From: Muribaculaceae bacterium
Lineage (GTDB): Bacteria; Bacteroidota; Bacteroidia; Bacteroidales; Muribaculaceae
Direction of reading: 5' to 3'
Length of the DNA stretch: 55,745 bases
Assembly (NCBI GenBank): GCA_029051525.1
Contig: JAIDKG010000133.1
Span: forward strand, 1-55,745
The translations under genes were made by a program, and so were the position numbers. Below the pieces are notes generated by a model. It was not told where the DNA came from. It did not search any database and worked only from the letters and a program-made list of their open reading frames with translations. Positions 1 through 55,745 of the stretch are shown here, piece after piece; the stretch's first letter is position 1, and each line of letters starts with the position of its first letter.

Positions 1-546
1 TCTCTTGTTCCTTGGTTTTACACCTTATCGGTAGAGCTTTCGTTTGTCTCTCTTTCCTGTGGCATCTTTGTCATTGTTCGTTCATTCGGGTCAGCCTTTC
101 GGCGATTGGCTTGGGGCGTTTCCCGTTTGCGATTGCAAAGTTAGTACAAAAATCTGCCGTGTGCAAGTTTTTTTTGAACAAATACGCGATTTGTTTGTTT
201 TAGTAGTAATAACGCGCTGAAAATGTGCGAGATAAAATTATGTAAATAAGTGTTAACAAATGTAAATCACGTTTTCTAAAACTATGCTCTACGACATCAC
301 TTCTGCTCTTTTGCCCCTAACTTTTCTTCTCAGCACCTCATTTTTTGCAGTCCGACTTCTGAAAAATCGCGAAAAATCGCTTCAGCCGGTGCGTGTAAGA
401 GTGCGCCGATAGCGATTTCTTTCTCCAAATTCGCGCTTACGCGCCATAAAAATGAGAGAGCAACTGCAAAAATAACGACTTCCGACCCACAAAACCGCCT
501 CCACTCCCCTCCCCTACCCCGCAAAAAATCGGTTACGAACGCAAAA
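1..546. other. Gene-free left edge
   Basis: I see no convincing gene here. The open frames lack family features and have poor composition. The stretch holds a leftward promoter (136-166), AT-rich sequence, and near 370-390 a short direct duplication of gaaaaatcgc. The rightmost part approaches the palindromic terminator of the polysaccharide-export operon. Confidence 0.6.
136..166 (-). promoter_or_regulatory. Bacteroidetes-type promoter, leftward
   Basis: On the minus strand a TTG (complement of 164-166) is followed after 20 bp by TAACTTTG (complement of 136-143). This matches the TTG-N19/21-TAnnTTTG promoter of the Bacteroidetes primary sigma factor. Transcription would run left out of the window, so the gene it serves is not visible. 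Confidence 0.6.
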
Positions 547-602
547 TTTCTTATAAAAGCAGGAGGATGCCCGGCCGGGCATCCTCCTGCTTTTATAAGA
601 AA
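547..602. terminator. Perfect 56-bp palindrome, likely intrinsic terminator
   Basis: Bases 547-602 are a perfect inverted repeat centred at 574/575. The GC-rich core (gcaggaggatgcccggc and its complement) is flanked by AAAA on one side and TTTT on the other, so either strand can form a strong hairpin followed by a U-tract. It lies 37 bp beyond the stop codon of the M23 peptidase gene and should end the leftward polysaccharide-export operon. Confidence 0.8.
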
Positions 603-639
603 AGGGGAAATCTGCAAAAAATTGAAAGAGCCTTGGCTC

Positions 640-1587
640 TCATCTGCGCAAACGAATCATACTCCCCGGCTGAAGGGGATCTGCGGCCGTGAATCCGTTG
701 AGTCGGCAGATATCCGCCACACTCACTCCGGCCCGCGCAGCTATACGCTCGAGTGTATCACCTGACTTCACCACATATGTGCGCTTCTCTTCGAGCGATC
801 TTCCCGGGATACCCTTCGCTGCCACACCGGCCAAAGCCCCTACCGTGACCTTCTTCACATCGACCGGAGCTGACTGCACTCTCACCTTGGGGGTCATCAT
901 TCCCCCTGCAAAATCGAATACAGTGAGCGGATCAATAGCCGAGCCCATCACCCGGGTCTCAAAATGGAGGTGCGGTCCGGTGGAATTGCCGGTATTGCCG
1001 CTCAAGGCTATCGGCTGATTGGCAATGACTCTCTCGCCGGGATTGACGAGTGTGCCACTTAGGTGGGCATAGCGGGTTTCGAGTCCGTTGTCATGTTTCA
1101 CCACCACGTAATGGCCATATCCGGCCGCTTCATAGCTGATGCGATCCACGACCCCCGGCAATGGCACACATACCGTATCACCCACCGTCATCGCGATATC
1201 GATACCCTTATGCATTCTGCCGAATTTAGGTCGGAAGCCAAACTTCGAGGTGATCTTACCCCATGTAGGAGCTGAGAGCATCTCACCGGTCCACTTTGCG
1301 CTGCTCCCTTTCGCTCCCGAAAAAGATTCAAAAAGGCCCGATGCATTAAAATCAGCCTGCGTCGCGCTCTTGCTGATAAAATCGAGTGCGCCGCGACGCA
1401 TCTCGGGAGTGCGAGCCGAGGCCACCATCGCCAGCACATCGGCCATCTCGGTTGCCGACTTCTGCTCCGGAGCTGTGGCCATCACCACATCGAGTGCACC
1501 AAACGACATACCGTCAGTCTGCGCCACAGCGCCACCGATGCCCAAAAGCATCGCCAGCGCTGCAATCAAATATTTCCTATAATCCAT
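640..1587 (-). CDS. Secreted M23 metallopeptidase with C-terminal LysM domain
   Basis: Predicted murein endopeptidase of the LytM/M23 family, acting in the periplasm. I place the start at 1587 because the protein then opens with a signal peptide (MDYRKYLIAALAMLLG); an in-frame start at 1596 is also possible, and the longer frame would overlap the upstream gene. The zinc ligands are visible: HKGID near residue 126 and HLHFE near 206-208, with the usual GNTGNSTGPH context. A LysM domain (VVKSGDTLERIAARAGVS) fills roughly residues 268-315 and should bind peptidoglycan. It is the last gene of a leftward operon after Wzz and SLBB genes, with about 34 bp between genes. Whether it remodels murein for the exporter is inference. 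Confidence 0.88.
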   Translation of the reverse strand: MDYRKYLIAALAMLLGIGGAVAQTDGMSFGALDVVMATAPEQKSATEMADVLAMVASARTPEMRRGALDFISKSATQADFNASGLFESFSGAKGSSAKWTGEMLSAPTWGKITSKFGFRPKFGRMHKGIDIAMTVGDTVCVPLPGVVDRISYEAAGYGHYVVVKHDNGLETRYAHLSGTLVNPGERVIANQPIALSGNTGNSTGPHLHFETRVMGSAIDPLTVFDFAGGMMTPKVRVQSAPVDVKKVTVGALAGVAAKGIPGRSLEEKRTYVVKSGDTLERIAARAGVSVADICRLNGFTAADPLQPGSMIRLRR

Positions 1588-1621
1588 CTTTGTCATAAAA
1601 ATCGCGGAAATAAGGTGAGAT

Positions 1622-2782
1622 TCACTCCTTATTGTCATCGGCAGAGATTTGCTTCACGTCGGCTGCAGAGAGTGCTCCTTGCCGACCGGCCTTCGATGCC
1701 TTATGCTCGGCTATCATCGGCTGCAGGAACTGGATCCACACCGCGCAGGATATGAAAGCCAGGAAAGTGAAACCTATCAGAATCAGTGCCTTACGAGGCT
1801 TCGAAGGTTTAACAGGCACCGTCGGGGGTGTAATCACCGCATAAACCGGCATATCCTCCTGCACCTTGGCCTGCGCGCGCTGCACCTGCTGACAGGTGCT
1901 GTTATAGAGATTGAAGGCAAGAGCCGTCTCATTCTCCAGACGCTCACGCTCCACCTGCGCCGAACGGAACACGATACCCTGATTGCGGTCCAGATAATTG
2001 GCCAGATGCTGCTGCGCCTTATAATAGGCTGCCTGAGCCTCATCTTTCAGAGTCTCTGCATACTCCAGATCGTTACGTGCCTTATTGGTACGATAGTTGG
2101 AGACGAATTCTTTCAGACGGTTTACGACCGTATCGGCCAGAATGCCCGACACCAACGGATCCTGCATCGAGACATCGACCGTCACCACAGAGGTCTTTGC
2201 ATCCACACTGGCTGTGATGCGGTCTGTCAGTTCCTTCACCAGATCATTCTCACTCTTGGTGAGCTGGAAATTATCAAGATGATGATTGGGGTCTTCCTCC
2301 TCCTGAGGCAGGAGAAGACCGATCAACTTGAAGGGAGCCGATATGATGACACTCCACCAGGGGGACGACGTCTCCTCCTCCATAAACTGCTGCACTGTCA
2401 TCTTACGGCCATCCTCCTTGGTCTGTACCTCAACATCAAAGAGACTTGTAATAAAGGGTACAGAGCTTACCACATCAGGGTAAAGCATCGGGTAGACCGC
2501 ATCGGCACCACCAGAGAATGTTGCCATTCCGGCCATCGATGCGAGAGCCGCCATGCTGCCGCCGGTGGCCTTATTGTCGTTTACCTCCGGAGCGAGCTTG
2601 ACCGATGTGGTGTATTCGCGCGGAATGCTGAATGCCACTATCAGACCAATCACAGCGCCGCATATGCTCCATTTGATCAGTTTGCGGCGATGATCCCACA
2701 GATTGGAGGCTATTTCGAGAAGGTCGATCGTCCCTTCATCATCATTATTATCGCGGATATCCTTGAGATTCTCTTCTGCCAT
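1622..2782 (-). CDS. Wzz-family polysaccharide chain-length determinant / co-polymerase
   Basis: Inner-membrane protein of the Wzz family, which sets chain length or links polymerisation to export of surface polysaccharide. An acidic cytoplasmic N-terminus precedes a first membrane segment (about 37-53, IKWSICGAVIGLIVAFSIP). A long periplasmic, helix-rich region follows (coiled coil about 220-300). A second membrane segment (about 335-353) is preceded by the typical proline-rich stretch VPVKPSKPRK. There is no C-terminal tyrosine-kinase domain, so it is the short type. It lies between the SLBB exporter (89 bp upstream) and the M23 peptidase. No glycosyltransferase or polymerase is seen nearby, so the polysaccharide is unknown. 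Confidence 0.88.
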   Translation of the reverse strand: MAEENLKDIRDNNDDEGTIDLLEIASNLWDHRRKLIKWSICGAVIGLIVAFSIPREYTTSVKLAPEVNDNKATGGSMAALASMAGMATFSGGADAVYPMLYPDVVSSVPFITSLFDVEVQTKEDGRKMTVQQFMEEETSSPWWSVIISAPFKLIGLLLPQEEEDPNHHLDNFQLTKSENDLVKELTDRITASVDAKTSVVTVDVSMQDPLVSGILADTVVNRLKEFVSNYRTNKARNDLEYAETLKDEAQAAYYKAQQHLANYLDRNQGIVFRSAQVERERLENETALAFNLYNSTCQQVQRAQAKVQEDMPVYAVITPPTVPVKPSKPRKALILIGFTFLAFISCAVWIQFLQPMIAEHKASKAGRQGALSAADVKQISADDNKE

Positions 2783-2871
2783 TGCTATAAGCTATGTGGC
2801 GGTGACATCCGGCGCCGGCCCGCTCGTGACGGCCGACCGGCGCGGATGCCGCCGGGGGTTATGCTATACTA

Positions 2872-5283
2872 CTATTTGACGATATTGGTGATAGTGGCTG
2901 CCAGTGCCGCAACCGACGAGAAGCTGGTGGCAAATGCCAATACCTTCTCCCAGTTGGTTCCCGGTCGATGTGGCTTAGACGGGATTATAATCGTACAGCC
3001 GGGTTCGATTGGTGTGCTGCGCTTCGCTTTGGCCACCGTGCCGTTGAGATATACTATATAAGCCTTGTTCTTACGGGCAGTCTGACCATAACCGCCTGCC
3101 ATATTTACATAATAGTCGAGTTTTTTACCGGGCTCGTAGACCACGGCATTCGGGAACATCACATCACCCGAAATCTTTACTATACTCTGCTGTTCAGGCA
3201 CGAATATGGCATCGCCCGGCTGGAGCACCAGGTCATAATGCGATCCGGGATAAGCGATTGCCTTCTCAAGGTCGATACCTACATTATATGAGCGAGATAC
3301 GTCAATCTTACTCAATGCGATTGAGTCGCCCACATTCGCATTGCTATTGGCAATTGCAAGACGCAATGCCTCCTGACGGGCTGTATATTCATCATCCGAC
3401 AGTCTACGAGTCATATGCGCTCCACGCACATATGCACCATCCAGGATACCACCTGCGCGGCGCACCACATCCGAAATGCGCTCATTGCGCTTCTCAAGAG
3501 TGTAGCCACCTGCGAAGAGCACCTCTCCACCGATCGAAACATGACGCTGCTCGCCATAACCGGGACTGGTGCGCACGGTGACATGGTCGTAGGGCATCAG
3601 GATGAAACCCTGACCCTCACCCACGGCAAGACCATTCTCGATCGAAAGGGTATAGATATCGGCCAGACGCTGAGTCTGAGTCAGAGAAGTGGGATTCACC
3701 ACTCGGCGAGCCACCTCTACACGGGCGGTCGACGCACCCTCCAGCAGGCCACCGGCCTGAAGGATGAGATCCTCAAGAGTGGTATTGTCGGCAAAAGGAT
3801 AGGTGCCCGGACGTGCCACCAGGCCGCCAATAGAGAGCGATCCGCGGCTCTGCAGCTCATGGATACTGGAGATCACCAGCACATCATTGCGCTGCAGCGG
3901 CACATCGGCCACCGTGCCATTAAGGATACCCTTCAGATCGAGCGAGAGAATCTCAAGCTGCAGCTCGGGACCTTCGCGGTAGAGGAGCACTCGGTCGGCA
4001 TAGGCATCTTCAGTCAGGCCATCAGCCTTGCGCACGAGCTGACCCACGGTAGTCAAATCATCGCCAATGGCAAACATGCCGGGACGATACACGGCACCCT
4101 TCAGCTCCACGCGATTGGCATAGCGATCCAGGATTGTGCCTACGGTGATGATATCGCCATCCTTCAGGCGATAGCTCTCAAACTCACCGCGGTCGATGTT
4201 ATACAGCTCATTCTCAGTGCCCGACAGACGAGCCAGACGCACCATCCCGGAATAAGCCTCGCCGGTGAAACCGCCGGCATACTGCAGCAGGTCGGCGATA
4301 GTCTCATCCGGTTTGATTTCATAATACATGGGGCGCTTCACATTGCCATCGATGCTCACCAGCTGATCATAGGGGGGCACGATGATCACATCACCCTCCT
4401 GCAGGCGAATATTGCCCGAGGTCTTACCATCGAAGAGATATTCATATATATCGATACCGGCTATCTTACGACCATTGCGGAGCACCTGAATATTACGCAG
4501 CGTACCGATATCACGGATACCGCCGGCGCGATAGAGGGCATGGAATACGGTCGAGAAGGGCGACATGCGGAATGTGCCCGGAGTGGCCACCTCGCCGAGG
4601 ATATCAATCTGGATAGAGCGCACCTGGCCGAGAGTGACCTGCACCTCGGTCTCTGCATCATCCATACCTGCATACTTACGGGCGAAGATACTCTTGATAT
4701 GCTTATTGGCATCGGCGATAGTCAGGCCATTGAGATATACCGGGCCCACCTGCGAGATCATGATGCTACCCTCGGGTGAGATGGTCTGGCGCAGATGGTC
4801 TTCCGAGGTGCCCCAAAGGTCGATCACCACCTCATCGCCGGGACCAAGCCGGTAATTCTGAGGAGTGGCCAGATTATCGCTCGGCTCAAAAGTCAGAGCG
4901 CGGGCATTAAACACCTCATGGCCATAAATCTGGCGAGCCGACACTGTATTATCGCGCCCCTTATCCACCTCTCGGCCGATGGCGTCGACGGTCTGGTCGC
5001 TCACATCATTGGCTGCATTATGGCGGCGCTCCACGCGCGAAGCGCCCACTTTCTGGTCGGTCACATCGCGCTCGGCAGTGGAAGTCTGCTCGAGGCGCAT
5101 CTTGATGCGCTCGGCCTGTTCGGGTGTGACACCCTTGGCCATAAGTTCCTCACCAATCTGCTGATCGGTTTTGCCGGCAGCGGCCGCACTCTTGATGTAG
5201 GCGATCACCTGGTCGTCGGTCATGGCGGCGGCAAGCAGGCTCACCACCATGAATAGCGACAGTAAAATACGTCTCATTTTCAT
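2872..5283 (-). CDS. SLBB-domain polysaccharide export outer-membrane protein (Wza-like)
   Basis: Large (803 aa) exporter of the Wza family, expected to form the outer-membrane channel for surface polysaccharide. A signal peptide (about 1-20) is followed by a charged helical segment (about 22-65). The Poly_export domain begins with YRLGPGDEVVIDLWG near residue 143. Several SLBB repeats follow, marked by repeated GEV.TPG, GAV.RPG, GLVARPG and GEVLFAGG turns with VPP or LQ..D segments. A hydrophobic stretch (FATSFSSVAALAATITNIV) ends the protein and may be the membrane-spanning helix. No lipobox cysteine is visible, unlike E. coli Wza. It is the first gene of the operon, from the promoter at 5533-5563. 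Confidence 0.9.
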   Translation of the reverse strand: MKMRRILLSLFMVVSLLAAAMTDDQVIAYIKSAAAAGKTDQQIGEELMAKGVTPEQAERIKMRLEQTSTAERDVTDQKVGASRVERRHNAANDVSDQTVDAIGREVDKGRDNTVSARQIYGHEVFNARALTFEPSDNLATPQNYRLGPGDEVVIDLWGTSEDHLRQTISPEGSIMISQVGPVYLNGLTIADANKHIKSIFARKYAGMDDAETEVQVTLGQVRSIQIDILGEVATPGTFRMSPFSTVFHALYRAGGIRDIGTLRNIQVLRNGRKIAGIDIYEYLFDGKTSGNIRLQEGDVIIVPPYDQLVSIDGNVKRPMYYEIKPDETIADLLQYAGGFTGEAYSGMVRLARLSGTENELYNIDRGEFESYRLKDGDIITVGTILDRYANRVELKGAVYRPGMFAIGDDLTTVGQLVRKADGLTEDAYADRVLLYREGPELQLEILSLDLKGILNGTVADVPLQRNDVLVISSIHELQSRGSLSIGGLVARPGTYPFADNTTLEDLILQAGGLLEGASTARVEVARRVVNPTSLTQTQRLADIYTLSIENGLAVGEGQGFILMPYDHVTVRTSPGYGEQRHVSIGGEVLFAGGYTLEKRNERISDVVRRAGGILDGAYVRGAHMTRRLSDDEYTARQEALRLAIANSNANVGDSIALSKIDVSRSYNVGIDLEKAIAYPGSHYDLVLQPGDAIFVPEQQSIVKISGDVMFPNAVVYEPGKKLDYYVNMAGGYGQTARKNKAYIVYLNGTVAKAKRSTPIEPGCTIIIPSKPHRPGTNWEKVLAFATSFSSVAALAATITNIVK

Positions 5284-5532
5284 TATCTATGTGGAAATCT
5301 TATTCTCGGAGTTACCGACTGCGGCATCAACACCACTCTATCCGCTTGCACGGAGCAATGATATGTATCCCAGCCGTCTATAACGCGTCTTCAAAAGCTA
5401 TGGTTCAGCTTTATTACACTCATTTTTTTGCACCTCCATCTCATCAGGCGGCACATACACTCTTAGCCCGGAGTAATCCGAGCTAAGATTCTTTTGACCC
5501 GGAGATGCGCGGTGCATGAGCCTTTTCGACTG

Positions 5533-5563
5533 CAAAGTTAATAAAAAATGATAGGGTAATCAA
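5533..5563 (-). promoter_or_regulatory. Promoter of polysaccharide-export operon
   Basis: On the minus strand TTG (complement of 5561-5563), a 20-bp spacer and TAACTTTG (complement of 5533-5540) match the Bacteroidetes consensus exactly. It would drive SLBB exporter, Wzz and M23 genes with a leader of about 245 nt. Confidence 0.8.
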
Positions 5564-5575
5564 TCCCCTTACCTA

Positions 5576-5613
5576 TAAAAAAAGCAAAACCGCCGGTTGC
5601 TGAAGTCCGGCGG
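5576..5613 (-). terminator. Intrinsic terminator after sigma-factor gene
   Basis: On the minus strand a 7-bp GC stem (ccgccgg, 10-nt loop, ccggcgg; 5590-5596 with 5607-5613) is followed by a T-rich tract (complement of the A-run at 5576-5589). It is placed to end transcription of the gene at 5733-6242. Confidence 0.7.
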
Positions 5614-5732
5614 ATTGTTTAGAGGTATATTGAATGATGTTTCTGAATAATTTTCTGTTGTCGAATATCTAAATTGTCGATTTTAAAACTTGCGTCAAAT
5701 CACCGATGATCCAAATCGTCGATAGTGGAGAA

Positions 5733-6242
5733 TTAATCCCGATAGTCTTTCAATAGTTCGCGTAGTTTCTTGCGCGTGTTGAAGATGCGTGCCTTCACGG
5801 TGCCCAGCGGCATGCCGAGTTTATCCGCGATCTCTTCATACTTGTAGCCTGCGATGTGCATGTTGAAAGGTTCGCGGTAGTCGGCCGGAAATTGGGCAAT
5901 CAGCGCGGAGATTTCGTTGCAAGTATGAGCTCCGTCGGGTGTGGACTGCGAATTATCGGTGGCATTCGATATGTGATAGAGGTCCACACTGGTGTCGACC
6001 ATCGTGTTCTCGCGTGCCGATTTCCGATAGTTGTTGATAAAGATATTGCGCATGATGGTCAGCATCCATCCCTTGAAATTGGTGTCTTCAGCAAACTTAT
6101 CTTCGTTGTTGAGCGCCTTCAAGGTGGTATCCTGCACAAGGTCATGTGCTTCATCCTTATTCAGTGTAAGCTTCATCGCGAACGACATCAGATTACCCTG
6201 AATTCCAAGAACGGAGTTTTTGAAAGTAGGCTTGTTGTTCAT
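5733..6242 (-). CDS. ECF-like RNA polymerase sigma factor (copy 1)
   Basis: Sigma-70 family protein of 169 aa with only regions 2 and 4. Region 2 includes DEAHDLVQDTTLKAL (about 31-45) and the FKGWMLTIMRNIFINNYRK segment (about 57-75). Region 4 includes YREPFNMHIAGYKYEEIA and the helix-turn-helix LGMPLGTVKARIFNTRKKL (about 141-159). There is no anti-sigma gene next to it: it is monocistronic, with its own promoter (6398-6428) and terminator. A paralogue at 11748-12251 shares the whole layout and most of region 2. Signal and regulon are unknown. Confidence 0.92.
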   Translation of the reverse strand: MNNKPTFKNSVLGIQGNLMSFAMKLTLNKDEAHDLVQDTTLKALNNEDKFAEDTNFKGWMLTIMRNIFINNYRKSARENTMVDTSVDLYHISNATDNSQSTPDGAHTCNEISALIAQFPADYREPFNMHIAGYKYEEIADKLGMPLGTVKARIFNTRKKLRELLKDYRD

Positions 6243-6397
6243 TTTTTATAAAACCTGCTAAAAGTGGGGTCAGCCCGATACTGCGCAGTGGCGGTGAGTT
6301 CAGCACCTCGCCGCCTCAGGAGGTCGTCATTGTGGCAAATGACTGAGTGTCACGTCACTTGCCTATCAAATCAGACAATAATCTACTGACTCAACTA

Positions 6398-6428
6398 CAA
6401 ATTTAATCACTTTTCGCGATTTTATCAA
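6398..6428 (-). promoter_or_regulatory. Promoter of sigma-factor gene copy 1
   Basis: Minus-strand TTG (complement of 6426-6428), 20-bp spacer, TAAATTTG (complement of 6398-6405): an exact match to the Bacteroidetes housekeeping promoter. The leader to the start codon at 6242 is about 150 nt, long enough for post-transcriptional control. Confidence 0.75.
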
Positions 6429-6483
6429 ATTTTCAGTAGTTTTTTAGAGCTTTTTAGACCTCATTTAATGATTTAGTAGCTCT

Positions 6484-7770
6484 TTAGAGCGCGCTCTTAT
6501 CATCTGCATCCGGGAGCCGGATATCCACGAGCTGAATCTTGCTGGCCGTCATCTTGACTACCTTCAGCTTCATACCGTCGATTTCATACTCCTCCCCTAT
6601 CACCGGCATCGATTCGAGGCGCGTGAGAAGCAGCCCGGCCACAGTGTGGTAGTCGTCGCTCTCGGGGATATCGGTGTGAAGTAGCTCATTGAGGGTATCG
6701 ATTTCCGCCCGACCGCTCACTTCATAGTGGCCCGGTCCGAGTTCGCGGGCCATATGCCGATCCTTGTCATGCTCATCCTCGATATCACCGAATATCTCCT
6801 CCACCAGATCCTCGAGAGTGACCAGACCGGCGGTGCCTCCAAACTCATCGACCACAATCGTGAGCGAACGCTTCTCGGTGAGCATGCGCCGCATCATCTT
6901 ATTGGCCAGCATCGTCTCGGGGGTGAATATGACCGGCTTTAGGCACTTGGTCCAATCGGCCTCGGTATTGAAAAGTTCCGACACGTGGATATATCCCACC
7001 ACATCATCGATATCCTCCTTATATACCACAATCTTCGACAGACCGGTGGCGATAAACTTCTTGACCAGTTCCTGCCGCGTGGTGCGATCGATACCCACCG
7101 CCACTATCTCATTGCGCGGTATCATGCAATCGCCGATGGTGGTATCCTTGAAATCCATCGCATTGCGAAAGATTTTCACCTCATTGTCGACCACCTGCTG
7201 CGCAGGCTGAGCATCGAGAGTCTCCTCGATATAATCATCGAGCTGCTCCATGGTGAGAGCAGTCGTCGTCACCGACTCCGCCTCGATATTGAAGAGGCGC
7301 ATCAGTCCATGCGAGATAGCCGATATGAGAAGAGTGATCGGATAGAGAGCGATATATATCAGATAGAGCGGGAGAGCCACCAGGCGCATGGCCATGTTAG
7401 GATTGATGCGGAATGCTGTCTTCGGCACAAACTCACCCGCTATCAGAATCACTCCCGTCGAGATCACGGTATTGGCCACCAGCACCAGCGCCTCATTCTG
7501 CAACCAGCGCTCCAACAGAGGATTGACCAGAATCGAAAATGTGATACCATAGATTACGAGCACAATATTATTGCCCACCAGAAGCGAGGAGATAAACATA
7601 TCCTCATGGCGCGAAAAGCGGCGTATGATGCCATTGATCACTCCTCCGTCGCTGGCATCGATCTCCATTCTAACCTTATTCGACTGCACATAGGCTATCT
7701 CGCTTCCCGAAAAGAGAGCTGAGAAAAGCACTGCCACCAGTGTGATGATTATCGCGGATGTTATACCCAT
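6484..7770 (-). CDS. CNNM/CorC-type membrane protein with CBS pair (hemolysin family)
   Basis: Integral membrane protein of the DUF21-CBS-CorC_HlyC family (428 aa, normal length). An N-terminal DUF21 domain (about 1-190) carries three to four membrane segments. Two CBS domains follow (about 205-330, with GDCMIPRNEIVAVGIDRTT and VVDEFGGTAGLVTLEDLVEE), then a CorC_HlyC domain (about 345-420). Relatives include divalent-cation efflux proteins and GldE, linked to gliding and T9SS in some Bacteroidetes. The T9SS-like tails elsewhere in this window make the GldE reading possible, but sequence alone does not decide. It is the last gene of the envelope operon, 19 bp after lptC. The motif gagcgcgctctaa overlaps its stop codon. 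Confidence 0.88.
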   Translation of the reverse strand: MGITSAIIITLVAVLFSALFSGSEIAYVQSNKVRMEIDASDGGVINGIIRRFSRHEDMFISSLLVGNNIVLVIYGITFSILVNPLLERWLQNEALVLVANTVISTGVILIAGEFVPKTAFRINPNMAMRLVALPLYLIYIALYPITLLISAISHGLMRLFNIEAESVTTTALTMEQLDDYIEETLDAQPAQQVVDNEVKIFRNAMDFKDTTIGDCMIPRNEIVAVGIDRTTRQELVKKFIATGLSKIVVYKEDIDDVVGYIHVSELFNTEADWTKCLKPVIFTPETMLANKMMRRMLTEKRSLTIVVDEFGGTAGLVTLEDLVEEIFGDIEDEHDKDRHMARELGPGHYEVSGRAEIDTLNELLHTDIPESDDYHTVAGLLLTRLESMPVIGEEYEIDGMKLKVVKMTASKIQLVDIRLPDADDKSAL

Positions 7771-7789
7771 ATGTATTTTTTATAATGCT

Positions 7790-8551
7790 TTATTCTGTCA
7801 TGGTGGTGCGGCTCACCGGAGCCGACGGCGCAGCCATCCCCGGAGGCACAACCGAATTGCGCGAAGACTCCGGCCGAGCTTCCGTCTCATGCCAAGACTC
7901 TGACCGAGGTGCCGGCACCGATGCCATCGCCGCCGATGAAGCCGGAGCCGGAGCCACACGCTGCGGCTGTGCCCCAGCCTGCGAGCCACCCTTCAGGTTA
8001 TCGCGCTCTGCCGGAAAGATGCCCATAGGATGATTGATGCTGTATTCCGTAAAGTCCTGCTTCGCTCGGAATCCATAACCCTCCATCATATGCGTGGCAT
8101 TCTCTATATGGATAAAGGAATCGCCATAGACAATCCCTTTATTCTGATCCCAGAACACCTGCTGAGAAAGAAACACCTCACGCGGCTCCTTGGTGACCTC
8201 CACATGTCCGTCGAGGCGCCATAGATTCTTATTCTTGAAATATATTGCCGAATCGGCCGCGATAGTGGCAATCACCCGGAATTTCCTATCATACTTGCGC
8301 AGATACAATCCCTCCGGAAATCGCCAATGCGGCGCATCACCCTCATCATATACCTCCCATAGAGGCGCCACAATGCGGTATTGCGTCACTCCCGAATCGG
8401 AAATCATGGTCGACACATTGCGGGTGGTCATCGTGGGCATACGATCCGGGTGAAGACCTCCGACCACATCGACCTTCGTCTCCTCCCGGCAACTCGTGAT
8501 GGCCGTAGCCATCACACACACCAGCGCCAGACCCACCAGGCTCCTCATCAT
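7790..8551 (-). CDS. lptC: LPS export system protein LptC (lipoprotein form)
   Basis: LptC links the inner-membrane LptBFG transporter to the periplasmic LptA bridge in lipopolysaccharide export. The N-terminus has a lipobox-like signal (VMATAITSC, cysteine near residue 21), as is common in Bacteroidetes. The body has the beta-jellyroll pattern of the family: YRIVAPLWEVYDE, then the partner segments IYFKNKNLWRLDGHVEVTK and VYGDSFIHIENATHMMEGYGF. The C-terminal 70 residues are Pro/Ala/Ser-rich and look disordered, longer than usual. It starts 5 bp after the outer-membrane protein gene, so the two are surely co-transcribed. Confidence 0.85.
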   Translation of the reverse strand: MMRSLVGLALVCVMATAITSCREETKVDVVGGLHPDRMPTMTTRNVSTMISDSGVTQYRIVAPLWEVYDEGDAPHWRFPEGLYLRKYDRKFRVIATIAADSAIYFKNKNLWRLDGHVEVTKEPREVFLSQQVFWDQNKGIVYGDSFIHIENATHMMEGYGFRAKQDFTEYSINHPMGIFPAERDNLKGGSQAGAQPQRVAPAPASSAAMASVPAPRSESWHETEARPESSRNSVVPPGMAAPSAPVSRTTMTE

Positions 8552-8556
8552 CAGAA

Positions 8557-9834
8557 TCAGCGGATCTTACGCTGCCAGAACCAGCGCTCGTTGAAATTCA
8601 CACCAAGTGTGATATTGAAATAATTCTCCGTAATGAGCGGCAGCGGATGCGCCTTGCGGTTTTTCCACTCGAAGCCGATATTGATCATGGTCTTATCCTG
8701 CGGAGTGTGGAGCCCCACACCACATGTGATACCCATCTCACGCACACGATTGCCATTGATTTTCAGATAGTCATCGCAATAATACGCACCCAGACGATAA
8801 GCCATGCGCTGGCCATAATTACCACGCAGCTTCGGCACCCATTCGCCACCGGCCGCTATACGCATACGGTCGGCAAACTGCATACCCTGGAATACCATCA
8901 CCCCCGGATCGGCAGAGCTATAGATCGGATCATATTTCACCTTGCTCCAGAGCTGATAGGTGACATCGGCCTCCACCATCCAGCGCGACTGGCGCTCATG
9001 GCTGAAGCTCACGCCACCACCGAAACTATTCGGGGTGCCATATTTACCGGCCATATGCTGAAAGCCCACGGTATCAGGCACACTCTCCGCCTGAAGAGCC
9101 TGGATAGTGACCCAGGTGCGCCCATGCAGCGACTTGGCCGGAGAATAGGTCACACCCACACCGAGTGTGTTGTAGGCACTCACGCGCGTCTTATACTGCG
9201 CGCCAAGCACTATATCCCAATCGCGCACCTCCATCACATGCTCCACAAGGCTCTGACCCGTATTGGAGGGGATGGAATACACATCATTGACGATATTGCC
9301 GAAATTATAGGAGATATTGGCACCTACCGACACACCCTTGAATGTGCCCGCCAGTCCCAGATAGGCCATATTTATGCCACCTGTGCCCTGATTCTCCACA
9401 GCACCATGCTTGATATCATTGCCAAACGCATATCCCACCGAAGAATAGGGAAGCATACCTATCGAGGCACCCATAAACTTGGTGATCGGGAACTGCATCG
9501 TGACATAATCCAGACCGCCACCGGTGGAATTATCATTCTGCTTCCCCTCCTTGCTCCATAGCATGGTCACATCGGCGCCCATGTCGAAAAGGAAGGTCAG
9601 AGAGTCGATTGCAGCATATGAGGCAGGGTTCATCACATTGATCTGGCGTCCTGAACTCATGGCATAGCCGATGCCGCCCATCTGGCGCTGCATCGATGTG
9701 GCGCGGTCGCCAAGCACACCGTAGCCATACATCGAGTAGGGGGTGGTCACATCGGCTGCCGCCGGCAATATGCCGGCCGCACCTATCAGCCCAAGCATCA
9801 GGAGTGATGCGCAATTCTTAAATTTCATCTTCAT
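8557..9834 (-). CDS. Predicted outer-membrane beta-barrel protein
   Basis: Signal peptide (MKMKFKNCASLLMLGLIGAAGILPAAA) followed by about 400 residues of alternating amphipathic strands, ending in an aromatic-rich segment (FNITLGVNFNERWFWQRKIR). The GIGYAMSSGRQINVMNPASYAAIDSL opening, near residue 52, resembles the N-terminal hatch of FadL/PorV-like barrels that are widespread in Bacteroidetes. Function is not shown by the sequence; a hydrophobic-compound channel or assembly role is possible. The start overlaps the end of coaX by 17 bp, and lptC follows at 5 bp. A second in-frame ATG lies two codons further in. Confidence 0.75.
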   Translation of the reverse strand: MKMKFKNCASLLMLGLIGAAGILPAAADVTTPYSMYGYGVLGDRATSMQRQMGGIGYAMSSGRQINVMNPASYAAIDSLTFLFDMGADVTMLWSKEGKQNDNSTGGGLDYVTMQFPITKFMGASIGMLPYSSVGYAFGNDIKHGAVENQGTGGINMAYLGLAGTFKGVSVGANISYNFGNIVNDVYSIPSNTGQSLVEHVMEVRDWDIVLGAQYKTRVSAYNTLGVGVTYSPAKSLHGRTWVTIQALQAESVPDTVGFQHMAGKYGTPNSFGGGVSFSHERQSRWMVEADVTYQLWSKVKYDPIYSSADPGVMVFQGMQFADRMRIAAGGEWVPKLRGNYGQRMAYRLGAYYCDDYLKINGNRVREMGITCGVGLHTPQDKTMINIGFEWKNRKAHPLPLITENYFNITLGVNFNERWFWQRKIR

Positions 9835-10633
9835 TATGACGGTATATTGCCCTCACCCCCTTGGCAAGAAGGTGCGGGTCGTAAACAATTGCTATATCTT
9901 TCAAAGCCCCGGCCATCCATCCCGACTTGCGCATACGCTCAAGTCCGGCAGCCACTACAGCGCCATCCCCCCCGGTCACGAGCGCCACTACAGGCTCTCC
10001 CGCCGCCGCACCGGCGGCAGCCTCGGCCAGAGCACCGGCCACTTCATCGGTCAGCCCTCTCACCACTCCATGCATAATCGAGCCGGCAGTGCTCCCCCCG
10101 AATCCCCCCTTCATGGCGAGCAGTTCCCCGGCCGAGGGGGTGAGATGAGGCAGCAGAGCCGTGTGCTCATGCAGCGAGCGGAAACGCATCGACAGCCCCG
10201 GCGATATGCACCCTGCCATGAAGCGCCCGGCGGCCACCAGGTCGCAGGTCAGAGCCGTGCCCGCATCGATCACCACGCAGCGGCTATCCGGCCACTCTGC
10301 GGCCGCAGCCACTGCCGTGGCCTTCCTGTCGATTCCCAGGCATCGCGGATCATCATAATCCACACCTATAGGGAGAGGAGTGTCGGGAGTCACGGGGAGG
10401 AAATCACCATCCAGCACCGCGCGAAGCGACTCTACCAGACGCGTATCCACCCTGGCCACACTCACCATACCTCCGGCCACCTCACCGCAGGCGCTCACAC
10501 GCGCCAGCAATTCATCCTGAGCCGAGGCATCGAAGCTCCACACTTCCGGTTCCTCACCGGCAGCATCAAACCACGTGAGCTTCAGCCGTGTATTTCCGGC
10601 ATCGATGGCCACAAACCCCTTAGCCAAGCTCAT
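9818..10633 (-). CDS. coaX: Type III pantothenate kinase
   Basis: First step of coenzyme A synthesis, phosphorylating pantothenate. The ASKHA-fold motifs are visible: DAGNTRLK near residue 10 (phosphate loop), GVDYDDPRCLGIDR near 93 (substrate and dimer region) and CVVIDAGTALTCDLV near 121. About 271 aa, the normal length. ATG at 10633 is preferred over an upstream GTG because it forms TGATG with the stop of the preceding membrane-protein gene, a classic coupled arrangement. Type III enzymes usually need a monovalent cation and resist CoA feedback. Confidence 0.92.
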   Translation of the reverse strand: MSLAKGFVAIDAGNTRLKLTWFDAAGEEPEVWSFDASAQDELLARVSACGEVAGGMVSVARVDTRLVESLRAVLDGDFLPVTPDTPLPIGVDYDDPRCLGIDRKATAVAAAAEWPDSRCVVIDAGTALTCDLVAAGRFMAGCISPGLSMRFRSLHEHTALLPHLTPSAGELLAMKGGFGGSTAGSIMHGVVRGLTDEVAGALAEAAAGAAAGEPVVALVTGGDGAVVAAGLERMRKSGWMAGALKDIAIVYDPHLLAKGVRAIYRHNEDEI

Positions 10634-11130
10634 CACTTCCCCTTCTCATTTGACGATTCCTGAGCCTCCTTCTTCTGGCGCCAGGCAATCATGAAACTCG
10701 ATATCACCTGCAGCATCGCTCCCACCAGAGAGAAGGTCACAGTATCCTTGAACTTCATCTCACCATAAATCTGCGTATTATAAAACCAGAAGAAGGCGCC
10801 TATACAGAATGCCATACCGGCCCAGAACTCCATGCGGCGCAGACGGCGCACACGCATACTATCCTTCGGGTCATTCACATTCACGATGCGGGCAGCCGTA
10901 AATATCAGTGCACCGGCGGCATAAACCCATTTATATACCGAAATCCAGCTAAACTCTCCCGGATGCACCATCCCGGAGCCACCACTCAGGATAGAGGCGA
11001 AAGGAGCCAGCAGAGCCACGGCTATCAGAATCAAGCCGAAAGTGGCCAGAGCCTCCATCTTCTTGCGGCGAGCCGCGAGGCCGGCTGAATCGGCCGTTGT
11101 GGCCGACTTTTTGTTATTGCGTTTCTTCAT
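10633..11130 (-). CDS. Small four-helix membrane protein, unknown function
   Basis: A basic N-terminus (MKKRNNKKS and ARRKKME) is followed by four predicted membrane segments: about 28-48, 66-82, 103-119 and 131-148. It ends with a charged tail. I do not recognise a characterised family. It sits 9 bp after the FtsB-like gene and is translationally coupled to coaX, so it belongs to the envelope operon. A role in the cell envelope is only suggested by context. Confidence 0.7.
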   Translation of the reverse strand: MKKRNNKKSATTADSAGLAARRKKMEALATFGLILIAVALLAPFASILSGGSGMVHPGEFSWISVYKWVYAAGALIFTAARIVNVNDPKDSMRVRRLRRMEFWAGMAFCIGAFFWFYNTQIYGEMKFKDTVTFSLVGAMLQVISSFMIAWRQKKEAQESSNEKGK

Positions 11131-11139
11131 TTCTTATGA

Positions 11140-11448
11140 TCAATCTTTTATAAGATACACATCCTCCGTGGGGCGCTGCATGTGAAACTGCTCGCGCGCC
11201 ACATGCTCCAGATCGGCAGTGCCATGCTCAATGGCCTCCCGCCGCGCACGGTAATAGGCCGCTGAATCCTGATTGAGCTTTATCTCCTTCTGAAGCTCAT
11301 TGATACGATTCTGATACTCCATGTTAAGCTTCACGCTCGTCTCCTCATTGAAGAAGAGCAGAAGCACCACCAGAGTGCCTATTAGCAGCACCGGAATATG
11401 CGATTTCCGGCGCATCCAGAATGATAGTTTCTTGGTCGTTTTCCCCAT
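11140..11448 (-). CDS. FtsB/DivIC-like septum formation initiator
   Basis: Bitopic division protein of 102 aa: short cytoplasmic N-terminus, one membrane segment (about 17-33, HIPVLLIGTLVVLLLFF), a coiled coil (about 42-75, YQNRINELQKEIKLNQDS) and the conserved C-terminal part EHVAREQFHMQRPTEDVYLIKD pattern of the FtsB/DivIC family. It should join the FtsQ/FtsL-type complex at the division site. First gene of the envelope operon, from the promoter at 11583-11612. Confidence 0.88.
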   Translation of the reverse strand: MGKTTKKLSFWMRRKSHIPVLLIGTLVVLLLFFNEETSVKLNMEYQNRINELQKEIKLNQDSAAYYRARREAIEHGTADLEHVAREQFHMQRPTEDVYLIKD

Positions 11449-11582
11449 TACGGTGTTGAGATATTCGTTGGTGTCATGGTCTCCGCTCCTCCCCGCATTG
11501 CTGCGCGCGGAGCAGTAGCATCACAGAGAGCCGGGATGCTGCGGGATGCCATAAGCCCCCTCTCCTTACCATGAGCAATTTA

Positions 11583-11612
11583 CAAAATTAGTGATTATCG
11601 GCCTATCTGCAA
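11583..11612 (-). promoter_or_regulatory. Promoter of envelope operon
   Basis: Minus-strand TTG (complement of 11610-11612), 19-bp spacer, TAATTTTG (complement of 11583-11590). It would drive the ftsB-like gene, membrane protein, coaX, barrel protein, lptC and the CBS membrane protein, all closely spaced or overlapping. Confidence 0.7.
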
Positions 11613-11642
11613 AAATTTTTTCCTAAAATCCCCCAAAAGCAG

Positions 11643-11686
11643 CCCGGTCATGGCTCATCTCCTCCGGGAGACGGGCCATGACCGGG
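11643..11686 (-). terminator. Strong hairpin, likely terminator after sigma gene copy 2
   Basis: A 12-bp perfect stem (cccggtcatggc, 11643-11654, with its complement at 11675-11686) has further pairing inside the loop. On the minus strand it is followed by ctgcttttgggggatttt, a moderate T-tract. It lies between the sigma gene and the envelope-operon promoter. Confidence 0.5.
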
Positions 11687-11747
11687 AGTATCGGTAGGCT
11701 TATTGTCAGTCTATGGATAACTTATCTACGGGTCGCCCCGCCAGCAA

Positions 11748-12251
11748 TCAGCGGTAGTCCTTCAGCATGCTCTGCAGGCGCTTGCGGGCGAAGAAGATGC
11801 GGCTCTTCACTGTGCCCAGAGGGAGCGAGATCTTCTCTGCAATCTCACTGTATTTATAGCCGGCGATGTACATGCTGAACGGCACACGGTATTCATCGCT
11901 GAAGCCATTGATGGCCTCGGTGATCTCACGGGCGGCAAATGAGCCTTCCGGAGTGTCAAGACCACTCTCCTGCGAGAGATTGAGATGATAGAGATCTTCG
12001 GTGGTATCCACCACTGTGGCGCAACGCACCTGATGGCGATAGCGGTTGATGAAGATATTGCGCATGATGGTGAATACCCATCCCTTGAAGTTGACATTGT
12101 CGACATACTTCTCTTCATTGTCGAGCACCTTCAATGTGGTGTCCTGCACAAGATCCTGAGCCGCATCGCGGTTGGATGTAAGCTGATAAGCAAAGTTCAG
12201 CAGATTGCCCTGCAATCCGAGGAGTCGCTGTTTGAGATTAGATTCTGACAT
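11748..12251 (-). CDS. ECF-like RNA polymerase sigma factor (copy 2)
   Basis: 167-aa sigma-70 family protein with region 2 (DAAQDLVQDTTLKVL and FKGWVFTIMRNIFINRYR) and region 4 (YSEIAEKISLPLGTVKSRIFFARKRL). It is clearly paralogous to the gene at 5733-6242: VQDTTLK, IMRNIFIN, IAGYKY and PLGTVK are shared in the same order. It has no adjacent anti-sigma factor and no clear promoter of the housekeeping type upstream. The 270 bp between it and trmD hold no gene. Confidence 0.92.
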   Translation of the reverse strand: MSESNLKQRLLGLQGNLLNFAYQLTSNRDAAQDLVQDTTLKVLDNEEKYVDNVNFKGWVFTIMRNIFINRYRHQVRCATVVDTTEDLYHLNLSQESGLDTPEGSFAAREITEAINGFSDEYRVPFSMYIAGYKYSEIAEKISLPLGTVKSRIFFARKRLQSMLKDYR

Positions 12252-12521
12252 AGCCTTGGAGGTTTAAGTTGTTATAGTGGAAATTAATTTTTAACTTCCT
12301 TTGATGTTATAACACCACCCACAAAAATCTATCATGAAAAACTCAACTTTTTTTCCTCTCCCGGTGAACTTTTTTATAGCCCTGACGGTTTGCACGAAAT
12401 AGATGGCAAAACGACACTACAAACCACCTATAATTCTACATTTTAACAATATTTTGTTCCGCCACGACACATTCTTCCAGCTCATAAACTTCCATACTCT
12501 CCCTCCCTCCCCCGACCATCG

Positions 12522-13202
12522 CTACTCCTCGTCGAGCAGATCAGGCCGCAGGCGTCGCGTGCGCTCCAAAGCCTGCTCATAGCGCCACTCCGCTATTTTC
12601 GCCTCGTGGCCGCTCAGCAGAATATCGGGCACCCGCCAACCATTGTATTCAGCCGGGCGCGTATACACCGGCGGTGCCAGCAGATTATCCTGAAATGAAT
12701 CCGACAGAGCCGACTGCTCATCTCCGATCACTCCCGGGATGAGGCGCACCAGCGCATCGGTCACACAGAGCGCCGGCAGCTCACCCCCGGTGAGCACATA
12801 GTCTCCTATCGAAATCTCACGCGTGATGAAATGTTCGCGCACACGATAGTCGATACCCTTGTAATGCCCGCAGAGGATGATGATATTATTCAGCAACGAG
12901 AGGGAATTGGCCATCGGCTGGTCGAAGCGGGCTCCATCAGGGGTCATGAAAATCACCTCATCATAATCGCGCTCAGCTTTCAGAGCCGAAATACAGGCAT
13001 CAATCGGCTGAATACCCATCACCATCCCTGCCTCGCCACCGAAAGGATAATCATCCACCTTGCGGTGCTTATTGATCGTATAGTCTCGGAGATTATGCAC
13101 ATGTATCTCAGCCAGTCCCTTATCACGGGCACGCTTCAATATCGAGCAATTGAGCGGCGACTCAAACATCTCCGGCAAAACCGTAATTATATCTATTCTC
13201 AT
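12522..13202 (-). CDS. trmD: tRNA (guanine-37-N1)-methyltransferase
   Basis: Methylates G37 next to the anticodon of several tRNAs, preventing frameshifting. SPOUT fold with a trefoil knot: [16 protein letters not shown] at the N-terminus, [13 protein letters not shown] (about 51-63), the AdoMet-binding [12 protein letters not shown] (about 109-120) and [15 protein letters not shown] (about 131-145). 226 aa, normal. It follows ino1 by 92 bp, with an imperfect hairpin (13225-13254) between them that lacks a T-run on the minus strand. Confidence 0.96.
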
Positions 13203-13294
13203 TTAACTCTTGATTATGCGGAATCGGTCTGCCCGGAGCATTCCGGACAGACCGACTATATCTGTTATTTCAGATTATTGCTTACCAATCAGGA

Positions 13295-14620
13295 TCAATC
13301 GATTTCCTCATCAGCCTCATAGCCACCCATCTCGCGGATAGCGTTCTTGAGCATCACATACTGCTGGAAGAGATGGTTTACGGGCACCTCATCCTCAGTG
13401 TAGTCATGCTGCGGGCTCTTGAGGAAGAAGCTCAGGAAGCGCTGTGTGCCATAGCGGCCGGCACGCATGGCGAGGTCGCTCAGAAGCACGAGGTCGAGGC
13501 AGAGGGGCGCTGCCAGGATTGAGTCGCGGCAGAGGAAGTTGATCTTGATCTGCATCGGATAGCCCATCCAGCCGAAGATATCGATGTTGTCCCAGCCCTC
13601 CTTGTTGTCGTTGCGCGGGGGATAGTAGTTGATGCGCACCTTGTGGTAGTACTGAGTATCCTCATCATTGCCGTGGCCATAAAGGTCGGGCTGCTCCTCG
13701 GGCACGAGAATCGACTCCAGTGTGGAGAGCTTCGACACCTCTTTTGTGCGGAAGTTGGCGGGCTCATCGAGCACCAGACCGTCGCGGTTGCCGAGAATAT
13801 TGGTAGAGAACCAGCCGTTCAGACCCAGGCAGCGAGTGCCGATGATCGGAGCGAAGCCCGATTTAACCAGTGTCTGGCCGGTCTTGAAGTCCTTACCTGC
13901 GATAGGCATCTTGGTCTGCTCGGCGAGCTCCCACATTGCCGGGATATCCACTGTGGTGTTGGGGGCGCCCATGATGAAGGGTGCACCCTCCTTGAGAGCT
14001 GCATAGGCATAGCACATAGAGGGAGCGATATTCTCCACATCATTCTCCTTCATGGCCTTCTCGAGATCCTCGAGCTTATAGTGCACAGCCTCGTTGATGG
14101 GCACATAAACCTCGGTCGAAGCAGCCCAGAGCACTACAACGCGCTCCACACCGGCCTCCTCCTTGAACTTGCGGATATCCTCGCGGATCTGCTCCACCAT
14201 CTCCCAGCGGGTCTTGGCATCCTTCACATTGTCGCCGTCGAGGCGCTTTGCATAGTTGCGGTCGAAGGCTGCCTTGAGAGGCTTGATCTTCATGAGCTCA
14301 TCCTTGACGGGCTCGATGTCGCGCTCCTTGAGCACCTCGGCATTGATTGCCGACTCATAGGCATTGGCGGGATATACGTCCCATGCAGCAAACTCAATGT
14401 CGTTAAGATCTGCCAGGGGCACAATATCTTTATATTTGAGGTATTTCTTGTCTGCGCCGCGACCCACACGGATTTTGTCGTACTGAGTCATCGAACCCAC
14501 AGGCTTAGCCAGACCCTTGCGAGTCATCATTACACCTGTGATGAATGTGGTGCTCACTGCACCAAGTCCTACAATCATCACACCCAGCTTGCCGTTGGGT
14601 GCCTTAGCTTTTTCTGCCAT
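13295..14620 (-). CDS. ino1: Myo-inositol-1-phosphate synthase
   Basis: Converts glucose-6-phosphate to inositol-1-phosphate, an NAD-dependent step that supplies inositol for lipids. The Rossmann start VMIVGLGAVSTTFITGV lies at about 13-30. Family segments are WAASTEVYVPINEAVHYKL, GAPNTTVDIPAMWELA, PIAGKDFKTGQTL and FLCRDSILAAPLCLDLV. The start at 14620 (MAEKAKAPNGK) is chosen because the 23 residues of the longer frame are unlike the family. About 441 aa, typical. In gut Bacteroidetes this enzyme feeds the inositol-lipid pathway, and the other pathway genes lie at 23.7-26.9 kb here. Confidence 0.93.
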   Translation of the reverse strand: MAEKAKAPNGKLGVMIVGLGAVSTTFITGVMMTRKGLAKPVGSMTQYDKIRVGRGADKKYLKYKDIVPLADLNDIEFAAWDVYPANAYESAINAEVLKERDIEPVKDELMKIKPLKAAFDRNYAKRLDGDNVKDAKTRWEMVEQIREDIRKFKEEAGVERVVVLWAASTEVYVPINEAVHYKLEDLEKAMKENDVENIAPSMCYAYAALKEGAPFIMGAPNTTVDIPAMWELAEQTKMPIAGKDFKTGQTLVKSGFAPIIGTRCLGLNGWFSTNILGNRDGLVLDEPANFRTKEVSKLSTLESILVPEEQPDLYGHGNDEDTQYYHKVRINYYPPRNDNKEGWDNIDIFGWMGYPMQIKINFLCRDSILAAPLCLDLVLLSDLAMRAGRYGTQRFLSFFLKSPQHDYTEDEVPVNHLFQQYVMLKNAIREMGGYEADEEID

Positions 14621-14715
14621 ATAAGTAATTGTATCTTTGTGTTGGTTAATTTCTTGGAGTCGGTCATTCTTCCCGCATCGCTGCCACAATATTGGGCAAT
14701 GCGGGAAATCGGGTG

Positions 14716-14745
14716 TAAAAGTACTGCCATTTTTGCAATCTGCAA
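14716..14745 (-). promoter_or_regulatory. Possible ino1 promoter
   Basis: Minus-strand TTG (complement of 14743-14745), 19-bp spacer, TACTTTTA (complement of 14716-14723). The last base of the -7 element departs from TAnnTTTG, so this is a weaker match. Its position 96 bp before the start and after a terminator fits. Confidence 0.4.
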
Positions 14746-14796
14746 AAAATTATTACTAAAATTTGAACCCTTCAAGTGTTAATTAATGTCAATAAA

Positions 14797-14830
14797 AGGC
14801 GTATTTAACCAATTTAGGTTAAATACGCCT
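14797..14830 (-). terminator. Intrinsic terminator after HAD gene
   Basis: 14-bp perfect stem (aggcgtatttaacc, 14797-14810, with 14817-14830) and 6-nt loop. On the minus strand it is followed by ttttattg. It separates the upstream operon ending in the HAD gene from ino1. Confidence 0.75.
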
Positions 14831-14977
14831 GCATTTAGTCTTGAAATGTGAAAATTTCTAAAACAAGCTCCCGCGCCCGGAGTATGCATTTTGAGCCCCC
14901 GGCGCGGCATTATGCCAGAGCTCTTACATCTTGGGGCTTACATCCTGATACCGCGCGCAAGGGTGCGCTCCTCATGC

Positions 14978-15739
14978 CTACGGTCGCCCCTCGGCCAGAG
15001 GATCGCCAATCAGCTCCGAGATCGAGCCTATTATATCGGAGTATTCCTGAAGGTCCTCCTTTTCGGTCCAACCCTTACCTTTGAGCCATACAGCACGGCA
15101 ACCGGCCTCCATAGCCGGCACGATATCCTTGGTATAGCTATCACCCACCACGAGCACCTCGCCCGGGTGGTGACCCACGGCGCGCACACCTAAAGTCCAG
15201 ATGCGCGGATCCGGTTTGCGCACACCCACCACCGCGCTCTCCACGATATCACGGAAATACTTCCTCACATCGTAGGCACGCAGCACCGCTTCCACATTGC
15301 CATAGAAATTCGACACCAGCACCAGCGGATAGTGTGCCGCCAGCGCCGCCAGCACCGGGCGAGCCTCCTCGATGCGGCTGCGCGCCTGCGCATCGCAATA
15401 GTCGGCTATCTTCTGTGCCTTCTCCTCGATTTCCGAGGCCGGGAATCCGGCATGCTCCGACAGCCAGCCAAGCTCTATGCGCATCTTCTTGAGCAGAAGC
15501 ATATGAAAATCATCATCGGGCAGGATGTGGCGCACCTTGGCAAGCTCGCGCTCCGCATGCACATATGCATCGCGAAACACCTCCTTCGAGATGCCCCACT
15601 TCTGCGGCACGCCGGCATCCTGCCAGCCGCGCCATATCACTTCACTCCAATGGTCGCCACCCGAATCGAGGGTGCCGCCATAGTCGAAGAGCACTCCGCG
15701 TATGCCACGGAATCGCTCTGCCATTCTGCTGTCGGTCAT
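14978..15739 (-). CDS. HAD-superfamily hydrolase with altered motif I
   Basis: Haloacid-dehalogenase fold with a helical C1 cap. Motif I reads FDYGGTLDS (about 18-26): the nucleophile Asp is present but the usual second, acid/base Asp is Gly. Motif II is LVSNFYGN (about 140), motif III the Lys in VRKPDPRIW, and motif IV VVGDSYTKDIVPA. This FDxGGTL form is found in a known HAD subgroup, so the protein may still act as a phosphatase or may be a weak or altered enzyme. The substrate is unknown. It follows the amylase gene by 34 bp and ends at a terminator. Confidence 0.85.
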   Translation of the reverse strand: MTDSRMAERFRGIRGVLFDYGGTLDSGGDHWSEVIWRGWQDAGVPQKWGISKEVFRDAYVHAERELAKVRHILPDDDFHMLLLKKMRIELGWLSEHAGFPASEIEEKAQKIADYCDAQARSRIEEARPVLAALAAHYPLVLVSNFYGNVEAVLRAYDVRKYFRDIVESAVVGVRKPDPRIWTLGVRAVGHHPGEVLVVGDSYTKDIVPAMEAGCRAVWLKGKGWTEKEDLQEYSDIIGSISELIGDPLAEGRP

Positions 15740-15773
15740 AGGTGTGTGTGTGTTTCAGGGTTCAATTAATACT

Positions 15774-17894
15774 TCAGCGCACAAGCACTTTCTCTGCCTT
15801 GCCACCGGCCACACGGATATAAACTCCGCCCACCTGCGGCTCAGCCACCGGCTCACCCATCAGACTGAACCAGCGGGGCACCTCATCGAGAGCCGCCACC
15901 GATGTCACTCCTGTGGTAGTGTCGGAAATGCGGAGCACATTATCATTAAGATCAAGCGTCACGCTATAGGTCGAGGGAGCTACCTGCCAGCTGAAGGCCG
16001 ACGAGGCATTGACACCGGCAGCAAATTTCACCACCCGCGCCACTTCATTCGGACTCACAGGCGCATCGGCAGTGGCAGCTCCATAGCGGTCGGAGGAATT
16101 GACCACATTCCAATCGGCTCCCTTGGCTGTAACAAACGAGAAATAGGAATAGTTGTCGGTAGCCGAAGCCACCAGCACCACCTTATTCCAGGTATACACA
16201 CCATTCTCCACCTTATCGGCAGCCTGCGGAGCAGAAGTTGACCATGCGGCACCATCCAGCGAGCCGATCAGATACATCTCGGCCGGGAAATTACCTCCAT
16301 GTCCCCCTCCCTGATAGTCACTGATATTCCCCTGAGCGCCTGTGCGGGTATACACATAATCAGGTTTCGGCGCAAAGTCCTCAGTCTTGCTCGCATCGCC
16401 ATCGCCGGCATTGAAGAGCACACCCGTAGTGCCGGCCGGCACTGTATAGCTCCAGATATCGCCATCATAAACCTTCATGGCCACGCCCGGATATTCAGGA
16501 CTCGAGACCGGCCAATAGTAGATATAAGGTGTGGCCCAACCGGTGCCGCTGTTGTCGAAATATAAAGTCATCTCAAGGGTGGGGTCGATCGGATCATCGG
16601 GCTCTATCGGATCCACAGGGCCAGAGCCGTTGCTCTTCACCCAGATGCAATAGTCATTGCCGAAAGCGCGGATATCATCCGAGGCATAGCCCTCGGGAGA
16701 TATCATCTCCGAGCCGATCTTCACCACCATTGTGCCATACTTACCGGTCACCTCGGCCATATACACATTGCGGCCCGTGCGGAGCACCTTAACCGCACTC
16801 TCATTATGCACACCGGCCTCCAGACGGGCGGCAATCATCGGTTTGATGGCCTCCTTATTGTCGAGCCAATGCTGCAGAAACACGCAGGGTGTGCCCGGAC
16901 AGCTCAACATAAAGGCATTGGCCGCAAGCACATTGCCCGTAAACTTACTGCCATCGCGATAGGTGTCGTGATTATCCACAAACGTCACTGCATAACGCGG
17001 ATAGCCGAAATGAATCATGCCGGCCGGCTGGTCGGTAGTACCATTGGCCTTCCACACGAGTTTTGAAAGGTCGCCGGTGGAAAATGCCTCATTGAGTGCA
17101 TATTTGAAGGGAAAGTCGAATGCAGCCGATGTGCGGCCGGTAGCCTCAATCCATCCCTTGACGGCATCATACTGGCCATCCCAATATTCACCCACACTGT
17201 AGGTGGGATTGGAGTAATTGTTGTAGATTTTATTGTACTCGCCGCCGTAGCCCTTCACCATATCATAGCGGAAGCCTACATAGCCGAGTTCGTCGAGCAG
17301 GAATTTGCAATAGTTCTTGCAGTTGTTCTGCACATTGGCATTAGTGTGGTCCAGATCGCGGCAACCGTCGAAGTTATCACCGGTGTCGTAGCCGCCGGTG
17401 GGTTTCGGCTGCCCTGCGGCATATGCCATCTCATCATTGCAGCATATGCCGTCAAGACCGATGTTCCAGGTCCGGCCATTCCACTCCTCGGCGGGGAAAT
17501 CATACCAATTGGTCACACCATTACGGTGATTGATCACCACATCGGCGATAAATCCGGTACCCTTTTCGCGGAAAGTGGATATCATACTCCGCAGCTCAGC
17601 CTCACTGCCGAACGATGAATTATGATTAGTAAACCAATATTGCGGCATATACCCCATATTCTTGTAGGCTCCGCAATAACCGGAGTTGGGAATCCAGATG
17701 AGGTTGAAGTAGTCGGAGAGTTCTTCGGCCTGGGCTTCGAGATTGGTCCACTTGGAGTCGGCAAATGAATCCCAATAGAATCCCTGAAGCATCACCCCCT
17801 CATGCTGCGAGGGCCAGCCTTCGGCACCGCGAGCCGGAGATACGGCCGAGAGAGCGCATGCCGCCAGCATGGTTGTGAGATAAGTAGATTTCAT
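15774..17894 (-). CDS. Secreted alpha-amylase (GH13) with starch-binding-like modules and T9SS-type tail
   Basis: Signal peptide (about 1-23), then a GH13 TIM barrel with all four conserved regions: DVVINHR (118-124), GFRYDMVKGY (207-216, nucleophile Asp211), GEYW (acid Glu236) and FVDNHD (305-310). The KGY ending of region II points to the plant/archaeal type of alpha-amylase. After the barrel come a CBM26-like module (about 442-525, TLYFDNSGTGWATPYIYYW) and a SusE/F-like module (about 540-655, EMYLIGSLDGAAWS). The C-terminus (PQVGGVYIRVAGGKAEKVLVR pattern) resembles the type IX secretion sorting tail, so surface display is likely. It is 706 aa. The gene 76 bp upstream encodes the odd CDP-alcohol phosphotransferase. 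Confidence 0.9.
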   Translation of the reverse strand: MKSTYLTTMLAACALSAVSPARGAEGWPSQHEGVMLQGFYWDSFADSKWTNLEAQAEELSDYFNLIWIPNSGYCGAYKNMGYMPQYWFTNHNSSFGSEAELRSMISTFREKGTGFIADVVINHRNGVTNWYDFPAEEWNGRTWNIGLDGICCNDEMAYAAGQPKPTGGYDTGDNFDGCRDLDHTNANVQNNCKNYCKFLLDELGYVGFRYDMVKGYGGEYNKIYNNYSNPTYSVGEYWDGQYDAVKGWIEATGRTSAAFDFPFKYALNEAFSTGDLSKLVWKANGTTDQPAGMIHFGYPRYAVTFVDNHDTYRDGSKFTGNVLAANAFMLSCPGTPCVFLQHWLDNKEAIKPMIAARLEAGVHNESAVKVLRTGRNVYMAEVTGKYGTMVVKIGSEMISPEGYASDDIRAFGNDYCIWVKSNGSGPVDPIEPDDPIDPTLEMTLYFDNSGTGWATPYIYYWPVSSPEYPGVAMKVYDGDIWSYTVPAGTTGVLFNAGDGDASKTEDFAPKPDYVYTRTGAQGNISDYQGGGHGGNFPAEMYLIGSLDGAAWSTSAPQAADKVENGVYTWNKVVLVASATDNYSYFSFVTAKGADWNVVNSSDRYGAATADAPVSPNEVARVVKFAAGVNASSAFSWQVAPSTYSVTLDLNDNVLRISDTTTGVTSVAALDEVPRWFSLMGEPVAEPQVGGVYIRVAGGKAEKVLVR

Positions 17895-17957
17895 GATTCT
17901 AAGTAGTTAAGTGTTAGAATATAAGGTTAATGAGTTTTTTTTTGCATTTGGCCGCTC

Positions 17958-17971
17958 TTAGAGCGCGTTCC
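17958..17971. repeat. 14-mer motif after CDP-alcohol phosphotransferase gene
   Basis: Exact TTAGAGCGCGTTCC on the plus strand, touching the stop codon (17971-17973) of the minus-strand gene. The preceding gccgctc pairs with gagcg to give a short stem. Confidence 0.7.
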
Positions 17972-18909
17972 TACTGTCTGAGCCATTGCTGCGCCTTGTG
18001 GCATATGCGCTCATGGCGCACCATCATATACACCAGCACCACATTGAGCACCACCAGCTCAAAGGCGAAGTAGAGCCACGGCATGCGGAATATGAGTATC
18101 GCCGCAAAGAGGGCGAAGCAGCGCGTATTGAAAGAGAGGATATTTGTGTATTTCATCAGAGGCTTGCTCAGAGCCCGGAATCGCTCCCGGAAATCCACCG
18201 GAATCGGACCATTGCCATAGTGCTCGGCAAGAGCCGCGCGAAGTCGCTGCATCGAAGGGGTGCGCTTCTCCTGCCCTACCGTATAATTGGTATAGAACAT
18301 CAGCACCAGCTTCTGCCAGAAATCCCGGCGCCACGACAACGCATGAAATTTATCCCACAGATACGAGGCCCGCTCCAGCTCGCTCCCATCCTCACCCTTC
18401 ACGAAGTAAAGATGAAATTGCCTGTAATAATCGGCCATAGCCGCCTGGATGGCGTGAAATACACCGGTCACTGAGGCGAGCACCCATATCACCCACGAGT
18501 GAGCCATGAAGAAATCGCTCGTCACATTCTCACGCAGACAGATGGCAAGATAGATGCAGAAAAACCATATGTCGCCGCTCAGGCCATCGAGGATACGCCC
18601 AATGCGGGAATACTGATGAGTCATGCGCGCCAACTGCCCATCGGCCGAGTCGAAACTATCGGCCCACATCAGCAGCACCGCCCCCACCAGATTAATCCAT
18701 ATATTATTGAAATAGAACGCTGCGCCGGCTCCGATGCCAAGTATGATCGAAGCTATGGTGATTGCATTGGGGGTCACACCCAACTTAGCCGCCAGCTTGG
18801 CCCAGAAAAATCCGATCGGGCGATAGAATATGAGGTCGAAGGTCTCTTCCGTGTCGCTCGACTTGAGCGACGACTTATATTCACGCTTCAGCTCGCTCCA
18901 TCTGCTCAT
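17971..18909 (-). CDS. CDP-alcohol phosphotransferase with shifted active-site motif
   Basis: Membrane enzyme of the CDP-alcohol phosphatidyltransferase family. The motif DSADGQLAR (87-95), then G104 and D108, fits D-x2-DG-x2-AR-x8-G-x3-D. The fourth Asp should be residue 112, but that is Gly, with Asp at 113 (DGLSGD). Membrane segments lie around 30-45, 50-68, 72-86, 112-126, 138-152, 248-265 and 270-290. It is 312 aa, longer than typical PgsA or PssA, mostly through a polar insert near 165-235. Its start overlaps the ATP-grasp stop by 4 bp (ATGA), and a nucleotidyltransferase lies just upstream. That suggests it uses a headgroup activated by the cassette itself. Donor and acceptor are unknown. 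Confidence 0.85.
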   Translation of the reverse strand: MSRWSELKREYKSSLKSSDTEETFDLIFYRPIGFFWAKLAAKLGVTPNAITIASIILGIGAGAAFYFNNIWINLVGAVLLMWADSFDSADGQLARMTHQYSRIGRILDGLSGDIWFFCIYLAICLRENVTSDFFMAHSWVIWVLASVTGVFHAIQAAMADYYRQFHLYFVKGEDGSELERASYLWDKFHALSWRRDFWQKLVLMFYTNYTVGQEKRTPSMQRLRAALAEHYGNGPIPVDFRERFRALSKPLMKYTNILSFNTRCFALFAAILIFRMPWLYFAFELVVLNVVLVYMMVRHERICHKAQQWLRQ

Positions 18910-19844
18910 TTATCACCCCCTTTCCTGCTACGGTGGTTCATAGTACGGTCGGCCGGGCGTATATTCTCCTCACCGCGCATACGCCACCAATCCCTGATTG
19001 CACCAAGGATGCTCTTGGCTATATATGGAGCCGCCTCCATGCGGCAGGGAGCAAAGCTGGGCCAGTCGTTGAAGTCAATAATCTGATAGTGCCCCTGCTC
19101 ATCCACAATACAGTCGCCACCATAGATCATCACACCGGTCACTGCAGCAGCCTTCTCGCAGTCCTGCTTGAGCATCTTCTCATCGAATGCAATATGCTCC
19201 GGCATACCATTCACCAGCTCATCGCTGAATTTTGAATGACCCTGCTCCAGTGGATAAAACCAATAGAAGAATGACCCATCGGCCAGACCATAGAATTTCA
19301 CAAGGTCGCCCACGAGATGGCGATTGATCACCGCCCGCTTTATGCCACGGTAGAAAAACTCATGCAGTATCTCCTGCGCCTCCTGCGCATGACGGCAATA
19401 ATGCACATCCTCTTTATGCATGGCATGAAACTCGCCGCGCTTTATCCAGCAACGGTCGATTCCGGCCTGCTCCAGCAATGGCCGCACATTGGTATTGGTG
19501 TCGACCATCAGTGAGTCGGGGTAAGGCACACCATTGGCCACCAGCAGGCGGGTCATCTTCTCGCGGGTGCAGTTCTCGATGGCAAACCCGGAATTAATCA
19601 CCAGTCGTCCCTCCTCCTCGAAGCGCTGCAGCTTCTCGAGCGATGAGGTCTGGCGGCACATATTGAGTATCACATCCTCAGTCACATCCGACTGCTGGAA
19701 CTGTTCCTCACTGTAAATCTTCACCTCGCAGCCACGGCGGCGCAACTGCTCCACCGTGGCATTCAGAATAGCGGCATCATTGCCTATATGATTGGGTGAA
19801 TATATCCCGGCTCTTGAGATGGCCGCGATCTGTATTCTTCGCAT
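18906..19844 (-). CDS. ATP-grasp enzyme of unknown substrate
   Basis: I place the start at 19844 (MRRIQIAAISRAGIYSPNHI), which leaves 53 bp after the nucleotidyltransferase. The longer frame adds 21 atypical residues. ATP-grasp features: CWIKRGEFHAM with Lys near 135, RHLVGDLVKFYG near 176, and the metal-binding end GGDCIVDEQGHYQIIDFNDW (about 242-261). The IIDFNDWPSF segment recalls both the inositol-phosphate kinase (ITPK) type VIDxNxFPG and the RimK-type ligases, so kinase or carboxylate ligase are both possible. No signal peptide or membrane segment, so cytoplasmic. Coupled by ATGA to the downstream CDP-alcohol phosphotransferase, which makes a shared pathway likely. Confidence 0.75.
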   Translation of the reverse strand: MRRIQIAAISRAGIYSPNHIGNDAAILNATVEQLRRRGCEVKIYSEEQFQQSDVTEDVILNMCRQTSSLEKLQRFEEEGRLVINSGFAIENCTREKMTRLLVANGVPYPDSLMVDTNTNVRPLLEQAGIDRCWIKRGEFHAMHKEDVHYCRHAQEAQEILHEFFYRGIKRAVINRHLVGDLVKFYGLADGSFFYWFYPLEQGHSKFSDELVNGMPEHIAFDEKMLKQDCEKAAAVTGVMIYGGDCIVDEQGHYQIIDFNDWPSFAPCRMEAAPYIAKSILGAIRDWWRMRGEENIRPADRTMNHRSRKGGDK

Positions 19845-19897
19845 GATAAGTAGTAAAAGTTTGTCAGGTGTTGGCAAGCATCTCTTGATGCGCCCAT

Positions 19898-20623
19898 TCA
19901 ATCGCAACAGCTTTCCCGCAGGAATTGATTGGCCACCTCGATATCAGATGCATGATCCACATCAAGAATCTTCCCCATCGGCCAGGCATAAACTCCCAGC
20001 CCCTCCTCCACCAGCGCGCGCTGATAATTACGCATCCGGCTCAGCCCCCGGGCTATGCAGGAATCGAGCACATCCACACCCTTGTCGGAGAGGCCATAGA
20101 TACCCCCCGACACATAGCGCACACCCTCCTCATGACTGTCCAGAAAGGCTGCGACACGCTCCGTGGCCGGATCGGTGGCCACCCAGAGGGGTTTCTCATC
20201 CTCCACATATTCAGTGACTGCCATCAGAGCATCCACACTCTGCGGCGCATTCTCCCATGCCTCCACATAGCGGCGGAAATCCTCCGGACGGAAGATAGTA
20301 TCCACCGTAGTGGTGATAAACCGGCCATGACCACGCAGATGGGTGGAAATCTCCTTGAATGTATGCATCGAAGAGGGTGTCACCCTCTCGATGCGCACCA
20401 GCTCCACACCCTCGCGGGGCTTGAAATTCTCTATAAACCGGCTAAGTTCCGGCATAGAGCCATTGGTACATATCACAATGCGGCGCGCACCGCAATCCTC
20501 CATGATGCGCAGCAATCGCTCCAGCATCGGCCTACCGGCGATTTCCACCAGAGGCTTCGGGAGCGCCACTCCCTCGCCGGCGAGGCGCGAACCTTCGCCG
20601 GCGGCTATGATTCCGAAGTTCAT
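19898..20623 (-). CDS. Nucleotidyltransferase (sugar/alcohol-phosphate NTP transferase type)
   Basis: GT-A-like nucleotidyltransferase of 241 aa. The signature IIAAGEGSRL (5-14) and KPLVEIAGRPML (23-34) bind the nucleotide. ITTTVDTIF (about 103-111) carries the metal-binding Asp108, and KILDVDHASDIEVANQFL (about 217-234) ends the domain. Relatives include MobA-like, LicC-type CTP:phosphocholine and inositol-1-phosphate cytidylyltransferases. The neighbouring CDP-alcohol phosphotransferase makes a CTP-using activity the most attractive guess, but base specificity cannot be read from sequence. Its start overlaps the pdxA stop by 4 bp (ATGA). Confidence 0.85.
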   Translation of the reverse strand: MNFGIIAAGEGSRLAGEGVALPKPLVEIAGRPMLERLLRIMEDCGARRIVICTNGSMPELSRFIENFKPREGVELVRIERVTPSSMHTFKEISTHLRGHGRFITTTVDTIFRPEDFRRYVEAWENAPQSVDALMAVTEYVEDEKPLWVATDPATERVAAFLDSHEEGVRYVSGGIYGLSDKGVDVLDSCIARGLSRMRNYQRALVEEGLGVYAWPMGKILDVDHASDIEVANQFLRESCCD

Positions 20624-21669
20624 TGTTTCTGGGGGGCTATCTTTAGGGGATTGGCCGAAGCTTCATCGTAGCGCTCGCGGTTGCGGTATATATCGATGGC
20701 GCGGTAGATGGCCTGTGTCATCGAGGTAGGGTCGGCTGTCATGCTGCCGGCTATGTCGAAGGCGGTGCCATGATCGGGCGATGTGCGCACATATCCCAGC
20801 CCGGCTGTAAAATTCACACCTTCAGCGCCGGCCACAGTCTTGAAGGGGGCCAGACCCTGGTCATGGTACATGGCCAGCACCACATCAAATTCCCGCCACA
20901 GCCCGGCACCGAAGAATCCATCGGCAGCATACGGTCCGAATGCCAGCAGACCCTCTTCCTGAAGGCGAGCCACCGCCGGGATTATCTCTCGCGCCTCCTC
21001 ATCGCCGAGCAGTCCGCCATCGCCGGCATGCGGATTGAGAGCCAGCACTGCGATGCGCGGACGCTCACAGGCAAAATCGCGACGCAATGTGCTGTCAAGA
21101 CGCTTCACGGTATCTACAATCACATCCTCGCGCACACCCTCACTCACCTTCGCCACCGGCAGATGAATAGTGAGCAATGCCACTCGCATCTCATCGTTGA
21201 AGAGTATCATACAGGCCTTCTCCCCCTCCTCGCCCAGACGGGCTTCGAGATATTCGGTATGACCCGGAAAATCAAACTCCTCGCTCTGCACCGCGCTCTT
21301 GCAGAGCGGCGCAGTGACCAGCACATCGATATCACCATCGGTCAGAGCCTTGACGGCTGCCTCGAGCGACAGGCGCGCGGCCTCACCACTCTCCGGAGTG
21401 GGCTGCCCATAGGTAGGCTCGATCGGAGCATTGCCGATATTCATCAGATTTATGCGCCCATCCACGGCATCGGCCGCCGTAGGGATATGCTGTATCTTCA
21501 CATTATCGCCGGTGATGGCCTGAAGGGTGGTCTGCACCAGACGCCGGTTGGCGAATATCACCGGTGTATATAAGTCGGTCACCCCCTCGGGGATGATTGA
21601 TTTCAGTACTACCTCGAGGCCTACGCCATTGGTATCACCCTGCGTGAGGCCTACTCTAAGTTTTTCCAT
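20620..21669 (-). CDS. pdxA: 4-hydroxythreonine-4-phosphate dehydrogenase
   Basis: NAD-dependent step of pyridoxal-5'-phosphate synthesis by the DXP-dependent route. Characteristic segments: LRVGLTQGDTNGVGLEVVLK (4-23), VTAPLCKSAVQ (about 119), FPGHTEYLEARLG (about 135), LNPHAGDGGLLGDEE with the metal-binding His (about 206) and MYHDQGLAPFKTV (about 264). 349 aa, normal. Eight bp after rlmN and coupled by ATGA to the nucleotidyltransferase gene. No functional link to the cassette is evident from the sequence. Confidence 0.95.
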   Translation of the reverse strand: MEKLRVGLTQGDTNGVGLEVVLKSIIPEGVTDLYTPVIFANRRLVQTTLQAITGDNVKIQHIPTAADAVDGRINLMNIGNAPIEPTYGQPTPESGEAARLSLEAAVKALTDGDIDVLVTAPLCKSAVQSEEFDFPGHTEYLEARLGEEGEKACMILFNDEMRVALLTIHLPVAKVSEGVREDVIVDTVKRLDSTLRRDFACERPRIAVLALNPHAGDGGLLGDEEAREIIPAVARLQEEGLLAFGPYAADGFFGAGLWREFDVVLAMYHDQGLAPFKTVAGAEGVNFTAGLGYVRTSPDHGTAFDIAGSMTADPTSMTQAIYRAIDIYRNRERYDEASANPLKIAPQKQ

Positions 21670-21677
21670 GGTCAGTA

Positions 21678-22721
21678 TCAGTGTTTGGTCTTATTTGCCA
21701 GCATGCCGCATGCCGCCATTATATCCTCGCCGCGCGAGGTGCGGATGGTGGCAGTGATGCCATGCTGGTTGAGCACATTGCGAAACATTATCATTCTCTC
21801 CTCCGTGCAAGGCTTCAGATCTATCCCCTCGATGGCATGATAGCGGATCAGGTTCACCCGGCAATCGAGATTGCCGATGAGGCGGATCAGCTGATTGGCA
21901 TGAGCTATGTCGTCGTTGACACCCTTCCACATGATATACTCAAGCGAGAGGCGGCGCTGATGCGAGAAGTCGTAGCCCGAAAGAAGCTGCATCACGCTCT
22001 GCAGCGGGAAGGCCTTCTGCGCCGGCATCATCGAGGCGCGCTCGCGCGAATCGGCAGTATGCACGCTGATGGCCACATGCACCTGAGTCTTCTCCAACAG
22101 ATCTTTCAGCTCCGGGAGCTTCCCCACCGTAGATACAGTGATGCGCTTCGGGCTCCATGCCAATCCCCAGGGGGCGGTCAGAATCTCGATCACACGGCTC
22201 ACGGCTCCGAAATTGTCGAGCGGCTCACCCATACCCATAAACACCACATTGGTCAGCGGTGCCATCGGTGCCTCTCCCTTGGCCGGCACCGGAGGGATGC
22301 TGAGTATCTGATTGATAATCTCGGCGGCGGTAAGTTGCGACTTGAAGCCCATCTTGCCGGTAGCGCAAAAATAGCAATTCATCTTGCAGCCCGACTGCGA
22401 GCTCACGCAGAGAGTGGCGCGATCCTTGTCGGGGATATATACCGACTCCACCTGGCGCCCACCGGCCACGGGGAAGAGATACTTCACCGTGCCGTCCACA
22501 CTCTTCTGCGAGGCGGTGGGGGCGATACGCCCCACACAATATTGCTCCTCGAGGAGCATCTTGTTCTTTTTCGACAGATTGGCCATCTCTTCAAATCCGG
22601 TGGCACCTTTCTGGTAAATCCACTGGGCAATCTGGCGCCCCACGAAGCGGGGCATGCCGAGACTCACGGCCACATCCTGAAGTTCTTTCTCAGTAAGACC
22701 TATAAGGGGTATCTTGTTCAT
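21678..22721 (-). CDS. rlmN: 23S rRNA / tRNA adenine-C2 methyltransferase
   Basis: Radical-SAM enzyme that methylates A2503 of 23S rRNA and A37 of some tRNAs. The iron-sulfur motif is SGCKMNCYFCATGKMGF (about 110-126), preceded by RATLCVSSQ. The catalytic C-terminal Cys lies in AACGMLANKT at the end, and NVVFMGMGEPLDN (about 157) binds AdoMet. 347 aa, normal. The C-terminus TIRTSRGEDIMAACG is diagnostic for RlmN. Confidence 0.96.
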   Translation of the reverse strand: MNKIPLIGLTEKELQDVAVSLGMPRFVGRQIAQWIYQKGATGFEEMANLSKKNKMLLEEQYCVGRIAPTASQKSVDGTVKYLFPVAGGRQVESVYIPDKDRATLCVSSQSGCKMNCYFCATGKMGFKSQLTAAEIINQILSIPPVPAKGEAPMAPLTNVVFMGMGEPLDNFGAVSRVIEILTAPWGLAWSPKRITVSTVGKLPELKDLLEKTQVHVAISVHTADSRERASMMPAQKAFPLQSVMQLLSGYDFSHQRRLSLEYIMWKGVNDDIAHANQLIRLIGNLDCRVNLIRYHAIEGIDLKPCTEERMIMFRNVLNQHGITATIRTSRGEDIMAACGMLANKTKH

Positions 22722-22776
22722 TTTTATCTCTTCTTTCTGTTATCGGGGCACCGGAGCCCCGGTTATACCGACTCGC

Positions 22777-23649
22777 TTATTTCCCCTGCGGGAAGGGGAG
22801 GGTGTGAAGCTCATAGGTCTTCTCTCGCAGATACCTTCCCAGCGCTACATAATCCTTGCCGAATCGGGCCTGCTCCTCGGGCGAAATCGGTTGGCCCACG
22901 CTGATATGCATCGGCTTCCCTTTCTTGGAGAAGAGCTCACGAGGCAGCAGCGCCGAGCGCAGCGGCCAGCAGGCATGCCCGAGGAAATTGAAAAACCATC
23001 GGTTGGTGCCATGAAAATAGATTGGTATCACCGGCACCTTAGCCTTGCCTATCAGCTGAAGGACAGTGGGCTGCCACTCGCGGTCCACCAGAAAACCCTT
23101 CCTGTCGGTCTTGCTCATGGCTCCGGCCGGGAAGAATCCCACCGGCTTACCCTCCTTGAGCATACGCATAGCCTCCCGGATACCATTGACCGAGACTTTA
23201 CGCTTCTCCGGGTCGTCGGTCTGCCAGGCATCGACTGCTATGAAATTGGGCTTCATCGCTGTGATCTTGCCCAATATCATATTCACCATCACCTTATATT
23301 CCGGCCGATAGCGGGTCACGAGATTGATCAGCGCTATCCCATCGAGCGCCCCGAAGGGGTGGTTGCTCACAGTGATGAATGCACCATCACCCATACGGGC
23401 CAGCACATCCTCATTATCGACCACCAGAGGAGTCTTAAACTCATCCTCAATCAGATGGCGGGCAAACTCCGGCCCGGGGGTGGAGCACCATGTGGAGTGC
23501 ACTCGATTCACCTCGTCGATACGCAGCAGATGCAATGCCCGCTCCACGAGCCGGCGGTGCCCGGCCAGCTTCGGCACAGCCTGCACCACATCATCATAGC
23601 CAATCACTTCCGGACGGACCACCAGACCGGGATATTTCTCATTTTCCAT
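22777..23649 (-). CDS. Lysophospholipid-type acyltransferase (putative-hemolysin / GlsA-OlsA-like)
   Basis: Glycerolipid acyltransferase fold. The catalytic site reads SNHPFGALDG (95-104), the form found in the OlsA/GlsA and COG3176-like groups rather than the plain NHx4D of PlsC. GFFPAGAMSKTDR (about 170-182) is the second conserved block and VPVIPIYFHGTNRWF (about 210) the third. No membrane segment is obvious, so peripheral. It could acylate lysophosphatidic acid or an amino-acid lipid. GlsA partners with GlsB for glycine lipids in Bacteroides, but no GlsB-like N-acyltransferase is in this window. It lies 63 bp after the AUR1-like gene, so a lipid role is well supported. Confidence 0.8.
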   Translation of the reverse strand: MENEKYPGLVVRPEVIGYDDVVQAVPKLAGHRRLVERALHLLRIDEVNRVHSTWCSTPGPEFARHLIEDEFKTPLVVDNEDVLARMGDGAFITVSNHPFGALDGIALINLVTRYRPEYKVMVNMILGKITAMKPNFIAVDAWQTDDPEKRKVSVNGIREAMRMLKEGKPVGFFPAGAMSKTDRKGFLVDREWQPTVLQLIGKAKVPVIPIYFHGTNRWFFNFLGHACWPLRSALLPRELFSKKGKPMHISVGQPISPEEQARFGKDYVALGRYLREKTYELHTLPFPQGK

Positions 23650-23712
23650 ATGCTTATGCTTCAGAAAATATATTCACTTCATTGACGCGGAGAGAGCATG
23701 AGCGCGACACAC

Positions 23713-24681
23713 TCACTTGATATATGCCACATATCTCTCCATAAAGCGGCGGAAGCCACCTATGCGCATCAGCACCCCCTCGAAGAGCAGCACCGCCACA
23801 ATCGAGCAGCCTATGCCACCGAGCACATCGAGGATATAGTGATGCGAAGTATACACGGCCGTAAACCAAATGCCCAGCGTCACCACTCCAAGCAGCACCC
23901 TCCATGCAATCGGGCTGCGAGAGCGGCAGGCATAGATAAAGGCCACAAACGTATAAGCCGAATGCAGCGACGGCATGGCGGCAAATACATTGGCATTGCG
24001 CGCATAGAGCGCATTGAAGATTCCGAGACCCGTCATACGGTCGAACGCACCCAAACCGGCCACCTCGCCCGATGTGCCGGGCACAGCCTCCATGCCATGC
24101 ATCGCAACATACCATGGCGGAGCCGCCGGATGCACATAATAAAGACCGAATCCTATCAGATTCACCAGCAGGAAGGCCATGGCGAAATGCAGATACGGGC
24201 CGCGGCGCCCACTGAAATAGAGCCAAAGTCCATAGATAATGGGGAGAGGCACCCAGCAGAGGTAGAATATTCCGGCCATGAAATCCATGGCCGCTCCGGT
24301 GTGGTGCGCCCAGAATTCATTGGGTGTGAGCCGCACCCCTTCGGCCACATTGATGCCGAAGAGGAGTTTCTCGGTATTGTAGAGCCCGGCCACATCCACC
24401 GGATTCACCTCATAGTTGGGAAGGAGATTCATCCAGTCGTAGGATATGCCAAACACTATGAAGGGCAATATCGCCACCGTGAGCCTGCGCGAGGCGGGGA
24501 AAGCGAAATACATCCCCGCTATCAGCAGTGCCAGCACCACGTGCTCGGGGCGGAAGCCGATAAAGAGCACCGTGACCGTAAACCAGAGCGCCAGCGCCAC
24601 GAGGCACCACAACGTCTCGCGGAGCGATGCCCTCTGCCAGCCACCCGATGGTGAAGATGCTGTTATATCATTTCGTTGCAT
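23713..24681 (-). CDS. PAP2-family inositol phosphoceramide synthase-like protein (AUR1-like)
   Basis: Polytopic membrane protein of 322 aa with a PAP2/LPT active site: HPAAPPWY (184-191), AAMPSLHSAY (234-243, His240) and SHHYILDVLGG (279-289, His and Asp285). About six membrane helices are visible (25-43, 47-62, 68-83, 134-155, 165-184, 236-252, 258-275). This pattern fits the AUR1/IPC synthase group, which moves phosphoinositol from phosphatidylinositol to ceramide. The adjacent CDP-alcohol phosphotransferase, GtrA and PgpA-like genes match the inositol-lipid gene set known in Bacteroides thetaiotaomicron. The assignment rests on both motifs and context. A generic PAP2 phosphatase is the alternative. 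Confidence 0.8.
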   Translation of the reverse strand: MQRNDITASSPSGGWQRASLRETLWCLVALALWFTVTVLFIGFRPEHVVLALLIAGMYFAFPASRRLTVAILPFIVFGISYDWMNLLPNYEVNPVDVAGLYNTEKLLFGINVAEGVRLTPNEFWAHHTGAAMDFMAGIFYLCWVPLPIIYGLWLYFSGRRGPYLHFAMAFLLVNLIGFGLYYVHPAAPPWYVAMHGMEAVPGTSGEVAGLGAFDRMTGLGIFNALYARNANVFAAMPSLHSAYTFVAFIYACRSRSPIAWRVLLGVVTLGIWFTAVYTSHHYILDVLGGIGCSIVAVLLFEGVLMRIGGFRRFMERYVAYIK

Positions 24682-24825
24682 TACGAGTTCTTTGGGGTCA
24701 TTAATTTATCAAATACTCCATCCGGCCCACTTGCGGCGCCCACAAGCCCCTTCACTCCAAAGTAGGGATGCGCGGGGAGTGTAAGAGCGCCTACCTTATT
24801 CGGGTCGCAGGAGTCGCTATCTTAT

Positions 24826-25551
24826 TTACTTGCCGCTCTTCTGCAGCTGCCTACGGCTGTATTCTATACGGGCGGCAGCCGTAAGATTGGCGAATATAGC
24901 TATCACCGCCATGCCGCCGAAGAGCACCCAATCGGCCCATTCCACTCCATAGCCTCCCAAGATACCGGCTCCAAGTGTGCACACGGCTGTGACCACTACC
25001 CTCTCCGGGCGCTGCATGAATCCGATTTTGCATTCCAGACCGAGTCCCTCGGCTCGGGCACGCACATAGCTCACCATCAGCGACCCTATCACAGCAAGAT
25101 AAGTCACCAGCGCACCCCAGATATTTCCGGCCATAAGAAAAAAGTAGGACACGCCTCCTAAAGTGAGGAGCTCGCAATAGCGGTCGAGCACCGAGTCATA
25201 CATTGCCCCGAACGTGGAGGTCATATTGCCCAATCGGGCCACCTGACCATCGAGCATATCAAAAAGAGAGAACCCTATGATCAGAAAACCGGCAAGTGTA
25301 AGCTTGCCATAGGGGATGATTCCGGTCTGCCCGGCCTCGTAGCCGGCCATCACCATTACAACCGCTGCAGCCAGATTACCCAACATACCGATAGTAGTCA
25401 CCATATTCGGGGTCACACCGCAGCGTATCATCAATCGCACAAATGGATTAATCACTACATAAATCCCCTGCTGCAACGCATCGCGCATACGTTTGGCAGT
25501 CTGCTTGATTCCGGCAGAAGTCTCAGCGTCCATATTCTCTATATCTGTCAT
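24826..25551 (-). CDS. CDP-alcohol phosphotransferase, probable phosphatidylinositol-phosphate synthase
   Basis: The active-site motif is complete: DMLDGQVAR (98-106), G115, D119 and D123. The protein is 241 aa, with membrane helices around 30-45, 50-70, 82-97, 127-143, 148-165, 185-203 and 207-222. By context it should join CDP-diacylglycerol and inositol-1-phosphate to give phosphatidylinositol-phosphate, which the PgpA-like enzyme upstream could dephosphorylate. Phosphatidylglycerophosphate synthase is the main alternative, since no other pgsA is in the window. Its leader contains tandem repeats (25574-25634). Confidence 0.8.
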   Translation of the reverse strand: MTDIENMDAETSAGIKQTAKRMRDALQQGIYVVINPFVRLMIRCGVTPNMVTTIGMLGNLAAAVVMVMAGYEAGQTGIIPYGKLTLAGFLIIGFSLFDMLDGQVARLGNMTSTFGAMYDSVLDRYCELLTLGGVSYFFLMAGNIWGALVTYLAVIGSLMVSYVRARAEGLGLECKIGFMQRPERVVVTAVCTLGAGILGGYGVEWADWVLFGGMAVIAIFANLTAAARIEYSRRQLQKSGK

Positions 25552-25573
25552 TGATCAGTTATATCAACTTTGC

Positions 25574-25634
25574 CAGTTGAATTTATCAGTTGAATTTATT
25601 ATCAGTTGAATTTATTATCAGTTCGACATTCAAT
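25574..25634. repeat. Tandem repeat of cagttgaatttattat
   Basis: Units begin at 25574 (13 bp), 25587 (16 bp) and 25603 (16 bp), then decay at 25619. They share cagttgaattta. The array lies in the 151-bp gap upstream of the probable PIP-synthase gene and is AT-rich compared with its surroundings. It could vary in copy number by slippage and change leader length or transcription of the downstream lipid genes. Confidence 0.75.
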
Positions 25635-25702
25635 TGCACTCTCAGATTAAATCCGACTTTCAGGTGTGATCCATCTCTCAAGAGTGCCATTGGCTGTCAC
25701 TC

Positions 25703-26344
25703 TCACTCACTCTTCTCCTCTTCACTGTCGCCATCCGATTTCCCCTTGCCGGCGAAATGACCGAAGGTCACAGCATCCACAAATCTTACTGCATAGGGAT
25801 CAAATCCTGTGGGGCGATACACAAAATATCTCTGCAACAGGAAATTCCAGAACCACGACACCATCAGCGACACCGCCAGTCGGGCAGCCGCGAAGTAACC
25901 GTTGGGCTTGAATCCCAGATGTTCCAGCCAGGGCATATGGCAGAGCACCCGATAGAGCAGCTCGGTGCCATACGCATTGAGCAGCAGACTGCCACACCAC
26001 ACCAGAGCATACTTCACCACCACCGCACGCCAGGGAGTGCCCTTGGCATGGAAAGTGAATTTATAGTTGATGATACAGTTGAGCACTCCTCCTGCCACCG
26101 CACCAAGCGCCGTGGAGATAAATGGAGTGAGATGCGCCCAGGCGAAGAGCAGAAAACTCAAGCCCATATCCATCCATGAGGCGGCCTGACTCGACACGGC
26201 CGAGCGGAGAAATGTGAATCCGATGGCGTTGCTGTGTATCAGTTTCTCGGTGACCTGCGAATTCTTCACCTTGTCGCCAATCGCCTTAAGGCGCTCCACC
26301 GCCTCCTGGGCTGCTCTATCTTTGTTATTTTCTGTTTCTGCCAT
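25703..26344 (-). CDS. GtrA-family membrane protein
   Basis: Four-helix GtrA-like protein: segments about 55-72, 77-93, 107-128 and 145-165. The family block GGVLNCIINYKFTFHAKG (about 86-103) is the typical NYxxxRxxTF-like site. A 45-residue N-terminal extension and a charged C-terminal tail (KSDGDSEEEKSE) are extra. GtrA proteins are thought to flip polyprenyl-linked sugars, and one is also present in the Bacteroides inositol-lipid locus. It lies 15 bp after the pgpA-like gene. Its substrate here is unknown. Confidence 0.82.
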   Translation of the reverse strand: MAETENNKDRAAQEAVERLKAIGDKVKNSQVTEKLIHSNAIGFTFLRSAVSSQAASWMDMGLSFLLFAWAHLTPFISTALGAVAGGVLNCIINYKFTFHAKGTPWRAVVVKYALVWCGSLLLNAYGTELLYRVLCHMPWLEHLGFKPNGYFAAARLAVSLMVSWFWNFLLQRYFVYRPTGFDPYAVRFVDAVTFGHFAGKGKSDGDSEEEKSE

Positions 26345-26359
26345 ACAAACCGGTCGTTG

Positions 26360-26878
26360 TCAGGGTAAAATATATAGATTGATGGCCACGAGAATCACCA
26401 CGCTGTAGACTCCGGCCAGGATATCATCGGCCATCATGCCATAACCGCCCGACAGGCGCTCCATCGAGCGGATGCCAAGTGGCTTATAGATATCAAAGAA
26501 TCGGAAGAGTGCCAACGATACCGGAATCATCCACCACGGCTCCACCGCCACTCCGTAGGAGAGCGGCAGGAGCGATATCCACTGGCCTACCGTCTCATCG
26601 GCACAGGCCGCCACCGGGTCTTTACCCCAGTATTTCTCCGATTCTGTGCTGGCCCAGGTGCCCGCCACAGCATATACGACGGCGGCTCCGGCTGTTACCC
26701 AGAATATGATTTGTGGCTCGGCCCATAAATACAATGGTAGCCAAAGCACTATGGCAAGCAACGCTCCCCACGTGCCGGGAGCCACCGGAAGGAATCCCAC
26801 TCCGAAAGATGTGGCCAGCAGTTTGGGCACCAACGGGAATGGCTTGCCTGCTATATTTATCGGTTTACGCGATTTCAT
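26360..26878 (-). CDS. PgpA-family phosphatase, probable PIP (or PGP) phosphatase
   Basis: PgpA fold of 172 aa: LLATSFGVGFLPVAPGTWGAL (about 19-39), KDPVAACADETVGQWIS (about 88-104, with the acidic metal ligands), FRFFDIYKPLGIRSMERL (about 128-145) and GGYGMMADDILAGVYS (about 147-162). E. coli PgpA removes phosphate from phosphatidylglycerophosphate. In gut Bacteroidetes a PgpA homologue in the inositol-lipid locus dephosphorylates phosphatidylinositol-phosphate. Being first in a cluster with PIP-synthase and AUR1-like genes favours the second role. Confidence 0.85.
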   Translation of the reverse strand: MKSRKPINIAGKPFPLVPKLLATSFGVGFLPVAPGTWGALLAIVLWLPLYLWAEPQIIFWVTAGAAVVYAVAGTWASTESEKYWGKDPVAACADETVGQWISLLPLSYGVAVEPWWMIPVSLALFRFFDIYKPLGIRSMERLSGGYGMMADDILAGVYSVVILVAINLYILP

Positions 26879-26904
26879 TTCTGTCTATATAATATGTCAA
26901 CCCA

Positions 26905-26938
26905 CAAAATTACAAATTTTTTACGATATACCGTGCAA
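26905..26938 (-). promoter_or_regulatory. Possible promoter of lipid operon
   Basis: Minus-strand TAATTTTG (complement of 26905-26912) is a good -7 element 27 bp before the pgpA-like start codon. The nearest TTG (complement of 26936-26938) is 23 bp away, longer than the usual 19-21. So the site is plausible but not ideal. Confidence 0.4.
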
Positions 26939-26966
26939 GTCAACTACTGAATAAGCCTCACCCCGC

Positions 26967-27008
26967 TAAAAAAACTGAGGTCCGACAGGATTGCTCCTGC
27001 CGAACCTC
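26967..27008 (-). terminator. Intrinsic terminator after ppiD-like gene
   Basis: Imperfect 14-bp stem (26977-26990 with 26995-27008, GCAA-type loop). On the minus strand it is followed by agttttttt. It separates the ppiD-like transcript from the lipid operon. Confidence 0.8.
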
Positions 27009-27090
27009 TAACATCAATTAATATACTTAGAACCATCCGGATTGCTCCGGCAGTGATTCCTTCATCAATTGTTATAGGCTGAGACGATGA

Positions 27091-29226
27091 TTACTCACCG
27101 GCCTCAAACTTATAGATGTTGTTTTCGATCTGCTTGGCGCCACGCAGCATCTGCTCCATGTTGGCATTGAAGAGCTGCTGGTACTGGCGCTGATATGTGG
27201 CATCGTCATACTTGAAGTCGCTCTTCGAGTTGCCATTCACCACGAAGGCGTAGACACCGTCGTCGCCCTTCACGAGCACCACCTTCTTGCCGGGCTTCGA
27301 TCCTGCGATCTGACCCATCACCTTCTGGTCGTTCACACCCGAGCGGGCTGAGAAACGGAACTGGGCCAGATCCTGCGGCTGCACACCCATGGCGGCTGCC
27401 ACCGATGCCATATCAGTAGCCTTCGGCTGATATTTCTTCACCTCGGCATCACCGACCTTTGAACGGCGCACCTTATCGGTGAGATATTTCTTCACCTCAG
27501 CATTGGTCACAGGCACAAAGTCGGCATATTCGCTATTCACTGCGGCCACATAGAGAGCCGGGCTTGCGGCCTCCTTGCTCTCATAAATCTTCGATACCTC
27601 ACCGGGCTTGCCATCGATCATCGCCCAGCGCACCACCTGACGGCTGTCGGGATAATACATATTGTAGCCCTGCATGCGGGGCACTGCATTTGAGCTCTGT
27701 GTCAGCTCGAATGTCTGGAGATTATAGCCCTCCTTGGTAGCGTTTTCACGCAGCTTGGCGGCTGTGGTATTGGCAGCGAGGAATTTCTCAAGCTTCTCAT
27801 TGGCGGCATTCACTGTGGCAGCCGAGGGGTGAAGTTCATACTCCACTACCTCATAGTCGTAGATCTCTTTCGCATCACCCTGCTTGGCGAGCTGGGCCAG
27901 GATTGCACCATCGGCAGTAGAGAGAAGTTTGATATATTTGCCACCGGCATTCTTGAGCGAATCGAGCTGATTGCCCTGGATGGCATCGGTCTTACCCTTG
28001 TTGTCATAGAGTGTGATCCACTGCTTGGCCTGCACCATCACGCTGTCGGCCGAGAATGTGGATGCCACTGAATCGATCGACAGACCCGAGTTCAGACGTG
28101 CCAGCACATCGTTGGGGAGTGTGGCGCCGGCCACATTCACGATGTTGAGCATCACGGAGTCAGTCTCAGTGTATTTCTTACCCATTTTTACAACAGTGAA
28201 TCCACGCATATTGTTTGTCACGATGCTCACTGTGTCGGGGGCAGCCTGAGTCACGAATGTGCGCAGCTGGCCGCCGGGGAGGTCGGAGGCGCGGAGTGTG
28301 CGCTTCTCGATGTTGAGGCCCTCCTTGCGCAGCTCCTTTGAGAGTGTGCCACCCTCTCTGAGCGACTTGGCAGTGGCCTCGGCAAGAGCTGTGGAGGCTT
28401 TGCGGTCGGCATCGGAGGGAGCGATATTCACAGCGATAAATGAAATCTCCTTAGTGGGCTCATTCACCTTGAACTGTGCCTTCTCGCTGTCGTAGGCCTG
28501 CTTGATTTCGGCATCGCTCACCGGATAAGCCTTCTCGTCGAGCTGACCGTAGGGGCGATATGCCACCTGCACCTGGGCCAGATCGATGAAGTCATTGTAG
28601 AGAGCCTTCTTATCGAGGTCGTTGGCCTGGATTGTGCCGCCGAGAAGCCCGATATATGTCTGCTGGGCGATGATGCGCGAAGCCTGATTCTCAAGCTGGA
28701 GCCATGCCTGCTGCAGGGGCTCTACCTGAGCCTGGGTGAGATTATTGCGCTTGGGATTGAAAATCACAGAGTGAGCCTGCTCCATAGAGGTCACATTCAC
28801 ACCGAGCGACTGGAGCTGACGCACTACAGCCAGCTGCTCGGCAGAGGGCTGCGGATTTTCCATCATATAGCGGCGAAGCATCTCGGGAGAGGCAGTGATG
28901 CCCATCTTCTTGACAGCCTCGTCAAGGAGTTTCTCCGACATGAGCTGATTGACGGCCATCTGCGGAAGCTGCTGCACATCGAAGTTGGCATACTGCTGCG
29001 GGTTCTGGCGGCGAGCCTCTTCGAGCTGGCGGTTGAGTTCCTCCCGCTTCTGCTGATATTCAAGATAGTCGATCTTGTCGCCGCCCACCTTGGCCACTGT
29101 GGTGTGGCTGCCGAAGAGGTTGCGGCCGTTGGTGATGGCATCGCCCAGAATGAATGCGAGCAGAGCCACGAAAATCACCACCAGCAGGAACACTGATTTG
29201 CTTCTGATTCTCTCTAATGTTGCCAT
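27091..29226 (-). CDS. PpiD-like membrane-anchored peptidyl-prolyl isomerase / periplasmic chaperone
   Basis: 711-aa protein anchored by one N-terminal helix (about 11-28, KSVFLLVVIFVALLAFILG). A SurA_N-like chaperone region follows (about 45-250, VGGDKIDYLEYQQKREELN and MSEKLLDEAVKKMGI), then a parvulin-type region (about 255-370) and further helical domains to the end. This is the layout of Bacteroidetes PpiD/SurA_N_3 proteins, which assist outer-membrane and secreted protein folding. Its own promoter (29332-29362) and terminator (26967-27008) make it monocistronic. Confidence 0.88.
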   Translation of the reverse strand: MATLERIRSKSVFLLVVIFVALLAFILGDAITNGRNLFGSHTTVAKVGGDKIDYLEYQQKREELNRQLEEARRQNPQQYANFDVQQLPQMAVNQLMSEKLLDEAVKKMGITASPEMLRRYMMENPQPSAEQLAVVRQLQSLGVNVTSMEQAHSVIFNPKRNNLTQAQVEPLQQAWLQLENQASRIIAQQTYIGLLGGTIQANDLDKKALYNDFIDLAQVQVAYRPYGQLDEKAYPVSDAEIKQAYDSEKAQFKVNEPTKEISFIAVNIAPSDADRKASTALAEATAKSLREGGTLSKELRKEGLNIEKRTLRASDLPGGQLRTFVTQAAPDTVSIVTNNMRGFTVVKMGKKYTETDSVMLNIVNVAGATLPNDVLARLNSGLSIDSVASTFSADSVMVQAKQWITLYDNKGKTDAIQGNQLDSLKNAGGKYIKLLSTADGAILAQLAKQGDAKEIYDYEVVEYELHPSAATVNAANEKLEKFLAANTTAAKLRENATKEGYNLQTFELTQSSNAVPRMQGYNMYYPDSRQVVRWAMIDGKPGEVSKIYESKEAASPALYVAAVNSEYADFVPVTNAEVKKYLTDKVRRSKVGDAEVKKYQPKATDMASVAAAMGVQPQDLAQFRFSARSGVNDQKVMGQIAGSKPGKKVVLVKGDDGVYAFVVNGNSKSDFKYDDATYQRQYQQLFNANMEQMLRGAKQIENNIYKFEAGE

Positions 29227-29331
29227 TGTTGAAGGTAAAACTTAGTTAAAAGCTTGATATTATAGCTGTTATTGTTATTAATTACGCGTATTGCAGCCCC
29301 CGCCCATTTGCAGGCGGGTGCTAATATCGGG

Positions 29332-29362
29332 CAAAGATAGCGATTTTCTGTTAGCTACACAA
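29332..29362 (-). promoter_or_regulatory. Promoter of ppiD-like gene
   Basis: Minus-strand TTG (complement of 29360-29362), 20-bp spacer, TATCTTTG (complement of 29332-29339). Leader about 100 nt. A short GC hairpin at about 29293-29317 lies inside the leader. Confidence 0.75.
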
Positions 29363-29386
29363 AATATCCGACTATTTTTTAACATT

Positions 29387-29434
29387 TTAGAGCGCGTTCC
29401 TTAAAATTTCGGGGGCGTAAGGGCAGCGATTTTT
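29387..29434. repeat. 14-mer motif joined to 31-bp repeat (copy A)
   Basis: TTAGAGCGCGTTCC (29387-29400) is followed by the 31-bp repeat (29404-29434) beginning aaatttcgggggcgtaag. The same 31-bp repeat, 28 of 31 identical, recurs at 35813-35844 beside another copy of the 14-mer. The two elements have opposite relative orientation in the two places. This copy lies between cca and the ppiD-like gene, outside any gene. Confidence 0.75.
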
Positions 29435-29458
29435 GAGTGGATTTTGCGAGTCGAAGAA

Positions 29459-29520
29459 GTCACGATGCGGGCATCGTGACTGATGAGATCTCGCTGCATG
29501 GCCCATGCAGCGCCGGCGCT
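29459..29520. other. Cluster of three palindromes after cca
   Basis: Three stem-loops in a row: gtcacgatgc (29459-29468) with 29471-29480, gctgcatg (29493-29500) with 29504-29511, and the 12-bp palindrome agcgccggcgct (29509-29520) reaching the cca stop codon. There is no U-tract, so they may act as a factor-dependent terminator or 3'-end protector rather than an intrinsic terminator. Confidence 0.5.
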
Positions 29521-30956
29521 CATTCGGAATGCTCGGCTATCCAGCGGTCGAGATATTCCAGAGCGGCATCATGCTCATTGGGTATCTCTCCCTCGAAGAT
29601 AGCCTCTTTGATAAGCTCTTTATATTCGGCCACTTTCGGGCAGGGGGGGAGTGAATATCGCTCCATGATTTCATTGCCGTTGACGGGATTTTTCCAGTTG
29701 CGGTAGTCGTCGGCGGCATTGATTTCATCCATGCGCCGCCGCAGGCGGGCGAATCCTTCGAGCTGGCGCTTCACCTTTTCAGGTATCTTGGAGGTGATGT
29801 CGGCCTCGCAGAGGAGCATCAGCGACTCCAGATCGTTGCCGGCATCGGTGATGAGGCGCCGCACTCCGCTGTCGCTCACTCCGGCATCGGCCACCGACTG
29901 CGGACGCATGTGCAGTCCTACCATCTTGGCCACGAATTTCATCTTCTCGTTCATGGGGAGTTTCATCCGGCTGAAGATGCGCGGTATCATCTTCTCCCCT
30001 ATGAAGTTATGGTTATGGAAGGTCCAGCCCAGACGGGGATCGTAGCGCTTCACCACCGGCTTGGCGATATCATGCAGCAGGGCTGCCCAGCGCAGCCACT
30101 CGTCGTCGCTCTTTTCAGCCACATTGTCGAGCACTTTGAGTGTATGCAGGAAGTTGTCTTTATGGCCGCGACCCTCTTGAGTCTCCACCCCCTTGAGGGC
30201 GCAGAGTTCCGGGAAAATAAGGGGGAGCAGGCCGGCCATGTCGAGCAGTTTGAAGCCCACCGACGGTCGCGCCGACCGCATGATTTTACCCAATTCGTCG
30301 TTGATGCGCTCTTTGGTGATGATTTCTATGCGCTGCGCATTGCGCTTTATGGCTGCGAAGGTGACCGGCTCGATATAGAACCCCAGCTGCGTGGCGAAGC
30401 GGATGGCGCGCATCATGCGCAGTGGGTCGTCGGAGAAGGTGATGTCGGGATCGAGCGGGGTGCGGATGGTGCGCCGCTGCAGGTCCTCCACACCGCCGAA
30501 GGGGTCGAGCAATTGGCCGAATCTGTCGCCATTGACGCATATGGCCATGGCATTGATGGTGAAGTCGCGGCGCTTCATATCATCGTCGAGGGTGCCATCC
30601 TCTACTATCGGATTGCGGCTTTCGCGGTGGTACGACTCGCGGCGTGCCCCCACAAATTCCAGTTCAAGATCGCGATGATGCAATTGGGCGGTGCCATAAT
30701 TGGCATATACCGCCAGGCGGGGTTTGCGGCCTCCATTGCGCGAAGCAATCAGGGAGGCCACGGCTTTGGCAAGTTCGATACCGCTTCCTACGGTCACAAA
30801 ATCCACATCCTTCGATTTTCGATTCAGAAAGATGTCGCGCACATATCCGCCCACCACATAGGCCTCGCGGCCGAGTGAGTCGGCGGCCTCGCCTACCAGA
30901 CTGAATGCCGGGGCGGTGAGGCGCTCTTTGAGATTGATGTCTTTGTTAATTTCCAT
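29520..30956 (-). CDS. cca: CCA tRNA nucleotidyltransferase with HD domain
   Basis: Adds or repairs the 3' CCA of tRNAs. Neither tRNA gene in this window encodes CCA, so such an enzyme is needed. Class II polymerase-beta head: VVGGYVRDIFL (about 34-44), KDVDFVTVG with the DxD metal site (about 48-56), RRDFTINAMAI (about 129) and DDPLRMMRAIRFATQLGF (about 177-194). An HD domain follows (GHKDNFLHTLKVLDN and AALLHDIAKP). I use the start at 30956 (MEINKDINL); the longer frame adds seven doubtful residues. About 478 aa. Confidence 0.93.
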   Translation of the reverse strand: MEINKDINLKERLTAPAFSLVGEAADSLGREAYVVGGYVRDIFLNRKSKDVDFVTVGSGIELAKAVASLIASRNGGRKPRLAVYANYGTAQLHHRDLELEFVGARRESYHRESRNPIVEDGTLDDDMKRRDFTINAMAICVNGDRFGQLLDPFGGVEDLQRRTIRTPLDPDITFSDDPLRMMRAIRFATQLGFYIEPVTFAAIKRNAQRIEIITKERINDELGKIMRSARPSVGFKLLDMAGLLPLIFPELCALKGVETQEGRGHKDNFLHTLKVLDNVAEKSDDEWLRWAALLHDIAKPVVKRYDPRLGWTFHNHNFIGEKMIPRIFSRMKLPMNEKMKFVAKMVGLHMRPQSVADAGVSDSGVRRLITDAGNDLESLMLLCEADITSKIPEKVKRQLEGFARLRRRMDEINAADDYRNWKNPVNGNEIMERYSLPPCPKVAEYKELIKEAIFEGEIPNEHDAALEYLDRWIAEHSE

Positions 30957-31058
30957 TGGCATTGTAGCGGGGCGCACCGCAATTGGATGCGCCCCGCGAT
31001 TTTGTATTGATCACAGTCCGGCCGGTGATGGCCGGGCAGACCGACGAGAGACCGGATG

Positions 31059-32255
31059 TCAGAGCAGATCACTGATCTCCTCGGGGGCCGGAGTGAGATT
31101 TTCAAGTCCGGAGGGGCGCACCACATAGGTATTCTCCACTCCCACTGCTCCCACGCCGGGCAGTACGAATTTCGGCTCCAGAGCCAGCGTCATTCCCTCT
31201 TTGAGAAGGTCGCGGCAGCGGCCTGTCACAGGGGGCGTCTCATTTAACTCTATACCCACTCCATGACCTATGAAGGGGGCATGCTGACGATGACCCATGA
31301 AGTAGGCCTCAAGCCCCTCCTCGGCCACAATAGCCTCGGCCATTCGGTAGAGTTCACCCACCTCTACGCCCGGCAGCGCCTCCTTCTCGAGCCGGCGCAA
31401 TATGCGGCGCGAGCATTCATGCGCTTTGTAGGCAAGGTCGGGCAGCCGGCCGATGCTCCACACGCGGGTCATATCAGTCTGATAACCATTGAAGCAACCG
31501 TTGACATCTACCATCACAGCCTCGCCCACCCTCATGATTTCGCCGCAGGCTCCGCAGGGCAGAGCGGGGCTCACGCCGGCGCCACCCATGGCAAACTCAT
31601 ACGGCCCGGGGGCATCGGCATTAGGTCCGGCTATTACCGATCCGAGATTGATCTCCATCAGCGGCCCCGACACTCGCAGGAAACCGAGATTTCCCTCCTT
31701 GCGGAGCAACTGCTCGATGGCAATCTGAAATTCCACATCGGTCATGTCGCGCTTGTAGAGTTGGTCGATCTTGCGGTATACCTCCATCTGATGCACACCA
31801 TCCTCTCTCATCATGGAGATCTCACGCTCCGTCTTTACCTGGCGGCACTGACGCAGCAGCGGTGAGGCATTGCGCATTTCCGAAGTGCCGAATACCTTGC
31901 GCAGTCTCTCCGTGTCAGAGTAAGAGAGCACATCAAGTTCGAGCCCCACATTGGCAGGCATCGGCAGCCCGAGGCGCTCGAGCTCGGCCGGAATAAGCTC
32001 CGGCTTGCGGATCACCACCATATCGGGGTCCGGCTCGAAATCGGCCGGGCGCACCACGAAGTAGATCACCTTGCCATCGGCAGTTACATATACGTAGCCG
32101 CGGAACATGCGTCCCGAGGCGTAATACAGATTGGCATTCGAGGCAATCAGCATAGCCTCCATGCCGGCACCCTGCATCGCAGCGGAGAGGCGCCGCATTC
32201 TCAGCGACACCTCCCCGCGCAATTCGGGCATCAAAAGCGATTCTTTCTTTTCCAT
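31059..32255 (-). CDS. M24-family aminopeptidase P-like peptidase
   Basis: Xaa-Pro peptidase fold with a creatinase-type N-terminal domain (about 20-145) and a pita-bread catalytic domain. All five metal ligands are in place: VDVNGCFNGYQTDMTR (two Asp), FIGHGVGIELNE (His), ALEPKF (Glu) and GVENTYVV (Glu). Start at 32255 (MEKKESLLMPEL), since the longer frame begins in the preceding gene's 3' region. No signal peptide, so cytoplasmic. cca follows after 102 bp, with a GC hairpin (30968-30996) between. Confidence 0.88.
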   Translation of the reverse strand: MEKKESLLMPELRGEVSLRMRRLSAAMQGAGMEAMLIASNANLYYASGRMFRGYVYVTADGKVIYFVVRPADFEPDPDMVVIRKPELIPAELERLGLPMPANVGLELDVLSYSDTERLRKVFGTSEMRNASPLLRQCRQVKTEREISMMREDGVHQMEVYRKIDQLYKRDMTDVEFQIAIEQLLRKEGNLGFLRVSGPLMEINLGSVIAGPNADAPGPYEFAMGGAGVSPALPCGACGEIMRVGEAVMVDVNGCFNGYQTDMTRVWSIGRLPDLAYKAHECSRRILRRLEKEALPGVEVGELYRMAEAIVAEEGLEAYFMGHRQHAPFIGHGVGIELNETPPVTGRCRDLLKEGMTLALEPKFVLPGVGAVGVENTYVVRPSGLENLTPAPEEISDLL

Positions 32256-32342
32256 TTCTGTGGTTATGACAACCGCCGGATCTCTTTTGTTCGCGATTCC
32301 CGGCCGGGCTGTCGGGGAAAGCTCCATCGCTGGAGCAGGTGA

Positions 32343-33755
32343 TTATCGGATCATAATCTTCCGGCCGCCACTGATGTATACACCCTTGGGCAGGCGAACC
32401 GCATCGGCAGCACGGTCGGCCACCTTCACACCCTGCAGGTTGAAGAGCGGACCATCCTGTTCGGCCTCGACACAGGCACCCGGGCACTCCACACCGCTGT
32501 TGATATCCACCACACGGTAGTAATAGTAGTAGGGGTCGGAGCCTCCGCTGTAGGCATCGCTATTGGAAGTGGCAGGCCATTCGCCGTAGAGGAGCGAGCG
32601 GGAAGTAATCAGACAGTATGTGCCGGGAGAGGGCACAAATTTGGTGAGACGATCGTAGCTCACCGGATCATAAAGACCCAGTGTCACGTAAGGTTCGCCA
32701 TGTTTGTAATTATCTGCCACGGCATGGGCTATGATGCGGGTGGTGTCGATCTCGCCTGTCACCTCATCCACCTGATAGAGGTAGGATTTGCCCATCGTGT
32801 CGACAAACCAGAGATTCATACCATCCGGCAGGTAGAGACGGAAGTCGCCCAGCCACTCCACCTCATCATCGGTCGAAGGCTCGATTTTGGGCTGCTCGCC
32901 GCGAGTCACCACATATTTGGCCAGCATCTCATGGGTGGTGTATTCCACATAGTCGGTGGGATCCTCGGCATAGTCGTCGTATACGCGGAATGAGAATACC
33001 CCGGCCGGGATGTTGACACCATAAGTGCCGGGCGCGGTCACCTCATTGCCATCGGCACCCCTCAGCTTGAGGCGCACCATGGTCTGCTTTCCGGTGGCCG
33101 GATCCACCTCGATGCTATGACTGATGCTGTAGAGGTTGTCGCTATTGTCGAGATAGAATTGGGCATTGGAGATGGTGTTATTGACAGTCACCTCATCGGC
33201 ATCGGGAAATCGGATATCTATATAGTCGAGCTGCTCCACCGGACCCGATGCGGGCGATATGTTGTAGCCGCGATATATCTCGTAGTAAAGTGTCATGGCC
33301 GGTGTGGGTTCGGTGCCGGTGCGTTCGCCCGAGGCATCGGTGCCATCTACATAGACAAACATCCCCTCCGGGATTTCCACTTTATATAGACCCTCCAATT
33401 TCCAGGTGCGTTCTTTGAAGAGCACACCCACGGTGCGCCAGCTCATCTGGTCGACGGTAGCCACTCGCGACACCTCTATCGGTGTGGTGAAGTCGTTGTA
33501 ATAAAGTTTAGCCTCGGCTGTACGGGCCGGATTGGGCATCACCTCGCGCGAACCGCTGAAGGTAAAGCCGATACTCGACACGCCGGCCGGATATGCCGGA
33601 TTGGAAGTGTCGACAAATCCCTGCGCGGGATCTACCGTGATTCCTGCCGGTACGGGAGCAGGAGCGTTGACAGGCTGTGGAGTTCGGGCCACGCTGTTGA
33701 TGACGCATGCCGAAGCGATGATTGCTGTGGCTACAGTTAGTAAACGTGTCTGCAT
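32343..33755 (-). CDS. Secreted protein of unknown function with T9SS-type C-terminal tail
   Basis: 470 aa with a cleavable signal (MQTRLLTVATAIIASACVINS) and repeated beta-rich stretches of about 115 residues (ITVDPAQGFVD..., ISPASGPVEQLDYIDIRFP...) that look like Ig-like modules. No enzyme motif is seen. The C-terminus, FNLQGVKVADRA... then PKGVYISGGRKIMIR, matches the pattern of type A T9SS sorting domains and resembles those of the amylase and the protein at 38620-39990. A surface-attached or secreted protein is likely. Confidence 0.75.
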   Translation of the reverse strand: MQTRLLTVATAIIASACVINSVARTPQPVNAPAPVPAGITVDPAQGFVDTSNPAYPAGVSSIGFTFSGSREVMPNPARTAEAKLYYNDFTTPIEVSRVATVDQMSWRTVGVLFKERTWKLEGLYKVEIPEGMFVYVDGTDASGERTGTEPTPAMTLYYEIYRGYNISPASGPVEQLDYIDIRFPDADEVTVNNTISNAQFYLDNSDNLYSISHSIEVDPATGKQTMVRLKLRGADGNEVTAPGTYGVNIPAGVFSFRVYDDYAEDPTDYVEYTTHEMLAKYVVTRGEQPKIEPSTDDEVEWLGDFRLYLPDGMNLWFVDTMGKSYLYQVDEVTGEIDTTRIIAHAVADNYKHGEPYVTLGLYDPVSYDRLTKFVPSPGTYCLITSRSLLYGEWPATSNSDAYSGGSDPYYYYYRVVDINSGVECPGACVEAEQDGPLFNLQGVKVADRAADAVRLPKGVYISGGRKIMIR

Positions 33756-34098
33756 TAGTTTTAGCTTTATTGGTTATTGTTATCTTCCGGACTGATTCCG
33801 GACATATGTCTGTGTGGCTATTCTTGGCCTTGGGAGAACAGTTTTGGTCTGTTTGATTTGCAAAGATAATAAAAAAATCGTACCTTTGCGGCCTATTTGT
33901 AAAAAAGTGTGTAATTTTCGTCCCGATTTCACTATATTCACCCTCTGCCGCACCCCTCGCGGGGCGACTGATCCCGGCAGTAGCATCCGCAGCATGCACC
34001 CTCTCCTATGGCGCTGCATATGGCCTGCCGCCACCCGATGCGGCACTGCGGAATTGAGGATTTTCAGAACGTATCTTCACTCTTAAGAGTTTAACATT
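33756..34098. other. Divergent intergenic region
   Basis: This 343-bp gap separates a minus-strand T9SS cargo gene from the plus-strand SulP gene. It holds the SulP promoter at 33858-33888. The minus-strand -7-like TATCTTTG (complement of 33861-33868) falls inside that promoter's spacer and has no TTG partner. The SulP leader (about 33895-34098) shows no riboswitch I recognise. Confidence 0.55.
33858..33888 (+). promoter_or_regulatory. Promoter of SulP transporter gene
   Basis: TTG (33858-33860), 20-bp spacer, TACCTTTG (33881-33888): full match to the Bacteroidetes consensus, with a leader of about 205 nt. Confidence 0.75.
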
Positions 34099-35802
34099 AT
34101 GGATTTTATGCACACGCTGGATTTCAAGCCGGCATCTTTGCAGACATTAAAGCAGTATTCGTTTTCCCGCTTCAAGTCGGATCTTATCGCCGGCATAGTA
34201 GTGGGGATTGTGGCTCTCCCGCTGGCCATCGCATTTGCCATCGCTTCGGGTGTGAACCCTTCGGTGGGTCTGATCACCGCCATCATCGGCGGCTTCCTTG
34301 TGTCGGCCCTGGGTGGCAACACAGTGCAGATCGGAGGCCCTACGGGAGCCTTCATCGTGATTGTATATAATATCATCTCCAATTACGGCCTGTCGGGTCT
34401 GGCCATCGCCACATTTATGGCCGGATGCCTGTTGGTGATAATGGGTCTCTTCAAACTGGGCACCGTCATCAAGTTTATCCCCTACCCTATCGTGGTGGGA
34501 TTCACCGCGGGCATTGCGCTGACCATCTTCTCCACCCAGATGCCCGATTTCTTCGGACTTGAGATCAACGAGAAGCTCCCCGGCGATTTCATCAGCAAAT
34601 GGGGGGTGTATTTCCGCCACTTCAGCACAATCGACCTTACCACCACCATCATCGGCCTGGTGTCGATAGGATTGATTATAGGAGCGCCGCGCATCTCGCC
34701 GCGTCTGCCGGGTGCCTTGCTGGCTATCGTGATCATGACGGCGGCCGTGTGGGTGCTCAGCCAGTTCGGGTATTGCACCGAGGTGGAGACCATCGGCATG
34801 CGTTTCCGCAATCTCACCACCGATATCCCTCATCCCCATTCGATCGGGCTTAACATGGAGAGCATCAATCTGCTTCTCCCCTCGGCATTCACCATCGCGG
34901 TGCTGGGTGCGATCGAGTCGCTCCTTTCGGCCACCGTGGCCGATGGTGTGACCGGAGCCCGCACAAATTCCAATACCGAGCTCATAGGCCAGGGCATAGC
35001 CAATATCACGGTGCCTTTCTTCGGAGGCATACCGGTCACCGGCGCCATAGCCCGCACCATGACCAATATCACCAATGGGGGCGCCACTCCTGTGGCAGGC
35101 ATGATCCATGCCCTTGTGCTGCTGCTGGTCTACCTCTTCCTGATGCCCCTCATCAATCTTGTGCCTATGGCCTGTCTGGGCGCGGTGCTTATTGTGGTGG
35201 CATATAATATGAGCGGATGGCGCACTGTGGTGGGTATCTTCAAGTCGCCCAAGAGCGATGTGTGGGTACTGATCGTGACCTTCCTGCTCACTGTGATATT
35301 CGACCTTACCATCGCCATCGAGATGGGTCTGCTGCTGGCCATCGTGCTCTTCCTGCAGCGCGTGATGCAGAACACCACTGTGCGCGTCTACGGTGAGAAG
35401 CTCGATGCCGCCGAGGGCTCCGACCTCTCTACCCATGAGGTGCTGAATATCACCAAGGGTGTGAGTGTATATGAGATCGATGGTCCGTTCTTCTTCGGTG
35501 TGGCCACCAAATTTGAGGAGGTGATGCGCAACACCCGCATGACCGAGCGCCCTGTGGTGAGAATCATCCGTATGCGCAAGGTGCCCTTTATCGATGCCAC
35601 AGGTATCCACAACCTTGAGATTCTGATCAAGGGTTCGCAGGCGGAGGGTATCACGGTGGTGCTTTCGGGTGTGAACCCCACCGTGTCGGAAGCTCTCCAC
35701 AAGGCTGGAATCGACCGCCTGATCAGCTCCGACCATATCTGCTCGCATATCTCGGAAGCTGTGGAGCGTGCTAATGCTATCGCGCTCCGGCATCTCCCCT
35801 GA
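34099..35802 (+). CDS. SulP-family inorganic anion transporter with STAS domain
   Basis: 567-aa SLC26/SulP transporter: about 12 membrane helices (about 25-430) followed by a cytoplasmic STAS domain (about 455-560). Family features: LIAGIVVGIVALPLAIAFAI near 28-47, the PTGAFIVIVYNII segment near 83, and IESLLSATVADGVTG near 273. The STAS part has FFFGVATKFEEV and MRKVPFIDATGIHNLE. Substrates of the family are sulfate, bicarbonate or other anions; the sequence does not say which. Own promoter and terminator, no neighbour on the same strand. Confidence 0.92.
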   Translation: MDFMHTLDFKPASLQTLKQYSFSRFKSDLIAGIVVGIVALPLAIAFAIASGVNPSVGLITAIIGGFLVSALGGNTVQIGGPTGAFIVIVYNIISNYGLSGLAIATFMAGCLLVIMGLFKLGTVIKFIPYPIVVGFTAGIALTIFSTQMPDFFGLEINEKLPGDFISKWGVYFRHFSTIDLTTTIIGLVSIGLIIGAPRISPRLPGALLAIVIMTAAVWVLSQFGYCTEVETIGMRFRNLTTDIPHPHSIGLNMESINLLLPSAFTIAVLGAIESLLSATVADGVTGARTNSNTELIGQGIANITVPFFGGIPVTGAIARTMTNITNGGATPVAGMIHALVLLLVYLFLMPLINLVPMACLGAVLIVVAYNMSGWRTVVGIFKSPKSDVWVLIVTFLLTVIFDLTIAIEMGLLLAIVLFLQRVMQNTTVRVYGEKLDAAEGSDLSTHEVLNITKGVSVYEIDGPFFFGVATKFEEVMRNTRMTERPVVRIIRMRKVPFIDATGIHNLEILIKGSQAEGITVVLSGVNPTVSEALHKAGIDRLISSDHICSHISEAVERANAIALRHLP

Positions 35803-35812
35803 TGCTCCATAG

Positions 35813-35860
35813 AAATTTCGGGGCCGTAGGGGCGGCGATTTTTTATGGAACGCGCTCTTA
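35813..35860. repeat. 31-bp repeat (copy B) joined to 14-mer motif
   Basis: Positions 35813-35844 repeat the element at 29404-29434 with three mismatches in 31 bases. GGAACGCGCTCTTA follows at 35847-35860, the reverse complement of the 14-mer with one mismatch. It begins 11 bp after the SulP stop codon and precedes the terminator at 35877. Confidence 0.75.
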
Positions 35861-35876
35861 CTGAATCAAATCTATA

Positions 35877-35914
35877 AGCGCCCCCTCGGCAACATGCCGA
35901 GGGGGCGCTGTTTT
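35877..35914 (+). terminator. Intrinsic terminator after SulP gene
   Basis: 15-bp perfect stem (agcgccccctcggca, 35877-35891, with 35895-35909), 3-nt loop, then g and five T. Textbook form for the plus strand. It may also help block the metK transcript on the other strand. Confidence 0.85.
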
Positions 35915-35966
35915 TACTGCCACCCCGCCTGGAGCGGGCGGGAGATGAGTTAAGAACTCGCTTTAA

Positions 35967-35980
35967 GGGACGCGCTCTAA
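35967..35980. repeat. 14-mer motif at metK stop codon
   Basis: GGGACGCGCTCTAA, reverse complement TTAGAGCGCGTCCC, one mismatch to the 14-mer consensus. It includes the metK stop codon (35977-35979). Confidence 0.6.
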
Positions 35981-37320
35981 AGGCCGAAAGCCTCACGCAC
36001 GGCATCCACATAGTCGAGCTTCTCCCATGTGAAGAGCTCCACTTCGCGGCTGAATTCCTCTTTGGTGCCGGCGCGGAAGGTCTTGGTCACTGTCTGAGGC
36101 TGACGACCCATGTGGCCGTAGGCGGCTGTCTCGAGATAGATAGGATTGCGCAGCTTCAGGCGATCTTCAATCATCTTGGGGCGCATGTCGAAGAGCTTCT
36201 CTACCTTGGCTGCTATCTCGGCATCACTCATGGCCACTTTCGATGTGCCATAGGTGTTGATGAAGAGACTCACCGGACTGGCCACACCGATGGCATAGGC
36301 CACCTGCACCAGCACCTCGCCGGCCACACCTGCGGCCACGAGATTCTTGGCGATATGGCGGCAGGCATAGGCTGCCGAGCGGTCTACCTTGGAGGGGTCT
36401 TTACCTGAGAATGCACCACCACCGTGGGCTCCGCGGCCTCCATAGGTGTCGACGATGATCTTACGCCCTGTAAGACCGGTGTCGGCATGCGGACCGCCAA
36501 GCACAAACTTGCCGGTGGGGTTGACGTGAAGCACGAGCTTGTCGTCAAACATCGCCTGCAGCTCGGCCGGAAGTTTGGCCTTGACACGCGGCAGAAGCAC
36601 CTGCGCCACATCGCAACGGATGATCTCAAGCATCTCTTCATCGGCCTTACGCTGAGCCTCTGCTGTATTGTCGAGGGGCTGGATGAAGTCGTCGTGCTGG
36701 GTGGATATCACTATGGTGTGGATGCGCACCGGGCGATGATCGGAATCATATTCCACAGTCACCTGGCTCTTGGCGTCGGGACGCAGATATGTGGTGAGCT
36801 TACCTTTGCGGTAGTAGGTCATCTCTTTTCCCTCGCGACGCAGGTCGGCGAGCTCGCGGAGAAGCATGTGCGAGAGGTCGAGGGTGAGGGGCATGTAATT
36901 GGATGTCTCGTCGACGGCATAACCAAACATCATGCCCTGGTCGCCGGCACCCTGACGGTCGGCCTCATCCTTATGTGCCACCTCTTTGTAGGCCTCCTGG
37001 TCTACACCGCGGTCGATGTCGCCGCTCTGCTCGTGAATAGCTGTGAGCAGCCCCAGGGAGTCGCCGTCGAAGCGATACGCCCCCCGGTTGTAACCGATAT
37101 TGTTGATCACATGGCGGGTCACGGCCGGAACGTCGATATAGGCTTCCGATTTCACCTCGCCGGCCACTACCACCTGGCCTGTGGTGCAGAGTGTCTCTAC
37201 AGCCACATGGCTTGCAGGATCATGCGCCAGAAACTCATCAAGAAGAGCATCCGAAATCTGGTCTGAGACCTTGTCGGGATGTCCCTCTGACACAGACTCA
37301 GACGTAAACAGATAATTCAT
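35977..37320 (-). CDS. metK: S-adenosylmethionine synthetase
   Basis: Makes AdoMet from methionine and ATP. Signatures: YLFTSESVSEGHPDKVSDQI (3-22, ATP site His), GAGDQGMMFGYA (about 124-135) and the C-terminal signature GGGAFSGKDPSKVDRSAAY (about 298-316). 447 aa is longer than the E. coli enzyme (384); the extra residues are mostly near 160-215 and are common in Bacteroidetes. A purine-rich strand (37388-37416) lies in its upstream region. No SAM riboswitch is visible. Confidence 0.95.
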   Translation of the reverse strand: MNYLFTSESVSEGHPDKVSDQISDALLDEFLAHDPASHVAVETLCTTGQVVVAGEVKSEAYIDVPAVTRHVINNIGYNRGAYRFDGDSLGLLTAIHEQSGDIDRGVDQEAYKEVAHKDEADRQGAGDQGMMFGYAVDETSNYMPLTLDLSHMLLRELADLRREGKEMTYYRKGKLTTYLRPDAKSQVTVEYDSDHRPVRIHTIVISTQHDDFIQPLDNTAEAQRKADEEMLEIIRCDVAQVLLPRVKAKLPAELQAMFDDKLVLHVNPTGKFVLGGPHADTGLTGRKIIVDTYGGRGAHGGGAFSGKDPSKVDRSAAYACRHIAKNLVAAGVAGEVLVQVAYAIGVASPVSLFINTYGTSKVAMSDAEIAAKVEKLFDMRPKMIEDRLKLRNPIYLETAAYGHMGRQPQTVTKTFRAGTKEEFSREVELFTWEKLDYVDAVREAFGL

Positions 37321-37446
37321 AATTACTTTTTACGATTAACTTGTTGTTATCTTATGACTATTTTGGGGGGATTTTCTTTTCAGTCGGGGAGAGAGAGGGA
37401 GAGAGAGAAGAGAGTGAATAACGCCTCAGTAAGCGTCTTCCGGGCT

Positions 37447-38397
37447 TCAGAAGAGCAGACGCATCGAGTCGTCGGGACTCCCGAGCGCCCACCATATTAT
37501 GAAGAATAGCAGCGCGGTGAGAAAGAAATTGACTCGGGTCAGCGATCCTAAATGATGAAGCTCGCCCGCACCGGAACGGCGCATAGAGAAGCCCACAAGT
37601 GTGTTGAGAGCAAACCCTAAGAAGCCCGGTATCACCGCTATAAGCGGCTCGGGGAAGGAGAGACTGAATACCGACCATATCACAGTGGCAAGCGACAGCA
37701 CTCCCATCAGGAGCACCAGCACCCGCACACCTCTATGGCCGAAGCAACCCACACACCCCTTCCAGATGCGTCTATCATCAATCTCATAATAATAATAGCT
37801 CTGCACCAGATGATGCGAACATGCCAGAAATCCCATCGCTATGCCGAGGAAGATGCAGGGATAGGAGTCGTAGGAGTTCCAGAGCGACCGGGCAGCCTCA
37901 TGCTGGAATTGCAGAAAGCCGGTGGCCATCACTCCTATCGGACCGAAGACCACGAAGGTGATGAGCAGCGACCAGGGACTGCGGTATATCTTCGGCCCGA
38001 TGGTCATCAGATACACCAGCCCGTAAATCACTGCGCCCACCACGATAGTCCACCAGAAATCGGCCGACATGGTCATGATCGTGAGCCCTATCATAAGCGA
38101 GATCACCAGACAGGCGAAGCTCCCCTCGCGAAGCACCCGCTTTGCCAGCGGGCCGCGGTCTTCACTCACACTCTCGCCATGACGCCGCTTCACCTCCGAG
38201 CGCGACAGCATCCGGTAGTGGTAGTAAAGATTGCACCCCAACTGCATTGTCAGGGCAAAGAGAAGGCACACCGACGCAGCCAGCACCTCCATGTTGCCGC
38301 GCACCACCGCCGCAGCGGTGCCCGCCGTGACTGTGCCTGCACTCAACAGGAGCGACTGCAAGTCGGCTCGCCGCTTCATGAACTGCAATATATCCAT
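37447..38397 (-). CDS. UbiA-like polytopic membrane protein, altered first Asp-rich motif
   Basis: 316 aa with eight or nine membrane helices, a length and spacing like UbiA/MenA prenyltransferases. In MenA the first motif is NDxxDxxxD. Here the matching place reads GCNLYYHYRML (about 54-64), without the Asp residues. The second motif is better kept: YEIDDRRIWKGCVGCFG (about 202-218), compare D-x3-D-x3-GK in MenA. It may be a divergent or inactive prenyltransferase, or another family that shares the fold. It lies upstream of metK with about 126 bp between them. Confidence 0.55.
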   Translation of the reverse strand: MDILQFMKRRADLQSLLLSAGTVTAGTAAAVVRGNMEVLAASVCLLFALTMQLGCNLYYHYRMLSRSEVKRRHGESVSEDRGPLAKRVLREGSFACLVISLMIGLTIMTMSADFWWTIVVGAVIYGLVYLMTIGPKIYRSPWSLLITFVVFGPIGVMATGFLQFQHEAARSLWNSYDSYPCIFLGIAMGFLACSHHLVQSYYYYEIDDRRIWKGCVGCFGHRGVRVLVLLMGVLSLATVIWSVFSLSFPEPLIAVIPGFLGFALNTLVGFSMRRSGAGELHHLGSLTRVNFFLTALLFFIIWWALGSPDDSMRLLF

Positions 38398-38544
38398 TCT
38401 TCGTTAGTTCTCGCTTGGATTGCACCCCCGCATCCCCCTCGACGCAGGCCGATGGAGGGAGCTATCTTCGGTTTCAAACTGCAAATATAGCACTTCAACA
38501 TGGATTTCCCTATTTTTTCCGCCAAAATCGTAACTTGGTAATAC

Positions 38545-38575
38545 AAAAATTCCCTCCGGAGCTCTCTCCGGAGGG
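38545..38575 (-). terminator. Intrinsic terminator after T9SS cargo gene
   Basis: 9-bp stem (ccctccgga, 38552-38560, with 38567-38575). On the minus strand it is followed by aatttttgt. It is placed to end the gene at 38620-39990. Confidence 0.7.
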
Positions 38576-38619
38576 GAATATCAGTGGGTTTTGGCGTGTA
38601 GTACTTGAAATCTCCGGAA

Positions 38620-39990
38620 TCAATACACCACTTTTCTACTGCGGCCATCGGCCACGCGGATATAGATGCCGCGCGTGGGGCGATCCACCCTCACGCCCTG
38701 CAGTGTGTAGTAATGCACCTCCCCTTCCTCAGCGGCCACACCATCCACACCATCCGGCACACGCAGCTCCTCGCTCTGAGTCACCTTACCCATGCCTACC
38801 ATCAGGCTGGCTGTAATGCTGAACTCCGGCATATAGCCCTGACCCGAGAAGGTCATCACTATCGGAGTGGCAGAGGGAGCAATCGATACATTATAGTCGG
38901 TGCCGTCGGCATAGGCTCCGACCTCTCCCCAGCACTTCGCTGCATCAGGGGTGAGGGAATCCTCGGTAGTGAAAAGTACCTCCACGCGGGTGGCATTCTG
39001 AAGAGCCTCGGGATTGATGGCCGATGAGTCGAATTTCAGATTCCAATAGATCTGATCTGTTGTCACCGGGAATACGGCGCCACTCACACCGGCGGCATTC
39101 TCTATACTCACAGCGGCGTAGAAATCACCATCCGTAGGCGACCGGAACCCCACACCATCCAGAGCCGCCAGATTCGCGGTCTGACTGGTGAGCGACACGC
39201 TGGCCATGATCGATGTACCCAGCCAGTTGTAAAGCGTGAAGGGATTCAACTCCTCGCGACTCGCCCCGGTCATGTAGCGGCATTCGGCCCCAAGGGCATA
39301 GCGATAGAGGGTGAATGGTGGGAGCGTTGAGCCGATATATACACCGCGCCCGGTGTCGGGCTCCACATAATAGAACATTATATTGGCCGTTCCGGCCGGT
39401 ATGTTGAGGTTCTCCCAATAGGCTGCCCCCACCCCCTGCGCGCGGGCTATGGCCACGGCGCCGTTATCATTGCCGTCGGCGGGGAGGCGCCAGTCGTTGA
39501 AATCGCCTATGGCATAGATATTTTCAGGCATCACGGGAGCCTTGGGCTGAGTGGTGCAAGAGAGCTCCACCGTCATGTGACTCACTTTCCCATCGCCATC
39601 CACCTCCGGGGTGGCCTTCACCTCAAGTCGGCCACCACCCCAGTTGGGGATTGCCACATTGGCATAATTGCCGGCGAAGAGATAGTTATTCCATTCGGCA
39701 TCGGAGTAGAGATTGAGGATTTCGGTAGTATATACACCATACCACACGAAATCATCCCCTCCGGGCACCACCACTTTGAATTCCAGCCCATCGGCAATGG
39801 CCTCGAAATCGAAACTACCGGTATACACTCCATCGGCATCCTCATCAAGAAGCTGATATTCGGCCGACTCATCCACGGGGAGCTGCCAGTCATTGAAATT
39901 ACCGCAGATATAGAGCTGCGGCGCATCGGCACCCATCATCACTCCCGAAGAGAGGAGCAGCGCGCCGACCATAGATAAAAGTTTAGTCAT
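38620..39990 (-). CDS. Secreted protein with SusE/F-like modules and T9SS-type tail
   Basis: 456 aa, signal peptide (MTKLLSMVGALLLSSGVMMGA). Two repeats open with LYICGNFNDWQLP (about 26-38) and IYAIGDFNDWRLP (about 158-170), the start seen in SusE/SusF-like and other carbohydrate-binding beta-sandwiches. A further module lies at about 265-400. The end YYTLQGVRVDRP then RGIYIRVADGRSRKVVY fits the type A T9SS sorting pattern. A starch- or glycan-binding surface role is inferred from the modules; no SusC/SusD pair is nearby. A gagcgctc palindrome (40009-40016) precedes the gene. Confidence 0.72.
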   Translation of the reverse strand: MTKLLSMVGALLLSSGVMMGADAPQLYICGNFNDWQLPVDESAEYQLLDEDADGVYTGSFDFEAIADGLEFKVVVPGGDDFVWYGVYTTEILNLYSDAEWNNYLFAGNYANVAIPNWGGGRLEVKATPEVDGDGKVSHMTVELSCTTQPKAPVMPENIYAIGDFNDWRLPADGNDNGAVAIARAQGVGAAYWENLNIPAGTANIMFYYVEPDTGRGVYIGSTLPPFTLYRYALGAECRYMTGASREELNPFTLYNWLGTSIMASVSLTSQTANLAALDGVGFRSPTDGDFYAAVSIENAAGVSGAVFPVTTDQIYWNLKFDSSAINPEALQNATRVEVLFTTEDSLTPDAAKCWGEVGAYADGTDYNVSIAPSATPIVMTFSGQGYMPEFSITASLMVGMGKVTQSEELRVPDGVDGVAAEEGEVHYYTLQGVRVDRPTRGIYIRVADGRSRKVVY

Positions 39991-40184
39991 AAGCGGAAAA
40001 AAGTTTTAGAGCGCTCTTAGAGGCCTCATTAATCGTTGCCAAGAAGCACTGCCATCACTGATTTGCAAAATGATACTCACTGATAGCGAGATGGTTTGAT
40101 CTCTCTGAATCACCGTAAAATTAATAAAAATATCTCATGCACCAGCTATTAATTGCCTAAAAAGGGCGATTTTCATCAAAAAAT

Positions 40185-40215
40185 TTGGTCAATTCAGATA
40201 AAAGCACTAACTTTG
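40185..40215 (+). promoter_or_regulatory. Promoter of tRNA-Pro
   Basis: TTG (40185-40187), 20-bp spacer, TAACTTTG (40208-40215). The tRNA begins 17 bp after the -7 element, so the primary transcript has a very short leader. Confidence 0.8.
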
Positions 40216-40232
40216 CAATCGCAAACAGCACT

Positions 40233-40305
40233 CGGGGTGTAGCGCAGTTGGTAGCGCGCTACGTTCGGGACGTAGAGGTCGGGCGTTCGAGTCGCCTCAC
40301 CCCGA
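40233..40305 (+). tRNA. tRNA-Pro (anticodon CGG)
   Basis: Cloverleaf by eye: acceptor CGGGGTG/CACCCCG, D arm with GTTGGTAG, anticodon stem CTACG/CGTAG around loop TTCGGGA (anticodon CGG, reads CCG), T arm GGGCG-TTCGAGT-CGCCT, discriminator A. CCA is not encoded. Its 3' side borders the restriction-modification module. Confidence 0.95.
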
Positions 40306-40313
40306 CAAGTGCC

Positions 40314-40352
40314 GCGGGGCGCGAAGCATATGCTTCGCGCCCCGCTATCTTT
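40314..40352 (+). terminator. Terminator after tRNA-Pro
   Basis: Perfect 32-bp palindrome (40314-40345, gcggggcgcgaagcat and its complement) followed by atcttta. It starts 8 bp after the tRNA. Confidence 0.75.
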
Positions 40353-40452
40353 ATATCAATCCCCTGGATTGATAATCCATGCTGTATCACCTCTATTTTA
40401 CGTGACGGGGAGGGATGACCGATTGCCAATCAATCCATATAGGCATCCCATC

Positions 40453-42126
40453 TCAGACCAGCCCGTCAAACAGAGATAATTGAATGTAACCACTGTCAAT
40501 AAAACTTTGTGAGTGGATTTTCACACCCCTGTCTCTACACAGTTGTGCAAGATTCAATCTCATTAATAAGCTTTTGGTCACAACTCTCTTCGCATCCTTG
40601 AAGACCAATGACTGCAACAGTGATTGGATCTCGCTACTCCGAAGAGCATCCAGAATATTGCGAGCATCCTCCTTTCGGTCAAAGTCAAGCTGATAACATG
40701 TATCATCCACCATAACCGGCTTTTTATCATATGGCGAAACCAATACAAACTTTATATCCTTATATAAAGAGGATACCACTATCTTATAAGGCTTAAACGA
40801 GTAATCCCCAATTCCAAAAATACTGAATGGATCCTTGCCTCGGTATATGCTACTCTTTCTATTTGAAAAAACATTTTCATGTTTTTTCAAGTATGAATAT
40901 GCCCGAGGATGACTATATCTCAATTGCGATGTATCATCCCCGACCTTTCGCTGAGGAACTATTACATACTTTCTGAATCTATTCTGCTGATAGTTGTTTA
41001 TATCAGAACTTTTCAGCAATGGATAAATTATATCATCCTCGATTTCGACATTCTCGCCTAACCCATTGATATATATCCCATCAGAATATGTCAGCTCTAA
41101 AATTGAAGCACAATCATGCTTGATTCCTGAACGCCACACATAAGTGGATCTATTATCATACTTTGACACACCTCTGTATAATTTTGTATCAGAGACAAAC
41201 GAATCATTCACCCATCCATAATCTCTGATGTACGACTGGGTATAGAAATCCACGAGCCTGCATGTAAAAGAGGGGTCACAGTTTAATTGGGCCATAAAGC
41301 ATGACGCATCAACAGCTACATCAAACTCCTTTGATGCATCGATCAATCGCTGCTGGATATAGCCGAAACGAATTTTCTCAGAGTGCTGCTTGACCAAGAT
41401 ATTACGAATCACAGAGTTCTTGAGAAGAAATGAAATTCCACCCTTATTGAATTGTGATAATCGTAATAGATGCAAAGTGATGTATTCACTTATATCAAAA
41501 TTACTTTTCCCGGTAATTGCATCAATTCCTTTTAGACCATAAGTATTGCTCTTCGACGGGACGTTGAGAGAATTATTCTTTCCTTGACGACTATTGGTTA
41601 CCCATGGCGGATTACCTATTACAGCCACATTCCATCCATTCTCTTTACTTTTCTCCATCAAGGGCTGAAAATCAAATTCAAAGAAATCTGCATTATATAC
41701 GTAGATATCTGGATATTTCTGCATCGGAGCTCTCAATGCATTCAACAATAATTTTAACTTCAATTCCCCTGTATATTGTGAATTGATCTCTATTGCATGA
41801 ATCTCCTTTACATCCTTGAATTTCGTCAATGCGGCCGACACAAAGGCTCCAAGTCCACAGGTAGGTTCTATCACTATATCCGGACTGCCATATTCTGACA
41901 AGTGAATATCGCAAACCTCTTCTGCCAACGGTAGCGGGGTTTGCCAATCACCATACGATACACGATTGTCGTCGCATACCATTTCCGGCTGCATATCCTG
42001 ACAAGCCATGAATGCCGTTTTCTCAAATTCTGATGAGAAATAATCCACAATACCACTCCGCTGCCGTATGATTGAATTGGCATTCTTATAACTAACCTCG
42101 CGGATATGATTTAGCAACGTATTCAT
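40453..42126 (-). CDS. N6-adenine DNA methyltransferase of a type II restriction-modification system
   Basis: 557 aa from the ATG at 42126, chosen because it overlaps the upstream stop as ATGA; the longer frame runs inside the nuclease gene. AdoMet-binding motif I is EPTCGLGAF (about 87-95). Catalytic motif IV is GNPPW (about 171-175), the NPPY/W form of N6-adenine enzymes of the gamma/Eco57I-TaqI type. The C-terminal half (about 280-540) should hold the target-recognition domain. Base composition is clearly more AT-rich than the flanking genes, suggesting horizontal gain. The recognition sequence is unknown. It would protect host DNA from the nuclease encoded just upstream. Confidence 0.87.
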   Translation of the reverse strand: MNTLLNHIREVSYKNANSIIRQRSGIVDYFSSEFEKTAFMACQDMQPEMVCDDNRVSYGDWQTPLPLAEEVCDIHLSEYGSPDIVIEPTCGLGAFVSAALTKFKDVKEIHAIEINSQYTGELKLKLLLNALRAPMQKYPDIYVYNADFFEFDFQPLMEKSKENGWNVAVIGNPPWVTNSRQGKNNSLNVPSKSNTYGLKGIDAITGKSNFDISEYITLHLLRLSQFNKGGISFLLKNSVIRNILVKQHSEKIRFGYIQQRLIDASKEFDVAVDASCFMAQLNCDPSFTCRLVDFYTQSYIRDYGWVNDSFVSDTKLYRGVSKYDNRSTYVWRSGIKHDCASILELTYSDGIYINGLGENVEIEDDIIYPLLKSSDINNYQQNRFRKYVIVPQRKVGDDTSQLRYSHPRAYSYLKKHENVFSNRKSSIYRGKDPFSIFGIGDYSFKPYKIVVSSLYKDIKFVLVSPYDKKPVMVDDTCYQLDFDRKEDARNILDALRSSEIQSLLQSLVFKDAKRVVTKSLLMRLNLAQLCRDRGVKIHSQSFIDSGYIQLSLFDGLV

Positions 42127-42788
42127 TCGGCAAACCGTACTATCTGTTTTATCCCTGCCACATTTTCTGTCAGAGAGACTACGCGACCATACTGAAGTCT
42201 CCACTGAAGTGCATTGGATATTGTGAGATATCCAATTTCGGGAGGATTATTTAGAATCTCTCCAGCCATCTGGTATAATGTGACCTCGTCACCTGGAATA
42301 TTATGATCCATCAGGAATGCGAATATATCATCCTGGTTGCCATGATTGGATATAATATTATGGACACCGGTTGTAATCTGAAAATCGGCAGTGCGGCTCT
42401 TGTCTATAAAACTACAACATACAAATTCCAACATTCCCATCTTTCGTGTCGGATCATCATGCTTCTTATAGACAAATACAAGCAGATTGTAGCCCAATCC
42501 AAATATCTTTTGCTTACTATCATTAAAAGGGCAACTGGATTGGGGTTGCTTGAGGGATGTGACTTTTATATCCGTGTTGACTGTTGGTAAATCCAACCCT
42601 CTTGCGGTATTACCGACAACCAACTCATATCGATTCTCGAGATGAGTCTTAAAAAGATGTTCAACGAATGTGCCTATTGCCTTGCCATCTGTGACTCCAA
42701 ACAACTCTGACCGATATATACCCGAATTATCAACACAGAATTTCTGGGCTTCGGATATCAAGGCCTTTATAGTCAACTTTTTCTTCAT
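42123..42788 (-). CDS. Probable type II restriction endonuclease
   Basis: 221 aa, not assigned to a named enzyme. A PD-(D/E)xK-like core is visible: Glu43 in FVEHLF, then GLDLP with Asp66 and TDIKVTS with Asp73 and Lys75. The following beta-helix run (GYNLLVFVYKK) fits the fold. The gene is AT-rich like its methyltransferase partner and overlaps it by 4 bp (ATGA), with the nuclease translated first. That order means some extra control is probably needed on first entry to a cell; no controller (C) protein gene is seen. It sits between two tRNA genes. Confidence 0.72.
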   Translation of the reverse strand: MKKKLTIKALISEAQKFCVDNSGIYRSELFGVTDGKAIGTFVEHLFKTHLENRYELVVGNTARGLDLPTVNTDIKVTSLKQPQSSCPFNDSKQKIFGLGYNLLVFVYKKHDDPTRKMGMLEFVCCSFIDKSRTADFQITTGVHNIISNHGNQDDIFAFLMDHNIPGDEVTLYQMAGEILNNPPEIGYLTISNALQWRLQYGRVVSLTENVAGIKQIVRFAE

Positions 42789-42903
42789 ACAATATATTAT
42801 TTATAGCCGGACGGTTGATTCAAAGCAGACTTTGTTACAAGGTGATTTTTGGACTTCTCCTTGCGCAATTACCTACGGCAAGTCAATAGAATTTGTATTT
42901 TAG

Positions 42904-42935
42904 AAAAAAGGACTCCCAAGATGAGAGTCCTTTTT
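42904..42935 (-). terminator. Terminator after tRNA-Leu
   Basis: Stem ggactc (42910-42915) with gagtcc (42925-42930), extended by A/T pairs. On the minus strand it is followed by ttttttc. It begins 5 bp after the tRNA-Leu 3' end. Confidence 0.8.
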
Positions 42936-42939
42936 CCTG

Positions 42940-43021
42940 TACCCTGAGCCGGGGTCGAACCGGCACGGATTGCTCCACTGGTGTTTGAGACCAGCGCGTC
43001 TACCGATTCCGCCATCAGGGC
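42940..43021 (-). tRNA. tRNA-Leu (anticodon CAA)
   Basis: Minus-strand cloverleaf: acceptor GCCCTGA/TCAGGGT (one G-U), D arm with AATCGGTAGAC, anticodon stem CTGGT/ACCAG around CTCAAAC (anticodon CAA, reads TTG), long class II variable arm (TGGAGCAATCC), T arm GCCGG-TTCGACC-CCGGC, discriminator A. CCA is not encoded. Confidence 0.94.
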
Positions 43022-43066
43022 TTCCTTTCGGCCGATGCGGGAATGGGCATCGGCCGATATGTAGGG

Positions 43067-43097
43067 CAAAATTAATACTTTTTTCTTATTCTGCCAA
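43067..43097 (-). promoter_or_regulatory. Promoter of tRNA-Leu
   Basis: Minus-strand TTG (complement of 43095-43097), 20-bp spacer, TAATTTTG (complement of 43067-43074). The -33 element lies immediately beyond the stop codon of the coiled-coil protein gene. Confidence 0.75.
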
Positions 43098-43098
43098 A

Positions 43099-44562
43099 TT
43101 ATTCATACACAATCTTGGTCTTGCGTATCATTCGCCAGCAGCCATTCTCGAAGATGGCCGTGCCGGATTGGAGGGTGCGGATCTGGGTGGCATCGTCGGT
43201 GGCAAGTATATCGGGGGCTGTGCAGCCTCCGGCCAGATAGTGGTCGGGATTGTCGAGACAGCGCTCTATCACTTCGGCTATCTGCAGCACCCGGTAGGAA
43301 CCTGTGTAGCCATCGGTGGTGCTGAGCACGAAGACTGTCTTGTCGGCCACCGGCCTACGATCGGCGCGCACGAAGAGTCCTTGCGGATTTACGCGGCCCA
43401 GATAGATCTCGCGCATCTCTTCAGCCTCTTCGCGGATGGGCTCTACCTTGCGGGGTGCCGGAGCGGCGGGCTGCCGCTGCTCTACAGGCTGTACTGCGGG
43501 CTGCACCGGTGTCTCAGCCTCTTCGGCCTCTTCACGGGCATTGCCTGCCACCGAAGCGGCCGAGGCCACTGCATCGGCGGCGCGCAAGCGCCCTCGCAAA
43601 GCCTCTACCTCCCGACGCGCCTCGGCAAGATCGGATTTCAATCTGCCGTTCTCCTCTCCGAGACGCATGCACTCTTCGCGGAGTCCTTTGATTTCGCGTC
43701 GCATCCCTTTGACGTCGGCACTCTCTTCGGCCACGGCCTGACGTACCACACTCTGCGGCTCGGGCTGCGCCACGGCAGCGGGTGCATATTCCCGGGCGGC
43801 GGGCAGGCGCGGGGCATCGACATCAGTATCTTCATCCTGGCGGCGCCCTTCGGCCTTATTCCCCTCCTGCATGGTCTTGGAGGCGAAAATCACAAGCCAT
43901 ACCACCACTCCTACCAGTATGATGAGGGCCACGATATAGATCCATGTGGAGCCGCCGGAGTTGCGGCGCTCACTCTTGGTCTCGGATGTCTCGGCATCGA
44001 TTGTGGCCACGGCGGCCGATTCGGCGGCTTGTGCCTGCTCGGCTATGGCTTCGGCCGAGGGGAGCGCCCCCTGAGGCTCGACTTGAGCCTGCGGTTGGGG
44101 CTGAGCCGATGATGCAGAAGCAGCCGGAGTCGTTTCAGCGGCCGGGGCAGCGGCGGCCGGAGCCGGGGCGGCCACGGTCATGGCCTGGAGTTTCCCCTTC
44201 ACGCGGTTGCGGGCCACCTTACCTTCCGCCTTCAGACCGGGCGAATTGAAAAAGGTGCCCCCCCAGTAGGCCACGAGCTTCTCCTTATCCCACGATGCAT
44301 AGTCAGAGGGGGCTTGCACTGCCTTGAAGGCTTTCAGATTGGCGCGCTCCGTCTCTTTGAGCATCTTCTCGAGCTCGGCCATGGAGGCAGGGGTCTTCCC
44401 CTCCTCCAGATAGCCTGAGCCATTGTTGGCGTAGCGCAGATACCAGAAGGCGGTGATGGTGCGTGCCTGCTCCATCTCTTTCTGAGTCACAGCCCAACCG
44501 GGAAGTGCCACACCAAGCAGAAGCAGAGGTAGTGCAAGCGTCGTTATGATACGCTTCAGCAT
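43099..44562 (-). CDS. Membrane protein with Pro/Ala linker and coiled coil, unknown function
   Basis: 487 aa. Signal peptide (about 1-24), a conserved-looking extracytoplasmic segment (about 30-125, ending FFNSPGLKAEGKVARNRVKGKL), then a Pro/Ala/Gln-rich linker (about 130-200). One membrane helix follows (about 208-230, STWIYIVALIILVGVVVWLVIF). The cytoplasmic part has a coiled coil (about 285-335, MRREIKGLREECMRLGEENGRL), a second low-complexity linker, and a C-terminal globular domain (about 385-487, IYLGRVNPQGLFVRADRRP... to RMIRKTKIVYE). I do not recognise the family. Its start overlaps the yebC stop as TAATG, so translation is coupled. Confidence 0.75.
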   Translation of the reverse strand: MLKRIITTLALPLLLLGVALPGWAVTQKEMEQARTITAFWYLRYANNGSGYLEEGKTPASMAELEKMLKETERANLKAFKAVQAPSDYASWDKEKLVAYWGGTFFNSPGLKAEGKVARNRVKGKLQAMTVAAPAPAAAAPAAETTPAASASSAQPQPQAQVEPQGALPSAEAIAEQAQAAESAAVATIDAETSETKSERRNSGGSTWIYIVALIILVGVVVWLVIFASKTMQEGNKAEGRRQDEDTDVDAPRLPAAREYAPAAVAQPEPQSVVRQAVAEESADVKGMRREIKGLREECMRLGEENGRLKSDLAEARREVEALRGRLRAADAVASAASVAGNAREEAEEAETPVQPAVQPVEQRQPAAPAPRKVEPIREEAEEMREIYLGRVNPQGLFVRADRRPVADKTVFVLSTTDGYTGSYRVLQIAEVIERCLDNPDHYLAGGCTAPDILATDDATQIRTLQSGTAIFENGCWRMIRKTKIVYE

Positions 44563-45287
44563 TATTCGGCTTCCTCCTCTTTCATGTTGTGGAATACGTT
44601 CTGCACGTCGTCGTCGTCTTCAAAACGCTCCAGAAGTTTTTCGATTGTCTCGCGCTGCTCGGCAGTCACCTCTTTGTAGTCGGTGGGGATGCGCTCGAAT
44701 TCGGCCGATACAATCTCCACACCGCTGTCTTCAAGGAATTTCTGAAGGTTGGCAAACTGCTCGAAGGCACCATAGATGAGCCATTCTTCCTCTTCGTCAG
44801 CCTCGAGTTCAGCCTCATAGTCCATCAGCGAGAGCTCAAACTCCTCTTTGTCGATGGCATCGGTGGGCTTGATGTGGAACACACTCTTGTGGTCGAACAG
44901 GAATGAGAGCGAACCCTGTGTGCCGAGCGAGCCGCCATGCTTTGTGAAGTAGCTGCGCACGTTGGCCACGGTGCGCTGGTTGTTGTCGGTAGCGGTTTCT
45001 ACCACGATGGCGATGCCGAAGGGGCCGTAGCCTTCGTAGACGATCTCCTTATAGTCGGAAGCATCCTTGTCGGTGGCCTTTTTGATGGCACGGTCGATGG
45101 TGTCTTTGGGCATGTTGGCTGCTTTGGCATTGTGGATCAGCACGCGCAGACGGGGGTTCATGGAGGGATCGGGTCCGCCCGCCTTGGCTGCGATGGTGAT
45201 CTCTTTGCCGATGCGTGTGAATGTACGGCTCATGTTGCCCCAGCGTTTCAGCTTGCGGGCTTTGCGAAATTCAAATGCTCTTCCCAT
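44562..45287 (-). CDS. yebC: YebC/PmpR-family protein (transcription/translation regulator)
   Basis: 241 aa, full three-domain YebC fold: GRAFEFRKARKLKRWGNMSRTFTRIGKEI pattern at the N-terminus, GGPDPSMNPRLRVLIHNAKAANMPKDTIDRAIKKA (about 38-72), YEGYGPFGIAIVVETATDN (about 84-102) and GSLGTQGSLSFLF (about 117-129). YebC proteins have been described as DNA-binding regulators and, more recently, as factors aiding translation of proline stretches. The two proline-rich linkers of its coupled neighbour are a curious coincidence. Downstream of pheT by 87 bp. Confidence 0.93.
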   Translation of the reverse strand: MGRAFEFRKARKLKRWGNMSRTFTRIGKEITIAAKAGGPDPSMNPRLRVLIHNAKAANMPKDTIDRAIKKATDKDASDYKEIVYEGYGPFGIAIVVETATDNNQRTVANVRSYFTKHGGSLGTQGSLSFLFDHKSVFHIKPTDAIDKEEFELSLMDYEAELEADEEEEWLIYGAFEQFANLQKFLEDSGVEIVSAEFERIPTDYKEVTAEQRETIEKLLERFEDDDDVQNVFHNMKEEEAE

Positions 45288-45374
45288 GGGAATTTTCTAT
45301 GATTTTTGTTTTGTGTGTTATTGTTGTGTATTATAAATAGGCTCGCGCGCAGGCGCACGATGACGTTACTGCAA

Positions 45375-47867
45375 TCAGCGCAGCTCGGCACCGAGAGTCT
45401 TGGTCACGGAGTCGATGATCTTTTTCATTACTGCCTCGATCTGACGGTCTTGCAGTGTCTTCTCTTCATCCTGCAGTGTCATGGCTACGGCATAGGATTT
45501 CTTACCCTCGGGGAGGTTCTTCCCTTCGTAGACGTCGAATAGCCACACCTCTTTGAGGAGCTTGCGCTCTGCCTTGCGGATGGTCTCTTCGACCTGGGCG
45601 AATGTCACACCCGAGTCGAGGAGCAGTGCCAGGTCGCGACGCACGGGCTGCGTCTTGGGGAGCGGTGCATAGAGCACCTGTGTGCGTGAGGCAAGGCGGT
45701 AGAGTTCGTCCCAGTCAAATTCGGCGTAGGCCACATCGCCTTCGATGTCGAAGCGCTTTAGCTCGCTGCGGCTCACAAGCCCGAGATGACCGAGCTGCTT
45801 GCCGGCTTTCGATTCCACACAGAGGCGGGCGGCGAAGAGCTGGTTGTGATCCTGGGTGAAGCGCAGGGCGCTCTGCGGGATGCCGAGCGAGCGAAGCATA
45901 TTCTCCACTACTCCCTTGAGGTCGTAGACGGTGGCTTCTGCCCCTTTGACATTCCAGCCGGGGAGGGTGAAGTGGCCGGTGAGCCAGAGACCGAGGTGCA
46001 TCGATTCGCTGTAGGCTGCCAGCGGACGGTCGGGATGCGATTCGCGCTTGGCGGCATCATAGCGGTAGACGTTGCCAAACTCGTAGAGACGCAGGTCGGC
46101 GGCTTTGCGATTTACGTTGTGGCTTATCGATTCGAGACCGCCGTAGAGCAGGGTCGGGCGCATCAGACTGAGGTCCTGGCTCAGCGGATTCATCACGGCC
46201 ACGGCCGATTGGCGGGGATATACCTCATTCTCTTCGTAGTAGGAGAGGGAGGTGAGTGAGTTGTTGAGGATTTCCATGAATCCCTGGGCGCTGAGGGAAT
46301 CGCTCACACTCTGCTGGAGGGCATAGCTGAAGTCGGTGTGGCCGCGGCGGGAGAGGTTGGCATGCATCTCGGTGCCGAATTCCACATTGTTGTAGCCATA
46401 CACGCGGAGTATCTCTTCTACCACATCGCAGGGGCGAGTCACATCCACACGATAGGTGGGCACGTGCAGACGGAGCATGTCGGCATCTTCGGTCTCTACC
46501 ACTCCAAATTCAAGAGCTTTCAATATGCAGAGCACCAGACCGCGGGGGAGCTCCTTGCCGATCAGACGGTTGCAGTAGCTGAGCGAGAAGTCGATTTCGG
46601 CGGGGAGCACCTCGGTGGGATAGATATCCACTACGGGACCGCACACCTCACCTCCGGCCAACTGCTGCACCATCACTGCGGCCAGACGGGCGGCAAAGAG
46701 GGTAATCGAGGGGTCGGTGCCGCGCTCGTAGCGGAAGGAGGCATCGGTGCTGAGTCCGTGGCGACGCGCTGTGCGGCGCACTCGCGTGGGATTGAACCAG
46801 GCGCTCTCGATGAAGAGGTCGGTGGTGGCTTCGGTCACTCCGGAATCGAGGCCGCCGAATACGCCGGCCATGCACACGGGGCGCTCGGCGTCGCAGATCA
46901 TCATGTCGGCGGCCGAGAGCTTATGCTCCACTCCGTCGAGAGTCACGAAGGGGGTGCCCTCTTCGCAGGTGCGCACCACGATGCGCTCTCCTTTCAGTTT
47001 GGCCAGGTCGAAGCAGTGCAGCGGCTGACCGAGACCGAGCAGGATGAAGTTGGTGATATCCACGATGTTGTTGATGGGGCGCTGACCGGCGGCTGTGAGC
47101 AGATTGCGGAGCCATTCGGGCGATTCGGCCACCTTGACACCGCGCACGGTGATACCGGTGTAGCGGCCACACCCCTCGGTGTCGAGGATCTCTACCGGCA
47201 CTGCCCCGCTCTGGCGATCGATGGCGAAGGCATTCTCGTCGGGGAGATGCACTTCGGGCAGAAGGTTCTGCTCATTGGCTTCGTAGCGCTCGCGCCAGAG
47301 ATGAGCCTTGAGGTCGCGGGCGCAGCCGTAGTGGCTGGCAGCATCCACTCGGTTGGGGGTAAGCTCTACCTCAAGACGGTAGTCGCTCTCCACGCCGAAG
47401 TAGGAGGCGGCCGGTGTGCCGGCGGCCACTTCATCGGGCAGCACCATGATGCCGTCGTGGCTCTCGCCGAGGCCAATCTCATCTTCGGCACATATCATGC
47501 CGAATGATTCCACACCGCGTATCTTCGATTTGCGGATCTGGAATTCTTTGTCGCCATCGTAAAGTGTAGTGCCTACGGTGGCCACTACCACTGTCTGACC
47601 GGCGGCCACATTGGGGGCTCCGCATACGATCTGCACCGGCTGGCCGGTGCCTAAATCCACAGTGGTGATGTGAAGATGATCAGAGTCAGGATGCTCCTCG
47701 CAGGTGAGCACCTTGCCGATCACCAGGCCGCGAAGGCCGCCGCGGATGCTCTCCACCTCCTCCACATTGTCACATTCCAGACCTAAGGAGGTGAATACAG
47801 CCGCCAGCTCTCGCGGTGTATAATCAAAATCAATATAGCGTTTGAGCCATTTGTATGAGATGTCCAT
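45375..47867 (-). CDS. pheT: Phenylalanyl-tRNA synthetase beta subunit
   Basis: 830 aa. Domains: N-terminal MDISYKWLKRYIDFDYTPREL, OB-type tRNA-binding fold (about 46-155, LVIGKVLTCEEHPDSDHLHI), B3/B4 editing domain (about 215-395, GVFGGLDSGVTEATTDLFIESAWF), B5 (about 410-480), the core (about 500-700), and the C-terminal anticodon-binding FDX-ACB domain (about 735-830, YAPLPKTQPVRRDLALLLD). The alpha subunit is not in the window. No T-box leader is seen. Confidence 0.96.
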   Translation of the reverse strand: MDISYKWLKRYIDFDYTPRELAAVFTSLGLECDNVEEVESIRGGLRGLVIGKVLTCEEHPDSDHLHITTVDLGTGQPVQIVCGAPNVAAGQTVVVATVGTTLYDGDKEFQIRKSKIRGVESFGMICAEDEIGLGESHDGIMVLPDEVAAGTPAASYFGVESDYRLEVELTPNRVDAASHYGCARDLKAHLWRERYEANEQNLLPEVHLPDENAFAIDRQSGAVPVEILDTEGCGRYTGITVRGVKVAESPEWLRNLLTAAGQRPINNIVDITNFILLGLGQPLHCFDLAKLKGERIVVRTCEEGTPFVTLDGVEHKLSAADMMICDAERPVCMAGVFGGLDSGVTEATTDLFIESAWFNPTRVRRTARRHGLSTDASFRYERGTDPSITLFAARLAAVMVQQLAGGEVCGPVVDIYPTEVLPAEIDFSLSYCNRLIGKELPRGLVLCILKALEFGVVETEDADMLRLHVPTYRVDVTRPCDVVEEILRVYGYNNVEFGTEMHANLSRRGHTDFSYALQQSVSDSLSAQGFMEILNNSLTSLSYYEENEVYPRQSAVAVMNPLSQDLSLMRPTLLYGGLESISHNVNRKAADLRLYEFGNVYRYDAAKRESHPDRPLAAYSESMHLGLWLTGHFTLPGWNVKGAEATVYDLKGVVENMLRSLGIPQSALRFTQDHNQLFAARLCVESKAGKQLGHLGLVSRSELKRFDIEGDVAYAEFDWDELYRLASRTQVLYAPLPKTQPVRRDLALLLDSGVTFAQVEETIRKAERKLLKEVWLFDVYEGKNLPEGKKSYAVAMTLQDEEKTLQDRQIEAVMKKIIDSVTKTLGAELR

Positions 47868-48191
47868 AATCGATATATGAAGCTGTTATTGTTGTAGGTA
47901 TGGGTGAGGCTCGCCTCGGCGCCGCCCGAGGCCGATTCAGCCCCCGGCCGCCACTCGCATCAGGGGATTACCCTGCTGCCCGGCGCTACCGTTCCCAAAA
48001 TGCAAAATTAATCAATTTCCGCCGCATTCATCGCCCCGGCACACCCTTTTTTACTATCATGGCTCCCTTTTTTTAATTCTTTTCCCTGTTTTAGGGTATT
48101 ATTGTGAAGATTTTTTGTAAATTTGTAGGTGGTTTGCCGGGAGTATATCCTTCCGGCATCGCTTAACTCATAGTTACCCCCCTCCACTGCA
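47868..48191. other. Divergent intergenic region between pheT and psd
   Basis: This 324-bp gap carries -7-like elements on both strands: TAATTTTG on the minus strand (complement of 48003-48010, for pheT) and TAAATTTG on the plus strand (48118-48125, for psd). Neither has a TTG at 19-21 bp, so the promoters are only probable. I see no gene or structured RNA here. Confidence 0.45.
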
Positions 48192-48857
48192 ATGAAAATC
48201 CATCACGAAGGAACCAACATACTAATAATGCTCTTCATTGTCCTGGCGGCGCTCAACATCCCGGTGTGGCTGTTTCTGCCGCCATGGATTCTCCCGGCGG
48301 CGCTCTCGGCGCTGTCGCTGCTGGTGTATTCCTTTGTGTTTAATTTCTTCCGCTGCCCGAAGCGCACTTATCATGGCGATGCCACCGACCTGGTGGTGAG
48401 CTCGGTAGATGGCAAGGTAGTGGCTCTGGAGAAGGTCTATGAGCCGGAATTCCTCCGCTCGGAGGCTATTCTGCTGTCGGTTTTCATGTCGCCGCTAAAT
48501 GTGCATGCAAACTGGTATCCCACTTCGGGCGTTGTAGAATATGTGGAGCATCACAATGGCCGGTTCATTTCGGCTTATCTCCCGAAGAGCAGCACCGAAA
48601 ATGAGCGCTCCACTATCGGGATGCGATGCGACAACGGCCAGCTTATCACTATCCGCCAGATAGCCGGCGCAATGGCCCGCCGCATTGTGACTTATGCCTC
48701 GGTGGGCGAAAGGGCCCGGATTGATGAGCATCTCGGTTTTATCAAGTTCGGCTCTCGTGTGGATATCTATCTCCCCCTCGATTGCGAAATCCTGGTGAAG
48801 ATGGGGCAGATCACCAGCGGCGGACTAACACCTATCGCACGCCTTAAGAAGAAATGA
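48192..48857 (+). CDS. psd: Phosphatidylserine decarboxylase proenzyme
   Basis: Makes phosphatidylethanolamine from phosphatidylserine. Short, one- or two-helix anchored form of 221 aa, as in Bacteroidetes. SSVDGKVVALEKVYEPEF (about 75-92), SVFMSPLNVHANWYPTSG (about 99-116) and the self-cleavage region GFIKFGSRVDIYLP (about 178-191) are visible. The Gly-Ser pair would be cut to form the pyruvoyl cofactor. Membrane segments lie at about 10-28 and 30-50. Its stop overlaps the pssA start (ATGA). Confidence 0.93.
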   Translation: MKIHHEGTNILIMLFIVLAALNIPVWLFLPPWILPAALSALSLLVYSFVFNFFRCPKRTYHGDATDLVVSSVDGKVVALEKVYEPEFLRSEAILLSVFMSPLNVHANWYPTSGVVEYVEHHNGRFISAYLPKSSTENERSTIGMRCDNGQLITIRQIAGAMARRIVTYASVGERARIDEHLGFIKFGSRVDIYLPLDCEILVKMGQITSGGLTPIARLKKK

Positions 48858-49570
48858 ATATTATCCGAAGAAATCTACCCAACCTGCTCACATGCCTTAA
48901 TGTGCTGTCGGGATGTGTGGCCATTGTGCTCGCTTTCTCCCCTTATAAGTTGATGGAGGGCATCGAGGCTTGGCGCTGGGCGGCTCTGGCGCTCGGCGTG
49001 GCCGTGGCGGCCGATTTCCTCGACGGGTTCACGGCACGTCTGCTCAAAGCCTGGTCGGCTGTGGGCAAGGAGCTCGATTCCCTCTCCGATCTGGTGAGCT
49101 TCGGTGTGGCTCCGGCCATGCTGCTGCTCAATATGCTGGCTCAGAAGCCCGGTGTCGCCACCTGGCTCCCATGGGTGGCGCTCATCATTCCGGTGGCCGG
49201 GGCTATGCGTCTGGCCCGTTTCAATGTGGATCCGCGCCAGTCTTCCTCTTTTATCGGTCTTCCAATCCCGGCCAATGCAATCTTCTGGTTGGGATATGCA
49301 GCTTTGATTGCCGCCTCTGATTGTCAATGGCTCTGCTCTCCGGCTCTGGTGATTCCGCTGGTGATTCTGGAAAGCTGGCTGATGGTGGCTCCGATACCTC
49401 TCTTCTCGCTGAAATTTCATAATTATGGCTGGAAGGGAAACGCATGCCGCTGGATTCTTATTTCCGGTGCCGCCGGTCTGATCTGCTGGCTCGGCCTGCA
49501 GGGTCTGATTCCGGTGATTTTGCTTTACCTCTTTCTGTCGATTTTCGACCGGAGCGGTAAGGAGGAATAG
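48854..49570 (+). CDS. pssA: CDP-diacylglycerol-serine O-phosphatidyltransferase
   Basis: Makes phosphatidylserine, the substrate of Psd. It is the third CDP-alcohol phosphotransferase of the window and has the intact motif: DFLDGFTARLLKAWSAVGKELDSLSD pattern (about 55-80), followed by VSFGVAPAMLL, which is typical of PssA. 238 aa with about eight membrane helices. Coupled to psd by ATGA, so both steps are made together. Confidence 0.93.
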   Translation: MNIIRRNLPNLLTCLNVLSGCVAIVLAFSPYKLMEGIEAWRWAALALGVAVAADFLDGFTARLLKAWSAVGKELDSLSDLVSFGVAPAMLLLNMLAQKPGVATWLPWVALIIPVAGAMRLARFNVDPRQSSSFIGLPIPANAIFWLGYAALIAASDCQWLCSPALVIPLVILESWLMVAPIPLFSLKFHNYGWKGNACRWILISGAAGLICWLGLQGLIPVILLYLFLSIFDRSGKEE

Positions 49571-49700
49571 CCGGGCACCACGCAAAGCATTTCAATCCTC
49601 CTGCTTTCAATTATCTTTCGCAAGGCTGTCAATTAGAGTGTGGCATCGCTTGATGAATGCTGCCAAGATTAGCCAAGCCCCTTTTTGAGATTACTTCAAC

Positions 49701-50135
49701 ATGAAATTCTTAGTATTTATCCTTATACTCATCTCGCTCTGGCTGATTTTCGGCCGCGCCATACGCGCCTGGATTCAGCGCCGGGCTGAGGAGAAACTCG
49801 CCGATTTCCTGCGCGCCCAGATGGGCATGCCTTCCGCCAAGGAGCAACGCAAGGCGCAGAAAGCTGCCGAAAAGGCCGCCCGACGCAACGGCGAATCTTC
49901 GGGCAGCTATTGGACCCGACCCGCTCAACCCCGACAACCCCGCTACCCCTCCGGATCTCCGATTATCCCTAAGGAATATGCGGTGGATGTGGAGTTTACT
50001 GAAATTCGCGAATTTCAGCAGACCACCATTCTTGACTCCGCCGCCGCCAAAGAGAATTCATCCTCCACTTCGAGCCATCGCAAGCGCACCAAGGAGGAGG
50101 GGCAGGTGAGCGATGTGGAATATACCGACATTTAA
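49701..50135 (+). CDS. DUF4834-like small membrane protein
   Basis: 144 aa: one N-terminal membrane helix (about 1-20, MKFLVFILILISLWLIFGR), a strongly charged helix (about 24-66, RRAEEKLADFLRAQMGMP), then a flexible Pro/Ser-rich tail ending near YAVDVEFTEI and VEYTDI. The layout fits the Bacteroidetes family DUF4834, from memory. Function unknown. The gene follows pssA by 130 bp and the HAD gene begins 12 bp downstream. Confidence 0.65.
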   Translation: MKFLVFILILISLWLIFGRAIRAWIQRRAEEKLADFLRAQMGMPSAKEQRKAQKAAEKAARRNGESSGSYWTRPAQPRQPRYPSGSPIIPKEYAVDVEFTEIREFQQTTILDSAAAKENSSSTSSHRKRTKEEGQVSDVEYTDI

Positions 50136-50147
50136 GCAATTACCCGG

Positions 50148-51029
50148 ATGCAACACCCCACCACCCTATATGTGAGCGACCTCGACGGCACTCTGCTCGA
50201 CTCCACAAGCAGAATATCCCCTGCCTCGACTGATATACTCAACCGCGCCTTGGATTGCGGCGCTCTATTCACCGTGGCCACTGCCCGCACGCCGGGCACT
50301 TTGGGGATGCTGCTCCGCGATCTGCATATGCGCCTGCCGGCTATCGTGATGACCGGCGTCACGCTATGGCAACGCGATGGCTCCGTATATTCCGACACCT
50401 GCTATCTGCACCCCGACACTGTGGGCCGATTGCGCACTATCTATGAGGAGGCCGGCCTGCCATATTTCATTTATACTCTGCAGGATGGCAAGATTTATGT
50501 GTATCATCACGGACCACTGTCGCAGGTGGAGCGCGGCTTCATCGCCGAGCGTTGCCACTCTCCCTACAAGACTTTCCTGATCGATGCCGATGGCAATAGT
50601 GATATCCCGCAGCGGGTGGAGAATGGTCTGCTGATGTTTGCCATGCGCCCGGAGGAGGTTGTCTACCCGGCTCTCGGGCGCCTGCAAGAGGTGGAAGGAA
50701 TCAATCTGATGTGCTATCGCGATGCCACTCTCCCCGATACCACCATGCTGGAGGTATTCCCGGGCGATGCCACAAAGGCGCTGGCCATACGTCGGCTGGC
50801 AAGTCGCGTGGGAGCGGAGCGAATCGTGGTGTATGGCGATAATCGCAATGACCTGTCGATGTTTGAAATAGCCGATCTGGCGGTTGCCGTGGGAAATGCT
50901 ATCCCGGAGGTGCGCGAGAAGGCCGATGTGGTGATCGCACATCACGACTGCGATGCCGTGGCGCGCCATATATATGAGGATTTCAGGCAGCATCTCCCGG
51001 CCGATCGCCGCTTACTCATGGAGTTATAG
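50148..51029 (+). CDS. Cof-type HAD-superfamily phosphatase
   Basis: 293 aa with a C2B cap, the Cof/YbdK-like type that removes phosphate from sugar phosphates or cofactors. Motif I is VSDLDGTLLD (about 8-17, both Asp present), motif II TVATARTPG (about 43), motif III Lys in DATKALAIRRL (about 207) and motif IV VYGDNRNDLSMFEIADLAVAVGNA (about 226-249). Substrate unknown. Contrast the HAD protein at 14978, whose motif I is altered. Confidence 0.88.
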   Translation: MQHPTTLYVSDLDGTLLDSTSRISPASTDILNRALDCGALFTVATARTPGTLGMLLRDLHMRLPAIVMTGVTLWQRDGSVYSDTCYLHPDTVGRLRTIYEEAGLPYFIYTLQDGKIYVYHHGPLSQVERGFIAERCHSPYKTFLIDADGNSDIPQRVENGLLMFAMRPEEVVYPALGRLQEVEGINLMCYRDATLPDTTMLEVFPGDATKALAIRRLASRVGAERIVVYGDNRNDLSMFEIADLAVAVGNAIPEVREKADVVIAHHDCDAVARHIYEDFRQHLPADRRLLMEL

Positions 51030-51140
51030 CAGTTATAGCAGTCATCGCCCCTCCTGCCGCATTACACCTCTCTTGATCTTCTGTTTAAATTTTCAATCCC
51101 CCTCCCCGATTCTTTCCCTACCCAAAACCCAATCACAGGA

Positions 51141-52373
51141 ATGCCACGCATATCGATCTATGACAATCAGCGCACCGGCAAGATTATCTTCCTGGCCATC
51201 AGCCTCACAGCCGTGGTGGCGGTACTGCTGATATCCAATAATCTTGTGAAGGCTCTTGCCCAGCAGGAGCGGGAGAGGATGAATATCTGGGCCAAGGCCA
51301 CGGAGCGACTCGCCAATGGCGATGCCGATGCCGATTTTGAGTTTCTGCTCTCTATCATTGAGCAGAATAATTCGATTCCGGTGCTTGTGGCCGATGAGGA
51401 TTTCAATATCCTGGAGTTTCGCAATTTCAAGCTTCCGGATCATCAGCCGGAGGCGGGTGCGGGATTCGAGCGCCTGTCGCAGCGCAACCGTGATTATCTC
51501 CTGAAGCGCCTTAAGGCCCAGGGTGGCGACACCCCGCTCTACGAGATGGCCAAGTGCAACCCCCATTTCATCGAAGTGGATATATTTGATAATACACGGC
51601 AATATATCTATTATGAGGATTCGATCCTGCTGCGCAGGCTGAGTCTATATCCTTATGTGCAACTTGGGGTTATGATTATCCTTGTGATGATTATCTATCT
51701 GGCGGTAATCTATACAAAGCGCGCCGAGCAGAATCGCGTGTGGGTAGGTCTTTCAAAGGAGACGGCCCATCAGCTCGGCACCCCCATATCTTCGCTCATG
51801 GCCTGGACCCAATATCTCGAACTTACCGGAGCCGATAAGGAGGTGACGACTGAAATCGATAAGGATGTGCGCCGACTGTCGGTGATAGCCGACCGATTCT
51901 CAAAAATCGGCTCTACACCGGAACTGAATGTGGAATATCTCAATGATGTGATAGGCAATTCGCTCGAATATATGAAGAATCGTATCTCGGGCAAGGTGAC
52001 TATCTCGATGCATCTTGATGCCGACGACCATGGTGTGCGGCTGTCGCGTCCGCTCTTTGAGTGGGTGATGGAGAATCTCACCAAGAATGCTGTCGATGCT
52101 ATGGATGGAGAGGGACGAATCGATATCACCACGGGCGCGGAGAAGAATCTGGCATTCATCGAGATATCCGATACCGGCAAGGGTATCGCCCGCAAGAATT
52201 TCAAGACTGTGTTCAATCCCGGTTACACCACCAAGAAGCGGGGCTGGGGACTGGGACTGACGCTCGTGAAGCGTATCGTGGAGGAGTACCACGGTGGCCG
52301 GATCTATGTGAAATGCTCCGAACTCGGCGAGGGCACCACTTTCCGTATCGAGATTCCGGCTCTGAGCAATTAG
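51141..52373 (+). CDS. Membrane sensor histidine kinase, orphan
   Basis: 410 aa. Membrane helix 1 (about 14-32), a periplasmic or PAS-like sensor region (about 35-165), helix 2 (about 172-191), then the kinase core. The H box is SKETAHQLGTPISSL (phospho-acceptor His210), the form common in Bacteroidetes kinases. N box NLTKNAVDAM (about 309), G1 DTGKGIA (about 346), G2 GLGLTLVKRIVEEYHGG (about 371-387). No response regulator is encoded nearby. rpoN lies convergent just downstream, though sigma-54 kinases usually pair with an activator that is not seen here. Confidence 0.9.
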   Translation: MPRISIYDNQRTGKIIFLAISLTAVVAVLLISNNLVKALAQQERERMNIWAKATERLANGDADADFEFLLSIIEQNNSIPVLVADEDFNILEFRNFKLPDHQPEAGAGFERLSQRNRDYLLKRLKAQGGDTPLYEMAKCNPHFIEVDIFDNTRQYIYYEDSILLRRLSLYPYVQLGVMIILVMIIYLAVIYTKRAEQNRVWVGLSKETAHQLGTPISSLMAWTQYLELTGADKEVTTEIDKDVRRLSVIADRFSKIGSTPELNVEYLNDVIGNSLEYMKNRISGKVTISMHLDADDHGVRLSRPLFEWVMENLTKNAVDAMDGEGRIDITTGAEKNLAFIEISDTGKGIARKNFKTVFNPGYTTKKRGWGLGLTLVKRIVEEYHGGRIYVKCSELGEGTTFRIEIPALSN

Positions 52374-52405
52374 CCCCCCGCATTAACATTTGTATGGGAA
52401 GGGGG

Positions 52406-52445
52406 CTTAGAGAATCTTAGAGAATCTTAGAGACTCTTAGAGCTG
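52406..52445. repeat. Tandem 10-bp repeats at the rpoN 3' end
   Basis: cttagagaat at 52406-52415 and 52416-52425, then cttagagact (52426-52435) and cttagagctg (52436-52445). The last unit overlaps the rpoN stop codon (TAA at 52437-52439 on the minus strand). The TTAGAG core is the same as in the 14-mer motif found beside other stop codons. Confidence 0.75.
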
Positions 52446-53867
52446 CTTGCGGAGCCTTGCCACAAGAATCCCCTTGCGGTCGCGGTATTTGGCCACTGTG
52501 CGTCGCGACACATCGTAGCCCCGACCCACCAATTCATCCTTGATTTTCTCATCGCTGAGTGGATGACGTTTATCTTCGTGGTCCACAAGCTCCTGTATCA
52601 CAGCCTCTATCTGACGGTTGGTGAGCACTTCGTTGGCTTCGGCAGTGCCTTGAGGGACATCGGTCCCTTCGGCCTCGGCCGAACGATGGCCGGAGGTCAC
52701 ATTGTCGCTGAAGAAATCGCGCAGCGACATCACAGCTCCCCAGGGGGTGGAGACGTACTTATTGTTGGTGGCTCTCGACACTACCGATTTGTCGCAACCC
52801 GTGGCGCGTTCGATATCCTTGATCATCATGGGGCGGAGTGTATACACATCGCCGGTCTCGAAGTATTCCTTCTGATGATTGACTATCGCAGTCATGATGG
52901 CCATCATAGTGGCCTGGCGCTGACGGAGCAACTGTATGAATTCTCCGGCTCGCTTATAGCGGTCGCGCACAAATTCAGTGCCCTTCTTCGGACGCCCGCG
53001 CCTCAGGTCGAGGCCTCGCATGGCCTCGGAGAAACTCTCTTCGATGGCAAGCTCGGGGATGCGGTTGTTGAGCGAGATGAAGAGTTGGCCATCTTCGCGG
53101 CTCACATTGTAGTCGGGCACTATCACACCGGCTGCCGTCTCGGCCATCCCGCCAAAGGCGGCTCCGGGCTTCGGATTGAGCGTGAGGATCAGCGCATTGG
53201 CCTCTTCCATCTCTTCGCGCTTCAATTTCAGGGCGGAGATGATGCGATGACTGTGGCGCATGGAGAAGGCCTCAAACATCTCTTCGAGTATGCGGATGGC
53301 ATTATTGCGCACACGGCTGCCCGGCATGCGTCGCAATTGAAGCAGAAGGCAGTCGCGCAGATTTTCAGCACCTACACCGGCAGGGTCAAGCGAACGCACC
53401 ACCTCATAGGCTTCCTGCGCAATGGAAGGGTCGATGTCGCGCCCCTGACTCACTCCCAGGTCTTCAATTATCAGCGCCAGCCTACGGCGCAGATAACCGT
53501 TGTTGTCGAGATTACCTACAATATATCCCGCCAAATCGCGCACCTCGGGGGTGAGTTTTCGCTGATTGATCTCTTCGAGCAGCACATCATAGAGCGACTC
53601 GGAATTGTCTGGCGGAGTGAAATCGGGCAGATCTCCATCGCTCGCGCCCGAAGAGAGATGGCGCATATAGCGAGGTCCGGCATCATCAATGCGGCGGTCG
53701 CGCTCAGCACCGGGATCCACCACCTCAAGAGCCGGATTCGACTCCAGTTCACGCTCCACCTCCTCATCAAGTTCGGGCGCAGTGAGCTCCAGCAGCTCCA
53801 CGAAGCGGAGCTGCTGCTGAGTGATATGGGTCACTATGCGGGTGCCGAGTTGCAGAGTCTGTGCCAT
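52437..53867 (-). CDS. rpoN: RNA polymerase sigma-54 factor
   Basis: Start at 53867 (MAQTLQLGTRIVTHI) gives 476 aa and the expected activator-interacting region I (QQQLRFVELLELTAPELDEEVEREL, about 17-41). The core-binding region runs about 90-330 (GYLRRRLALIIEDLG, LDPAGVGAENLRDCLLLQL). The DNA-binding C-terminus has the helix-turn-helix with VSRATNNKYVSTPWG and the RpoN box RRTVAKYRDRKGI (about 455-467). The 43 extra residues of the longer frame do not fit the family. No sigma-54 activator or -24/-12 promoter was noticed in the window. Confidence 0.95.
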   Translation of the reverse strand: MAQTLQLGTRIVTHITQQQLRFVELLELTAPELDEEVERELESNPALEVVDPGAERDRRIDDAGPRYMRHLSSGASDGDLPDFTPPDNSESLYDVLLEEINQRKLTPEVRDLAGYIVGNLDNNGYLRRRLALIIEDLGVSQGRDIDPSIAQEAYEVVRSLDPAGVGAENLRDCLLLQLRRMPGSRVRNNAIRILEEMFEAFSMRHSHRIISALKLKREEMEEANALILTLNPKPGAAFGGMAETAAGVIVPDYNVSREDGQLFISLNNRIPELAIEESFSEAMRGLDLRRGRPKKGTEFVRDRYKRAGEFIQLLRQRQATMMAIMTAIVNHQKEYFETGDVYTLRPMMIKDIERATGCDKSVVSRATNNKYVSTPWGAVMSLRDFFSDNVTSGHRSAEAEGTDVPQGTAEANEVLTNRQIEAVIQELVDHEDKRHPLSDEKIKDELVGRGYDVSRRTVAKYRDRKGILVARLRKQL

Positions 53868-54194
53868 AGGTCTGAATATCGCATTTACGTAGCAAATCAA
53901 TCTCGAGAGTGGAGGATTCGCATTGCAAACTGCTGATGATATGAAGTGATGTCCGGATTGCGGAGAGAATGAGAGAGCCGGTTGGAGCGCGCTCATAATT
54001 TCATTGCAAATATAATTCCAAATTCCCGAATATCCACTCAGACACCATTAAAAAGCGCCATTGCCAAAAATATTTACCAAAATAATTGGCTATCCCACAA
54101 ATTATTCCTAACTTTGCAATTCAGAGTGCCCAAGCGCAGCGAGGAGCACTCTCAACCCTAAACGATACTTAACAAATCATTGTTGACACAACCA
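53868..54194. other. Divergent intergenic region, rpoN / TPR gene
   Basis: 327 bp. It holds a gagcgcgctc palindrome (53985-53994), a minus-strand -7-like TATATTTG (complement of 54007-54014) without a clear -33 for rpoN, and the TPR-gene promoter at 54086-54116. I see no gene. Confidence 0.5.
54086..54116 (+). promoter_or_regulatory. Promoter of TPR gene
   Basis: TTG (54086-54088), 20-bp spacer, TAACTTTG (54109-54116). Exact consensus match. Leader about 72 nt to the ATG at 54195. Confidence 0.8.
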
Positions 54195-54878
54195 ATGGCA
54201 ACTACCGACAACAATCAGGATCAGCAGAACGCTATCGACAGCCTCAATGACAACCTCACACGTGCCACTGAGCATGTGGCCAATAATAAGAAAATCATCT
54301 ATTGGTGCATCGCATTGATAGTGATCTTCGCCGCAGGCGGCGCCGCCTGGTATTGGGGCTACCTCCAGCCCTCTTACAAGAACTCGCAGAATGCTCTCTT
54401 CCAGGTGGAAACAAAAGCTAATGGCAACGACTCAATCGCTGCGGTCGAATATGCCAAGGTAGCCGACAATTATTCCGGCTCCGACGCCGGCAATATCGCA
54501 GCTCTTCAGGCAGCCGAAGCTTTCTACCATCAGGGCAAGTATGAGCAGGCAGCCAAATATCTTAAGGAGTTCAGCACCAAGGACGACGTGATGCAGGCCC
54601 AGGCCGATGTGCTCCTCGGCGATTCATATGTAAACCTCAAGAAATACGACGACGCTCTCAGCGCCTACGACAAGGCTCTCCGCATAGCCGCCGGCAACGA
54701 GCAGATTGCTCCCGCCGTGCTCTGGAAGAAAGCCAACATCTACGATGCCCAGAAGAAATATCAGGATGCCCTCAACTGCTACAAGCAGATTAAAGACGGC
54801 TATCCCAAATTCTCTTTTGGCAACGGTATATCTGTCGATGCCTACATAGCACGCGAAGAGGCTCGCATCGCCAAATAA
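54195..54878 (+). CDS. Membrane-anchored tetratricopeptide-repeat protein
   Basis: 227 aa from the ATG at 54195; an upstream in-frame TTG at 54180 is less likely. A cytoplasmic N-terminus (about 1-33) is followed by one membrane helix (about 34-55, KKIIYWCIALIVIFAAGGAAWYW) and TPR-like helical pairs (about 75-225): AALQAAEAFYHQGKYEQAAKYL, DVLLGDSYVNLKKYDDALSAY, VLWKKANIYDAQKKYQDAL. This layout resembles YfgM/BamD-like periplasmic scaffolds. YfgM works with PpiD in E. coli, and a PpiD-like gene is at 27091, so that link is possible but unproven. Confidence 0.85.
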   Translation: MATTDNNQDQQNAIDSLNDNLTRATEHVANNKKIIYWCIALIVIFAAGGAAWYWGYLQPSYKNSQNALFQVETKANGNDSIAAVEYAKVADNYSGSDAGNIAALQAAEAFYHQGKYEQAAKYLKEFSTKDDVMQAQADVLLGDSYVNLKKYDDALSAYDKALRIAAGNEQIAPAVLWKKANIYDAQKKYQDALNCYKQIKDGYPKFSFGNGISVDAYIAREEARIAK

Positions 54879-54942
54879 CCATCTCACCTCCCTACCCCGC
54901 GACACATCCATAAAATAATAAAACACTTTGCTTATTTTATGA

Positions 54943-54980
54943 AAAGGCCTGTGGCTTTCGAGCTGCAGGCCTTTCCTTCT
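54943..54980 (+). terminator. Intrinsic terminator after TPR gene
   Basis: aaaggcctg (54943-54951) pairs with caggccttt (54966-54974). The inner part continues with wobble pairs to a TTCG tetraloop. A T-rich tail follows (tttccttct). Confidence 0.8.
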
Positions 54981-55003
54981 ATATTCATTACCTTGATGAT
55001 ATG

Positions 55004-55080
55004 CTTCCTCTTGTATATATACTTCCCCTTGTATATATAGGCGCCTCTTCAGCCTCCTCAACCTCTTCAGTCTCCTCAGC
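55004..55080. repeat. Two adjacent 18-bp tandem duplications
   Basis: First pair: cttcctcttgtatatata (55004-55021) and cttccccttgtatatata (55022-55039), one mismatch. Second pair: cctcttcagcctcctcaa (about 55044-55061) and cctcttcagtctcctcag (about 55062-55079), two mismatches. Both have the same 18-bp period. Confidence 0.7.
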
Positions 55081-55242
55081 CTATTCGGCCTCCCTCCCAC
55101 ATCCTCACTTCATTCCTCCAAAGCAGCCCTTCAACCAGACACATTACTCCACCGGCTGTCACTACAGCCCTTATCGAACTCTCAGGCCACCCCAAGGCGT
55201 TATATCGAGAAACATAACCCTATATTACAAGCCGCTCCTGTA

Positions 55243-55632
55243 ATGAATATCTGGATCAGAATAGCCTTGGTAGCGCTCGCCGGTGGCTCAGGCGCCGTGG
55301 CTCGCTATCTCATCGAAATCGCTCTGCGACACACACCCCTCGGCTTCGCCACTTGGGTGATCAACTCTGTGGGCTGCCTGCTGATAGGGATTTTCGGCGG
55401 TTGGCTCGTAAACTCTGGGTGCGAATGGTCTGGCAATATGCGCACTGCATTTACCCTGATCACTATGACCGGTTTCTGCGGTGGATTCTCTACATTCTCC
55501 ACTTTTACACTCGACAGTGTGAAATACTACGAAGCCGGTCACTTCTTCACTTGGGTGATTTTCTGCACCATGACGGTATTCGTAGGCCTCTTCTGCTGCG
55601 CACTGGGATATTATATCGGCAAACACCTTTAG
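55243..55632 (+). CDS. crcB: Fluoride ion channel Fluc/CrcB
   Basis: 129 aa with four membrane helices (about 3-20, 33-52, 67-85, 100-122), the size of a dual-topology Fluc subunit. Key motifs: GGSGAVARYLI (about 15-25), ATWVINSVGCLLIG (about 37-50, with the pore Asn) and TGFCGGFSTFSTFTLD (about 75-90, with the Phe box). It exports fluoride passively. The 14-mer TTAGAGCGCGTTCC overlaps its stop codon. Single gene on the plus strand near the contig end. Confidence 0.95.
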   Translation: MNIWIRIALVALAGGSGAVARYLIEIALRHTPLGFATWVINSVGCLLIGIFGGWLVNSGCEWSGNMRTAFTLITMTGFCGGFSTFSTFTLDSVKYYEAGHFFTWVIFCTMTVFVGLFCCALGYYIGKHL

Positions 55633-55642
55633 AGCGCGTTCC
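55629..55642. repeat. 14-mer motif at crcB stop codon
   Basis: Exact TTAGAGCGCGTTCC; the first three bases overlap the TAG stop region of crcB. Same orientation and stop-codon contact as the metK copy relative to its gene. Confidence 0.7.
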
Positions 55643-55718
55643 CATCCCCACCCACTACGCCTCTCTCATGCGATCAAGCGGACGGAACATACCTCCAAAC
55701 CGGGCACATCACTCTCCC

Positions 55719-55745
55719 GGGGGGGGGGGGGGGGGGGGGGGGGGG
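55719..55745. other. Terminal run of 27 G, probable artefact
   Basis: The window ends in an uninterrupted G homopolymer. Such ends are typical of two-colour sequencing or contig-edge errors. Treat the last 27 bases as unreliable. Confidence 0.8.

Follow-up and report, generated by a model that had tools for sequence, protein, structure and literature searches.

Organization of the locus

Three adjoining genes on the minus strand of the window (the whole 55,745-nt stretch analyzed here) encode a nucleotidyltransferase (NT; 19898-20623, 241 aa, Pfam NTP_transf_3), an ATP-grasp enzyme (18906-19844, 312 aa, ATG at 19844), and a CDP-alcohol phosphotransferase (17971-18909, 312 aa, PF01066). NT and the ATP-grasp gene are separated by 53 nt, and the ATP-grasp stop overlaps the phosphotransferase start by 4 nt. 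The original prediction of three genes on one strand, the last two overlapping, was therefore confirmed. A longer, TTG-start version of the ATP-grasp gene is also present in the ORF list. Upstream, pdxA (20620-21669, minus strand; PF04166, synteny) overlaps NT by 4 nt and was the upstream neighbor in many of the loci compared for synteny, though not in all.

The same cluster also contains the genes for an HAD-like protein (14978-15739, PF00702) and myo-inositol-1-phosphate synthase (MIPS; 13295-14620, PF07994, E = 1.2e-101), both on the minus strand, so the extent first proposed (17971-20623) covers the three genes and falls short of the whole cluster. MIPS likely starts at the ATG at 14620; the listed TTG ORF begins at 14689. 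A secreted amylase-like protein (15774-17894, minus strand) is encoded between the phosphotransferase and HAD. Of 99 loci, many with short flanks, just four showed a relative: that of the window itself, L002, L003 (a partial one), and L071. This insert is probably a passenger.

A second inositol cluster lies beside the first in this genome. The two are separated by a synteny marker on the same strand (21678-22721), which we take to be rlmN-like by sequence recognition and not by family search. The second, BT-like cluster comprises, all on the minus strand, a BT_1522-like phosphoinositol dihydroceramide (PI-DHC) synthase (23713-24681), a BT_1523-like PIP synthase (24826-25551, PF01066), a GtrA/DPMS-type membrane protein (25703-26344, PF04138), and a PgpA-like phosphatase (26360-26878, PF04608), which is a candidate PIP phosphatase. 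An acyltransferase gene on the same strand (22777-23649, PF19576) adjoins it. Both synthases scored below the strict cut-offs (463.7 bits against 480 for NF052609 and 241.7 bits against 350 for NF052561). Terminator-like hairpins of 14 pairs plus a T run, both minus-strand consensus matches only, were found 5' of the whole cluster (26977-27008) and between HAD and MIPS (14797-14830). Terminator matches (14 versus 10.4 expected) and promoter matches (16 versus 13.2 expected from shuffles) were both near the shuffle level.

Conservation of the cluster

The ATP-grasp enzyme was present in 33 of the 247 Bacteroidales genomes in the order-level sample. In 31 of the 33, it was flanked by NT and the phosphotransferase on the same strand within 1.5 kb. 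Relatives of the three genes are thus not scattered, and the search for a syntenic block that had been suggested with the original prediction came out in its favor. In G296, the ATP-grasp and NT genes are 2.6 kb apart on one contig and the phosphotransferase is on another; MIPS was not found in this genome. In the phylum sample, the stretch from one genome (G703) contains NT and ATP-grasp, but the phosphotransferase was not matched there. The ATP-grasp enzyme was absent from 7 of the 39 phosphotransferase-positive genomes of the order, of which two had weak matches, one a remnant, and four paralogues.

The 99 loci are not independent, as the window is included and several of L071-L099 duplicate named loci (identical tree rows). 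Within this set, NT was missing from seven loci, in five of which the ATP-grasp gene is within 0.6 kb of the stretch end; in the other two, no NT was seen although 2.2 kb (L024) and 3.4 kb (L061) of upstream sequence are available. The phosphotransferase was missing from one locus, at a contig end. An HAD relative was matched in 91 of the 99 loci, and, in the order-level sample, an LPG_synthase_TM membrane protein in at least 14 of the 33 carrier loci. Alignments A1 to A4 contained 47, 48, 47, and 37 relatives plus the window, taken from loci L002-L070 with near-copies removed; further rows were excluded from A1 (one), A2 (two), and A4 (ten).

The cluster is also coupled to inositol synthesis. 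MIPS (PF07994) occurred in 31/33 ATP-grasp carriers versus 12/214 other genomes (Fisher P = 2.9e-27, phylogeny ignored). With the divergent MIPS behind the cluster in G225 (PF01658, E = 1.1e-19), the count rises to 32/33. Either the ATP-grasp enzyme or PI-DHC synthase was present in 42 of the 43 PF07994 genomes, and both together in 6 of the 43, this one included; PI-DHC synthase matches were retained below 1e-50, which left 18 of 25 genomes.

Gene fusions were found as well. NT is fused to ATP-grasp in six genomes, and in one more a single 820-aa protein joins NT, ATP-grasp, and phosphotransferase. The phosphotransferase is fused to HAD in two loci (L018 and L064), and a flippase-like protein to HAD in one case. 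On the tree, fusion to NT requires five label changes, three of them forced by well-supported branches. One seeming fusion of PdxA to ATP-grasp was discarded, as the reading frame runs through a stretch of N. An NT-phosphotransferase fusion in G098 was left uncounted as a remnant: the initial third of its phosphotransferase is missing, as is much of HAD.

Synteny, co-occurrence with MIPS, and fusions together amount to more than chance. That the three genes are unrelated and neighbors by accident is contradicted by all three, found nothing in its favor, and was ruled out; we give it practically no credence. The cluster is one conserved unit linked to inositol synthesis, in which the NT active-site residues are kept, and the synteny and fusions bore out the idea of one pathway of the CDP-headgroup type.

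Nucleotidyltransferase and phosphotransferase

NT matched Pfam NTP_transf_3 with an E value of 1.6e-15, and its profile aligned over 218 positions with 4JD0, the inositol-1-phosphate cytidylyltransferase of T. maritima, whose critical residues are R, K, and D according to the main text of PMC12275187. All three are kept in NT (R13, K23, and D108). Against the bifunctional enzyme family NF041135, NT scored 35.7 bits, under the cut-off of 580. Sugar-phosphate enzymes outscored 4JD0 in the profile search, a point against the model proposed below. On these residues and alignments, NT is a probable CTP:inositol-phosphate cytidylyltransferase that would make CDP-inositol.

The phosphotransferase passed the gathering cut-off of PF01066 (43.6 bits against 22, E = 5.1e-11), and its predicted structure had a pLDDT of 95. 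Its motif, DSADGQLARx8GRILDGLSGD, lacks the last Asp of the full pattern Dx2DGx2AR...Gx3Dx3D (as given in the main text of PMC9246714); the region aligns ungapped with AF2299 and CEPT1. Of 145 distinct family sequences, 136 have G at this +4 position, 7 have S, and 2 were unreadable. The missing Asp counts against the model proposed below. The family profile ranked AF2299 first, followed by CEPT1 (1.9e-5) and cholinephosphotransferase 1 (5.8e-5), ahead of PIP synthase (0.003). This CEPT1-like ranking is not decisive, since Foldseek placed AF2299, PIP synthase, and IPCT-DIPPS ahead of CEPT1 and the single-sequence search placed PIP synthase ahead of cholinephosphotransferase. The protein is a candidate CDP-inositol:diacylglycerol/dihydroceramide phosphotransferase.

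The ATP-grasp enzyme

The ATP-grasp enzyme of the window had no Pfam match at E ≤ 0.001. For 48 family members, the window included, the best Pfam match was only 0.0026, with matches spread across 13 families and none to Pfam ITPK at E ≤ 0.1. Profile searches gave weak matches to ITPK (5.1e-5), ArgX (0.0034), and PsnB (0.016). The ITPK structure 1z2n was the best PDB sequence-profile match, but only a local stretch of 41 residues aligned (domain i-Evalue 0.18). The predicted structure (pLDDT 87) retrieved, among the 50 Foldseek matches listed, ATP-grasp enzymes exclusively. The top ranks were carboxylate ligases (ArgX, PsnB, Ddl, and RimK), with a TM-score by query length of 0.66 to 0.68 for ArgX; ITPK was absent from the 50 listed. 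The weak profile matches and this model together support the ATP-grasp fold.

The metal motif, D244...D257-x-N259, lines up with D-x-N in ITPK1 and E-L-N in ArgX and PsnB. The RimK-type E-x-N motif is replaced in this enzyme by D-F-N, and the score against the RimK family TIGR00768 was 26.7 bits versus a cut-off of 143.4. In eight genomes of the same genus, the metal residues are altered, with N or S in place of D257 and D in place of N259, and the cluster HAD was not found; both observations speak against the model proposed below.

Within the cassette, the ATP-grasp enzyme alone has a fold that points to ATP consumption. It belongs to a family without a Pfam model and is an overlooked regular part of a known cluster, and it may be a new type of inositol kinase. 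Its reading as an inositol (phosphate) kinase is the least certain part of the model; we hold it tentatively, a little short of an even call.

HAD protein and inositol supply

HAD phosphatases carry the motif DxDxT with both Asp, and HAD enzymes typically work on phosphomonoesters. In the cluster HAD, the motif reads D-Y-G-G-T-L-D, and the second Asp is missing. The form D-[YF]-G-[GA]-T was present in 119 of 122 HAD sequences, the other 3 being unreadable.

The genome of the window has a single MIPS match. In 29 named loci, the stretch gave no MIPS match; the genomes of ten of these were tested, and in 7 of the 10 assemblies, of unstated completeness, MIPS was not found genome-wide. The same seven keep NT, ATP-grasp, phosphotransferase, and HAD. 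The persistence of HAD in these genomes disfavors a role solely in dephosphorylating what MIPS makes. One of the seven is Tannerella forsythia, where a PI-DHC synthase match is also absent from the genome. This species is reported to make inositol sphingolipids in the main text of PMC9246714, and the title of a reference cited there speaks of incorporation of exogenous myo-inositol.

Retention of the cassette without MIPS suggests that exogenous inositol is used and that a kinase is needed, because the NT chemistry requires a phosphorylated substrate and ATP-grasp is the only ATP-using fold in the cassette. However, the ATP-grasp enzyme is also retained where MIPS already supplies inositol phosphate, and there a pure salvage kinase would be superfluous. 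The MIPS-less carriers offer a natural test of lipid building from environmental inositol.

Proposed pathway and alternatives

NT, phosphotransferase, and HAD next to MIPS correspond to the putative alternative cluster for inositol lipids that Heaver et al. put forward in 2022 (PMC9246714), which makes inositol the most likely headgroup. Gut Bacteroidota probably use the cluster to build inositol-containing membrane lipids; according to the abstract of that paper, such lipids affect capsule expression, antimicrobial-peptide resistance, and the fitness of the bacteria within the host. We propose a Kennedy-type route whose inositol would be either inositol 3-phosphate made by MIPS or inositol of external origin. 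Phosphorylation of inositol or inositol phosphate by the ATP-grasp enzyme would give the NT substrate, and NT would combine CTP and inositol phosphate into CDP-inositol. The membrane phosphotransferase would then transfer phosphoinositol to diacylglycerol and/or dihydroceramide with release of CMP; direct transfer to dihydroceramide is our proposal, not that of Heaver et al. HAD may act in a later or side step. A CDP-inositol lipid route as such appears likely to us. The whole model, with the ATP-grasp kinase and with every catalytic step inferred, is evenly balanced.

In this genome, the CDP-inositol route would operate alongside the BT-like cluster and its CDP-diacylglycerol route, with the single MIPS found common to both. 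The original claim that the two routes of the window differ in logic is supported. Since both routes coexist, they may not be simply interchangeable. The ATP-grasp enzyme would be an added component of the second, unconfirmed inositol-lipid route.

In the published scheme, CDP-inositol from NT is used by the phosphotransferase to form PI-DAG, which HAD then converts to PI-DHC; this would leave the ATP-grasp enzyme accessory. The HAD-phosphotransferase fusions in L018 and L064 agree with the one reported for P. veroralis in the main text of PMC9246714. Against an accessory role, the ATP-grasp gene is found with NT and phosphotransferase in 31/33 order-level carriers, and seven genomes encode it as a fusion with NT. 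The conversion itself would fall to an HAD protein without the second Asp, from a group that normally acts on phosphomonoesters. We consider this scheme unlikely. An ATP-grasp enzyme acting only on CDP-inositol was likewise disfavored: in G189, its gene accompanies those for PIP synthase, PI-DHC synthase, and MIPS, and NT, phosphotransferase, and HAD were not found. This gene context indicates that the ATP-grasp enzyme is not tied to CDP-inositol.

The ranking of carboxylate ligases as the best structural matches raises the possibility, doubtful to us, that the ATP-grasp enzyme is a ligase attaching an amino acid, or some other acid, to inositol, so that the CDP-inositol route would yield an acylated or aminoacylated inositol lipid. 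In two families outside the class, seven of eight loci also encode a class-III aminotransferase and an IolG-like dehydrogenase, a pair that could produce an amine. However, L193 has the ATP-grasp gene without these two, and no relative of either was seen in the Bacteroidales loci examined, many of them short; D-x-N in place of E-L-N and the score far below the RimK-family cut-off also speak against a ligase. A soluble solute of the di-myo-inositol-phosphate type, or capsule inositol, is a distinctly improbable product. NT and the phosphotransferase do resemble the two halves of IPCT-DIPPS (4mnd), and minor amounts of inositol in the BT capsule are reported in the main text of PMC9246714. Yet flippase-like and Mla genes occur in the clusters, the profile favors CEPT1 over DIPPS (with the opposite Foldseek order), and, according to the same text, PI-DHC is made by P. 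veroralis and by B. vulgatus, a carrier of the alternative cluster type, both of which lack homologues of BT_1522/23/25.

Returning to the CDP-inositol route with an ATP-grasp kinase, the extended clusters outside the class also contain MlaE/F/D genes in seven of the eight loci, which, like the LPG_synthase_TM protein, favors a lipid product. Together with the altered phosphotransferase motif, these clusters suggest unexplored chemistry. A broader and rather speculative picture is that the ATP-grasp enzyme founds a prokaryotic family of inositol (phosphate) kinases, feeding a CDP-inositol route to sphingolipids and phospholipids and enabling Bacteroidota that lack MIPS to draw on inositol from the host or the diet. 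The second-class extended cluster would then make and export aminocyclitol-headed lipids via the dehydrogenase, the aminotransferase, and the Mla-type transporter.

Comparison with known systems

In the main text of PMC12275187, CpgD is a phosphoglycerate cytidylyltransferase for a Caulobacter sphingolipid. NT is of a related cytidylyltransferase type that would likewise supply a sphingolipid headgroup, but from another substrate; "ATP-grasp" and "CDP-alcohol" have zero occurrences in that main text. With ITPK, the ATP-grasp enzyme shares the D...D-x-N alignment and a local sequence match, but no Pfam ITPK match. With the RimK/LysX/ArgX and PsnB ligases it shares the overall fold, but it has D-x-N, not E-L-N, and scores far below their cut-offs.

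The IPCT/DIPPS pathway of hyperthermophiles (di-myo-inositol phosphate and CDP-inositol lipids) also pairs a CTP:inositol-phosphate cytidylyltransferase with a CDP-alcohol phosphotransferase, and its related structures (4jd0, 2xme, and 4mnd) were matched by the profiles. The similarity is low, however, the phosphotransferase motif is changed, and ATP-grasp and HAD are added here.

The closest system is the putative alternative cluster of Heaver et al. (PMC9246714), with an NTP transferase, a CDP-alcohol phosphotransferase, and HAD next to MIPS, all of which lie close together at 13295-20623 of the window. The pathway was originally predicted to be possibly undescribed, a reading rejected because the main text of that 2022 paper already proposes it, leaving only the ATP-grasp part undescribed ("ATP-grasp" has zero occurrences there). 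The spacing of the locus tags given there for B. vulgatus (BVU_RS13095, 13105, and 13115) would leave room for one gene between each pair, and in Bacteroides graminisolvens the ATP-grasp and flippase-like genes occupy the corresponding places. The same main text treats the alternative and BT-like clusters as alternatives, one replacing the other, whereas here they coexist. New here are the regular ATP-grasp enzyme, the coexistence of two clusters, the MIPS-less carriers, the motif changes, and the extensions outside the class.

Gene organization of the cassette

The genes for the nucleotidyltransferase (NT; 19898-20623), the ATP-grasp protein (18906-19844) and the CDP-alcohol phosphotransferase (17971-18909) all lie on the minus strand, with 4-nt overlaps at pdxA/NT and at ATP-grasp/phosphotransferase, which confirmed the strand and the second overlap given in the original prediction. 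The gene order also bore out its placement of the cassette between pdxA and an amylase, near inositol-lipid genes. Upstream of NT are pdxA and rlmN, and upstream of the cassette is a BT_1522/BT_1523-like inositol-lipid cluster (acyltransferase, PI-DHC [phosphoinositol dihydroceramide] synthase-like, PIP synthase-like, GtrA and PgpA). Downstream are an amylase-like secreted protein (15774-17894), a HAD-like gene (HAD; 14978-15739) and myo-inositol-phosphate synthase (MIPS; 13295-14620), and all these genes share the minus strand. Long terminator-like hairpins, both consensus matches only, precede the cluster (26977-27008) and separate HAD from MIPS (14797-14830). The window is one contig of a draft assembly that totals 2.49 Mb in 140 contigs, at 86.9% completeness, and whose nearest named relatives are MAGs labelled Porphyromonadaceae or Muribaculaceae. 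Relatives of the amylase-like protein were found only in the close relatives L002, L003 and L071. At 640-5283, Pfam matches indicated an M23 peptidase, a Wzz-like chain-length protein and a polysaccharide export protein.

Conservation of the cluster and its link to inositol synthesis

The inositol-lipid cluster is real and conserved. With the ATP-grasp protein as the query, 69 named loci were retrieved, and 55 of 101 related genomes were matched. Among 99 loci, which are not independent and include the window itself and repeats, 92 had NT, 98 had the phosphotransferase and 91 had HAD. Many Parabacteroides and Tannerellaceae loci had the order MIPS-NT-ATP-grasp-phosphotransferase-HAD. In several of the loci, such as that of Bacteroides graminisolvens, an LPG_synthase_TM membrane protein lay between the phosphotransferase and HAD. 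In an order-level sample of 247 Bacteroidales genomes (90% completeness requested, the window's own genome included), 33 carried ATP-grasp. The proposed search for the three families as a syntenic block found NT and the phosphotransferase flanking it on the same strand, at most 1.5 kb away, in 31 of these 33; G189 and G296 were the exceptions.

MIPS (PF07994) was found in 31/33 carriers versus 12/214 other genomes (Fisher p 2.9e-27, not phylogeny-corrected). G225 was PF07994-negative yet had a divergent MIPS (PF01658) behind the cluster, giving 32/33. Among the 43 PF07994 genomes, 25 had only ATP-grasp, 11 only PI-DHC synthase (counted at E below 1e-50), 6 both, including the window's genome, and 1 neither.

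Rearranged, fused and extended clusters

In G189, ATP-grasp stood beside GtrA, PIP synthase, PI-DHC synthase and MIPS, and a search for NT, phosphotransferase and HAD found none. Eight same-genus genomes (L154-L160, L134) had rearranged clusters with NT away from its usual place and altered ATP-grasp metal residues. Behind ATP-grasp, five had PgpA, GtrA, PIP synthase, PI-DHC synthase and an acyltransferase, and three only GtrA and an acyltransferase. The phosphotransferase followed in six; L154 ends before that point, and none was seen in the L160 locus. The cluster HAD was not found in the eight, three of which had generic matches near 1e-16. Seven had a diverged NT, and in six of these seven its coordinates place it no more than about 2.5 kb from MIPS (three loci inspected). 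Its setting was near MIPS/trmD.

Stop-to-stop frames from 200 loci were searched for fusions. NT was fused to ATP-grasp in six genomes (L008, L049, L050, L064, G083 and G165), and G225 (L130) encoded an 820-aa NT-ATP-grasp-phosphotransferase fusion, followed by a flippase-like protein, HAD and the divergent MIPS. Mapped onto the tree of ATP-grasp proteins, fusion to NT in these seven genomes takes five label changes, of which well-supported branches force three; some fused rows sit on long, uncertain branches. Phosphotransferase-HAD (L018, L064) and flippase-like-HAD (L060) fusions were also found. L148 (G098) had a truncated NT-phosphotransferase fusion and a shortened HAD, and neither ATP-grasp nor MIPS was matched in that genome; it resembles a cluster in decay or an assembly error.

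In a phylum sample, 15/392 genomes carried ATP-grasp, ten of them Bacteroidota outside Bacteroidia. Long stretches were taken for eight of the ten, from families f128 and f146 (L190-L196, L200); the other two were G462 and G558. The order in the eight was NT, one or two ATP-grasps (tandem in L190, L191 and L200), phosphotransferase, flippase-like protein, HAD and MIPS. MlaE-MlaF-MlaD was added in 7/8, as were a class-III aminotransferase and a Gfo/Idh/MocA (IolG-like) dehydrogenase; the two dehydrogenases scanned had inositol 2-dehydrogenase as the best NCBIfam match, far below cut-off. These added genes suggest lipid export and possibly amino-inositol headgroups, as leads only. The 9.2-kb stretch of G462 held only NT, ATP-grasp, phosphotransferase and HAD.

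Putative chemistry of the cassette

The NT profile aligned over its full length with 4JD0, and R13, K23 and D108 correspond to R16, K26 and D112, stated as critical in that enzyme (PMC12275187). Sugar-phosphate nucleotidyltransferases scored equal to or above 4JD0; thus, sequence alone does not fix the NT substrate. In the profile search with the phosphotransferase, AF2299, CEPT1 and cholinephosphotransferase 1 came ahead of PIP synthase and DIPPS; Foldseek ranked AF2299, PIP synthase and IPCT-DIPPS, then CEPT1. Of 145 distinct phosphotransferase sequences, a set that includes paralogues, 143 have another residue in place of the last Asp of the motif, the proposed base (Gly 136, Ser 7; two unreadable). 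In HAD, Gly replaced the second Asp of DxDxT in 119/122 (three unreadable). Paralogous phosphotransferases (43-46% identity) occurred at L138-L142, L151 and L152, in stretches with neither NT nor ATP-grasp. The L141 paralogue has genes for a CTP_transf_like cytidylyltransferase and a flippase-like protein in its vicinity, a setting that suggests another CDP-alcohol pathway.

The ATP-grasp protein matched no Pfam family. Each of K135, D146, D244, D257, N259 and D260 was conserved in 160 or more of the 168 rows, which include near-copies. In the alignment, the metal motif D-F-N of the ATP-grasp protein stands opposite D-I-N of ITPK1 and E-L-N of ArgX and PsnB; in overall structure, ligases were the best Foldseek matches of the predicted model. 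A kinase role is plausible, argued though not proven from carriers lacking MIPS. Of 29 named loci without MIPS in the stretch, ten genomes were tested (completeness not stated), and seven had no PF01658 match genome-wide and still carried the cassette, among them Parabacteroides faecalis, P. chinchillae, P. distasonis NM39_I3 and Tannerella forsythia OH1426. PI-DHC synthase was matched in P. faecalis and not in the other six. If NT acts on imported inositol, a kinase would be required. T. forsythia, possibly in a strain other than the one searched, is cited as a maker of inositol sphingolipids, with a reference whose title concerns exogenous myo-inositol incorporation, and B. thetaiotaomicron, described with the BT-like cluster, reportedly builds very little exogenous inositol into its lipids (PMC9246714). 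ATP-grasp was also kept in genomes with MIPS.

Comparison with published and proposed inositol-lipid clusters

The pathway, originally predicted as possibly undescribed, had mostly been proposed already. Heaver et al. (2022; PMC9246714) put forward a putative alternative cluster for inositol lipids, in which an NTP transferase, a CDP-alcohol phosphotransferase and HAD lie close to MIPS; a 2023 review restates the proposal (PMC10191378). Their scheme of putative functions runs from CDP-inositol to phosphoinositol diacylglycerol and, by HAD, to PI-DHC, which they report in B. vulgatus and P. veroralis, both without BT_1522/23/25 homologues. The term "ATP-grasp" is absent from their main text, where the gene may bear another name, and a literature search with this and related terms returned, judging by titles, no paper on ATP-grasp in an inositol-lipid role. 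ATP-grasp is an overlooked component of a cluster that for the most part had been proposed before; further features are the coexistence of two inositol-lipid routes in one genome and the putative chemistry.
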